From a virus, in IMG/VR virus record IMGVR_UViG_3300042521_000904, positions 1 to 40,236 of that record: a stretch of DNA of 40,236 bases; one strand, 5' to 3'. The notes under the pieces were generated by a model. That model was not told the origin of the DNA, ran no database searches, and worked only from the letters and a program-made list of their open reading frames with translations. Of this stretch, positions 1-40,236 are shown piece after piece. The position numbers and the translations under genes are program-made. The stretch's first letter is position 1. Every line of letters starts with the position of its first letter.

Positions 1-64
1 TCTTTGTTCCAGCCTTTGGAGTTGCACTCGCATGGCTGTCAAGAATTCGATACTTTACTGGCAT
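1..64 (-). CDS. small basic protein, partial (left-end copy)
   Basis: This is the first 21 codons of a small basic protein cut by the window edge. It starts at the ATG at 64, reads MPVKYRILDSHASATPKAG, and has an AGGAGAAT ribosome-binding site just upstream. It is the second version of the complete 45-residue gene at 38918-39055. The two agree until the last few codons before the edge, where the sequences diverge. It follows the capsid and decoration genes and lies just beyond a strong terminator. Function unknown; the full version is very rich in Lys and Ser. Confidence 0.6.
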   Translation of the reverse strand, partial: MPVKYRILDSHASATPKAGTK

Positions 65-78
65 GATTCTCCTTCAAG

Positions 79-110
79 AAAAGGGGAGTGGAGTGTGGCC
101 TCCACCCCCC
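79..110 (-). terminator. rho-independent terminator after the decoration gene (left copy)
   Basis: Read on the minus strand, arm 110-100 pairs with arm 93-83 over 11 bp (one G-T wobble) around a GCCACA loop, followed by TTTT at 82-79. It lies between the decoration-like gene and the next small gene. A terminator directly after the capsid region recalls the late terminator after gene 10 in T7-like phages. The duplicate at 39073-39104 keeps the fold despite base changes. Confidence 0.85.
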
Positions 111-122
111 GATTCAGATTAC

Positions 123-536
123 TTATGCTCGGTAAATGCTTACCGTGTTTGCTGCAGTGAATACTGCAACGAACGACGCTGACGATGCTGCTGCAACGGT
201 TGCTGAACCCACAAGGGTCACTCCCGAAGCACCTGCTGTCAATGTAATTGCATGGGTTGAAGCAGCAAGGTTTACAACTGAGAATCGGAAACTTGAACCG
301 ACACCCTCATCTGTAAACGCTGCACCAAGTTCCGCACCAGTTGGGGTTGTCAACGCACGACCCGATGTTGGGGTCATGGTGTAAACAACCTGCGCTGCAC
401 CAGCAAGAGTTGCTGCTGACTGTGTTGTTCCAGCATCAGTAGCGGCAACAACAGTTACCTTCTCTTCTTTTGCTGCCCATGTTTCAAGACGCTTGCGTGT
501 TACAGCACCGTCTGTGTCATTTGCTAATAGTGGCAT
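123..536 (-). CDS. probable head decoration/stabilisation protein (left copy)
   Basis: This gene encodes a 137-residue protein rich in Ala, Thr and Val, read directly after the major capsid gene with a 26-bp gap and an AAAAGGAGAATGAA ribosome-binding site. The N-terminus (MPLLANDTDGAVTRKRLETW) is charged; the rest alternates small and hydrophobic residues as expected for a beta-sandwich. No family is firmly recognised. The capsid-adjacent position and size suggest a decoration or head-stabilising protein, which is inference from gene order. A diverged 140-residue version lies at 39117-39539, differing by a three-residue insertion (around AATFSV) and many substitutions. Confidence 0.7.
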   Translation of the reverse strand: MPLLANDTDGAVTRKRLETWAAKEEKVTVVAATDAGTTQSAATLAGAAQVVYTMTPTSGRALTTPTGAELGAAFTDEGVGSSFRFSVVNLAASTHAITLTAGASGVTLVGSATVAAASSASFVAVFTAANTVSIYRA

Positions 537-562
537 TTCATTCTCCTTTTAGGTTAGTTAAC

Positions 563-1501
563 TTAGGCGGTCTTTGCCGTGAGTTTGCCCTGCTTGGCAC
601 GGTTACGTACTGTCAGGTTGCCGTAGCACATGATGAGCGCATAGCGAGCATCGGTGTCTTCTGGCTTAATGAACTCAGTCTGCGAGAACCACTTGTTGGA
701 GTGACCAACCAAAGTGATGTACTTGCTGTTGAGGAAGTAGAACACGCCTGCGGTGCAGTGTACGTCGTACATTACAGGAGCAGCCTTGAACAACAGGTTC
801 TGGAATCCAGCATCTGCAGTCTTGGTGTCCGTGTAACGGAGGTTTGGCTGAAGCAATGCTTCGTACTTCTCAAACAACGTCTGGGTTGTCAACAAAGTGT
901 CTGGGTGGTCATTACCAACCGAAACGCTGTTGTATGCAGTTGACATTTGAGCAAGAGTCAAAGCAGTTGCGGTGTTCTCTTCATATGAACGCCAGAACTC
1001 GTTGCCTGAAGTTGCTGAGTTGATTCCACCAACGGTGTTGCCGGTCTCAACCAAGTTTCCAAGGCCGTTCCAGTCTTTTCCGCTGTTGCCAGTTCCATCA
1101 GCAAAGAACATCTGGTTGAAGGATTCACGCATGGACTCTTCAGCCTGCATAATCTTTGCTTCCAAAAGGTTGATGATTTCTTGTTCGCCGTTGTTCTTGG
1201 CTTCTTCGATACCGCTGATTGCGATAGAAGCAGCGTACTGCTTCCAGTCGTACTCAGCAGCCGAGATACCCTCTTGTGGGGTCAAGGCAAGCGAATCGTA
1301 ACCGCTGTATGAAGCAACAGTTGAGTTCTGACCGTAGATGAGTGGTTCGATAATCTTCGTACCGCCGTTAAGCATACGAATACGACCCTTGTCCATCAAG
1401 GTGTAGGTAAGTGGGCGGGCAGTAAATACGTTGTCGGTCAATTGTGAACGGTAGTTCGCAAGGGTTGTTGACAGAAGCGCATCAAAGTTGGCGTTAGCCA
1501 T
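563..1501 (-). CDS. major capsid protein (left, complete copy)
   Basis: The 312-residue product forms the capsid shell. It begins MANANFDALLSTTLANYRSQ and contains TDNVFTARPLTYTLMDKGRI and IEPLIYGQ, a pattern I associate with HK97-fold capsid proteins of podoviruses. The first third resembles an N-arm, a central helix-rich part (about residues 95-135) a spine helix, and the rest is beta-rich. An AAGGAGAAAAT ribosome-binding site precedes the ATG at 1501. It follows portal and scaffold, the standard head order. A second version missing its 5' end lies at 39566-40236. The versions differ most around residues 155-170, where this copy has GNEFWRSYEE and the other TYSYWQSKEE with two fewer residues. 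Confidence 0.9.
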   Translation of the reverse strand: MANANFDALLSTTLANYRSQLTDNVFTARPLTYTLMDKGRIRMLNGGTKIIEPLIYGQNSTVASYSGYDSLALTPQEGISAAEYDWKQYAASIAISGIEEAKNNGEQEIINLLEAKIMQAEESMRESFNQMFFADGTGNSGKDWNGLGNLVETGNTVGGINSATSGNEFWRSYEENTATALTLAQMSTAYNSVSVGNDHPDTLLTTQTLFEKYEALLQPNLRYTDTKTADAGFQNLLFKAAPVMYDVHCTAGVFYFLNSKYITLVGHSNKWFSQTEFIKPEDTDARYALIMCYGNLTVRNRAKQGKLTAKTA

Positions 1502-1526
1502 GATATTTTCTCCTTGGGTTTAAGCG

Positions 1527-2318
1527 TTAAGCGTTATGTTGCCGTTTTGCGGCTTCATACGCATCTCGCAATGATGTGATGGGTTTTGCTGATACATCGG
1601 CACTTGACGATGATGCTCCTGCATTCACAACAGATGCACTTCGCTTAGCCTGCGTAACCTGCTCAGTTTCTTGCGTCTTCTTCGCTCGAAGTTGACGAAT
1701 TGCCTGTGCGTCCTCGTAAATGCTGTCGAATTTCATTTGTTTGTAAACCGCTTCCAAATCGGTAGAACCAGTGGCCAAAGCCTTTGCTACTACTTCATCT
1801 GCATCAAAATCAGAACCGTATCGGCTCTGCAGCGTGGAAACAGTATTCTCCAACTCCTGCATGGCTCTCGCTTGTTCAAAAGCCTGCACTCGTTCTTCCA
1901 ACTGTTTGAATTGCTTTTCAACCGGGTCCATCAACAGTTCCTCTTCTGGAGAGATTGTCTGCTGTATACCGTAATGTTTTCCAAGCAGTTCCAAGGTTTC
2001 CTTTGGGTTACTTTGCAGGGCTTCCTGTAAAGCAGCACCAAATTGCACTTGTCGCCGTTGCTCACTGAGTTCCTGTGTCTTGCGGGTATAGTCCGCCTGA
2101 CGCTGGTATCCAGAAAGCGCCTCTTTGAGTGGCACCCTGACTTCTTCTCCACCAACGGATACGGAAACGTATTTGTCTCCGTACTCATCAACGGGAAGCA
2201 ATTCAATTTGCTCTTCAGTGAGGTTTTCAACTACATCTGAAACCTGTTCAACTTGTCCGTTGCTTTCTAACTCAGGGGCTGATTCGGTTACGACTTCATT
2301 GCTGATTGTATTGCTCAT
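1527..2318 (-). CDS. capsid scaffolding protein
   Basis: The 263-residue product is acidic and strongly helical, and lies between portal and major capsid genes as scaffolds do. Residues about 1-50 are acidic and low-complexity. A short ordered motif follows (YVSVSVGGEEVRVPLKEAL), then GYQRQADYTRKTQELSEQRR, a signature common in phage scaffolds. A long charged coiled-coil region (about residues 85-225) ends in a basic tail (SLRDAYEAAKRQHNA) that could contact the capsid protein. It would act as an assembly core lost on maturation. No protease gene is recognised in the window, so removal may not need proteolysis. Identification is from composition and position. Confidence 0.85.
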   Translation of the reverse strand: MSNTISNEVVTESAPELESNGQVEQVSDVVENLTEEQIELLPVDEYGDKYVSVSVGGEEVRVPLKEALSGYQRQADYTRKTQELSEQRRQVQFGAALQEALQSNPKETLELLGKHYGIQQTISPEEELLMDPVEKQFKQLEERVQAFEQARAMQELENTVSTLQSRYGSDFDADEVVAKALATGSTDLEAVYKQMKFDSIYEDAQAIRQLRAKKTQETEQVTQAKRSASVVNAGASSSSADVSAKPITSLRDAYEAAKRQHNA

Positions 2319-2362
2319 TGCTTGAGTCCTCCAAGGGTTGCTCTATAAGTAGTGATTTATCG

Positions 2363-4312
2363 TTACATCGATGGTGGCATCTGGCCACCACCTTGCATTT
2401 GTTGCATCAATTGCGCCAAAACTTCTGGTGGTAAACCAGCAAGTTCCGGTGGCAATCCTGGAGCACCACCTTGCGGTGGCATTCCAGCCTGACCACCACC
2501 AGCCATAAGTTGCGCTAACAACTCAGGTGGCAGTTGAGGCATTCCACCTTGCGGTGGCATACCTTGTGGTGGTAGACCTTGTGGCGGCATACCTGCAGGC
2601 ATTCCCTGCGGAGGCATTGGCATCATTTCTTGTGGTGGCATTTCAGGACCCATGTCATCTGGGCCACCTTGTGGTTCCTCGGCCCCTGGAGGGGGTGGAG
2701 GAGACTGCAAGAACATTGAAGGCTGTTTAACACCAAAACCGTATTGCAAAACGTACTGTGCAAGTTTTTCAATATTAACAATACCCATTTGCAAGAATGG
2801 TGCCATTGCGTCCATAATCTGCATGGCAGATTGACGACGGAACGATTCGTTTACTGGTTGTGTTGAACCACCTTCAACTTCAAAGTCAAACTCACCCTGA
2901 ATGTAATCACGGTCAAAGTTCAGCCATGCTGTCTTTTCGCCAGAACCAAGAATGCGTACAGACTGTTCACCTGTCATGTACTGCTGTGCCAGCATTACAA
3001 GTCTGCGTCCACAATCTGCGATACAGCGTTCGATAACTGCAAGTTTTTCAGATGCTCTCGCATTAGCAGCATCCTGCACGATTCCAGCCTCTGTGGCTGT
3101 ACGACGAATCTCTGGCAACCCACCACGCATGTATTCTGAAACACCAGATACACGGTCGATGTCTTGTGAAATCAAGTCTGATTGGTTGTAGAACTCTGGT
3201 GGACTAATAACTGCCGGCATCGGAACAATTGCATTTGCAAGTCCATCTTCAGAAATTACAGGAACCATTACGTTGTCTTCGTCTGACTCAAGAGCAGAAC
3301 GACCATCTGCATCAAATGCAGATTCACGATACAACCACTTGCGTGAGAATCGCTTGCGATGATTCATCATCTGGGTACGAGTCTGGTTGAGTTCCATTTG
3401 CAATGGCTCAATTGCTTCAAGTTCACCCATTGGGTAGAAGTTGTCTGGAATGTCATAGTTGCGAAGCATGACAAACGGATGACCGAAGGCAAAAGGTATC
3501 TTTGTTGGAGAAACAAGGAACTTGTCTCCACCATCACAGAACACAGAAATAGTGTCTCTGTCAATGTCGTAGTATTCCCAGATTTCTACATAAGAGTCAT
3601 CTGGGTTGTCTCCTCGTCGTGGACGCAGATTTCCACGCCAGTCGTCAACACTCCACTTGGAGTAATGCGATGGAGATGCTTCTTGTCGTGCTGATGCGTT
3701 GTAACGCTTGTCTTTCTTGACATCTTTTAATGGACGACGAATTCGTTGTGCAATCCATTTGATGTCCGACATTGATGTTGCGTCAGCATCTACAAAGATA
3801 TCAAAACAAGATATTCTTTCTACGAATGGCCTGTCTTCTGTGATAATCAATTCAGATTCTGTAATTGATTCTGGCGTAGCCAAATCATCAGCGCTATCAT
3901 AGTTCTCTTGCTTTTCGACAAAACGATAACCAGTCTTCATCCAACCGTGACCAACAATCAACATGTCTTTTACTGCACGACGGAATTCACGCTGACACTC
4001 AAAGTGTCTCCACCAGTAGTTTACAATCTCTTCAGTAATGATTGCTTTTGGTGCATCATCTGACCTTCGTGCATTAACAACAATCTTTGGATAGTTAACA
4101 GAAACACTTGGTGCAATTACGTTAATTGTTGCAAATGCCATGTTGATAAGCAAACGGTCTTCTGGCATTTGTGTTTTGTAGTGACGACCACGGTACATGT
4201 CGACCATTCTTGCCCAAAGGTCGTCGTATCGTTCCTCACGCCTCCAACGGCGTGACTGTTCAATCTTGCCACGATACTTCGTGATTAACTCTTGGTTGGA
4301 AATCCTAGCCAT
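2363..4312 (-). CDS. portal protein
   Basis: The 649-residue product is the DNA-entry portal of the head. The N-terminal 130 residues (WARMVDMYRGRHYKT, LLINMAFATINVIAPSVSVN, DMLIVGHGWMKTGYRF) are typical of podovirus-type portals. A central stem/wing region includes WEYYDID and PMGELEAIEPLQMELNQTRT, then SGVSEYMRGG. The last 110 residues are low-complexity Pro-Gln-Gly-Met with repeated PPQGMP-type units, unusual for a portal core and probably a flexible tail. Its ATG overlaps the stop of the preceding membrane-protein gene by one base. Scaffold follows after 44 bp. Length fits podovirus portals. Confidence 0.92.
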   Translation of the reverse strand: MARISNQELITKYRGKIEQSRRWRREERYDDLWARMVDMYRGRHYKTQMPEDRLLINMAFATINVIAPSVSVNYPKIVVNARRSDDAPKAIITEEIVNYWWRHFECQREFRRAVKDMLIVGHGWMKTGYRFVEKQENYDSADDLATPESITESELIITEDRPFVERISCFDIFVDADATSMSDIKWIAQRIRRPLKDVKKDKRYNASARQEASPSHYSKWSVDDWRGNLRPRRGDNPDDSYVEIWEYYDIDRDTISVFCDGGDKFLVSPTKIPFAFGHPFVMLRNYDIPDNFYPMGELEAIEPLQMELNQTRTQMMNHRKRFSRKWLYRESAFDADGRSALESDEDNVMVPVISEDGLANAIVPMPAVISPPEFYNQSDLISQDIDRVSGVSEYMRGGLPEIRRTATEAGIVQDAANARASEKLAVIERCIADCGRRLVMLAQQYMTGEQSVRILGSGEKTAWLNFDRDYIQGEFDFEVEGGSTQPVNESFRRQSAMQIMDAMAPFLQMGIVNIEKLAQYVLQYGFGVKQPSMFLQSPPPPPGAEEPQGGPDDMGPEMPPQEMMPMPPQGMPAGMPPQGLPPQGMPPQGGMPQLPPELLAQLMAGGGQAGMPPQGGAPGLPPELAGLPPEVLAQLMQQMQGGGQMPPSM

Positions 4313-4512
4313 TAGTCCTCTTTCCTACCTTCGTGCCAACCGATGTGTTGGTCAAGTTTGCTTCCGATTTTGTCGACTTTAATTCCCACAAGTTTGAGCA
4401 GGTCCCTGCCCTCCGCATGTTGCTCCGTATTTTCCCGTCTGAGTTTTTGTAGTACCACCACGACTGGTCCTGTGATGACCGCCACGACGATAGGAACCCA
4501 GACTGCATCCAT
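4312..4512 (-). CDS. small membrane protein with coiled tail
   Basis: This gene encodes 66 residues: MDAVWVPIVVAVITGPVVVV gives one N-terminal membrane helix, followed by a charged helical tail containing LVGIKVDKIGSKLDQHIGWH. The ATG at 4512 follows the stop of the zinc-ribbon gene by one base and has an AGGTGG ribosome-binding site; its own stop shares a base with the portal start. Similar one-helix phage proteins occur in lysis or head modules as spanin-like or holin-accessory proteins. The position between terminase and portal does not decide which. Real by tight coupling, function unknown. Confidence 0.7.
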   Translation of the reverse strand: MDAVWVPIVVAVITGPVVVVLQKLRRENTEQHAEGRDLLKLVGIKVDKIGSKLDQHIGWHEGRKED

Positions 4513-4513
4513 G

Positions 4514-4741
4514 TCACACCCACCTGCTTCCGACAGGTTCGGCTTTAATGCCGGCTTCAGCCGCTAGACGCTCTTGTTCTTTCGCACGTTCACGAACCGT
4601 TGGTCCGTGGAAATCCTCTTTGCCGTAGGTAAATCCAAGATTGATGCTACGAATGTGGCATTTGAAGCAAATTGAACCACGACGGGGTAGTTCGTCATCA
4701 ATAAAGGTCGAAAGACATTCTAAACAGCGATATTCGTTCAT
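4514..4741 (-). CDS. zinc-ribbon microprotein
   Basis: This gene encodes 75 residues starting MNEYRCLECLSTF. Two CxxC pairs (CLEC and CFKC, about 20 residues apart) form a zinc ribbon; the C-terminal half is a charged helix (RERAKEQERLAAEAG). It lies between the large terminase and a membrane protein, 18 bp after the terminase stop. Zinc-ribbon microproteins recur along this late arm (8867-9058, 11028-11165). The role is unknown; nucleic-acid or protein binding is plausible from the fold. Confidence 0.7.
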   Translation of the reverse strand: MNEYRCLECLSTFIDDELPRRGSICFKCHIRSINLGFTYGKEDFHGPTVRERAKEQERLAAEAGIKAEPVGSRWV

Positions 4742-4759
4742 AACTATATGCCAAACTCG

Positions 4760-6346
4760 TTACTCTCGTGCATTAAAAGCGCCAATGAAGGTTTCTTTTT
4801 CTTTTACTGGCTGGATAAGGAATCTTTCCCACCAGTTTAATGTGTTTTTGACAGGAGACAAATCATGCCTGTATTCTGGCAACCAAACATATTTCAACAT
4901 TTGATTGGTAATAGCAAGGGACATTACACGGTCATCATGTGGACTCCCGTGCATTTTTCCGTTTGCCTCACGAACAAATGTTCTTAATTCCCCAATTGTT
5001 TTATGGTCGTAGAGACTTATTGAAGTATCTCTGATTGCAGCATTCAATTCGTCAATTGCCAATGGTTTGGATACCGAAGTCGTTCTCCAACCCATTGTCT
5101 CCGTAATCGATGGATTACGTTGACCAAGTTTCCTTGACCTGTAAATGTTTTTATACCCAGACCTCTGCAAACCTTTAAGGGTTGTCAAACCGTGGTTGTT
5201 TGACTCTACCCCAACCAGGGCGTAATTATAAAAAAATCCTATTGCGTTTAACACATGTTCGCCAAAGATGTCTGCATCCACATGTCCGTGCCAATGCGCC
5301 ACAACGAGTCCCGTGTTTGCCGAAATTACATGTGCAGAACTGTAGTCACCATGCCCAAGTCCTTCTGCAACGTCAGCACCTACGACATAAACTTCGTTGA
5401 TGGTAGGAAAGTCCCATATTGCAAACTCACCACCATCATTGATAAATGAGTAAACATTTTTTCCGTAGCCGGCTTTTAGATAACCTCTGTCGGGTTCAAT
5501 TGGTTCAATTTCCCTGATGGCTTCCAGGTCAAAGACTGGGCGACCAGAACGGATAAATGCTTCTTCTGGGTCTGAAGGATATTCCTGAGCCAACTGCCAG
5601 TCAGGCAAGTCACGCTTCTTGGCTTCATACCAAGCGTCATCTCGGTCTCCAGCAGACCAAGGAAAGAATACGCCCTGGAATCGATTTGTTCCAGTTTGTG
5701 AACCCACCCACAACGTGTGGAAGATATTGCCCTCACCGTTGGCTGTGCTCAAACAGATAACACGACCGCCCACGTCGGCAATTGGTTCAATAGAAGCCCA
5801 GGCTTCGTCAGGGTTGGGCAAGAACGCCATTTCGTCAATGACCACACGGTATACCGCTTCACCACGAGCAGGGTCGTTGCCTGATGGCAAAGACTCCAAA
5901 GAGGAGTCGTTTGCAAACACCATCTTCAGTTGGTTGTCAGATAACAGGTCTGGACCACGAAGTCTCATCCAGGTCGGCAACATCTTGTAGCCGTACTTGG
6001 TTTTTTGCAACAACTTGGATGCTTCACGCTCTGTGCGTGAGAGCATTACCGTAAAGCGGTCAGGCCAAAAAAATGTCTCCCAGAATGTGAATGCAGCAGC
6101 AAGCGTGGAGAATCCAATCTGGCGGGCTTTAAGCACAATGCTGTATCGTGCATCAATCCACACACGGACAGTTTCCTCTTGCGCTTCACGCAAAGCAAAC
6201 TTGATACGGCCACGCTCAGGATGTCGAATGGTCCAATAAGTAGAACAAAAATGCGAAAATGCAGCCACCAATTCCTCGGTGGTTGCACCTTCTGCACCTT
6301 TGCACTTACGCCATTCCTTCTCGTTGAGAAGGTCGGTAAGTTCCAT
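4760..6346 (-). CDS. terL: terminase large subunit
   Basis: The 528-residue product is the packaging ATPase and nuclease. A deviant Walker A (LKARQIGFST, about residues 72-81), Walker B (VVIDEMAF, about 168-175) and coupling motif (CLSTANGEGN) make up the ATPase. The nuclease half shows VVGADVAEGLGHGDYS with the first metal-binding Asp, then VGVESNNHG, and HDDRVMSLAI near the C-terminus. All catalytic parts look intact and the length is normal. Its start overlaps the stop of the holin-like gene by one base. The small subunit lies far upstream at 11605, separated by tail and lysis genes, which is unusual spacing but on the same strand. Confidence 0.95.
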   Translation of the reverse strand: MELTDLLNEKEWRKCKGAEGATTEELVAAFSHFCSTYWTIRHPERGRIKFALREAQEETVRVWIDARYSIVLKARQIGFSTLAAAFTFWETFFWPDRFTVMLSRTEREASKLLQKTKYGYKMLPTWMRLRGPDLLSDNQLKMVFANDSSLESLPSGNDPARGEAVYRVVIDEMAFLPNPDEAWASIEPIADVGGRVICLSTANGEGNIFHTLWVGSQTGTNRFQGVFFPWSAGDRDDAWYEAKKRDLPDWQLAQEYPSDPEEAFIRSGRPVFDLEAIREIEPIEPDRGYLKAGYGKNVYSFINDGGEFAIWDFPTINEVYVVGADVAEGLGHGDYSSAHVISANTGLVVAHWHGHVDADIFGEHVLNAIGFFYNYALVGVESNNHGLTTLKGLQRSGYKNIYRSRKLGQRNPSITETMGWRTTSVSKPLAIDELNAAIRDTSISLYDHKTIGELRTFVREANGKMHGSPHDDRVMSLAITNQMLKYVWLPEYRHDLSPVKNTLNWWERFLIQPVKEKETFIGAFNARE

Positions 6347-6615
6347 TAGATTTTCTTAGGGGCTGCTTTCTTGGCTGCAATCTTCTTTGGGCTTGCACCA
6401 AAGGCTGCATCAATTTCATCCTTGGTCAATACACCGTCGATGCTTGCCTTGGCAAGACCTTCAGCAACCTTGAAAATTGAAACTGCACCAGCAATCAACG
6501 CTGACTTCCAGACTTCCAAGTCGGGGGCAATAACAGCAGCACCAGTGACAACGCCAAGGGCGTTGGTCAAAAACAGCGCAACAATACGGCCAGCAATATC
6601 TTTTGCCTTATTCAT
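6346..6615 (-). CDS. holin-like membrane protein
   Basis: This gene encodes 89 residues from the ATG at 6615, chosen because AAGGAG lies four bases upstream; an adjacent ATG at 6618 and a GTG at 6636 are worse. Residues about 8-28 (IVALFLTNALGVVTGAAVIA) and 33-50 (WKSALIAGAVSIFKVAEG) form two membrane helices, followed by a Lys/Ala-rich basic tail (KKIAAKKAAPKKI). Size, topology and basic tail match phage holins, which form the membrane lesion for lysis. It immediately precedes the large terminase gene and follows another two-helix microprotein. No close family can be named. Confidence 0.65.
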   Translation of the reverse strand: MNKAKDIAGRIVALFLTNALGVVTGAAVIAPDLEVWKSALIAGAVSIFKVAEGLAKASIDGVLTKDEIDAAFGASPKKIAAKKAAPKKI

Positions 6616-6775
6616 CATTCTCCTTGAAGTAAACACCGAGTAGGTGTATGAGTATTGCGATAAAGGTAATTCCCCAACCCAATGTCTTAGTTTGACCAGA
6701 CAACGTAATAAGCACCATTCCAGTGCCGGCTAGTGTCCAAGTCAATGCATGGATTTCGGAAAGAATCTTCTTCAC
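6608..6775 (-). CDS. two-helix membrane microprotein, possible second holin or antiholin
   Basis: This gene encodes 55 residues from a GTG at 6775. It begins MKKILSEIHALTWTLAGTG and has two hydrophobic segments (about residues 10-26 and 34-50), ending FKENDE. Its last codons contain the ribosome-binding site of the holin-like gene, overlapping it by 8 bp, so the two are translationally coupled. Paired small membrane proteins just before the terminase suggest a holin/antiholin pair, but that is inference. The start lacks a clear ribosome-binding site. The intact frame, tight coupling and membrane pattern support the gene. Confidence 0.6.
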   Translation of the reverse strand: MKKILSEIHALTWTLAGTGMVLITLSGQTKTLGWGITFIAILIHLLGVYFKENDE

Positions 6776-6792
6776 ACCATTAGGTGCATTCG

Positions 6793-8154
6793 TTACGGTC
6801 TGCGGGTACCTGCAGCAGCAATGGCTGCGCCAGCAGCAACAGCAATAAGGGTTCTACGGGTGCTTACGGGGATGTTGCTACCAAGTGGAACGTAGTTGTC
6901 AAAGCCAGGGCTAAAGATGTTAATTTCCTCTTCAAAGGCTTCACGAACCTCGGCTGGTGCATCCTGCACAGCCTCTACAATGGCTTGTGCCTCTTCTTCG
7001 GAGAGATTGTCTACCTCAATGGCTTCGAACACAGCGGTAGCCTCTTCGGACGAAAGAGATGCCACAACCTCTGCGCTTTGGGCTACAGCCACAGCCAGTT
7101 CTTCGCTAACTTCCATACCTTCCTCAATTGACTCAATTGCGGTTAACAACTCTTCATCGTTGAGTTCCTCAACTGGGATTTCCTCTGTTACCTCATCAGG
7201 TAACACCTCTGTGGGAGTAGTATCATCTGGTAGCACAGGGGTAGTATCATCCACCAGTTCATCAACAAACGGTAGGGTATCTTCCGTCTCAATAGTAGGG
7301 TCTGTGTCTGGAGGTTCCAATGGGATTGTTTCTTCAACTATTTCTTCAGGCTCTTGGATGGGTTCCGTATCTTCTGTGGTTGGCTCTTCTATGGGTTCAG
7401 GCTCAACCACTACAGGTGGTTGCGCTACTGGTGGTGATACGTATTCTGTGGTGGTTGTGGTTTCAGGCACCGTCGAGGTGGTCGTAGTTGTTGTCGTTGT
7501 TGAGGTGGTCGTAGTTGTCGACGTTGTTGATTGTTCTGGCATGGTCGGCTCTGGTGCTAGCGATGTGCTGGTCGGTGCGGAAGAAGTCGTAGTTTCTGGA
7601 AGCGTCGTGGTAACTGGGTCCGTGACAGGCACAGTCGTTGTCGGAACAGTAGTAGTACTGGTCGTTGTCGACGTCGTGGATGTTGTTGTAAATTCCCATA
7701 TTGAAAGATTACCAATCGAAAGATGACCAGGAGCACAACAAGTATCTGTTGAGTATTGACGGAATGTAAAAACATCACCCTCATTTACAGACACAGACTT
7801 AGTTCCTGATGCATTGTTTTGTTGTGTAATCAACGTGTAAACCCCGTTGATTCCATATTGTGGCGGGTCGTAGACCCAGCCATCGGTTGTTTGATACGAC
7901 CAACTAAAGTCAACCGTGTTTACATCAGCCGGGATAGTTGTTTCAATCTTTACCCAATGCGCTGCGCCAGAGCAACCGTTCTGGTCTGGGCCATGCAATG
8001 TAATAACATTGTCTACAACTTCGACTGAGCCTCCACAGGCTGCTGATTGGCTGTAAGTCCAATCTCCCAGAACGTCTGCTTCGGCACTAGATACTGTGCT
8101 GAATAATGCAAGTATTGCTACTGGGATAAATATCAGCCAACGGGTACCAAGCAT
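6793..8154 (-). CDS. secreted Thr-rich, acidic surface-type protein
   Basis: This gene encodes 453 residues from the ATG at 8154, which overlaps the previous stop (TGATG). Residues about 1-27 are a signal peptide (LIFIPVAILALFSTVSSAEA). About 28-150 form a Cys-containing beta-rich domain (DWTYSQSAACGG, DTCCAPGHLSIGNLSIWEF). About 150-230 are a Thr/Ser/Pro mucin-like stretch with runs of Thr. About 230-400 are highly acidic with Glu-rich helices (LSSEEATAVFEAI, LSEEEAQAIVEAV). The C-terminus (STRRTLIAVAAGAAIAAAGTRRP) is one membrane helix ending in basic residues. This is the architecture of a cell-surface protein of Gram-positive bacteria, not a normal virion component. It sits among tail and lysis genes. 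It may alter the host envelope or decorate virions; function unknown. Confidence 0.8.
   Translation of the reverse strand: MLGTRWLIFIPVAILALFSTVSSAEADVLGDWTYSQSAACGGSVEVVDNVITLHGPDQNGCSGAAHWVKIETTIPADVNTVDFSWSYQTTDGWVYDPPQYGINGVYTLITQQNNASGTKSVSVNEGDVFTFRQYSTDTCCAPGHLSIGNLSIWEFTTTSTTSTTTSTTTVPTTTVPVTDPVTTTLPETTTSSAPTSTSLAPEPTMPEQSTTSTTTTTSTTTTTTTTSTVPETTTTTEYVSPPVAQPPVVVEPEPIEEPTTEDTEPIQEPEEIVEETIPLEPPDTDPTIETEDTLPFVDELVDDTTPVLPDDTTPTEVLPDEVTEEIPVEELNDEELLTAIESIEEGMEVSEELAVAVAQSAEVVASLSSEEATAVFEAIEVDNLSEEEAQAIVEAVQDAPAEVREAFEEEINIFSPGFDNYVPLGSNIPVSTRRTLIAVAAGAAIAAAGTRRP
7475..7518. repeat. 17-bp direct repeat in the Thr-rich coding tract
   Basis: GAGGTGGTCGTAGTTGT occurs at 7475-7491 and again at 7502-7518. 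Both copies encode Thr-rich residues on the minus strand. Such codon-level repeats can expand or shrink by slippage, so the length of the mucin-like segment may vary between strains. Confidence 0.7.
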
Positions 8155-8858
8155 CACACAAATACTTTGCGTTTCCAATGAACTTTTTTGTAACCGTTCC
8201 TAAAATATTTTCTTATTTTTGCCAAATCTGTAATGTTGGCATACTCGTCGTGTTGACAAATTTCATGTTCCCATTCTTTTCTTTGAAAAGGGATTATTTG
8301 GAACATTGGTGTTCCAGCAGGAATAACACCATCAAATCCCTTTTTTAAAAGAAACGGCACATTATTTGGAAATGGAAGTTGATAAAAAGTATCTGTTTCT
8401 ACAATTCCTGACATTGTTTCAAAAGGTAAATGAATCTGATTGAGTGGTTGGGTAATAAGTGACGACCAACCTTTAGGTGTTTCTATCCCGTAAGGTTGCT
8501 TCCATAGAAATTCCCATCGGTAATAATCATTGGATATTTCTGACATTGGTTCTCTGTGAGAAATAATTGTTGGTTCATTTGCAAAATAATATTCGCAACT
8601 ACCATCACTATTAACTGATATTTGTATATCACACCAAGTTTCCTGAATGTAGCCAGACACAAAACAATCAGCATACGGCATACATTGTTTTACATTTTCA
8701 ACAGTTTTCCCATCTTTATATCTTTGACCATCCTTGGGAACTGTTGGCATTCCTTTGAACCATTCAGGCATATAAAACCTTGCTGGTTTTGGTGGGGGTA
8801 CGGTTGCGCCAATTAAATCATTGAGTGCATGAAACTTTATTTTTAATTTGTCAGGCAT
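8154..8858 (-). CDS. conserved phage protein of unknown function
   Basis: The 234-residue soluble product has no signal peptide. The N-terminal part has PPPKPARFYMPEWFKGMP, and the C-terminal part GTPMFQIIPFQRKEWEHEIC and a basic end (KKVHWKRKVFV). I associate the FYMPEWFK-type segment with uncharacterised proteins of aquatic phages, but cannot name a family. The many aromatic residues and the PxxxPxFQIIPF segment suggest a compact beta barrel. It follows a zinc-ribbon gene by 8 bp, and its stop overlaps the start of the secreted Thr-rich gene. It could be a structural accessory or a small-molecule-binding enzyme; no catalytic motif is evident. Confidence 0.65.
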   Translation of the reverse strand: MPDKLKIKFHALNDLIGATVPPPKPARFYMPEWFKGMPTVPKDGQRYKDGKTVENVKQCMPYADCFVSGYIQETWCDIQISVNSDGSCEYYFANEPTIISHREPMSEISNDYYRWEFLWKQPYGIETPKGWSSLITQPLNQIHLPFETMSGIVETDTFYQLPFPNNVPFLLKKGFDGVIPAGTPMFQIIPFQRKEWEHEICQHDEYANITDLAKIRKYFRNGYKKVHWKRKVFV

Positions 8859-8866
8859 TTTTCTCC

Positions 8867-9058
8867 CTAGTCTTTGTTAGAAGGAATTCTACCCCACAAA
8901 CCAATTGGACATTCCGCTTTGCGCAACTTTACTTTTACTTTCATAAAACAACCACATTTTTTGCATGTATGGGTTGGTTCAAATAAATGGTCACAATCAA
9001 GACAGATGAGTAGCCGTTCTTTTGGCGTATTGGCTTCCATTTCAATCGATGAATTCAT
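8867..9058 (-). CDS. zinc-ribbon microprotein
   Basis: This gene encodes 63 residues with CLDC, CKKCGC and a following AECPIGLWGR. The CxxC pairs about 13 residues apart make a zinc ribbon; the C-terminal K-A-E-C-P-x-G-x-W block resembles small zinc-ribbon proteins I recall from cyanophages. The ATG at 9058 overlaps the end of the previous gene by 17 bp; an internal ATG at 9040 is possible. It is in the fibre-proximal part of the late arm, so a tail-assembly or regulatory role is possible. Function unknown. Confidence 0.65.
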   Translation of the reverse strand: MNSSIEMEANTPKERLLICLDCDHLFEPTHTCKKCGCFMKVKVKLRKAECPIGLWGRIPSNKD

Positions 9059-9404
9059 CCCCTACTTCAGCAGAAAAATCTACCCACATTTCTAATCCTT
9101 CATCCCATGCAGCCATAGGAGATGGCTTCGGCACTGGTGGTTGCCAGTCATTATTTTCATCAAGAGTCCATAACCTGTAACGTTTTGGTAAAACAAATTC
9201 ATCACGGAGTGGGTCGTATGACCCACCAATGGTCGCATATTGTTTTCGTATATTTCCATTGTAGGAAGTTCTTTTACAAACTTGACCACGAAAATTACCG
9301 TACCAAGTTTCTGGGTCTACACCTTCAATGAGTTCAGTTTCGTCAATCCCAACAATAACTTCAGTAACAATATTATTCTCGTCCAAAAATGCGTAGTGTG
9401 CCAT
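9042..9404 (-). CDS. probable tail-fibre accessory protein
   Basis: The 120-residue product begins MAHYAFLDENNIVTEVIVGI, contains WYGNFRGQVCKRTSYNGNIR, YATIGGSYDPLRDEFV and WTLDENNDWQPPVPKPSP. This pattern (a strand-rich N-terminus, a GxxYDxxRDxF turn and a W-x-PPxPxP segment) recurs in small proteins encoded beside tail fibres in aquatic phages. Its start overlaps the stop of the Gly-rich fibre gene by one base. A fibre assembly or attachment factor is likely; the biochemical role is not known. Confidence 0.6.
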   Translation of the reverse strand: MAHYAFLDENNIVTEVIVGIDETELIEGVDPETWYGNFRGQVCKRTSYNGNIRKQYATIGGSYDPLRDEFVLPKRYRLWTLDENNDWQPPVPKPSPMAAWDEGLEMWVDFSAEVGDEFID

Positions 9405-10336
9405 TATGCAAACTCTATCGTTCCGGTACCAGCAGTAAATCTATAAATCTTATATCCACCAGTTGTTGTTGTTGGGGTCAAACCACCACCGTCTTTAGTC
9501 AAACCAGTAATTGCTGCAAGGTTTGGGAGTGAATCAGGGTAGCGAATAAACACAACACCAGAACCTCCACCATTACAACCATTGGCTTGTGGACTTCCGC
9601 CACCACCGCCACCAAGATTTGTTCCACCCTGACTACATGTAGCGCCAAGTTGTGCAGCAGCACCACCAGAACCACCACCACCGCCCACACCGTAACTACC
9701 ACTATAAGCGCCAGCACCGCCGCCACCACCATAACCTACAGAACTACCCGAAATAGCGACAGATGTTCCACCACCACCACCACCACCAGAAGAACAACTG
9801 CCACCGCCGCCGCCACCACCAGTTCCACCACCGCCGCCTCCAGAATATATACATCCGCCAGAAAAGGATTGATGACCAGTTGAACCGCCGTAGCCCTGAC
9901 CAGTCGTTCCTGCAGCCGCAGCAGTATTCCATGTGCCGCCGCCACAACCACCAGTAGAACCATAACCACCACCACCACCAATAGAAGTAACGGTATGAAA
10001 TACCGAGTTACTTCCATTACCACCTTGGTTTCCACCACCAGCACCAACGGTCACAACATATGAACCAGTTTGAATTGGCAATGCAGTTTCAACCGAAGAA
10101 CCCCCACCGCTTGCCGTAACAGTCGAACGAAGTCCACCGCCACCGCCACCGCCCCAGTAGTCGTATGCTCCACCACCACCACCAGCAAGAACCATGTAGC
10201 CAACTAAATAGTCAGTAACTGAACCACCAGCCCAATAACCAGCAACCTGTGCCGTGTTGCCACGGCGACCACGAGGTTGTAGAGAGCCACCACTGATGGC
10301 TTTGCCACCAGACATAGGACGATGAAAAGTAGGCAC
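9404..10336 (-). CDS. glycine-rich tail fibre / adsorption protein
   Basis: The 310-residue product has long Gly runs. After a basic start (MPTFHRPMSGGKAISGGSLQPRG), GYMVLAGGGGGAYDYWGGGG opens a Gly-rich domain filling most of the protein, with repeated GGGG blocks separated by Ser, Tyr and Thr. The last 60 residues (VVFIRYPDSLPNLAAITG, GGYKIYRFTAGTGTIEFA) form a capping domain typical of Gly-rich phage and bacterial surface proteins. Gly-rich sandwiches are known in receptor-binding tips of some phages, so a host-recognition role is reasonable. It lies upstream of the likely accessory gene at 9042-9404 and downstream of a virion-type beta protein. Confidence 0.75.
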   Translation of the reverse strand: MPTFHRPMSGGKAISGGSLQPRGRRGNTAQVAGYWAGGSVTDYLVGYMVLAGGGGGAYDYWGGGGGGGLRSTVTASGGGSSVETALPIQTGSYVVTVGAGGGNQGGNGSNSVFHTVTSIGGGGGYGSTGGCGGGTWNTAAAAGTTGQGYGGSTGHQSFSGGCIYSGGGGGGTGGGGGGGSCSSGGGGGGGTSVAISGSSVGYGGGGGAGAYSGSYGVGGGGGSGGAAAQLGATCSQGGTNLGGGGGGSPQANGCNGGGSGVVFIRYPDSLPNLAAITGLTKDGGGLTPTTTTGGYKIYRFTAGTGTIEFA

Positions 10337-10346
10337 TTAGTACCCC

Positions 10347-10706
10347 TTACGCAATTACGTTGACGTACCCGCTAATGGAAATAACGTTAGCGGTAGCAGC
10401 AAATGCACGAACAACTAATGCTGTAGCGTTACCCTTCAAGATAAGACCTGGAACAATTAGGTATAAACCGTTTTCTGCTTTTACCGTGTATTCAATAAGG
10501 TCATCTGGAGAAGCAACGCCACCCCACTCAATTGTCAACTTCCTGTCAGTTGTGTCAGAGTTGACTGCGTACAGCCAAACTTCATGAAGGGTTGCGGGTG
10601 TAGTTGAACCAGTGTGGATGAGCGTACCTGCAGTCGCTGTTTGTGCGACCTTGATTTGCTTGCCATCGGTTGAACCGCTAAGGATTGTTTTGCTGAAAGT
10701 TGCCAT
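10347..10706 (-). CDS. probable virion surface/fibre-associated beta protein
   Basis: The 119-residue product begins MATFSKTILSGSTDGKQIKV and is predicted almost all beta strand (LHEVWLYAVNSDTTDRKLTIEWGG, LYLIVPGLILKGN, VISISGYVNVIA). Proteins of this type sit beside tail fibres or on the capsid in many podoviruses. An AGGAGAACATAT ribosome-binding site precedes the ATG. Ten bases separate it from the Gly-rich fibre gene, suggesting they act together. No catalytic residues. The exact virion location is not inferable. Confidence 0.6.
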   Translation of the reverse strand: MATFSKTILSGSTDGKQIKVAQTATAGTLIHTGSTTPATLHEVWLYAVNSDTTDRKLTIEWGGVASPDDLIEYTVKAENGLYLIVPGLILKGNATALVVRAFAATANVISISGYVNVIA

Positions 10707-10729
10707 ATATGTTCTCCTAAATCGTTACA

Positions 10730-11041
10730 TTACCAAATTAAACTGATTACTTCTTGTTCAACCGTATCCCAACGGTCAAATACCTGTAACTCCAACCACT
10801 CATCAACATCAGAGGTCGAGAAGTTAACAAGGTCATAAACGTTCGCAAAGTAGTCGTTTGCCAAATCGCCCAAAGTTGTGCCGGTAGCACCCTGAGAAAT
10901 GTACCAGTCATACTCCAGGGTTCCACGATACTGAAGACCTTTTTCAGACCAGAAGGCGTACAACAAGTCGCCAAGGGTTAAACCTGCATCTGGGTAGGTA
11001 GCAGACAAAGCCTCGTACATTGCATCGTTAGTTGTCGCCAT
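10730..11041 (-). CDS. small acidic protein, probably virion-associated
   Basis: This gene encodes 103 residues from the ATG at 11041, chosen because GGAGG lies six bases upstream; the ATG at 11047 sits directly on that site. Sequence: MATTNDAMYEALSATYPDAG, then LTLGDLLYAFWSEKG and GTTLGDLANDYFANVYDLVN. Two related segments (T-LGDLLYAFW and TTLGDLANDYF) look like an internal repeat. Acidic, ending WDTVEQEVISLIW. It overlaps the upstream zinc-ribbon gene by 14 bp. Similar small acidic proteins lie next to fibre genes in other phages. Function unknown. Confidence 0.6.
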   Translation of the reverse strand: MATTNDAMYEALSATYPDAGLTLGDLLYAFWSEKGLQYRGTLEYDWYISQGATGTTLGDLANDYFANVYDLVNFSTSDVDEWLELQVFDRWDTVEQEVISLIW

Positions 11042-11165
11042 CTTCATCCTCCCACTTCAAATCGTAGACCTTAATGCCGTAATCGATACCGCACGTTGGA
11101 CAAACCCAGTTGGTCAACCTTGGAGGGTACTCCTCGCCACATGTAGTGCATTCTTCCAAAATCAA
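11028..11165 (-). CDS. zinc-ribbon microprotein
   Basis: This gene encodes 45 residues beginning from a TTG at 11165 that lies seven bases after AAGG; a TTG at 11159 is an alternative. It contains EECTTCGEEYPPRLTNWVCP followed by TCGIDYGIKVYDLKW, so CTTC and CPTC pairs make a compact zinc ribbon. The start overlaps the last codon and stop of the terminase small subunit, and the 3' end overlaps the next gene, so it is translated within a coupled string. The fold suggests nucleic-acid or protein binding; a packaging or regulatory accessory role is only a guess. Confidence 0.6.
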   Translation of the reverse strand: MILEECTTCGEEYPPRLTNWVCPTCGIDYGIKVYDLKWEDEDGDN

Positions 11166-11605
11166 ACAACAACCTTCAACTGTGAACGACTAGCCTTTTC
11201 ACGCTCCGCCATCGCAGCAATCAAAGAGTCCAACTCAGCATCAGTAAGTTCTGTTGCTTTCTTATTAGAACTAATCGTTACCGAAGGCGGAACCATACGG
11301 TTCGTCGCCTGCAAATACAACTGAGCAGACTTCGTATCACCATCAAGAGCCTTAGAATACAACGTATCGAGCAACCGCTGTGTGCGTTCAGGAGAACCCT
11401 GAACCTCATCCACCTGGTCCTTCCAAGCATTACGAAAGATTTCTTTCTTCTCCCAACGACGGAGAGTGGTTATATCAACACCAAGTTCTAAAGCCATCGC
11501 CTTCTTGGTCGCTGGCACACGCTCACTAGGAGCAGTACAAAGCCACTCAACGTAAACTTGTTGCTGTTGTGTAAGAGTCAACTCTTCATTTTGTTTCATT
11601 ACCAA
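11162..11605 (-). CDS. terS: terminase small subunit-like DNA-binding protein
   Basis: The 147-residue product opens with LTLTQQQQVYVEWLCT, followed by a helix-turn-helix (KKAMALELGVDITTLRRWEK, about residues 33-53). A helical middle (RTQRLLDTLYSKALDGDTKSAQLYLQATNRMV) matches the oligomerisation part of phage small terminases. The C-terminal KATELTDAELDSLIAAM is also seen in that family. It would recognise the packaging site and recruit the large subunit. It is the first gene of the minus arm. The TTG at 11605 has AAGG seven bases upstream; the ATG at 11599 is the alternative. A regulator with the same fold is less likely. Confidence 0.75.
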   Translation of the reverse strand: MVMKQNEELTLTQQQQVYVEWLCTAPSERVPATKKAMALELGVDITTLRRWEKKEIFRNAWKDQVDEVQGSPERTQRLLDTLYSKALDGDTKSAQLYLQATNRMVPPSVTISSNKKATELTDAELDSLIAAMAEREKASRSQLKVVV

Positions 11606-11753
11606 AAGGCCACCTTGTTACCTAATTGTGGAGGCAGAACCAATATGTAACGGAAGGGGGGGACTATAGGGGGGGAAGGAAAACCTGTGCACCGAAGCCG
11701 CCGCCCAAGCGGCTGCGAGTGTGCTACCTCCACAGTTCGAGAAGGGATAGTAA
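11606..11753. promoter_or_regulatory. divergent intergenic region with two 7-G tracts
   Basis: This 148-bp gap separates the first genes of the two divergent arms, so promoters for both should lie here or just inside. It contains GGGGGGG at 11656-11662 and again at 11669-11675, separated by ACTATA, on the plus strand. I found no convincing -35/-10 pair with normal spacing. GAGAAGGG upstream of 11754 is the ribosome-binding site for the first plus-strand gene. Promoter function is inferred from layout. Confidence 0.55.
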
Positions 11754-12071
11754 ATGGCAACCAGTAAAAAGGACCCTAGATTAGCAAGGGCTGGCGTAGC
11801 CGGCTTCAACCAGCCTAAAGCAACCCCAGGACACCCAACGAAGTCTCACATCGTTGTGGCTAAATCTGCTGGTCAAGTGAAAACTATTCGCTTTGGTCAG
11901 CAAGGTGTCAAAACCAACCAGACCGCAGGACAGCGAGAAGCCTTCAAATCTCGCCACTCCAAGAACATTGCTAAAGGGCCGTTAAGTGCTGCATATTGGG
12001 CAGACAAAGTAAAATGGTCTCCGTCGAAAACATCCCAACCCAAAAATCAGAAATGGATTAAAGGCTCCTAA
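11754..12071 (+). CDS. small basic phage protein, first gene of plus arm
   Basis: The 105-residue Lys-rich product begins MATSKKDPRLARAGVAGFNQ and contains GHPTKSHIVVAKSAGQVKTI, RFGQQGVKTNQ and FKSRHSKNIAKGPLSAAYWA. I associate this pattern with a family of uncharacterised basic proteins in podoviruses of aquatic bacteria. The regular Lys/Arg spacing and K-x-IRFGQQG motif suggest nucleic-acid binding. It is the first gene transcribed rightward and is coupled by TAATG to the next gene. A role in early takeover or DNA compaction is inference. Confidence 0.7.
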   Translation: MATSKKDPRLARAGVAGFNQPKATPGHPTKSHIVVAKSAGQVKTIRFGQQGVKTNQTAGQREAFKSRHSKNIAKGPLSAAYWADKVKWSPSKTSQPKNQKWIKGS

Positions 12072-12256
12072 TGGCTGCTAAAAAAACCAAATCCAAAGTC
12101 AATGCTGCTGGTAACTACACCAAGCCTGGAATGCGCAAAAATCTGTTTAATAAGATTAAGGCAGGTTCCAAAGGTGGAGACCCAGGTGAATGGTCAGCCC
12201 GCAAAGCCCAACTACTAGCCACCCAATACAAAAAGGCTGGCGGAGGCTACAAGTAA
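12071..12256 (+). CDS. small basic phage protein (GEWSARKAQ motif)
   Basis: This gene encodes 61 residues with the conserved-looking segment KAGSKGGDPGEWSARKAQLL followed by YKKAGGGYK. I recall nearly the same motif in short basic proteins of many aquatic phages, possibly the DUF5872 group, but cannot confirm it. Its start shares bases with the upstream stop, and its stop overlaps the next start, so three basic proteins are made from one coupled message. Likely binds nucleic acid or a host protein through its Lys-rich surface. Confidence 0.7.
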   Translation: MAAKKTKSKVNAAGNYTKPGMRKNLFNKIKAGSKGGDPGEWSARKAQLLATQYKKAGGGYK

Positions 12257-12492
12257 TGGCACTAGCCAAATCCCAACGGTCCCTAAAAAACTGGACAGAC
12301 CAAAAATGGCGCACCTCAGATGGTAAACCGTCGAAAGGTGACAAACGGTACCTGTCAGACGCAGCATGGAAAGCCCTAACTCCAGCAGAAAAGGCAGCCA
12401 CAAACAGGGCTAAGTCCAAAGGCAACAAAGCCGGCAAACAGTTTGTTAAACAACCCCCCAAGATTGCCAAAAAAACCAAACAGTACAGATAA
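12256..12492 (+). CDS. small basic phage protein, third of the coupled set
   Basis: This gene encodes 78 residues from the ATG at 12256 overlapping the preceding stop (TAATGG); upstream in-frame codons lie inside the previous gene. It begins MALAKSQRSLKNWTDQKWRT and contains GKPSKGDKRYLSDAAWKALT, then a Lys-rich end (PPKIAKKTKQYR). The segment resembles the short helix-turn pattern of other small basic phage proteins. Together with the previous two genes it forms the start of the rightward arm. Function unknown. Confidence 0.7.
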   Translation: MALAKSQRSLKNWTDQKWRTSDGKPSKGDKRYLSDAAWKALTPAEKAATNRAKSKGNKAGKQFVKQPPKIAKKTKQYR

Positions 12493-12906
12493 AACAGTAC
12501 GTTAAAAATAGGTGCCGGTACTTAAAAAAAGACCCCCACCCCCTATCCAAAACTAATCGCTACGGCTACGGGCTGTACCAGTACTTACTTCAAGTCACCC
12601 CCACCCCCACCCATCCCCCCCGTGTGCGGCTCCCGTTGGTCGCCGCTCGGCGTAAAGCGTAACAAATACAAGTCACATTCGCTTCTAAACCCCCCGCCCC
12701 ACGATAACCGCAACATACACCGTACTAATAACAGGTGCGTCCCCATTGCTGTGTGCTAACCCATGAACTGTGAGCCGCCTATCCCAGATGTAATGGTTTT
12801 TACGGTTCGTCACCCCTTTTAAAATACGAAAAGGGGCTAGAACCTATTTGCTCTTTTTCACTACAAAGCATAACAATTCCGTTGTGCGTAACCAAAGGAG
12901 AATGAG
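12493..12906. other. C-rich non-coding region, possible replication or control site
   Basis: No convincing gene is found in these 414 bp. Contents: CAGTAC at 12495-12500 and 12579-12584, GTACTTA at 12518-12524 and 12581-12587, dense C tracts on the plus strand (about 12532-12543, 12598-12630, 12690-12700), and a hairpin at 12813-12836. It is the longest gap in the window. Origin, regulatory RNA or packaging-site function are all possible and unproven. Confidence 0.5.
12813..12836. terminator. perfect 8-bp hairpin, terminator-like
   Basis: CCCCTTTT at 12813-12820 pairs with AAAAGGGG at 12829-12836 around AAAATACG. It lies 70 bp before the gene at 12907. There is no separate T tract downstream, so it may be a structural or processing element rather than a terminator. 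Confidence 0.5.
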
Positions 12907-13155
12907 ATGCAAGATTCACTAGAAATGTTGGAAGAGAAAATAAACGAACTTGTCTGGTCGTTGGAAAATTACGACGGAGTTTGCTGTGGTATGGCTTGTA
13001 ACTGCTATGACAACAACAAGTCTGACCTACAAGAAGCAATGGCAGAGTTGGACAGGCGACACATGAAAATGGAAATGAACAATGACGTGCCATCGTGGGT
13101 GGAGATACCTGCTGAGGTTGATAACGCCGCCGATTCTTTCTTCTGGAAGGAATAA
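12907..13155 (+). CDS. small acidic protein with Cys cluster
   Basis: This gene encodes 82 residues starting MQDSLEMLEEKINELVWSLE, then NYDGVCCGMACNCYDNNKSD and DLQEAMAELDRRHMKME. The helical N-terminus is coiled-coil-like; four Cys within eleven residues (CC-x3-C-x-C) could bind a metal. An AAAGGAG ribosome-binding site precedes the ATG at 12907. It is acidic, in contrast to the three basic proteins before it, and flanked by hairpin-rich gaps. No family recognised. Confidence 0.6.
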   Translation: MQDSLEMLEEKINELVWSLENYDGVCCGMACNCYDNNKSDLQEAMAELDRRHMKMEMNNDVPSWVEIPAEVDNAADSFFWKE

Positions 13156-13384
13156 CAAGACAGGTCCGTGACGATAACCCTTCCCCCAAAAAACATGAGG
13201 GAAGGGCTATCTAATGATGCTCTTTCTCATTCTGGTAATCGCTGTACGAGAATCGTACCTGAAAGAATCAAGATGCCGCCGTGTGTCTTGAAGCGAGAGT
13301 GTCCATGTATCCCTAGAGATTTGGTTAGGGATGCTGGACATTCACCGATTTCAAATAAACAACAACATGAACTGGAGGTTCGTG
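13156..13384 (+). ncRNA. hairpin-rich intergenic region, candidate structured RNA
   Basis: Three hairpins lie in 229 bp. The first is CCCTTCCC 13178-13185 with GGGAAGGG 13199-13206. The second is GTACGA 13244-13249 with TCGTAC 13253-13258, nested in TCTTTC 13221-13226 with GAAAGA 13261-13266. The third is GTCCA and ATCCCTA 13301-13315 with TAGGGAT and TGGAC 13326-13339. The first may be a terminator; the third ends about 45 bp before the next start. No tRNA fold can be drawn. Confidence 0.4.
13178..13206 (+). terminator. hairpin after the 12907 gene
   Basis: An 8-bp perfect G/C-rich stem (13178-13185 with 13199-13206) with further GATA/TATC pairing outside one mismatch. It lies 22 bp after the preceding stop. 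There is no T tract, so termination is probable but not certain. Confidence 0.5.
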
Positions 13385-13627
13385 ATGAGTATGGATATAG
13401 ATGCAATATTGGCCCACTTCCCCGATTCGGAGATTGTGGATATTAATTGGGAACCTGTTGAAAATCGTTTGTACGAACAGGTTGAAGAAATGTTTGGTGA
13501 ATCAGCAGATTTCATCATCAACAAGTTTGGATTTGGCTTTCTCGAATCTTTCGGGGATGACATGGGCAGAGCCGTTGAAGCGATTCTTGACCCAACAAAC
13601 GAACTTGAATGGTTGTTTGGTCGCTGA
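13385..13627 (+). CDS. small acidic protein, unknown
   Basis: This gene encodes 80 residues from the ATG at 13385, which has GGAGG eight bases upstream; upstream in-frame starts lie in the hairpin region and lack a site. It begins MSMDIDAILAHFPDSEIVDI and contains YEQVEEMFGESADFIINKFG and DDMGRAVEAILDPTNELEWL. Acidic, mostly helical, soluble. No family recognised. It belongs to a run of short plus-strand genes before the amidoligase cassette. Confidence 0.65.
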   Translation: MSMDIDAILAHFPDSEIVDINWEPVENRLYEQVEEMFGESADFIINKFGFGFLESFGDDMGRAVEAILDPTNELEWLFGR

Positions 13628-13726
13628 ACACCCTGATTGTCCATTGGTGGACGTTAAATAACATGAACCTTGCGATTGCTCTGGCAAGTTAAACATTGAG
13701 CCTCTCATCTACCTAAAGGAGTCAAA

Positions 13727-13864
13727 ATGATTGTTACTAACTACTTCGGTGTATTCACCGTCGCTCTAACCGCTTGCCTAATCACAGGTGCCCTGGCTTT
13801 CGCATGGGGCTTTGAGTATGCATTCAAAGTAATCAACCGACACAACAGAAAGAATGGTAAATAA
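13727..13864 (+). CDS. single-pass membrane microprotein
   Basis: This gene encodes 45 residues: MIVTNYFGVFTVALTACLIT continues into GALAFAWGFEYAFKV and a basic tail (INRHNRKNGK). One membrane helix at about residues 7-30, positive-inside C-terminus. An AAAGGAG ribosome-binding site lies six bases before the ATG. It is followed one base later by a coiled-coil microprotein. The pair could act at the host membrane. Function unknown. Confidence 0.65.
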   Translation: MIVTNYFGVFTVALTACLITGALAFAWGFEYAFKVINRHNRKNGK

Positions 13865-13865
13865 C

Positions 13866-14021
13866 ATGAAAACTTACGAACATTACAAGGAAGTTGACAG
13901 GCTGGAGTTGGAAAACACAAGGCTTAACGAAAACCTTCTTGCCTACGCCGAGTTGGTGGAAAGCATGACAAGGCGAATCATCCGACTTGAACAAGAAATC
14001 AACAAGTTAGAGATGATGTAA
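13866..14021 (+). CDS. coiled-coil microprotein
   Basis: This gene encodes 51 residues, MKTYEHYKEVDRLELENTRL then NENLLAYAELVESMTRRIIR and LEQEINKLEMM. Hydrophobic residues at heptad-like spacing along the whole chain indicate a dimeric coiled coil. Starts one base after the previous stop. Similar short coiled-coil proteins in actinophages are uncharacterised. The strong hairpin at 14045-14075 ends this small unit. Confidence 0.6.
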   Translation: MKTYEHYKEVDRLELENTRLNENLLAYAELVESMTRRIIRLEQEINKLEMM

Positions 14022-14044
14022 TCAAAAAGACAAACACGAGATAC

Positions 14045-14075
14045 GAACGGGGTGAGCAGGTTTGTCACCCCGTTC
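14045..14075 (+). terminator. 11-bp hairpin terminator-like
   Basis: GAACGGGGTGA at 14045-14055 pairs perfectly with TCACCCCGTTC at 14065-14075, with a 9-base loop. It lies 23 bp after a stop and 30 bp before the next start. A weak pyrimidine tract follows. It is also symmetric enough to act on the opposite strand. Confidence 0.65.
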
Positions 14076-14105
14076 TAGTCTCTCTTCAGAAAGGTTTTTA
14101 AAAAA

Positions 14106-14462
14106 ATGATTCAGTTACCACGGATTGGTTCATATATCAAGTCCTACTCTAATTCCTCTCGTCCCTCTGTGGATGAAGAGAATTTTCCGTTCACTACTCG
14201 CTACTTCCACAAGACATTCTCAGAACAGGGCTTATCTGCTGACGGTTTGTCTTTGGAAGAAATTGAGTTTGCTTGTAGTGAGTACGAGTCGGGTGTCAGA
14301 CGTCAAAGGTCAGATACGGATAGGTATGAAGATAATCAGTTCTTTGAGGACTTTGTTCACGATGACGATTTATCACATGACCTGAAACGGGTTTATGACC
14401 CGGAATGGGCCGATGATGATGCTCGATGGTCGTTTGCATTTGTACCTAACAAAAAGAACTAA
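14106..14462 (+). CDS. acidic protein, unknown
   Basis: The 118-residue product begins MIQLPRIGSYIKSYSNSSRP, includes FPFTTRYFHKTFSEQGLSAD and ends with a very acidic half (EDFVHDDDLSHDLKRVYDPE). AGAAAGG precedes the ATG at 14106. Boxed in by hairpins on both sides, so probably its own transcript segment. Strongly acidic small phage proteins can mimic DNA to block host proteins, but there is no direct evidence here. Confidence 0.6.
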   Translation: MIQLPRIGSYIKSYSNSSRPSVDEENFPFTTRYFHKTFSEQGLSADGLSLEEIEFACSEYESGVRRQRSDTDRYEDNQFFEDFVHDDDLSHDLKRVYDPEWADDDARWSFAFVPNKKN

Positions 14463-14467
14463 TAGTC

Positions 14468-14507
14468 ATCTCACTTGCCCCCGCAGGTATGCGGGTCAAG
14501 ATGAGAT
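14468..14507 (+). terminator. long hairpin terminator-like
   Basis: ATCTCA with CTTG (14468-14477) pairs with CAAG and TGAGAT (14497-14507), with an inner CCCGCA/TGCGGG stem and short bulges. It is 6 bp after the stop of the acidic gene. AAGAAAAAATTT follows. A good candidate for a terminator or an RNA-processing stem. Confidence 0.65.
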
Positions 14508-14552
14508 TAAGAAAAAATTTAGAATATCAACTACTAACAAAGGATAAATAAA

Positions 14553-14903
14553 ATGATTGAAATGATTGTACAAGGTATCACTGGACGTGGTCCCAACAAC
14601 ACCAACGTAACTATTGTTCCGAATGACGAATCTGATGTCAAATACGGAACTGTAACCATCAAGAAGGGACATGTTCCACACATCTGGATTCCAAACAGCG
14701 TTGTGGACCAAGTTAATCTTCGTGCAGGTATGACCTTAATTGTAGAGCAGGTTCAACAAATCGGTCAGCCTGAAACTCACTGGGGCGAAGGTGACATGAA
14801 TCAGAAAAAGCGTCCTACACAACGAGTGCGTATTGGTGGCGGTCTTGATGTCCGTGAACCAGAAGCACAAGAGATGAAAACCCTCACGGTTACGAGGGCA
14901 TAA
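14553..14903 (+). CDS. beta-rich protein, unknown
   Basis: The 116-residue product begins MIEMIVQGITGRGPNNTNVT. It contains KYGTVTIKKGHVPHIWIPNS, VNLRAGMTLIVEQVQQIGQP and a basic end (KKRPTQRVRIGG), with alternating strands suggesting a small barrel such as an OB or SH3-like fold. AAAGGATAAATAAA precedes the ATG. It is followed by a clear terminator. Single-stranded nucleic-acid binding is possible from fold-type, but unproven. Confidence 0.6.
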   Translation: MIEMIVQGITGRGPNNTNVTIVPNDESDVKYGTVTIKKGHVPHIWIPNSVVDQVNLRAGMTLIVEQVQQIGQPETHWGEGDMNQKKRPTQRVRIGGGLDVREPEAQEMKTLTVTRA

Positions 14904-14939
14904 AAAAAGACCTGAGCACGTCGTAAAACTACTCAAGTT

Positions 14940-14982
14940 GGGGTTCTGGTCCATTCACTTGGGCCGGAACCCCTTTGTGTTT
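14940..14982 (+). terminator. rho-independent terminator
   Basis: GGGGTTCTGG at 14940-14949 pairs with CCGGAACCCC at 14964-14973 (one G-T wobble), loop of 14, followed directly by TTTGTGTTT. It is 37 bp after the stop at 14903 and ends this gene's transcript. Confidence 0.75.
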
Positions 14983-15013
14983 GGCGGGTAAAGACAAATC
15001 GGATGGGAGAAAA

Positions 15014-15247
15014 ATGGAAGAGTTAGTAAAAATTGTAGTTCAGTTGGTAACAGCACCGTTTGCACCAGAACAACATTATGGCGTTTTCGATTCAATGTAT
15101 GAAGCACAACAGTGGATTGAAAAACAACCTGAAGAACTTAAATTCAATTTAATCTTCGTCAGAAGCAAACAGCGTTACAGACCAGATGCATCGGATTGGT
15201 ATTACCAAAATGACGACAGAGACTTCTTTGCAGAATGGGAAGCATAA
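15014..15247 (+). CDS. small protein, unknown, start of amidoligase-region string
   Basis: This gene encodes 77 residues from the ATG at 15014 with GGGAGA upstream; an earlier in-frame start lies next to the terminator. It begins MEELVKIVVQLVTAPFAPEQ, with YGVFDSMYEAQQWIEKQPEE and NLIFVRSKQRYRPDASDWYY. This resembles short alpha/beta proteins with a Y-x-V-F-D-S-x-x-E-A motif found in phages. Directly abuts the next gene. Probably first in a coupled string running to 18603. Confidence 0.65.
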   Translation: MEELVKIVVQLVTAPFAPEQHYGVFDSMYEAQQWIEKQPEELKFNLIFVRSKQRYRPDASDWYYQNDDRDFFAEWEA

Positions 15248-15490
15248 ATGAAATCAAACATAACTCAAATCATCTACAACAAAAATGCTGGTGTTAATCC
15301 AGACAGCGTAGAAATACTTGTTCACACAAAGTGGACAGACGATTGGGACCCTATTCGTGTGCCAATCAATGTGGAATCAGAAGAAGAAAGAATGTTGCTG
15401 TTCGATTTCGTATGTCGGGCAGTGTGGAAAAAATACAACTTAACAACAACGAATGTAGGTTCAATCATCGCAGAAGAAGGAGCAGTATGA
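15248..15490 (+). CDS. small protein, unknown
   Basis: This gene encodes 80 residues, beginning MKSNITQIIYNKNAGVNPDS, with VEILVHTKWTDDWDPIRVPI and VCRAVWKKYNLTTTNVG. It begins immediately after the preceding stop and its own stop overlaps the next ATG (ATGA). A soluble alpha/beta chain without recognisable motif. The tight packing shows it belongs to the same translational unit as the amidoligase. Confidence 0.65.
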   Translation: MKSNITQIIYNKNAGVNPDSVEILVHTKWTDDWDPIRVPINVESEEERMLLFDFVCRAVWKKYNLTTTNVGSIIAEEGAV

Positions 15491-15666
15491 GCACATTAGA
15501 TTTAGCAATCTTTTATATTGCAATGTTCCTAGCCGGAACAATCATTTTTGTAATAGCAATTGGCTACATGGATAAGAAAAAAGAAAAAGAATGGACGAAA
15601 CTACAAATTCGTCTGAACTCACAAAAACTACACCCAAGTACCAAGATTGGAGATAACAATGCCTAG
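15487..15666 (+). CDS. single-pass membrane microprotein
   Basis: This gene encodes 59 residues: MSTLDLAIFYIAMFLAGTII then FVIAIGYMDKKKEKEWTKLQ and a basic tail. One membrane helix at about residues 5-27, Lys-rich cytoplasmic side. The start overlaps the previous stop (ATGA), and its end overlaps the amidoligase start by 8 bp, with the amidoligase ribosome-binding site inside its last codons. Coupling suggests it may anchor or assist the amidoligase at the membrane, which is inference. Confidence 0.65.
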   Translation: MSTLDLAIFYIAMFLAGTIIFVIAIGYMDKKKEKEWTKLQIRLNSQKLHPSTKIGDNNA

Positions 15667-16678
15667 CGATTACGACGATGAACCAGATTATGACGCACAC
15701 TGTTACGCATGTGAATGCGGACTATTCGACGGTGACTACGAATACCTCGATGACGAACCACATTGCAACGATTGTTACGAAGCAAGAGCAGCAAACGTTG
15801 TCATCCACAACTGGGGATACAAACCTGAACCATCATTTCTTAGTGATGATGGCAAAGCATACAGCATGTATCAACCATTGGGGGGTCAAGTGTACAGAGA
15901 TACACGTGGCCGAAATGTGTCAAGAAGTCAACTATATATGGGTTTTGAGCAAGAAGTAGAACACCTCGGATACGACAGAGAAGAAGTAGCACAACTAGTT
16001 CTGGACGTAGCAAACAAACAGAGACAAACTGTGTACATCAAAGATGATGCATCACTTGATAGCGGATTCGAAATTGTTTCTCATCCGGGAACACTTCAGT
16101 TCTTTACAAAGTATTTCGATTGGTCGGCAATATCTCAATTGTCTGAACTGAACTGTAAGTCATGGAATAGAAAAACATGCGGACTACATATTCATATGTC
16201 ACGCAATGCTTTCAAAGATGAGAAACATTTGTTCAAGTTTCTCGTGTTGATATACAAAAATCCTAAGAGCATGATTCAATTCGCAGGGCGAAACTCACAC
16301 TTCGCAAAGTTCGATATTGATGCGTTCCTCAATGGATACGACGGATGGGGTGACAAAGCAAAACGAAGCACTTCATTCATGAAGATGGCAAAAAGGGAAT
16401 CAAGTAATGACGACAGGTATTGTGCTGTAAATCTAAGAAACTCACAAACAATTGAGTTGCGTTTCTTTAGACCATCATTACTGCCTTCAACAACGCTTGC
16501 AGCATTACAACTATGTGACGCAATGTTCCACTACACGGAAGCAATGACAACACCAGAAGTAATGTCCAAAAAGGCTTTGGAATTTGCACAATTCGCAAAG
16601 TGGGTAGAACAACAAAATGATAAATACAAAATTCTTGATGAAAGAATCAAGACACGAGTAAGTATTGGAGAAAGATAA
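15659..16678 (+). CDS. amidoligase-like protein with N-terminal zinc cluster
   Basis: This gene encodes 339 residues from the ATG at 15659 (TTGGAG six bases upstream; a TTG at 15647 is inside that site). Residues 15-39 hold C15, C18, C36 and C39 in a LIM/zinc-ribbon-like cluster. G95-F-E97-Q-E99, S132-L-D-S-G-F-E138 and C174-G-L-H177-I-H179-M match the glutamine-synthetase-like amidoligase motifs; VNLRNSQTIELRFFRP further on fits the last one. Known amidoligases use ATP to join an amine to a carboxylate. The next gene is a class II glutamine amidotransferase, a pairing reported for this family in phages and bacteria. Substrate unknown; wall peptides or a protein tag are possible. Confidence 0.85.
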   Translation: MPSDYDDEPDYDAHCYACECGLFDGDYEYLDDEPHCNDCYEARAANVVIHNWGYKPEPSFLSDDGKAYSMYQPLGGQVYRDTRGRNVSRSQLYMGFEQEVEHLGYDREEVAQLVLDVANKQRQTVYIKDDASLDSGFEIVSHPGTLQFFTKYFDWSAISQLSELNCKSWNRKTCGLHIHMSRNAFKDEKHLFKFLVLIYKNPKSMIQFAGRNSHFAKFDIDAFLNGYDGWGDKAKRSTSFMKMAKRESSNDDRYCAVNLRNSQTIELRFFRPSLLPSTTLAALQLCDAMFHYTEAMTTPEVMSKKALEFAQFAKWVEQQNDKYKILDERIKTRVSIGER

Positions 16679-17601
16679 TGTGTTTACTTACATTCCTACC
16701 TGAGTCTGTTTGGCCAAATGTAGAAAGGTTTGAGACAGCAGCAATCGGAAATCCTGACGGATTTGGGTTTGCAATCTTAGACAAAAACAAAATACACAAA
16801 GCACACAGCATGAACTTCCAGGAAACAATGAACAAGTTCTTGGACATGCGGACAAAACACACAGGACCAGCATTGTTCCACTTTAGGTGGGCGACACATG
16901 GTTCAGAAACACTAGACAACTGTCATCCATTCCTGCTTGGCAACGACCCAAACACTGTAGTTGCACACAACGGAATATTGCCAGTTTCTATTCTCAAGGG
17001 TGATGACAGGTCAGACACCAAGGTGTTCGCAGAGGACATCATGCCAGCAGTTGGTGGCATTACAAGTCTTGACAATGATGAGTACCACAATAAGTTATCA
17101 CAATGGGCTAAAGGAAACAAACTCGTGTTCCTAACCAACAATGATGACGCATTGTATGACTTCTACATTGTCAACGAGCATCTTGGTCACTGGGATGAAA
17201 ACATGTGGTGGTCAAACTATTCATACGAAGCAGTTGCAACAACGTACAAGTATCCAGCATATGGTGGTTACTCAAGAATGTATGGTGGTGGATGGGATGA
17301 TGATTGGGATTACGGGTATCACAAAACAGAAAACCTGTACGAACAAGAAACACTCGTCGAAGATGAACTTCAAGAGTGTTGGGAAAAGATGGATATATAC
17401 CTAACACGAGTAAGTGACAAAGAACAATTGCTCGAATGCTACACATGTGCACACAGTGAAGTAATTGCAGTAGATGATATAAAAACTCATTGTCCAGAAT
17501 GCATGGCGTGTTTGTTCTGTGGGGCACACCATGACTGCGGATGCTGGGACGCAATATACGAAGCAAATGAATCATTCCATTTAGAAACAACAATCTACTA
17601 A
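16678..17601 (+). CDS. class II glutamine amidotransferase-like protein with zinc tail
   Basis: The 307-residue product starts MCLLTFLP, so removal of Met exposes Cys2, the catalytic nucleophile of class II (Ntn) amidotransferases. N25-P-D-G-F-G30, FHFRWATHG (about residues 63-71), NCHPF and VVAHNGILPV are the family's active-site strands. The last 80 residues add Cys pairs (CYTC, CPEC, CLFC, CGCWD), which look like a zinc-binding module. TAATG joins it to the amidoligase, so the two are co-translated and probably act together: glutamine or glutamyl transfer feeding amide-bond formation. The residues around WWSNYSYEAVATTYKYP form a Tyr/Gly-rich insert. Confidence 0.85.
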   Translation: MCLLTFLPESVWPNVERFETAAIGNPDGFGFAILDKNKIHKAHSMNFQETMNKFLDMRTKHTGPALFHFRWATHGSETLDNCHPFLLGNDPNTVVAHNGILPVSILKGDDRSDTKVFAEDIMPAVGGITSLDNDEYHNKLSQWAKGNKLVFLTNNDDALYDFYIVNEHLGHWDENMWWSNYSYEAVATTYKYPAYGGYSRMYGGGWDDDWDYGYHKTENLYEQETLVEDELQECWEKMDIYLTRVSDKEQLLECYTCAHSEVIAVDDIKTHCPECMACLFCGAHHDCGCWDAIYEANESFHLETTIY

Positions 17602-17610
17602 GGAGAAAAT

Positions 17611-17874
17611 ATGACACTTGAATACATCGAAGCAGCAGTAATCAAAACTCATCTTACAAAAGCAATAGTCAAAGAACTACTGCGCTCGGGAGAATTTGAA
17701 AGATGGGTACTGGTGAATTCATCAAAAACAAAAACAAAAGAAGATAAAAAACGATTCCAAGTAAGAGCATGTAACTACGCAAGTTCATATTCAAAATACC
17801 CAGAACTTGAATGGGCATGTCATGAAGGTGAAAACAATTATTCCGTCGTCGTAAGAAAGTTGGAGACAAAATGA
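17611..17874 (+). CDS. small basic protein, unknown
   Basis: This gene encodes 87 residues beginning MTLEYIEAAVIKTHLTKAIV, with a Lys-rich central stretch (SSKTKTKEDKKRFQVRACNY) and YSVVVRKLETK at the end. AAGGAGAAAAT precedes the ATG. It follows the amidotransferase by 9 bp and overlaps the next gene (ATGA). No family recognised; the position suggests a partner of the amidoligase cassette. Confidence 0.6.
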   Translation: MTLEYIEAAVIKTHLTKAIVKELLRSGEFERWVLVNSSKTKTKEDKKRFQVRACNYASSYSKYPELEWACHEGENNYSVVVRKLETK

Positions 17875-18344
17875 CAACAATCAAATTAATTCCACAAGAA
17901 ATGGAGTTCAATGTCTCACTAGATAGTGCGTCATTGCCCTCGCTATTCAATCAATCACTAGAAACAACAATCGATGCAAGAATCGAAGCAACACTCAAAA
18001 ACACTGAGTTCACACGCAAGGTGCGTGACTGGTTGCTAGAAAGCATCGACACAAGTGACATCGCAAGAGACATGACTAGGTACATTGATTACGAAGAAAT
18101 ATCAGAACGAATCTGTGACAGAACAACATTGTTCGAAGAAGACAATCTGCATAGAGTAATCATGGAAGATGCAAGATTCGGAAACAAACTACGTTCAGCA
18201 ATGGAATCATTGGTGACTTCAGCAATGATTAACAGCGCAGTAGAAGAAAAAATGCAAGAATACCTAGCAGCACTCGCTGTGGATGCAGCAGATAGAGCAG
18301 TAAAGATTATCGCAAACCGGCTAGACAAGGGAGCAGATGAATAA
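17871..18344 (+). CDS. helical acidic protein, unknown
   Basis: The 157-residue product begins MTTIKLIPQEMEFNVSLDSA and is nearly all helical afterwards (TTIDARIEATLKNTEFTRKV, DWLLESIDTSDIARDMTRYI, ALAVDAADRAVKIIANRLDK). Its layout suggests a coiled or bundled structure. The start overlaps the previous stop by 4 bp; the end overlaps the WhiB start by 8 bp. No function can be assigned. Confidence 0.6.
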   Translation: MTTIKLIPQEMEFNVSLDSASLPSLFNQSLETTIDARIEATLKNTEFTRKVRDWLLESIDTSDIARDMTRYIDYEEISERICDRTTLFEEDNLHRVIMEDARFGNKLRSAMESLVTSAMINSAVEEKMQEYLAALAVDAADRAVKIIANRLDKGADE

Positions 18345-18603
18345 GACTTTCAGCATCTATAAACCAACATTCATGGAGAAAGGAAAGTGTGTTGGCTTTC
18401 CAACACGCTGGTGGTTTCCAGAGTTTAGGGACAAGAAAGAACAAACAAGAAATACACAAAAGGCAAAAGAATTATGCCTGCAATGTGAAGTAAGACAGCA
18501 GTGCATCTCATATGCAAAAGAAACACGTTCATCCGGCATATGGGGTGCAATGACATTCGATAGAGGACTACCAAACAAAAGGGGAAAAAGAAATGTCAAG
18601 TAA
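18337..18603 (+). CDS. WhiB-family Fe-S regulator
   Basis: This gene encodes 88 residues with the four conserved Cys: C18, C47, C50 and C56 (CLQCEVRQQC), followed by YAKETRSSGIWGAMTFDRG, the G-I/V-W-G turn of WhiB proteins, and a basic tail (PNKRGKRNVK). WhiB proteins bind a [4Fe-4S] cluster, pair with host sigma factor and are confined to Actinobacteria and their phages, so this fixes the host group. In mycobacteriophage TM4 a phage WhiB blocks host division and superinfection; a similar role is possible here. It is embedded by overlaps in the string after the amidoligase. Confidence 0.93.
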   Translation: MNKTFSIYKPTFMEKGKCVGFPTRWWFPEFRDKKEQTRNTQKAKELCLQCEVRQQCISYAKETRSSGIWGAMTFDRGLPNKRGKRNVK

Positions 18604-19081
18604 AGAAGAAACAATGTTAAAAATAGAACGAGACATCAGTGACTCACTAAAGAAAGTATTTGTTGATGAGTTCTCATTACCAGAAGCAATTCTGTTTGGA
18701 ATAGAAACATTCATTGGGGAACCACCAATGATTAATCCAATCTCAAAGAACCAAGATGTGTATGATATGCTGTTTGATGAGGACATACCAAGGCAAATTG
18801 CACCCTATACCAAGTTCGTAGTCGTTACATGCGGGTGGGCTGCACCACTAGAAGATGAAGAAAAAGAAGACGATACAATACGTCCATCGTTACATCCAAA
18901 CAGAAAACGAGTTAAAATGACTCTTCTGTGTGACAATGGCAAGATTACATCAGCCATTGCATTCAAAGGGGAAAAAGAGATTATCGTAGATGTGGGTAAC
19001 GCATCTGGCGACCTTAAAGAAGCAATGCTTGATTTGTACTACAGGTCACGAACAATGAAAGAAGAAATCTGTAACGATTAA
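18593..19081 (+). CDS. protein of unknown function
   Basis: The 162-residue product begins MSSKEETMLKIERDISDSLK and contains FSLPEAILFGIETFIGEPPM, YTKFVVVTCGWAAPLEDEEK and a Glu-rich C-terminus. The V-V-V-T-C-G-W-A-A-P-L stretch is distinctive; I think I have seen it in actinobacterial proteins but cannot name the family. It overlaps the WhiB gene by 11 bp, a strong sign that both are translated together. The first 60 residues are helical, the rest beta-rich. Confidence 0.6.
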   Translation: MSSKEETMLKIERDISDSLKKVFVDEFSLPEAILFGIETFIGEPPMINPISKNQDVYDMLFDEDIPRQIAPYTKFVVVTCGWAAPLEDEEKEDDTIRPSLHPNRKRVKMTLLCDNGKITSAIAFKGEKEIIVDVGNASGDLKEAMLDLYYRSRTMKEEICND

Positions 19082-19114
19082 AAATATCCTATCCCCCTAA
19101 CATTGGAGAACAAT

Positions 19115-19537
19115 TTGTTAAAATCACTACTAATCGCAACCTTAATGACTGCAGCCACAACATCGGGTGGGGAGTATACACCATACTCGTCCTCAAATTA
19201 CTACAATCCAAAAGTAATTGCACCCAAATCTGCAAAATGCCCACAATGGTGGGACATGGCACAATCAATTGGCTGGAGAAAAAACCAACTGGAAATGCTT
19301 GACAAAATCATGTACAGAGAGTCAAGGTGCGATTTGTATGCAATTAACAAACAAGACCCCAATGGGGGGAGTTTCGGACTAATGCAAGTCAACGGCTTCT
19401 GGGATAACTACTGCAAACTAAATAAGAAACGTGACTTAATTGACCCATCGATTAATTTACGATGTGCATTATCCATATTCAATTATGCAAGCGACAGACA
19501 CGACAACGGATGGGGGCCCTGGAACGAGCAAGAATAA
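19115..19537 (+). CDS. secreted lysozyme/transglycosylase-like (SLT) protein
   Basis: This gene encodes 140 residues from the TTG at 19115, with GGAGAA four bases upstream; a TTG at 19103 sits in that site. Residues 2-18 form a signal peptide. The lysozyme-like domain has the catalytic Glu at about residue 69 in MYRESRCD, then GGSFGLMQVNGFW and a NGWGPWN end, the pattern of soluble lytic transglycosylases cutting glycan strands in peptidoglycan. It is on the plus arm, far from the holin-like genes, and could help wall opening at lysis or modify the wall early. C42, C72 and later Cys could form disulfides outside the cell. Confidence 0.75.
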   Translation: MLKSLLIATLMTAATTSGGEYTPYSSSNYYNPKVIAPKSAKCPQWWDMAQSIGWRKNQLEMLDKIMYRESRCDLYAINKQDPNGGSFGLMQVNGFWDNYCKLNKKRDLIDPSINLRCALSIFNYASDRHDNGWGPWNEQE

Positions 19538-19621
19538 TCTCCGCTGTCACACCCTTCACACTTGCGTGTGCTAGTTTGGGGGGACAACAGGGGGGCTGTT
19601 AATAGTCCGATATCACTGCGA

Positions 19622-19639
19622 CCAACCCTATGGGGTTGG
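19622..19639 (+). terminator. hairpin before the exonuclease gene
   Basis: CCAACCC at 19622-19628 pairs with GGGTTGG at 19633-19639 around TATG. An in-frame ATG at 19630 lies in its loop, which argues against that start. With a GGGGGG-containing stretch just upstream (19577-19597), the gap 19538-19659 looks like a boundary between the lysozyme gene and the replication block. Confidence 0.45.
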
Positions 19640-19659
19640 CGCAACAAGAAAAGAGACAC

Positions 19660-20526
19660 ATGAGAATAGAAAATAATGGTGGCACTACAACCGACCGTAT
19701 CTACATACGACAATCATGGCTAAATGATGCCTTAATGTGTCCGGAACGTGCACGATTAATGGAGTTGAATCCATCTGCACGAAAAGAAAATGACTCAGCA
19801 ATGATGGGAACAGCATGCCATAGTGGCATCGAAGCAGTTCTCAACAAACAAATTGAGCCTAGTGAAATAGCAGATTATTCTGTCAACTCATTCAAAGCAG
19901 CAGAACAAGACTTGTGGACGCAGGGCAAGTCAATCAATATCACCAACACAGAGCCACGCAATTGGGAAAAGCATATTGCCTCAATGTCTGAAGCATGGGT
20001 TAAAGACATCATGCCTCATGTGCCAGAAGGTGGACAAACAGAATATAAATTTGCTACAAAAGTTGGTGCAATTTCTAATGCGTTGTATGAATACGAATTG
20101 TACTTTGAAGGCACAATGGATTACATTCATCCGACTGGTATTTGGGACTGGAAAACTGCCGCCCGAAAATACTATGAGGGCGAAAAGCAAATGCAAAATA
20201 TTCAGTCTGCAATTTATTGCCAAGCAGGAGTCAACCTCGGATTGGTTGAGTATCCTGTAGATTTCTCGTTCGGAGTAATGATACGCAACGCATCATCAAC
20301 CGGACAAATAGTTACAATCAAACGACGTGAGGAACATGCCAAGTGGGTTATCGCTCAAGCAACAGCACTTGTCAATACCATTCTCACAAACAAGATTTAC
20401 CTGCCATCAGAACGATGGCTTGTAAACGACCAACACTTTCTCTGTTCAAAGAGATGGTGTCCAGTATGGTCAATGTGCAAAGGCTCGTTTATTCACGAGT
20501 CAACTAACAACGCTGAGGAGGCGTAA
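19660..20526 (+). CDS. Cas4/RecB-like Fe-S PD-(D/E)XK nuclease
   Basis: This gene encodes 288 residues from the ATG at 19660. RIYIRQSWLNDALMCPERAR near the start and GTACHSGIEAV give the first motif. EYKF, then GTMDYI with the metal-binding Asp and GIWDWKTAARKY with DxK, form the active centre, followed by QSAIYC. One Cys near the start (ALMCPER) and three near the end (LCSKRWCPVWSMC) match the four Cys of the Fe-S cluster in Cas4 and AddB. Such phage nucleases resect DNA ends in recombination. Its stop overlaps the next start (TAATGG). It opens the replication/recombination block. Confidence 0.85.
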   Translation: MRIENNGGTTTDRIYIRQSWLNDALMCPERARLMELNPSARKENDSAMMGTACHSGIEAVLNKQIEPSEIADYSVNSFKAAEQDLWTQGKSINITNTEPRNWEKHIASMSEAWVKDIMPHVPEGGQTEYKFATKVGAISNALYEYELYFEGTMDYIHPTGIWDWKTAARKYYEGEKQMQNIQSAIYCQAGVNLGLVEYPVDFSFGVMIRNASSTGQIVTIKRREEHAKWVIAQATALVNTILTNKIYLPSERWLVNDQHFLCSKRWCPVWSMCKGSFIHESTNNAEEA

Positions 20527-20984
20527 TGGACAAAGATAGAGCAATTATCACCCAAGTCTGTGCAAAAATTGCAGCAGACCTAACAACCAAAGACCTGGAA
20601 GTTGGAGAGCGACTGTCTGAATTTGCAGTCATTTTTTCTTCAATCACAGAAATTATGATGGATGAAATTTATGGTCAACCATCAACCAGTCAAGCCAAAG
20701 AACAGAACGCAGTAGTTGTTCAAATGGTTAAAGAAGCATTTAACGCAGAAGAAGTATTCGCCCCAAACACAACGGTGACAACAACTGCAACTGCAACTGA
20801 TGCTGGACTACAAGTTGTTGGTAAGCAACACGGACCAATCCCTGATTGGCTTGTAAAGGCTTGCAAGCGTGACGGAGTAACCAAGGTTTACGACAATCGT
20901 GACGGCTTGGCTTCTAATCCAAAGCGACCTTCATTCAAGGCAGTAGATGCCGAGAAAGCCTATTGGCCACCTCGGAGTAAGTAA
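20526..20984 (+). CDS. replication-block protein, unknown
   Basis: The 152-residue product begins MDKDRAIITQVCAKIAADLT, with a helical N-terminal half, a Thr-rich linker (TTVTTTATATDAGLQVVG) and a basic C-terminus (VKACKRDGVTKVYDNRDGLA, PSFKAVDAEKAYWPPRSK). Between a nuclease and a helicase, with overlapping start and stop on both sides, it probably takes part in DNA replication or recombination, perhaps as an adaptor or single-strand binder. No family recognised. Confidence 0.65.
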   Translation: MDKDRAIITQVCAKIAADLTTKDLEVGERLSEFAVIFSSITEIMMDEIYGQPSTSQAKEQNAVVVQMVKEAFNAEEVFAPNTTVTTTATATDAGLQVVGKQHGPIPDWLVKACKRDGVTKVYDNRDGLASNPKRPSFKAVDAEKAYWPPRSK

Positions 20985-22003
20985 TGCGCTTATCTGTCGA
21001 TGACATATCGGCAGGCTGGGAGATGGTGGGGCGGCAACCAGTCGCTCCACCTCCCGAGTATCGAATGTATTCGCCACTCTCAGACGCTGCTGACTCATTT
21101 GTAAGATGGGCACAATCACCACAAGAAAGAATCCATTTAGGAATACCACAGATAGACGCAGAATTGCGTGGTATCGCACCAGGCGAAATAGCCATGATGC
21201 TCGGATTCGCTCATGGTGGCAAAACACTTGTCTTACTACACGCACTTCGTAAGAACAGAGACAAACATATTGCCCTGTTCATTCCAGATGAACCAAAACA
21301 ACTGGTCTTAACAAAACTAACCTGCATACATCACCGCATAGACGCACGTGAATTAGAAGCAAGAGTAGCCGCAGACGACCAAGATGCAATCAATCTGCTA
21401 CGACAAACAGCAGAAGAAGACTTTCCTAATCTCGCAGTATTTGACCAGCCGTTAACGGCATCAGACATGGAGCGAGCATACGGAGAACTATGTGACGTCT
21501 GGGGTCAAGTACCAGAACTCGTAGTTGTTGACTATCTCGACCTTGTGGAAGCAGGAGAAACTGTTCCTGATAAGGCAACATTCCTCAAGGGATTCGGTCG
21601 TAGGCATGACATTCCCATGTTGGTATTACACCAGACATCACGCACCGCAGGTGCGGATGGCAAGAAGATGACAATGAGTTCAGGCTCCTACGGAGGCGAA
21701 CAACAAGCAACTTCAATCATTGGTGTGCGCAGAAAAAAATATCAAATAGCACATGAGATAAACGAACTTGTAGAAAAGTTGGACCGTTCGCATTCAGAAA
21801 GGTCTCAAGACAGGCTTGAGTATCTCAGGATGGAAGCAAGAATACATGAGTACACAGTTACGGTCAGTTTGTTGAAAAACAAAAGACCAGCAGGGCAATT
21901 AGTAGACGACATAGATTTCGAATTAGACGCAACAACAGGACGACTTACAGAACTCAATGGAGAACTACCAAAGCAATATCATCAAGGAAAGTTGTATGAA
22001 TGA
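20984..22003 (+). CDS. DnaB/RecA-like replicative helicase
   Basis: The 339-residue product has Walker A at about 74-81 (GFAHGGKT), ALFIPDE just after, Walker B VVVDYLDLVE, and VLHQTSR before a flexible loop, the motif order of the RecA core in DnaB-type helicases. The usual DnaB N-terminal domain is missing, so the protein is core-only like several phage helicases. A short N-terminal segment (SVDDISAGWEMVGRQ) may contact the primase. Its end overlaps the primase start by 8 bp. It would unwind DNA ahead of replication. Confidence 0.85.
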   Translation: MRLSVDDISAGWEMVGRQPVAPPPEYRMYSPLSDAADSFVRWAQSPQERIHLGIPQIDAELRGIAPGEIAMMLGFAHGGKTLVLLHALRKNRDKHIALFIPDEPKQLVLTKLTCIHHRIDARELEARVAADDQDAINLLRQTAEEDFPNLAVFDQPLTASDMERAYGELCDVWGQVPELVVVDYLDLVEAGETVPDKATFLKGFGRRHDIPMLVLHQTSRTAGADGKKMTMSSGSYGGEQQATSIIGVRRKKYQIAHEINELVEKLDRSHSERSQDRLEYLRMEARIHEYTVTVSLLKNKRPAGQLVDDIDFELDATTGRLTELNGELPKQYHQGKLYE

Positions 22004-22901
22004 TGCAATAGAAACATTCATGTTGCTATTCGGTGGCAGAACAGATGCCTACGGCACATGGGAAGGTGGCTCCAACAAGTCACAAGTAACCTATGAAACA
22101 TTCGCCAAACATTTGTATGGTGAAGAATTAATTGGAATATACCCACTAACAGATGGTTCGTCCGTTAGATGGGGTTGTTCTGATATAGATGTTGACGATA
22201 TTGACTCTGCACGTAATCTGCAAACAGCATTAAAAATCAAAAGCATAAACTCATTCGTGGAGAAAACAAGGCGTGGATACCACGTTTGGGTTTTTGCTAA
22301 TGACTGGGTGCCAGCGGCAGTCATGCGCAGGGCATTCCTGTCCGCACATGAAGCAGTCAATCTTGTAGCCAAAGAAGTAAATCCAAAACAAGAAGAAGCA
22401 ACAGGGCTTGGCAACTATGTCAGACTTCCGTATCCGGGTGGAATAGATAACATCCCAGAGAATAGATACATGTTGCTCGACAAAGATGACTCACCCATGC
22501 CACTCAAAGACTTCCTGCATCAAGCGTATGAAACACGCACAAACATCAATCTGTTGTCACCATTGGCCGAAAAACACAAGCCAAGAAGCAAAATGCATTT
22601 CAACAATCTCACAATCTCTCCAAGCGTCAACACATCGCTGGATAAAGTCAATGGCTACATTGCGACAATCTGGCGTAACGGCCCGATGGAAGGCAACGAC
22701 AGAAGCAACACACTTATCAGAATGTGCCACTACATGTTTGAGTATGGCACTCCAATTAATGATGCCTATACTATTCTTGTGGACGCAGATAAAAGATGGG
22801 GCAAGTTCCACCTCAGACCAGATGCTGTGGTACATTTAACAAAAATAATCGAAGATTGCTACGGTAAAGACCACACTTACAAGGAAGATTTCAACCCATG
22901 A
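21996..22901 (+). CDS. archaeo-eukaryotic-type primase (possible primase-polymerase)
   Basis: This gene encodes 301 residues from the ATG at 21996 (AAGGAAAG upstream; overlaps helicase stop). D63-x-D65 in WGCSDIDVDD supplies two metal ligands; G94-Y-H96-V-W is the s-x-H motif; GLGNYVRLPYPGG is the family's last strand. These mark an AEP-fold primase related to the TOTE conflict-system and PrimPol group. The C-terminal 90 residues (SNTLIRMCHYMFEYG, KIIEDCYGKDHTYKED) look like a helical PriCT-type module. Because no DNA polymerase gene is seen, the protein could prime and also extend; that is inference. Confidence 0.85.
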   Translation: MNDAIETFMLLFGGRTDAYGTWEGGSNKSQVTYETFAKHLYGEELIGIYPLTDGSSVRWGCSDIDVDDIDSARNLQTALKIKSINSFVEKTRRGYHVWVFANDWVPAAVMRRAFLSAHEAVNLVAKEVNPKQEEATGLGNYVRLPYPGGIDNIPENRYMLLDKDDSPMPLKDFLHQAYETRTNINLLSPLAEKHKPRSKMHFNNLTISPSVNTSLDKVNGYIATIWRNGPMEGNDRSNTLIRMCHYMFEYGTPINDAYTILVDADKRWGKFHLRPDAVVHLTKIIEDCYGKDHTYKEDFNP

Positions 22902-23263
22902 AAAAGTTTCAATACCATCAAATCATAAAAATACGACCCATCGCAAAGGGTCGTCCACAGTTCAACAGCAAGACAAGGAGTGCTTACACTCCGAAGCGAA
23001 CAAGGGATTATGAAAAAGAAGTAAAAAAAGCCTACAATGGGCCACTGTTCGAAAACAGTTTGCTCTACATCAAACTACGTTTCACAACGGATGGGACAGA
23101 GTTGATGATTGAGCCAGTAGAAGAAAATCCATCGGTTGCTCAACCTAAATCAAAGTTAACTTCTGACATTGACAACTATGCAAAAGCAGTATTAGATGCA
23201 TTAAATGGTGTTGCTTACACAGACGACAAACAAGTTGTTTGTTTGTATTTGGAAAAAGCATGA
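22898..23263 (+). CDS. rusA: RusA-family Holliday junction resolvase
   Basis: The 121-residue product begins with YHQIIKIRPIAKGRPQF and RSAYTPKRTRDYEKEVKKAY. The catalytic segment SDIDNYAKAVLDALNGVAYT then DDKQVV has the three Asp and the Lys expected of RusA. RusA cuts recombination or replication junctions, producing linear ends for packaging. Length is normal. Its start overlaps the primase stop (ATGA), and its end overlaps the next gene (ATGA). Confidence 0.9.
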   Translation: MKKFQYHQIIKIRPIAKGRPQFNSKTRSAYTPKRTRDYEKEVKKAYNGPLFENSLLYIKLRFTTDGTELMIEPVEENPSVAQPKSKLTSDIDNYAKAVLDALNGVAYTDDKQVVCLYLEKA

Positions 23264-23694
23264 AAGAGTCACGCTGGGATTTTCCAGCAGAACGCAGATA
23301 CAACTTTTCTGATGACTTAAAGTTCGGCAAAAAAGGTGAAGAACTCACCCGCAATTTCCTACAGTCAATTGCTGATGGTTCCTTTGAGGTAAAGACAGAC
23401 AGATACCGCAATGGTCGGATGGTTGTAGAAACAGAACAAAACCCAAGAGGTAATGGCTGGAAGCCAAGCGGTCTTGAAGTAACAGAAGCAAAATGGTGGG
23501 TGTATATTTACTGTCTTGATGGCGCAATGCTTGCAGTCAATGTTGACAGATTGAAAAGATACATCTCAACACTTCCTAAAAACAGAATGAAAACATTCGC
23601 TTGGAACTCAAGCAATCCATCAAAAGGATTTCTTCTCCTTCCAGAAGAAGTCATGGACATGATGATAAATCCCGATTACGATATTGAGGAATAG
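23260..23694 (+). CDS. PD-(D/E)XK-like endonuclease candidate
   Basis: This gene encodes 144 residues from the ATG at 23260 overlapping the RusA stop. FGKKGEELTRNFLQS gives a Glu in the first helix; then SFEVKTDRYRNGRMVVETEQ with E-V-K and a following Glu, and GLEVTEAKWWVYIYC. This order resembles small phage nucleases of the PD-(D/E)XK superfamily, although the first catalytic Asp is not certain. It ends with LLLPEEVMDMMINPDYDIEE. It may process branched or damaged DNA alongside RusA. Confidence 0.6.
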   Translation: MKESRWDFPAERRYNFSDDLKFGKKGEELTRNFLQSIADGSFEVKTDRYRNGRMVVETEQNPRGNGWKPSGLEVTEAKWWVYIYCLDGAMLAVNVDRLKRYISTLPKNRMKTFAWNSSNPSKGFLLLPEEVMDMMINPDYDIEE

Positions 23695-24070
23695 GGACGT
23701 ATGGCTGTCGCCATCCCTGTCCTCCACATTGAAGGGCGGGAGAAGGCCAGAGACGCCAATTGAGGCGTTGATGATGGCTGCCCCCATGACGGACACGCAA
23801 GAGTCCGTAATGGAGTTACAACCGCTGAGAGAAGCAGTAGCGGATTGCATCGAGCAACTCAGCGAACAAGACCAGTTCATAATTGATGCAATCAATTCAG
23901 AAATGATTTCACTTCAAAAACTAGCAGAACGGATGGGTGTTTCTAAACCGCATGCCTGGAGGTTACGAAATGCCGCTTATGAAAGACTATCATTACTCCT
24001 CCGTTCCAATCCCTATATTCGTGAAAGGCTTAACTTAGATGAAAACGAACCAGATTACGGTGGGATTTGA
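23684..24070 (+). CDS. sigma-factor region-4-like DNA-binding regulator
   Basis: The 128-residue product begins at a TTG (23684) overlapping the previous gene; the ATG at 23771 is an alternative with GAGG upstream. About residues 57-100 read IEQLSEQDQFIIDAINSEMI and SLQKLAERMGVSKPHAWRLR, the helix-turn-helix of sigma region 4, which normally contacts -35 elements. No region 2 is present, so it would not act as a full sigma. It may redirect host RNA polymerase to late promoters, perhaps with WhiB. The last residues (DENEPDYGGI) are acidic. Confidence 0.7.
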   Translation: MRNRDVWLSPSLSSTLKGGRRPETPIEALMMAAPMTDTQESVMELQPLREAVADCIEQLSEQDQFIIDAINSEMISLQKLAERMGVSKPHAWRLRNAAYERLSLLLRSNPYIRERLNLDENEPDYGGI

Positions 24071-24215
24071 CAGTGCAGTCAATATCAACGAGGTGGCTGA
24101 ACTTCTTAAAGCGTTATATATCAACGTGGATGTGGGTAAAGGAATATCAGAAAACGGTTTGCCGTTCGGGTGTATACATGTTGCTAATAAGAAAAGGAAG
24201 AAAAATGTCAGATGA
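24039..24215 (+). CDS. small protein, unknown
   Basis: This gene encodes 58 residues, MKTNQITVGFDSAVNINEVA then ELLKALYINVDVGKGISENG and a basic end (HVANKKRKKNVR). It overlaps the regulator gene by 32 bp upstream and the next gene by 11 bp downstream. A short alpha/beta chain with E-V-A-E-L-L-K-A-L. The upstream AAAGG is 12 bases away, so start strength is modest. Function unknown. Confidence 0.55.
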   Translation: MKTNQITVGFDSAVNINEVAELLKALYINVDVGKGISENGLPFGCIHVANKKRKKNVR

Positions 24216-24498
24216 ATGGATTTATGACATCATGCCCAAAGAACAAGTTGAATCAATAAATAGAAAAGCAGATAAAACTTTATACAACATGTCGGGTGGG
24301 ATTAGTTTGGTATTAACAACAGACAATCAATCCGCTGTTGACTTGTGTCAAAACTGGAGAATGGCACTTCAAGGAAGCCCAATGTCATGGGTCAAAGTAT
24401 CTTCGTTCCTTGCCGGCATCATAGAAACAATAGAACAACATTTATTCGATGAAAACATAAACCCATACGAGCAAGATGAGTACAATGAAGAAGATTAA
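24205..24498 (+). CDS. small protein, unknown
   Basis: This gene encodes 97 residues from the ATG at 24205 with AAGGAAG upstream. It begins MSDEWIYDIMPKEQVESINR, with SGGISLVLTTDNQSAVDLCQ, NWRMALQGSPMSWVKVSSFL and a Glu-rich end. The W-V-K-V-S-S-F-L-A-G-I-I-E-T segment is helical. Overlaps both neighbours. No family recognised. Confidence 0.55.
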   Translation: MSDEWIYDIMPKEQVESINRKADKTLYNMSGGISLVLTTDNQSAVDLCQNWRMALQGSPMSWVKVSSFLAGIIETIEQHLFDENINPYEQDEYNEED

Positions 24499-24886
24499 AT
24501 GTAATTGGGATTTAGTTTCTGTTCACTGGCGTGACGCATTCGACGGAGAAAACGGGTGGACAGACGTAAAAGAATATAAAGCAAAAGAAGCAACCGTAGT
24601 AACCGTCGGATGGCTTTGGCCCGACTGCCTCGATGGCTATATAACATTAGTCAACTCGTATTTCCCCGACGAAGTGCCAGACATGAAGACTGCTGGCATG
24701 CCAGTTCACATTCCTTTAGGAATGGTCATTGACATGCAAACACTCAGGCAGGCGGTTGTTCTTCTTCCACAAGAGGGGGAGAAACAATCTTCAAGTTTGC
24801 AAAAGCCGCCCTCATCTTCTGAGGGTCGTCTGCCATCGCAGGAGATACTTCAAAGTGAAGCCAGTCCCCACCAGGTGCACCTGTAA
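24476..24886 (+). CDS. small protein of unknown function with antisense 3' end
   Basis: This gene encodes 136 residues starting MSTMKKIKCNWDLVSVHWRD. The first 90 residues look folded (AKEATVVTVGWLWPDCLDGY, MPVHIPLGMVIDMQTLRQ). The rest is Ser/Gln/Pro-rich and lies across the 3' end of the minus-strand peptidase gene (24744-24886, 143 bp). The tail probably has no fold of its own. It is the last gene of the plus arm. An in-frame ATG at 24485 is an alternative start. Confidence 0.55.
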   Translation: MSTMKKIKCNWDLVSVHWRDAFDGENGWTDVKEYKAKEATVVTVGWLWPDCLDGYITLVNSYFPDEVPDMKTAGMPVHIPLGMVIDMQTLRQAVVLLPQEGEKQSSSLQKPPSSSEGRLPSQEILQSEASPHQVHL

Positions 24887-25268
24887 TTTCGTGACTCTTG
24901 TAAGATGACCAGCCTGCTCGGTCGCATCTCCAGCCACGACCATGTGGCTTCGGAAAGTAATCCAATATTGCTTCAAGACCAAGTGCGTCTGCGTTATCAA
25001 CAATAATCTTGCAAATTCGCACAGCCTCCCTACGTCCATTCTTCACACCCTTATTTGGTGGCATGTGGCGGTAGGAAAGGTCAACTGCTCTTCCTGTTGC
25101 ATGCGTACTGAGTGACTCTTTGCCCCTCATATTGCGAACACCAAAGTCGCCATTGTTCCAGAGTGCACCATTAGAAAGTTTAATTACTTCATCAATAAAC
25201 ACTTTCATGCCCGGACGGAGCCCCTTGGCGGCACCGTCCTTGTTTCCTGTGTATGGTCTCTTGCTCAT
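24744..25268 (-). CDS. M15-like peptidase, probable endolysin or virion wall peptidase
   Basis: The 174-residue product shows the VanY/M15 zinc pattern: S54-T-H56-A-T-G-R-A-V-D63 and, after W113, DWLHFEV with H138. H56, D63 and H138 would bind zinc. Such enzymes cut peptide cross-links or stems of peptidoglycan. It is at the end of the minus arm, downstream of the internal virion proteins, so it could be an entry enzyme or the endolysin. An AGGAGAAAT ribosome-binding site precedes the ATG at 25268. The last 40 residues overlap the opposite gene. Confidence 0.75.
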   Translation of the reverse strand: MSKRPYTGNKDGAAKGLRPGMKVFIDEVIKLSNGALWNNGDFGVRNMRGKESLSTHATGRAVDLSYRHMPPNKGVKNGRREAVRICKIIVDNADALGLEAILDYFPKPHGRGWRCDRAGWSSYKSHEITGAPGGDWLHFEVSPAMADDPQKMRAAFANLKIVSPPLVEEEQPPA

Positions 25269-25276
25269 ATTTCTCC

Positions 25277-26167
25277 TTATTTCTTCTTGTTCTTATTATT
25301 AAAACCTAATGCTGGTCTGGCTACAGTCAACGGTGTTAATGCTGTTCCAACAGCAGAACCACCAACAAAAGCACCCCTTCCAAGTGACTTTACTTTTTCA
25401 AGTGATTGTTGTTTGGAAATTAATTTTGCTAATTCATTTCTTAATGCATCATCAATTTTATTTCCAGTTTGAGTAACAGGAAGAGTTTTTGAACCAACAA
25501 CAGTTTGGGATGGAGCCATTCTTGCATTAAGAGAAGCAGGTAAAGTATTATTGCCGGTATTGCCACTTTTCTGCAACCCTAACCAATATTCATGTTCTGG
25601 GTCCAACCTTCCAGTTGGGCTTTTTGTAACATAAATATTTTTATTACCCATTGGATTCATGCGAACATTTGGAAGATAATTTTCAACTGAATTAATCAAT
25701 TCATTTGGATTTAATTTTTGCGCATATGCGTCAGTCGAAGACAATTTGTATGTTTGTCCTTCAATTAATGGGAAACCAGGAATTTCCCCAGCACCTTTAT
25801 TTATATTTAAATTTGGCATAATTCTATCCAAATTTTCATAAGGAGAAATGTGAACTCCAATATCTCTTGGTTTAATCCACTGCCTCAATGCCCCAATCTT
25901 TGGTACAAATTTTTTCCCTGCCACACCAAGACCCTTACCCACACCGGCACCAGCACCCATTAACGCCGAATTTATTAGTAACTGTTTTAATAGTTCATCT
26001 CGTCCACGCATGTTGGCTTGGAACGTTCCACCCAGAGCATAGTCGTCAACAAGTTTTCCAGTTTCCTTAAACAAGTCTCTAGTGTCATTTACAATAGAGG
26101 CAGTGCCGGGTTGTTGCCCAGATTTACTCCAGAAGTTAACAAAATTGTAAAGGTCGTTAATATCCAT
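25277..26167 (-). CDS. late-arm protein, probably internal virion protein
   Basis: This gene encodes 296 residues from the ATG at 26167 with AAGGAGG six bases upstream; a longer frame begins inside the giant gene. It begins MDINDLYNFVNFWSKSGQQP and includes a hydrophobic Gly-rich segment (LLINSALMGAGAGVGKGLGV) and Asn-rich C-terminal half (PNVRMNPMGNKNIYVTKSPT). VGGSAVGTALTPLTVARPAL near the end could insert into membrane. Directly follows the 2221-residue protein, so it may be injected with DNA. Confidence 0.65.
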   Translation of the reverse strand: MDINDLYNFVNFWSKSGQQPGTASIVNDTRDLFKETGKLVDDYALGGTFQANMRGRDELLKQLLINSALMGAGAGVGKGLGVAGKKFVPKIGALRQWIKPRDIGVHISPYENLDRIMPNLNINKGAGEIPGFPLIEGQTYKLSSTDAYAQKLNPNELINSVENYLPNVRMNPMGNKNIYVTKSPTGRLDPEHEYWLGLQKSGNTGNNTLPASLNARMAPSQTVVGSKTLPVTQTGNKIDDALRNELAKLISKQQSLEKVKSLGRGAFVGGSAVGTALTPLTVARPALGFNNKNKKK

Positions 26168-26178
26168 CAGTTGCCTCC

Positions 26179-29100
26179 TTAGTTGTATTTTCGGATGGGT
26201 GAACCAAGATAAGACAGCCAAGCATTAAGTTGTGACATCGGATTGTCGTTCAATAACAATCTGTCTGCCTGTCCAGCAGTTGGGACTGCACCTCTCAACG
26301 CATTCAATAGTCTGTCTTGAGTTCCTGTAAATTCTTTGCCAGTAAAAATGTCTTTGCCAATAATCTGTTCAATCGGTATTGACAGAGCAGGTGTAACTTT
26401 ATTCAACATCCTCATCGGATTGGTCAAATCATCAAGTTCTTGTGGAATTCTAGTAAATCCGAAGTCTGGCATTGCATACAATCCAGTTCCAAATGGAATC
26501 CTAAAGCCACCCATGCTCTTAACAAATGGTGGTAGTGGAGTTTCGCTGTCTTCAAAGTTGCGCTTAAAAGAGTTGTAAATCAAATATGGTTTTGGATTCA
26601 ACCACATGTTTGTTATTTGTAACGTGAGGTTCTTTGAATAGAAAGTCCAGAATGGGATTATCTGTTTCATTACTTTGTCAAGACTGGACAAGTCTTCGTA
26701 GTCAAAGAAGAATCGCTTGACTCTTGCCTGGGCGGAGCCGGCATCGGCTCCTTTCATTGCTGAGTCAAAAGCAAGAACAAAACGGCTGTAGTTATCGGAT
26801 GCCTGTCCAATTGCATAGTTCTTTCTAGTGAGCCAGTTGTCAATCAGTCTGCTAGCACCAACTGCATCTTTGAAGACTTCGGTATAAATACCACCACCAC
26901 CACCGAGTGCACCTTCTCGTGCTATCTCTGCAACCCTGGACAAATCGGGTGGGAGTGTCTTAACAAAATCTTCCCACAAGACTCCTGCTCGTTTTGCTTT
27001 AATCCAATTGAAATAAAGTTTGGAGCCACCAATCATGTTGTCAATGTCTGCGTCAGCAAGAACCAACTGGACGGCGTTGGCTAATCCATTTCGAACGTGG
27101 AAGCCAGGTGACAATACAGCAAATGCTTTGAAGAACTTTGTGTATGGACCAATGTAGTAAGCCATCTTGCGAACAAATGCTGGGTCAGATATTCGAGAAG
27201 CAGCATCAAACATTGCTTTCATTTCTGGTGAAGCATAAAGATTTGGGTAGTACTGCCCAAGTTGTTGGTACATGATTGTCGAATCTTTGATTCGCTTAAT
27301 GCTCTGTCCGGCTGTCATAACAGCCTCTTCAGGAACACCATCAACAACCTGACCATTTGCCAGTCTTACTTTTCCGTTAGGAAGAAGTGTGCCACCACCA
27401 TCAATCATTCTCTGAACGCCAAGAAGCATTTGTCTTTCAACTTCTACGTCTGACATCGAACTTACAGTTCTCCAGAATTCTATTTCAGAATCAATCTGTG
27501 CTTTGACAACAGAGTCAATTGCTTCCCATTCTTTCTTTGCACCCATTTCATCCAAGACATTCTTAGCATCTTCAAAAAACTTCATCGCTTCCTGGTGCTT
27601 GTTAAACATATCACCAGAACCTGCAGAGTATTCCAGAACCGTTCCACGGTTCATGGTTGCATTTAGGTTGGCATTCTGCACCAATGCAGATACAGCAGAC
27701 AAATTGTCAAGAGTTCTATTGACCGATTCTGCATCCACAACTTGCCCAACTGCAGATGCTTGGTCATATGCGGCCTGCAGGTTATCCAACAAAGCCCGTG
27801 TGTCGTCAAGTTCCTTCTTAGCAAGAATCTCTGGCTGTCGAGCAATCTCCGCTAACTGATTACCAAGATTGGTTAAAGCATCGTCACTCATAACTGTGGC
27901 GGTAGCACCAACTTCAATTGGCACATCACCCCTAACAATGTTTGGTGACTTATCAAATACTGGCTTTAAGACAGTAAACAGTGGGTCGTAGGAATCCGGT
28001 ATTTGCTGCTGTGGGTCAAACAAGGCATCGGTAGACCTCGTATTGGCCGCAGAGAGCCCTTCCCTGGTCCTTGCGGCCTCCCTAGAGCCACGAACCCTTC
28101 CAAGGGCTGTGGCGCTCTCCTGACGCATCTCAGAGGTAACTGGCTGGTCCAGTTCAGGAGCCAGAGCACGTAGACGTGCCTGGCGTTCCCTAATGAGTTT
28201 CGTAAAGGGCTTGCTAAAGGGATTGACGCCCTTGCTTCCCTTCAATTGATAAAAGACATCAATTTCTTCCTGCAACTGAGCAACACCCTTTTGCTCTAAT
28301 GGTTGGTCAATTAACTCTTGGATTCGAGCACGAGCACGAGCATTTTGTTTGAGTTTTATTATTTCTTTTTTGTCAAATTTGGGGAGTTCACGACCAACTA
28401 CATAACTAACGTTTTCAACATCTCCAGCAGATTCAACACTTACGTCATCGATAATTTGCTCTGGAGTAAATCGAACAACACCTGGTGCACCAAGTATTTT
28501 TTTCCTAAATTTTATTAATTGACTAGAATCATAAGGTGTCCATTCGGCCACATCAGATGCAATATTGTCAATCATCTTTCCAGATGAGTCAATAGAGTTT
28601 GCAATCATGTCAAGAGTCTTTTGTGGATTCTTTCTTGCATGTACTTCAGCAAGCATTCTTTCTTCGTAACCACGCATCTTGCCAAGAAACTTTCCAGAAG
28701 ATGTCTTGTTAAATGCTTTCTGAATATTTGCTCGTCGTGTATAAACATCAGCAGCCTTGGCACCAGCATCGGGTTGATTACGCAATGTGTATTCAACAAA
28801 CTTTTTCAAAAGCAAATCATCAGTGAGTTCGTCGCCGTATGTACCAAACTCTTCCGGTGCATAAAGTTGTGCATTGTCCCTAATTGATTTAATCAACTGA
28901 CCAAATCGACCAGAACTCTGCATACCACTATCAATATTCTTTCCATCAATAATGCTTAACCAAAAATCTTTAGTAACTTCAATCTGTGAGCCGGACTTTG
29001 TTCTGACAACAATCTTATCCATGTCAAGGTCGGCAAGAATGTAAAGAATATTTGCATAATTTTCAACAGACTTGTGAACTGGGTAAACGTCATTCGATTT

Positions 29101-32100
29101 CAAAGCATCATAAATAGCCTGGACTTCTTCAAACTCCTTAGATGTAGGAACAGCATCAGGAACAACAGAGCGTGTTACATTTTGATTCTTCAAGAAAACA
29201 TCAGTTGCATCAGTAGTGCCAGCAGGTGAAGCAAGAAAATCATTTGGCAAAATATTCAACAGGTCATTGGATTCTTTGACAGACCTATTTATAACAAACA
29301 TGTCATTGGCAATGTTTTGAATATCAATAGTCATAGGAAAAAGAACTTCAAGTTTTGTTTTTTCAAACTGATTAGCAAACAATCTTTCTAGTTGACCATT
29401 TAATTCCGGTCCAACAAAATTGTTGTCTAATAAATCTATTTGTTGAATAATAAAATCAATATCAATAACATTAATGTTTTTCTCCAAAACACCCAAGTTT
29501 GTATTCAGGTATTTGGTTCTATGTTTTTCAAGAAACAACCTCAACGTGTCCAAAGAGCCACCAGTATTAACAATGCTGTCAAAGTTCTTGAAAAGAAAAT
29601 CTTGCAATTCTTTAATGTTTTCATCAGCATTCAAATATTGAACCTGTATTTTGTTGTATTCAATTTTCTGTATTACAAGTTGTTTTTGCAAATCGTCAAT
29701 CATTCGCCTCTTACGAATTCTGAATTTATTAAATGCTTTTCTTTTTGCTGGAGACAAAGAATTAAGTTGAGTTCTGTACTTGGAAGAACGTTCTACGGTA
29801 TTAACCATCTCACGTGATTTAATGGCTTGTTTTTCAATATCATCAAATAAATCATTTGTAACATTATTTTCACGAGCAACACGACGGAAAAGACCAAGTG
29901 GTCCAGTATCGGATGTCCTACCAAAATTGCTCGAAGTTAATTCAGCAACCCTTTTGGTATCACCAGCCTTAACAGCCTCAACCAAATACGGCCTAACCGT
30001 GCGCTGAATAATCTCATCGATTACATCATCTCCAAGAACAACACCTTGTGGACGTAGCAACTCATCCCACTTAATGTAGGTTGCGAAAGCCTGCTCTTGA
30101 ATAAGCATGTCCTGCAAAGGATATGCATTACCGGACCTAGCAGCAATAAGTGCATTAGACCACTCGGAATATCTAGTAAATCCAGAAGTAGCCAACTCAG
30201 TATCAGCAAGAGAACTGCTTGCCATTCTTCTTATTCCTTTTTCAGAATCAGAAAGAAACTGAGACAATCCATTAGGGCTAGAAGAAACAAGTTTTTCGTT
30301 TTCAACAATCTTTGCAAAAATATAATGCCCAACGACATTTATATCTTGTTCATCAACAACTTCACCAAGAGAAAGACGAGAAAAAATTTCAACCGCTTTT
30401 TCATCTGTCATCTGAGAAACAAGTACTTTTAAGTCTGGGTCTGTCCAGTTGTACTTATATGGATTAGATGGAGTCCAACCATCAGCCAATTGTCTTTGAA
30501 CAAGTTGCTTGCCGGGTATCGAATCAACAGCCTTTGCAAATACATCATAAAGAGTTCCAGAACCAAGTTCTTTGTGTGAACCAATAGTCGGAAGAATGTT
30601 GTGAATATCATTCATGTTGTCAAGCGTTCGCTCAAACATTCCAACTCTGTACAAATAGTTATTTAGTTCTTTGTAGTAATCAGAAAGTTGCTCAGGAGTG
30701 TATGTCTGTATGTCTTTGGCTCTAGCCTTAAGCGATTCAAAAACCTTTGATATTGCTTCACGTTGATTTGCAATCAACTGAAAGTTAGAAACACCATCCT
30801 TGTTTTCCAACAAAGAATCAACCTGACGAAACTTGGATAGGTAGTCACCTTCGAGTTTGTCGATGTCCCTAACAAGTATTTCTATTGCTGTACGAAACTC
30901 TTCCAAGTCAGCAGCATCCATGCTGCCGGCTCTCATTACATTGAGTGCATCAAACAACGAACCATGCAACTGTTCTAGTGCATCGTTAACACTTGCCATA
31001 CCAGTCTGCATGGACCTAACATGATTGCGCAAAGCAATCTGCATTGCGTTCAAAGCCTCAGAAGGTGCATCCACAAGACGACTCTTAGCCCATGTAGGAG
31101 ATATGGATGCAATGGTCTCCGACCTAATCAGCAAGTCTGGGCTACGTTCAGTAATGTACTGAACCATGTCATAAAAAGCCATTTGCTCAGACCAAGCACG
31201 AATGTATTTTGTCATTACTAAATTGAAATCTGTTTCAAAAATATCGTAAGCAACAGACTGGGCATCACCAACTGCATTTCTTGCAAGATTGTTAAGAGTC
31301 TGAATGTTCAGGTCCGACTCTTTAAGAACGTGACCAAACCAGGTATCACCTTCACCAAGTTCTCGGGATTGGAAAACGTTTTGACGGCCAGAAGTGTTAA
31401 CACCCTTGCCTAGCATTTGGTCAACAGCCTCATCACCATCTTTTAATCGTGCACGAGCAGTTGCTTCACTTTCCATTCGTGGAAAGTAATTCTTTTGATA
31501 ACCAATTGGCTGACCACCAACCTCGACAGACCTGTCACTAACCTGCTTTTGCAAATCATCCAACATCGCTCTTACTTCATTTGCTTTTGGAACATCAGCA
31601 GGGTCTACAACAATTGACGGATTAGCAACAATGTCATTCTCAAGCAATACATGCATTGGGGTTGTTGTGGAGGAAGTCCTATCCATAACAGGAGAGACAG
31701 TTGTCTCCACCCGTTCCACGTTCTTTACTGCAGACAATCTCTTGTAGTCGTCTGCATCCACAATTGTCATTGCGGTTCGTGCTTCTTCTGGAGTTAACGA
31801 GCCTTCAGCGAGTGCCACACGGAAGTCCCTAATCTTGTTAGGACCGAATCTGTCAATCGCACCAACACCCTTTGGTGTTGATGCAACACGCAATGGTCTA
31901 AATGTTTTAGAATTAGACAAAGCAAGTCTTGCATCAGTAACTACCTTTTCGGTAATACCACCAAGAACACTCGAACCAGGAACCTTTACACGACTACCAA
32001 AGTAGTAAACGCCAGGGCCCCGAACACCCATGTCCTTTGCTAGATAATCAGGAAGTGCACTCTTGCCACGAGCAACAACGTCACGAACAATCTCATCTAT

Positions 32101-32844
32101 TTCCCTTTTGGAAATGTTTGCAACTCCATCATCAACAAGATTTTCTAATCTTGTTCTTGCAAATGAACCAAGTTTTTGTCGTCCTTCTCTTCCGACAACA
32201 GTTCTCCCAAGAAGACTTCTTGCAGCAACTCTTACCGATTGGTCTGGAAGTGTTTCTTTTATTACAATTCTTGCAAGTGTTTCTGGTGAAAGTTTTGCTA
32301 ATTCTTTCGCAGAAAGAGTAACAACAGATTTTGCAGCAACGGTTCCACCAAGCGTTGCGTAAGTAAGTGGGTCTAACGCAACGTCACCAATGAACCCAAG
32401 TATCCTTCCACCCCAACCTTTCATTGGAAAGGCTGTACCAAATCCATAATTAACATCTCTTGTCTGTCCAATGAAGTCACCAAAAGATGCCTTTGTAGAT
32501 GAGTCAGAATCAAGTATGTCTGCTAGTTCACGAACTCCAGATATAACAGCACGTCGTGGTGTGTCAAGAATTTGGATTGGAACCAAAAGACTTTTAATCA
32601 CACTTGGTGAAAGTGTGTCTTTTGTTAAACCCTTTATTTCATTTGATGAAACATAAGTTTTAACTTTAGGAGTTACAACAGCAGGTTTCTTTGAATTCAA
32701 CTTGTCTAGTAGTTCAGCAGTCTGCCAAGACTCACGGATGAGTGGCTTTCCAACTGGAGGCAACTTGGAAACAGATTTTGGTTTCTTGGATTCCGTAATC
32801 CGTTTTAGAGCATCAAGAACAACAGATTCGTCTGCACTAGCCAT
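26179..32844 (-). CDS. giant internal virion / ejection protein (2221 residues)
   Basis: This single frame of 2221 codons fills one sixth of the window. It is mostly helical, with coiled-coil stretches (about residues 1000-1200) and a hydrophobic Gly-rich segment near residues 135-175 (GWGGRILGFIGDVALDPLTY). Around residue 2040, FFFDYEDLSSLDKVMKQIIP then FWTFYSKNLTLQITNMWLNP resembles a domain shared by large phage ejection and polyvalent proteins. No transglycosylase motif is seen. In podoviruses such proteins leave the head before DNA and build a channel across the envelope. Its start overlaps the 319-residue gene by 8 bp. Confidence 0.8.
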   Translation of the reverse strand: MASADESVVLDALKRITESKKPKSVSKLPPVGKPLIRESWQTAELLDKLNSKKPAVVTPKVKTYVSSNEIKGLTKDTLSPSVIKSLLVPIQILDTPRRAVISGVRELADILDSDSSTKASFGDFIGQTRDVNYGFGTAFPMKGWGGRILGFIGDVALDPLTYATLGGTVAAKSVVTLSAKELAKLSPETLARIVIKETLPDQSVRVAARSLLGRTVVGREGRQKLGSFARTRLENLVDDGVANISKREIDEIVRDVVARGKSALPDYLAKDMGVRGPGVYYFGSRVKVPGSSVLGGITEKVVTDARLALSNSKTFRPLRVASTPKGVGAIDRFGPNKIRDFRVALAEGSLTPEEARTAMTIVDADDYKRLSAVKNVERVETTVSPVMDRTSSTTTPMHVLLENDIVANPSIVVDPADVPKANEVRAMLDDLQKQVSDRSVEVGGQPIGYQKNYFPRMESEATARARLKDGDEAVDQMLGKGVNTSGRQNVFQSRELGEGDTWFGHVLKESDLNIQTLNNLARNAVGDAQSVAYDIFETDFNLVMTKYIRAWSEQMAFYDMVQYITERSPDLLIRSETIASISPTWAKSRLVDAPSEALNAMQIALRNHVRSMQTGMASVNDALEQLHGSLFDALNVMRAGSMDAADLEEFRTAIEILVRDIDKLEGDYLSKFRQVDSLLENKDGVSNFQLIANQREAISKVFESLKARAKDIQTYTPEQLSDYYKELNNYLYRVGMFERTLDNMNDIHNILPTIGSHKELGSGTLYDVFAKAVDSIPGKQLVQRQLADGWTPSNPYKYNWTDPDLKVLVSQMTDEKAVEIFSRLSLGEVVDEQDINVVGHYIFAKIVENEKLVSSSPNGLSQFLSDSEKGIRRMASSSLADTELATSGFTRYSEWSNALIAARSGNAYPLQDMLIQEQAFATYIKWDELLRPQGVVLGDDVIDEIIQRTVRPYLVEAVKAGDTKRVAELTSSNFGRTSDTGPLGLFRRVARENNVTNDLFDDIEKQAIKSREMVNTVERSSKYRTQLNSLSPAKRKAFNKFRIRKRRMIDDLQKQLVIQKIEYNKIQVQYLNADENIKELQDFLFKNFDSIVNTGGSLDTLRLFLEKHRTKYLNTNLGVLEKNINVIDIDFIIQQIDLLDNNFVGPELNGQLERLFANQFEKTKLEVLFPMTIDIQNIANDMFVINRSVKESNDLLNILPNDFLASPAGTTDATDVFLKNQNVTRSVVPDAVPTSKEFEEVQAIYDALKSNDVYPVHKSVENYANILYILADLDMDKIVVRTKSGSQIEVTKDFWLSIIDGKNIDSGMQSSGRFGQLIKSIRDNAQLYAPEEFGTYGDELTDDLLLKKFVEYTLRNQPDAGAKAADVYTRRANIQKAFNKTSSGKFLGKMRGYEERMLAEVHARKNPQKTLDMIANSIDSSGKMIDNIASDVAEWTPYDSSQLIKFRKKILGAPGVVRFTPEQIIDDVSVESAGDVENVSYVVGRELPKFDKKEIIKLKQNARARARIQELIDQPLEQKGVAQLQEEIDVFYQLKGSKGVNPFSKPFTKLIRERQARLRALAPELDQPVTSEMRQESATALGRVRGSREAARTREGLSAANTRSTDALFDPQQQIPDSYDPLFTVLKPVFDKSPNIVRGDVPIEVGATATVMSDDALTNLGNQLAEIARQPEILAKKELDDTRALLDNLQAAYDQASAVGQVVDAESVNRTLDNLSAVSALVQNANLNATMNRGTVLEYSAGSGDMFNKHQEAMKFFEDAKNVLDEMGAKKEWEAIDSVVKAQIDSEIEFWRTVSSMSDVEVERQMLLGVQRMIDGGGTLLPNGKVRLANGQVVDGVPEEAVMTAGQSIKRIKDSTIMYQQLGQYYPNLYASPEMKAMFDAASRISDPAFVRKMAYYIGPYTKFFKAFAVLSPGFHVRNGLANAVQLVLADADIDNMIGGSKLYFNWIKAKRAGVLWEDFVKTLPPDLSRVAEIAREGALGGGGGIYTEVFKDAVGASRLIDNWLTRKNYAIGQASDNYSRFVLAFDSAMKGADAGSAQARVKRFFFDYEDLSSLDKVMKQIIPFWTFYSKNLTLQITNMWLNPKPYLIYNSFKRNFEDSETPLPPFVKSMGGFRIPFGTGLYAMPDFGFTRIPQELDDLTNPMRMLNKVTPALSIPIEQIIGKDIFTGKEFTGTQDRLLNALRGAVPTAGQADRLLLNDNPMSQLNAWLSYLGSPIRKYN

Positions 32845-33796
32845 TCTTCATCTTGTTTTTCATCAGAACAGCCATTAGTAAATCTTCCTTCAAAGGAGTA
32901 TAACCTTGCGATTCTAGTTTGCCCTGAATCAAGGCGCCAAGTTTTTCTGCATCAGAAAGTTGTCTTGTAGCGGTCCCTGGAGTCCTGCCCGCAAGATTCT
33001 TTAGAAACTCACCATAAGATTTGTTTCTTGCAGTAGCCGCTTCATCTTTGATTGCAGCGCCTTTAAGAGCATTGAAATCTTCTTTTGCTTTTGACTCAGC
33101 CCTACCTTTGGGCGCACCAGGCATTTGAATTTTTGCATTCAACAATTTTTCAAACCAGTTACGAGATGATTGTTCTCTCTTATCAAGACGTTCTTTACCA
33201 AGTTCATCCTGCATTGCCCTAGCCCTGAGGAATTTCTTTTTATCCGCATCGGATGTGAGCATGACGTCACCGTAACGCGCATCAATACTGGTATTCTTTT
33301 TCATCTGTTTTGCAGAATTCGTGTCAACATCTTTAAGAATCTTTGAAAAAGCATCTGGAGCATACTTATACATATCTTCAAGGGTGTACTTTGTTTGTGC
33401 TCCACGCAATCCCATTTTCTCAAATGGGTCTTGCTCAAGTGATTGTTCCATCAACTTGCCACGAACAGTTTCCTGTTCTTTGGCAATTGAATCAATAAAC
33501 TTTGTCCAAGTTGCTTCCTTCTTAACACTTTTTGGCTTTTGACTATAAAGTTGCCAAGGTGGAACGCCCTGTCGAATCTGTAATGCAGCCACAGTGTAAG
33601 GGTCTTCTGGGTCTCCAGCAGTAGCCAACAACGTGTTGGGTGCATAACGCTCCCAAAGTTGGTTCTCATCAAACTGTGGCTTTGGCTGATATGTGCCCAT
33701 CAGGTACGACATAACAGGGTCCATTGTTGCGCTAGACAAATCGCTAAATTTGCCCCTATTCATGGCAGCAAGAAGTGCTTGTGTAACTGGGTCCAT
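32837..33796 (-). CDS. internal virion protein
   Basis: The 319-residue, mostly helical product begins MDPVTQALLAAMNRGKFSDL and contains ALQIRQGVPPWQLYSQKPKS, EDMYKYAPDAFSKILKDVDT and LAGRTPGTATRQLSDAEKLG. Lys/Ala/Glu-rich with coiled segments. It overlaps the giant gene by 8 bp. Position between tail genes and the giant protein matches the group of internal or ejection proteins in podoviruses. No enzymatic motif. Confidence 0.65.
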   Translation of the reverse strand: MDPVTQALLAAMNRGKFSDLSSATMDPVMSYLMGTYQPKPQFDENQLWERYAPNTLLATAGDPEDPYTVAALQIRQGVPPWQLYSQKPKSVKKEATWTKFIDSIAKEQETVRGKLMEQSLEQDPFEKMGLRGAQTKYTLEDMYKYAPDAFSKILKDVDTNSAKQMKKNTSIDARYGDVMLTSDADKKKFLRARAMQDELGKERLDKREQSSRNWFEKLLNAKIQMPGAPKGRAESKAKEDFNALKGAAIKDEAATARNKSYGEFLKNLAGRTPGTATRQLSDAEKLGALIQGKLESQGYTPLKEDLLMAVLMKNKMKNG

Positions 33797-33813
33797 ACTT
33801 TATAAGCCTTTCG

Positions 33814-35088
33814 TTACTTCTTTGGCTTAGCAGGAGGCTTCGCTGCAGAAAGACTTGGGAAAGCCTTTGCTACCTGAGCCTTGGTTGCTTCTGGGTTCTT
33901 TTCGGCAAAAGCCTCAATCTTGTTAACAAGGGTCTGATTCTTGATTGTAGGAATCTTGTTAACAATTGCCTGAAGTGCCGGCTTGTAAGAAGGTGCAGCA
34001 GGGGCTGCAGGGGCAGTTGATTTAGTTGGTGTTTTTTCAACAACACCATCTTCCATGTTAAGAAGAGTCTCGTAAAGGGTGGTTCCCTTTTCACCTTCAG
34101 CCTGACTAATATCAAACTTCTTTCCAGAAATCTGATTAATCAAATCATTGAGGGCATCTTGCCTTGTGGTTGCAGCCTGGGCACCATAAGCACCTCTAGC
34201 AGAAAGAAGATTCTGCATAGCAATGTTTCTTGCCATCTGCGACTCAGCAAGCCTTGAGGCTTGCGACTGCTGAGATGTACGGCTCAACAAGTCGTACAAC
34301 GTATTAAACCCGCCACCAAGTTGTTGGTTGTATTGGTTCTCGGATGCAAGTTGCGCCTGAACACTTGGGTCAGCCACACCGTAAGCCTGCATAAATTGCT
34401 GACTAGTGTCGGTCATTGCTTGTGGCGAGTAAGACATTCCAGCAAATGGGTTATTGGTATTCTGATTTAGATAAGCACTAAGCGCATCGTAGCCAGTACC
34501 TGTAAGTTTGCTTGCATCTCCATAGCCAGCATTAATATTGGCCAAGGCAGTATTGTAAGCAGAACCAATCTGGCCTTCGCCAGTCGTTTGCATTTGACCA
34601 AGTTGTCCACGAAGGTCATTGTATGTATCTCTCCAATCGCCACCAGTGTAATAATCGTTAAAAGCCTGATACTGAGCAAGTGCTTTTCTTCGTGCTAATT
34701 CAGCAGCGTCAGATGTCTGTTGCTTTTCGTATTCAAACTTTTCACGAGCAAGAGTGTCGCTGGCGGATGGACCACTACCGCCACCACCCAAACCAAATTG
34801 AGCAAATGGATTTGCTAATTGAATATCTTCCATTGTTGGAAGTGTGTCTGAACCAAAATACTGTTGATTGTAAGCAGTACGTTCCGCAGGTGTTGAGCCA
34901 CCATACCAGAATGGATTACCAGTTGCTTCACGAGTAGCAGCCATTTCAGCAGAACGCTCATAAGCGTCTGCACTACGTGGGGCAGTGTTTGGATTAAATG
35001 GAACTGGTGGAAAAACAGTAATACCAGTCTTTGAAGCACCATAACCGGTGGGTGCTTTTGATGGTTGAGTTCCTGGTTGCCATGACAT
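33814..35088 (-). CDS. virion protein, probably tail/internal
   Basis: This gene encodes 424 residues. The N-terminal part is Pro/Gly/Tyr-rich (QPGTQPSKAPTGYGASKTG, YGGSTPAERTAYNQQYFGSD). A middle Gln/Ala/Asn-rich helical region follows (about residues 130-330: YNTALANINAGYGDASKLTG, SQQSQASRLAESQMARNIAM). The C-terminal part is a Lys/Pro/Ala-rich tail. Such composition is typical of podovirus internal or tail-needle-associated proteins. It is coupled by a one-base gap to the gene before it. No catalytic motif. Confidence 0.65.
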   Translation of the reverse strand: MSWQPGTQPSKAPTGYGASKTGITVFPPVPFNPNTAPRSADAYERSAEMAATREATGNPFWYGGSTPAERTAYNQQYFGSDTLPTMEDIQLANPFAQFGLGGGGSGPSASDTLAREKFEYEKQQTSDAAELARRKALAQYQAFNDYYTGGDWRDTYNDLRGQLGQMQTTGEGQIGSAYNTALANINAGYGDASKLTGTGYDALSAYLNQNTNNPFAGMSYSPQAMTDTSQQFMQAYGVADPSVQAQLASENQYNQQLGGGFNTLYDLLSRTSQQSQASRLAESQMARNIAMQNLLSARGAYGAQAATTRQDALNDLINQISGKKFDISQAEGEKGTTLYETLLNMEDGVVEKTPTKSTAPAAPAAPSYKPALQAIVNKIPTIKNQTLVNKIEAFAEKNPEATKAQVAKAFPSLSAAKPPAKPKK

Positions 35089-35089
35089 A

Positions 35090-35521
35090 TTAGATACCTG
35101 CTCTCATCTGCATTAGTTGTAATGCATCTTCTTGAATTTGCCTTGCTTTCTGTGCTTCCAAATCTGCCAAGTCTGATTGAAATTGACCTGTCGATTGGTC
35201 CATACCAAGTTTGTATTGCTGATTACCCTCATCGGCTTGACGTTGCATTTCAGCCCTAGATTTGATTCCACTCTTTGCGTATTCAGCCATTGCATTCTTA
35301 AAAGCACCAGAGCGAACGCCAGGACCAACTAGCCCACGCCTACCATAAGAAGACACAAGGGGCTTTTGTTGTTTAGTAAATTGCTCATTAAAATCTGCAA
35401 GATTTCTTGCTGAACGTTGATTGGAAATAAAGTTTGCATAACCCTGCATTGCTGCATTACTTGAATAATTATTCATCAACGCACGGCGTTGTGCCTCAAA
35501 GACACTTGGGTCGTAAGCCAT
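35090..35521 (-). CDS. virion protein, coiled-coil
   Basis: The 143-residue product begins MAYDPSVFEAQRRALMNNYS, with SYGRRGLVGPGVRSGAFKNA and a C-terminal coiled coil (FQSDLADLEAQKARQIQEDA). Gln- and Arg-rich. Its start overlaps the stop of the 58-residue gene by one base. The sequence resembles small virion-associated proteins that precede larger internal proteins in aquatic podoviruses. Exact role unknown. Confidence 0.65.
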   Translation of the reverse strand: MAYDPSVFEAQRRALMNNYSSNAAMQGYANFISNQRSARNLADFNEQFTKQQKPLVSSYGRRGLVGPGVRSGAFKNAMAEYAKSGIKSRAEMQRQADEGNQQYKLGMDQSTGQFQSDLADLEAQKARQIQEDALQLMQMRAGI

Positions 35522-35697
35522 TATCTATCGTTCCTTTGCCTCGTGTACGCACTAGCCTCTTGGCGACTCATCAAAGTCGCCACATCTTTCTTGATATCTT
35601 CAATTGCCTCAACCAACGACAAAGTAATCTGACGGACTGCTGTTGCATCCACAGAAGAAAGAGTCGTAATTGCAGGAATGTGGAGTGGTTCTTTCAT
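35521..35697 (-). CDS. helical microprotein
   Basis: This gene encodes 58 residues, MKEPLHIPAITTLSSVDATA followed by VRQITLSLVEAIEDIKKDVA and TLMSRQEASAYTRQRNDR. It starts within ATGA overlapping the fibre-like gene stop and ends sharing a base with the next start. The middle is a regular amphipathic helix suited to oligomerisation. Probably a virion or assembly accessory. Supported by overlap on both sides. Confidence 0.65.
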   Translation of the reverse strand: MKEPLHIPAITTLSSVDATAVRQITLSLVEAIEDIKKDVATLMSRQEASAYTRQRNDR

Positions 35698-35975
35698 CCG
35701 AAAATTTGCGCTCCAAGAATAATTTGGTCATCCTGGGAAATGGTTGGAATAACCGTTGTCGGGTCAAGTTTTGCATAAGTAACAGCACCATCAGCAATCT
35801 TTACTGTGGTCACAGCATTAGTTGCTAATTTTGCAGCAGTAATAGCAGATGAGTCAATATTGCTTCCATCTGCCAAACCATTGACATAACTTTCAATGTC
35901 ATTAAAGTTTGTGTTGACTTCTGCTGCTTCGGCAATTGTGCCGTTAGTAAAAGTATGTGTAATCGTAATAGCCAT
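35694..35975 (-). CDS. short fibre-like protein
   Basis: This gene encodes 93 residues. The N-terminal segment FTNGTIAEAAEVNTNFNDIE followed by SYVNGLADGSNIDSSAITAA is a pattern common at fibre attachment ends. It continues into KLATNAVTTVKIADGAVTYA, repeats suggesting a triple-stranded stalk, ending DDQIILGAQIFG. It follows the tail hub gene with one base overlap. Very short for a fibre, so it may be a stub or collar whisker onto which another protein docks. Confidence 0.65.
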   Translation of the reverse strand: MAITITHTFTNGTIAEAAEVNTNFNDIESYVNGLADGSNIDSSAITAAKLATNAVTTVKIADGAVTYAKLDPTTVIPTISQDDQIILGAQIFG

Positions 35976-37588
35976 TATCCAGTAACCTTTCGTGTATTAA
36001 ACTTGTATGCAATGCTGTCAATTCCCCAGAACAAACCAACCGGGCCAGTAAACAACAATTGCACAGCACGTGCTAAACCAAGATTTGAACCCCTTACAAC
36101 CTGAGCACCAACTGCACCAACACCCCATTCGCCGCTTCCCCAGTAACCTTCACCCCAGCGCATTCCGCCAGCGGATGCATCAAGTGAAATATTAAATGCT
36201 TTTCTTTCGTTACCAATTGCTTCTTCAAAGTTGTGAAACACTTTTACGTTAATTTGTCGAGCAGTGTCTGTTTGTTTAATAACAAAGTCTGGTCTACGCC
36301 ACATCTTCTTCATTGAGTAAGAACGACCATCTACCCAGCCAGTTCGATAATATGATTCGAAGTTTGCTTCAGCACCAGCAAGTAAATCTTTTTCTTCTGC
36401 GTAAACATCCACCTCAACAACACGGGGAATGTTTGGGTGAATCATAAATGCTTTTGTTTCACCATCTGAGTTTGTCCAATCGGTTCCACCAATTAATCCA
36501 TAACCGTCTGCTGTTTTATGAGCGACATAAGTTCCATTATTAATTGTTGGGTCGTAAACAAAAGATATGGCTGGATAACTAACAGAAGTTACTTTAGAAA
36601 ACGGCATTGAAAGCCAAACACGTTCGTTGACATATGAAACGCTTATTTGGTCATCTGCTGTTGAGTTTATGTATCCATCTGGATACATTGATTTCAAGTT
36701 TGTAAATATGTCAATTATTTGTGTACCGTTGTAAAAATACAAACCCTGTGGATGCGAAAAAAAATAAACACCGTTTGATGCTACGGCTACATGTTCATGC
36801 TCCAAAGCACCAAGTTGCGGTGACAACTGAACAACCTGAAAGTCTGTTGGGTCATAACCGTACACAACAAATATTGCTGTTTGTTTGAAAACAACAAGTT
36901 GACCACTTACAACAGCAAGTGCTGTGATTCCTTCACCACCACCTTCAAAGTCGATGTAGTCATCTTCATCCCAGTTGTCTGGGATTGACTCAAGTGACCA
37001 ACGAACACGATTGGGGTATGCAACACCAGCCTCTGTTGTGTTTGCAACAACCATTTTGTTTGCGTGAACAATAATGTGTTCAGCAGTTGGCATCTTGTGT
37101 GCCGATGCGTCGGCAGTAGCCTGCCACGCATGCGGAGCGGTGCCAGAAGCAGTCAAAGCAGTAGCGTATGTATTTGTGGTAATCCATGAATAACCACCGC
37201 TACCTGCTGTACCAGTTGTCAGATATAAAGTCTTACCCCATGCAGCCATGCAGGCACCATGAGTTTGTCCTGCAACCACATCGTTGCCAGAGGAATACTC
37301 CAACGTAGTAAAGTTTCCACCAGTTGACTTGTAAACCTTGGTGTAGTTAGCCAACATTAAGTGAGGTGTCGCACCAGGAAACGCATACAGTTTATGGGGA
37401 GTCCAAGTACCAGTAATTGCTGTTGTGTTTATCTCACGAATTCCACCACGAGTAAACAAACCACCACGAGGGTCAACCTCGACATTTAGCATGTCGGGTG
37501 ACTCATTGCGCTTCAACTGGAATTGGTCAGCCCGAAGGTTTAGACCACCAGTGAAGTCGTCGTAGCGTTCAACAGATACAGCACTCAT
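35975..37588 (-). CDS. tail hub / nozzle-type protein
   Basis: The 537-residue product begins MSAVSVERYDDFTGGLNLRA, followed by QLKRNESPDMLNVEVDPRGG, the hallmark start of hub proteins that continue the connector in podoviruses (P22 gp10-like). Many short beta repeats follow (WSLESIPDNWDEDDYIDFEG, GEGITALAVVSGQLVVFKQT, SPQLGALEHEHVAVASNGVY), consistent with a propeller. A C-terminal domain (KMWRRPDFVIKQTDTARQIN, YWGSGEWGVG) closes it. The start overlaps the connector stop (ATGA). Confidence 0.75.
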   Translation of the reverse strand: MSAVSVERYDDFTGGLNLRADQFQLKRNESPDMLNVEVDPRGGLFTRGGIREINTTAITGTWTPHKLYAFPGATPHLMLANYTKVYKSTGGNFTTLEYSSGNDVVAGQTHGACMAAWGKTLYLTTGTAGSGGYSWITTNTYATALTASGTAPHAWQATADASAHKMPTAEHIIVHANKMVVANTTEAGVAYPNRVRWSLESIPDNWDEDDYIDFEGGGEGITALAVVSGQLVVFKQTAIFVVYGYDPTDFQVVQLSPQLGALEHEHVAVASNGVYFFSHPQGLYFYNGTQIIDIFTNLKSMYPDGYINSTADDQISVSYVNERVWLSMPFSKVTSVSYPAISFVYDPTINNGTYVAHKTADGYGLIGGTDWTNSDGETKAFMIHPNIPRVVEVDVYAEEKDLLAGAEANFESYYRTGWVDGRSYSMKKMWRRPDFVIKQTDTARQINVKVFHNFEEAIGNERKAFNISLDASAGGMRWGEGYWGSGEWGVGAVGAQVVRGSNLGLARAVQLLFTGPVGLFWGIDSIAYKFNTRKVTG

Positions 37589-38280
37589 TGACCAAGTGTC
37601 GCTCCAAGCGTCTGCAACCAGCGACGCATAGTTGGATACTGGCGACCAGCAGACATAATAACCGGCTGTGCGCTTGATGCTTTCATCAAGTCACGGCGAG
37701 CAAGTCCAACACCTTCTTCAAATGAACGCATGTACATGGCAGACAAATCAGAGTCTTCTTGGCGCTGATAAACCCTTGCAATTACAAAGTATGGCAACAA
37801 AGCATGAAACCATTCATCAAGGTCAATTGTTAAAGTTGCATCTGACAGCCATGTGTACAATGGGTTGCGATAAGCACGAACAGTAATCGGGTATATCGCA
37901 TCAGGCTTTGCCCACAACTGCAACTTCTTATCCCAGAAAGAATAAAAGTATGGTCGGCTAGGAACATCCGTGTTTCCAAGCCAAATCTCTTCGGCATTGT
38001 CATATGGAATTAAAGTCAGTCGAGCACCAGATTGGCTAGTATCTACAACCGAGATAATTTCTCGAATATCCCCAATTGTAGATATTGTGTACTCACGTTG
38101 GTTGGCAACAGTATTAAAACTGTAAGTCTCTTGCAGGTACGGCCACCTACGCTCAAGTGAATAAATGCGTTGAAAACCTTCACGAGCAAACTGGTCAACA
38201 ATAGAGTCTGGAAGGTCGGTTTCGTCTAGGTCAACCATGTTCCTAACTTGTGTGCGAAGTTGGGTAAGGGTAATGCTCAT
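37585..38280 (-). CDS. head-tail connector protein
   Basis: The 231-residue product begins MSITLTQLRTQVRNMVDLDE, then IVDQFAREGFQRIYSLERRW and PYLQETYSFNTVANQREYTI. This helix-helix-strand start followed by a W-P-x-L segment is typical of gp4/gp11-like adaptors binding the portal's lower ring. It precedes the hub gene, as in other podoviruses, and overlaps it. The C-terminal part (EWFHALLPYFVIARVYQRQE) is helical. Well-supported by order and sequence. Confidence 0.75.
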   Translation of the reverse strand: MSITLTQLRTQVRNMVDLDETDLPDSIVDQFAREGFQRIYSLERRWPYLQETYSFNTVANQREYTISTIGDIREIISVVDTSQSGARLTLIPYDNAEEIWLGNTDVPSRPYFYSFWDKKLQLWAKPDAIYPITVRAYRNPLYTWLSDATLTIDLDEWFHALLPYFVIARVYQRQEDSDLSAMYMRSFEEGVGLARRDLMKASSAQPVIMSAGRQYPTMRRWLQTLGATLGQ

Positions 38281-38489
38281 TTAGCCTCGCCTTTAGAACG
38301 TAGATGTCCGATACAGAAATCAGTGCCCCGTGCCTTCGGACCTTCACAGGTGTCATCGTTGGCTGTACAGCGGTTGCGACCAATGTATGGCGCTGAGGGA
38401 GGTGCTAGTTTGGCACCCGCTGACGGGGCAAGACGGATACCAGAAACTGGCTTTCCGTAATATGAATGGGCAGGTACAGCATTTTTCAT
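38277..38489 (-). CDS. small Cys-containing protein
   Basis: This gene encodes 70 residues from the ATG at 38489 with AGGAG four bases upstream (an ATG at 38492 is too close). MKNAVPAHSYYGKPVSGIRL, a Pro/Ala stretch, then RCTANDDTCEGPKARGTDFC then IGHLRSKGEAK. Three Cys and one His could bind a metal as in small treble-clef proteins. The stop overlaps the connector start (ATGA). Function unknown. Confidence 0.6.
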   Translation of the reverse strand: MKNAVPAHSYYGKPVSGIRLAPSAGAKLAPPSAPYIGRNRCTANDDTCEGPKARGTDFCIGHLRSKGEAK

Positions 38490-38525
38490 CATACTCCTAG
38501 CCCAATTTGTTACCTATAAAAGTCC

Positions 38526-38567
38526 CCCCACCTTTCGGCAGGGGAACTTGACACCGAATAAACGGTG
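38526..38567 (-). terminator. two hairpins, terminator-like
   Basis: On the minus strand CACCG/CGGTG (38567-38563 with 38556-38552) is followed by CCCC, CC, GAAA tetraloop, GG, GGGG (38544-38526), then ACTTTTATA. It lies between the 114-residue basic gene and the next small gene, and may set the drop in expression between head and tail genes. Confidence 0.6.
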
Positions 38568-38573
38568 AAGGCA

Positions 38574-38918
38574 CTACTTGTTTTTGTAAAGAGGCGTTGA
38601 CTTTGGCATTACTTTTGCTGCAGCCTTTTTCTTTGGTGCACCAAAACCAGCACGGCTTACGTTGCCGGACTGGAACTTCTGACGAAGTTCTTTACGCTTT
38701 GCTGCATCCACAGTTTTGCCCTTTGCTTCCATCTCTTTAACACGAGTCTGGACAAAGAACTTCTGACGAGCAGCCTTCTTTGCTGCGGCGTTGCTTGCCA
38801 TTGACGAATCTGCACCATCAGCACCTGGGCGCTTTGGCATGCTTGTCTGACTTGCAACAAACGCTTTGCGGTCGGCAATACGCTTTGCAACTGCTGGTTT
38901 TGCTTTTTTCATTGCCAT
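38574..38918 (-). CDS. Lys/Ala-rich basic protein
   Basis: This gene encodes 114 residues, MAMKKAKPAVAKRIADRKAF and KRPGADGADSSMASNAAAKK, later RQKFQSGNVSRAGFGAPKKK. It has a very high Lys/Arg/Ala content and is helical, resembling histone-like phage proteins that neutralise packaged DNA or coat the head interior. One-base overlap with the upstream 45-residue gene. Specific role unknown. Confidence 0.65.
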   Translation of the reverse strand: MAMKKAKPAVAKRIADRKAFVASQTSMPKRPGADGADSSMASNAAAKKAARQKFFVQTRVKEMEAKGKTVDAAKRKELRQKFQSGNVSRAGFGAPKKKAAAKVMPKSTPLYKNK

Positions 38919-39055
38919 TAGTACATTCCTTTGCTAGATGCTTTCATTTTTTTGGATGATTTACTTGACTTGCGCTTTGGGTAAGTAGAAGTTGTTTTTC
39001 CAGCCTTTGGAGTTGCACTCGCATGGCTGTCAAGAATTCGATACTTTACTGGCAT
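38918..39055 (-). CDS. Lys/Ser-rich basic microprotein
   Basis: This gene encodes 45 residues: MPVKYRILDSHASATPKAGK then TTSTYPKRKSSKSSKKMKAS and SKGMY. AAGGAG lies four bases before the ATG at 39055, directly after the terminator, so it can be translated from read-through or from its own promoter. One-base overlap with the next gene. A partial second version is at 1-64. Probably nucleic-acid binding; function unknown. Confidence 0.65.
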   Translation of the reverse strand: MPVKYRILDSHASATPKAGKTTSTYPKRKSSKSSKKMKASSKGMY

Positions 39056-39072
39056 AATTCTCCTTTTATAAG

Positions 39073-39104
39073 AAAAGGGGGATGGAGTGTGGCCTCCACC
39101 CCCC
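39073..39104 (-). terminator. rho-independent terminator after the decoration gene (right copy)
   Basis: Minus-strand arm 39104-39094 pairs with 39087-39077 around GCCACA, followed by TTTT (39076-39073). Compared with the copy at 79-110, one arm differs by two bases, and only the place of a single G-T wobble moves, so pairing is kept. Confidence 0.85.
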
Positions 39105-39116
39105 GATTCAGATTAC

Positions 39117-39539
39117 TTATGCTCGGTAAATGCTTACCGTGTTTGCTGCAGTGAATACCGCAACATACGTTGCCGATGATGCTGCTGCAACCGAGAAGGT
39201 TGCTGCCGCACCAACAAGTGTTACACCCGTTGCACCAGCAGTTACCACGATTGGGTGGGTTGCTGCTGCCACGTTAACTACGGTGAATTGGAAACTTGAA
39301 CCAACACCTTCGTCTGTGAACGCTGCACCAAGTTCCGCACCAGTTGGTGTGGTCAAGGTACGGCTTGCCGTTGGGGTCATTGTGTATAGTGTCCGTGCTG
39401 CACCAGCAAGGTTTGCTGCTGTTTGTACGGTGGCTGCATCAGTAGCGGCAACAACAGTTACCTTTTCTTCTTTTGCTGCCCATGCTTCAAGACGCTTACG
39501 TGTTACCGCACCGTCTGTGCTGTTTGCTAATAGTGGCAT
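39117..39539 (-). CDS. probable head decoration/stabilisation protein (right copy)
   Basis: The 140-residue product is a diverged version of the one at 123-536. The first 40 residues are almost the same (MPLLANSTDGAVTRKRLEAW), then differences accumulate (ASRTLTTPTG for GRALTTPTG, VAAATHPIVV for LAASTHAITL). A three-residue insertion lies near AATFSVAAAS. The same terminator and ribosome-binding site flank it. The variation affects mostly exposed-type residues in a beta-rich chain, as expected of a capsid surface protein. Function inferred from position. Confidence 0.7.
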   Translation of the reverse strand: MPLLANSTDGAVTRKRLEAWAAKEEKVTVVAATDAATVQTAANLAGAARTLYTMTPTASRTLTTPTGAELGAAFTDEGVGSSFQFTVVNVAAATHPIVVTAGATGVTLVGAAATFSVAAASSATYVAVFTAANTVSIYRA

Positions 39540-39565
39540 TTCATTCTCCTTTTAGGTTAGTTAAC

Positions 39566-40236
39566 TTAGGCGGTCTTTGCCGTGAGTTTGCCCTGCTTGG
39601 CACGGTTACGTACTGTCAGGTTGCCGTAGCACATGATGAGCGCATAACGAGCATCGGTGTCTTCTGGCTTAATGAACTCAGTCTGCGAGAACCACTTGTC
39701 TGAGTGACCAACCAAGGTGATGTACTTGCTGTTAAGGAAGTAGAATACACCACCGGTGCAGTGTACGTCGTACATTACAGGAGCAGCCTTGAACAACAGG
39801 TTCTGGAATCCAGCATCTGCAGTCTTGGTGTCCGTGTAACGGAGGTTTGGCTGAAGCAGTGCTTCGTACTTCTCAAACAACGTCTGAGTTGTCAACAAGG
39901 TATCTGGGTGGTCATTACCAACCGAAACGTTGTTGTACATCGTGGACATTTGAGCAAGAGTCAATGCAGTTGCAGTGTTCTCTTCTTTTGACTGCCAGTA
40001 CGAGTAGGTGCTGGAGTTGATTCCACCAACGGTGTTGCCGGACTCAACCAAGTTGCCAAGGCCGTTCCAGTCTTTTCCGCTGTTGCCAGTTCCGTCACCA
40101 AAGAACATTTGGTTGAAGGATTCACGCATGGACTCTTCAGCCTGCATAATCTTTGCTTCCAAAAGGTTGATGATTTCTTGTTCGCCGTTGTTCTTGGCTT
40201 CTTCGATACCGCTGATTGCGATAGAAGCAGCGTACT
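39566..40236 (-). CDS. major capsid protein, partial (right copy, 5' end beyond window)
   Basis: This is the last 223 codons of a second version of the capsid gene at 563-1501. The frame is open to the window edge (matching ASIAISGIEEAKNNGEQEII in the left copy), so the gene is cut, not broken. Differences from the left copy include FFGDGTG for FFADGTG, two codons fewer near TYSYWQSKEE, CTGGVF for CTAGVF, and GHSDKWF for GHSNKWF. Many changes are at third codon positions. It is either the same gene from another strain or a paralog. Confidence 0.85.
   Translation of the reverse strand, partial: YAASIAISGIEEAKNNGEQEIINLLEAKIMQAEESMRESFNQMFFGDGTGNSGKDWNGLGNLVESGNTVGGINSSTYSYWQSKEENTATALTLAQMSTMYNNVSVGNDHPDTLLTTQTLFEKYEALLQPNLRYTDTKTADAGFQNLLFKAAPVMYDVHCTGGVFYFLNSKYITLVGHSDKWFSQTEFIKPEDTDARYALIMCYGNLTVRNRAKQGKLTAKTA

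Follow-up and report, generated by a model that had tools for sequence, protein, structure and literature searches.

Pairs of an amidoligase and a class II glutamine amidotransferase are common in phages, and the phage papers cited here name no established substrate for them. Passages in PMC10580990, PMC11318856, and PMC5498523 that cite Iyer 2009 connect the pairing with cell wall modification and superinfection exclusion. In phages phiEco32, LUZ24, tf, and RIO-1, as in the virus analyzed here, the amidoligase gene lies directly upstream of the class II amidotransferase gene in the early region, where the two belong to a "peptidoglycan modification cassette" (PMC5498523, PMC3890496). The RIO-1/phiEco32/LUZ24 cassette is described in the former paper, and UFV-P2 carries the cassette genes according to the latter. 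The cassettes of LUZ24 and phiEco32 add genes annotated as a COOH-NH2 ligase, an ATP-grasp (RimK-like) enzyme, and a gamma-glutamyl cyclotransferase.

Locus layout and linkage of the two enzymes

We analyzed such a pair in a viral record of 40,236 bases, hereafter called the window, in which ORF reading places three overlapping plus-strand genes within positions 15487-17601. The first gene (15487..15666, +) encodes a one-helix membrane microprotein of 59 aa (MSTLDLAIFYIAMFLAGTIIFVIAIGYMDKKKEKEW...LHPSTKIGDNNA), recognized from its ORF, positional homologues, and dN/dS. The second (15659..16678, +) encodes a 339-aa amidoligase of the Amidoligase_2 type with a predicted glutamine-synthetase fold, as assigned by PF12224, phrog_16683/22302, AlphaFold2, and Foldseek. 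The third (16678..17601, +) encodes a 307-aa class II glutamine amidotransferase, an Ntn hydrolase with Cys2, as assigned by PF13230, phrog_25883, AlphaFold2, and Foldseek. The ATG of the amidoligase at 15659 lies 8 nt inside the microprotein ORF, and its ribosome-binding site, read from the sequence as GGAG six bases before the ATG (15649..15652, +), falls within the microprotein gene, just as an earlier note on this DNA had proposed. The amidoligase stop codon and the amidotransferase ATG overlap in TAATG (16676-16680). Every enzyme motif, the Cys2, the cysteine clusters, and the gene overlaps listed in that note were found in the window sequence.

The portal and adaptor proteins of the window phage are SU10-like, a further likeness to the phiEco32/LUZ24 group, and the phage also yields a Terminase_6N match. 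Because replication genes, which encode a DnaB-like helicase, an archaeo-eukaryotic primase, a PD-(D/E)XK nuclease, and RusA, lie downstream of the pair, the latter falls in a presumed early region, as in LUZ24. A WhiB-like protein (18337-18603), which recurs downstream of the pair in 52 loci, suggests an actinobacterial host. We also observed an AEP-TOTE match (an archaeo-eukaryotic-type primase domain; 21957-22901) adjoining the DnaB-like helicase, and a minus-strand gene for a 2,221-aa protein (26179-32844) that lies amid the virion genes and occupies one sixth of the genome. The two contig ends (4-1239 and ~38995-40236), which hold a capsid-like gene and its neighbor, align with each other at 89.5% identity across 1,249 columns. 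The record probably extends beyond one genome length, or was joined, in either case with sequence of a second strain; the other explanation is a duplicated head-gene block.

Two collection scans yielded about 160 viral loci, and 101 distinct amidoligases were counted for linkage. An amidotransferase gene was located directly downstream on the same strand for 99 of the 101, a count that is biased by the inclusion of loci found via the amidotransferase; among loci found via the amidoligase alone, 63 of 64 had the amidotransferase, and the remaining one is a contig end. This same contig end, with 27 bases left after the amidoligase, is one of the two exceptions in the full set. The other is Clostridioides phage AR1086-1 (L008), which has an amidoligase of another type without an adjacent amidotransferase. 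Spacing was measurable in 90 loci, and in 55 of these the two genes have a slight overlap or a gap of no more than 15 nt. The same order, amidoligase then amidotransferase, is found in phiEco32, LUZ24, Marvin, and Clostridia chromosomes. The linkage of the two enzymes on which the earlier note had built its proposal is thus conserved in related phages.

Active sites and predicted folds

The amidoligase of the window contains the motifs G95-F-E97-Q-E99, S132-L-D-S-G136-F-E138, and C174-G-L-H177-I-H179-M. By itself the protein scored 20.7 bits against PF12224 (Amidoligase_2), compared to a curated cut-off of 22, and it scored 22.1 bits together with its in-frame neighbors; all 60 amidoligase relatives matched the family with E <= 0.1 (best, 1.7e-9). 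Within the catalytic core (15941..16462, +), the GxExE, SxDxGxE, and GxHxH motifs and distal N/E/R residues were conserved in 60/60 relatives, with E97, E99, K128, D130, S132, E138, H177, H179, R211, R253, N258, E266, and R268 being invariant. The AlphaFold2 model of the amidoligase (pLDDT 87, pTM 0.84) was searched against the PDB with Foldseek, and the top 12 matches all belonged to the glutamine-synthetase-type/carboxylate-amine ligase superfamily. These matches include YbdK, GlnA (glutamine synthetase), Dop, GmaS, and glutamate-cysteine ligase. Their TM-scores were low (0.3-0.4), as expected for distant superfamily members. The amidoligase assignment in the earlier note thus stands, as the predicted ATP-binding fold is present and the active-site Glu residues are kept. 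In eight loci (L017, L018, L026, L027, L035, L040, L139, and L142), we observed a second amidoligase paralogue about 1 kb upstream of the pair; this shorter protein (~205-271 aa) has no cysteine module and retains GxExE-like and HxH motifs.

Sequence, predicted fold, and catalytic residues also agree in identifying the amidotransferase. Its motifs in the window are M-Cys2, R70-W-A-T-H-G, N81-C-H-P, H97-N98-G99, and D113. Although the window protein alone scored 20.6 bits against GATase_4 (PF13230), for which the curated cut-off is 23, the family was matched by 68/68 amidotransferase relatives. C2, R70, T73, H74, G75, N98, G99, and D113 were invariant in all 68, so that Cys2, which is exposed after Met removal, is kept throughout. 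The AlphaFold2 model (pLDDT 85) was matched best by the GlmS glutaminase domain (E 4e-8), also by GFAT and PurF, and more weakly by EgtC (1.5e-4), predicting an Ntn glutaminase fold of the GlmS/EgtC type.

The invariance of the catalytic residues in 60 ligases and 68 amidotransferases indicates that both active sites are under strong selection. Most cysteines of the clusters on the two proteins are invariant in these relatives as well, and together with the catalytic residues this excludes chance. Between the window and its relative L002, dN/dS was ~0.13 for the amidoligase and ~0.09 for the amidotransferase, values to be read with dS close to saturation.

Glutamine-dependent amidation is the simplest account of a pair that is linked almost without exception and whose glutamine site and glutamine-synthetase-type active site are both complete, and we give slightly better than even chances to the view that the two enzymes form one two-subunit glutamine-dependent carboxylate-amidating complex. 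Cys2 of the amidotransferase would split glutamine and release ammonia beside the amidoligase, which, with its glutamine-synthetase fold and ATP, would activate a carboxylate as an acyl phosphate and join the ammonia to it, forming a carboxamide. The reaction would resemble those that asparagine synthetase and MurT-GatD (a Mur ligase with a class I amidotransferase) carry out with other protein folds. As targets, stem peptides of peptidoglycan or carboxylates on host proteins are the likeliest, and we infer that their amidation would bring a biological benefit. Counting against a complex are the match to EgtC, a gamma-glutamyl amidohydrolase that supplies no ammonia to a partner, the AR1086-1 ligase that stands without an adjacent amidotransferase, and the finding of no fused ligase-amidotransferase protein among the loci examined.

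The main rival to an amidating complex is a protect-and-release pair resembling EgtA and EgtC of ergothioneine synthesis, given the gamma-glutamyl ligases among the closest folds of the ligase and the weaker match of the amidotransferase to EgtC. In such a pair, the ligase would join an amine to the side-chain carboxylate of glutamate or of another acid, and the Ntn enzyme would later take the gamma-glutamyl group off again. YbdK, GmaS, and plant glutamate-cysteine ligase, which are among the closest ligase folds, are all gamma-glutamyl ligases, and the presence of EgtC among the amidotransferase matches points the same way. However, sequence and fold scores favor GlmS-type glutaminases over EgtC, and the window proteins scanned included no other biosynthetic enzyme that would produce or consume such an intermediate. 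We therefore regard a gamma-glutamyl pair as unlikely.

Membership of the pair in a pathway of DNA-base hypermodification is a far weaker contender. Predictions said to have been made by Iyer in 2013 place amidoligases in phage base-modification pathways, but neither a scan of 30 window proteins nor, as judged by eye, the recurrent neighbor clusters revealed a partner for such a pathway, and we consider this role extremely improbable.

Cysteine modules and the adjacent microprotein

Both enzymes carry conserved paired CxxC ligands outside their active sites. In the amidoligase, these make up an N-terminal CxxC...CxxC module (C15, C18, C36, and C39; 15701..15775, +), in which C15 and C36 occur in all 60 relatives compared and C18 and C39 in at least 90% of them. 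This module is the most variable part, and more distant viral amidoligases have 4-10 CxxC motifs ahead of the catalytic core. The amidotransferase ends in an eight-cysteine tail (C254, 257, 272, 275, 278, 281, 287, and 289; 17437..17544, +). All eight cysteines are invariant in 68/68 relatives, and the tail is ordered in the AlphaFold2 model, with blocks near pLDDT 90. Judging from this conservation, the cysteine modules noticed earlier on both enzymes are real and selected.

The cysteine patterns lead us to infer that the modules of both enzymes bind zinc or another metal. A profile of the amidoligase module matched LIM chains in the PDB weakly (E 0.12-1), and a Pfam LIM match, also weak (E 0.047), was obtained for 2 of the 60 amidoligases; the module is a probable LIM-like zinc site, and the amidotransferase tail probably comprises two metal sites. 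A literature search for an amidoligase with a zinc ribbon returned no title or abstract on such a feature. The conserved modules look like docking or target-recognition handles. In the amidating complex that we favor, they would most likely be zinc-binding parts that dock the subunits, grip the target, or both.

Target recognition by these modules would also suit a protein or peptide modifier, in which the ligase forms isopeptide bonds in the manner of Pup ligase, the cysteine modules select the target, and the amidotransferase has an activity of its own, such as deamidation. The depupylase Dop is among the top structural matches of the ligase, and LIM-like modules vary in number, as would be expected of target-recognition parts. 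However, two genes that are hardly ever apart and a glutamine site with all its residues point to a shared reaction, and the neighbors of the pair in relatives included no recognizable small tag protein, which leaves such a modifier quite improbable.

Returning to amidation, we can envisage that the pairs with cysteine modules constitute a distinct amidation family borne by mobile elements, from phages of actinobacteria and other hosts to mobile regions of chromosomes. Exchangeable LIM-like modules would then select the target, so that a single two-subunit enzyme would act on host proteins or wall precursors that differ from host to host. We offer this extension as speculative and, taken as a whole, unlikely.

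The earlier note had coupled both enzymes to the one-helix membrane protein as a three-gene unit. The microprotein is a real coding gene under selection, as judged from a dN/dS of ~0.16 at 56% identity between the window and L002, with synonymous sites near saturation. Positional equivalents, some with little sequence similarity, overlap or abut the ligase start in L002, L003, L004, L010, and L011. In the tree of 60 ligases, the six viruses bearing a microprotein form one clade (support 95/71), and microprotein presence requires one change on this tree, compared to a mean of 5.8 after shuffling. More than 90 other loci keep the enzyme pair without an adjacent microprotein. Of the order suggested for relatives, only the two-enzyme unit is therefore general: with an adjacent microprotein in 6 of 101 distinct loci, all from one clade, we rejected the three-gene unit as a general arrangement, and a membrane partner does not hold up as a general component. 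Since the microprotein adjoins the pair in a single clade only, membrane recruitment is not core to the mechanism. The microprotein is a local neighbor, perhaps a clade-specific accessory, and probably not a core part.

These results bear directly on the idea of a membrane-recruited three-component system, in which the microprotein would anchor the enzymes, wall precursors would be amidated, and superinfection would be blocked. The microprotein is selected, overlaps the amidoligase start, and occurs in six related viruses, and passages in PMC5498523 and PMC10580990 treat wall modification as a standing hypothesis. Nevertheless, its restriction to a single clade speaks against such a system, as do the different one-helix microproteins that lie 0.3-1.6 kb off in many relatives, like ordinary small early genes. 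We consider it very improbable.

Among these more distant microproteins, we observed a one-helix family of the form MNWFGLFT...RNHPTN at 0.3-1.6 kb upstream in L020, L021, L026, L028, L030, L031, L034, L035, L108, L109, L116, and others; the window ORF at 13727-13864 resembles it without the HPT tail. We considered and rejected the idea that an HP[STA] tail motif unites the one-helix microproteins in a single family: about 20 loci carry such an ORF 0.3-1.6 kb upstream, many are of the N(W/Y)FG type instead, and the background of HP[STA]-tail ORFs amounted to five minus-strand matches.

Relation to described systems

Phages have been reported to carry the pair since at least 2009, as the passages citing Iyer 2009 indicate, and the novelty that the earlier note ascribed to it was overstated. 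A wall-peptide substrate and a block on superinfection or host defence, which the note suggested, likewise go back to that literature as hypotheses. Like the window pair, MurT-GatD and asparagine-synthetase-type amidation would combine an ATP-activated carboxylate with glutamine-derived ammonia, a likeness that we propose, with PMC3267633 as the source for MurT-GatD. MurT-GatD differs in its folds, and the window pair is not a member of that system. Unlike the window proteins, the amidoligases of LUZ24 and phiEco32 have no cysteine module, and their amidotransferases are longer. No Pfam match to a COOH-NH2 ligase, an ATP-grasp enzyme, or a gamma-glutamyl cyclotransferase was found among 30 window proteins, a scan that covered neither small ORFs nor some virion proteins. 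The full peptidoglycan modification cassette was therefore rejected for the window, which we do not file under the LUZ24/phiEco32 type because these extra cassette genes were not found.

Chromosomal pairs in Clostridia (Ruminococcus, Oscillospiraceae) resemble the window in having a CxxC-module ligase followed by a class II amidotransferase. They differ in that the ligase typically has 6-8 CxxC motifs and the amidotransferase has no eight-cysteine tail; the amidoligase module is thus the wider feature, and the tail marks a narrower branch. Around the chromosomal pairs, the genes recognized were those of recombinases and probable relaxases, not of a pathway. Two further chromosomal pairs were observed, in L199 (Allokutzneria; 7432-9434), where the amidotransferase has a Cys-rich tail of the viral kind, and in L201 (3261-6609), where the pair adjoins a serine-recombinase-like gene.

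By sequence comparison, the closest cultured relatives of the window pair are mycobacteriophages of the Marvin group. Marvin gp105/gp106 and 18 related mycobacteriophage records have the same gene order, with ~30% (ligase) and 38% (amidotransferase) identity to the window. Like the window pair, they combine N-terminal cysteine modules in the ligase with a Cys-rich tail in the amidotransferase and belong to the same PHROG families. Marvin differs from the window in having no overlapping one-helix microprotein (gp104 is a 140-aa protein of another type), in a 79-nt intergenic gap, and in a longer C-terminal part of the ligase. What is already known is thus the pairing and the idea of wall modification and superinfection exclusion, whereas the conserved cysteine modules mark a little-described branch. 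This branch is compact, with two nearly always linked genes in place of the larger LUZ24/phiEco32 cassette, and its presence in mycobacteriophages that grow on M. smegmatis makes the old question of the substrate directly testable.
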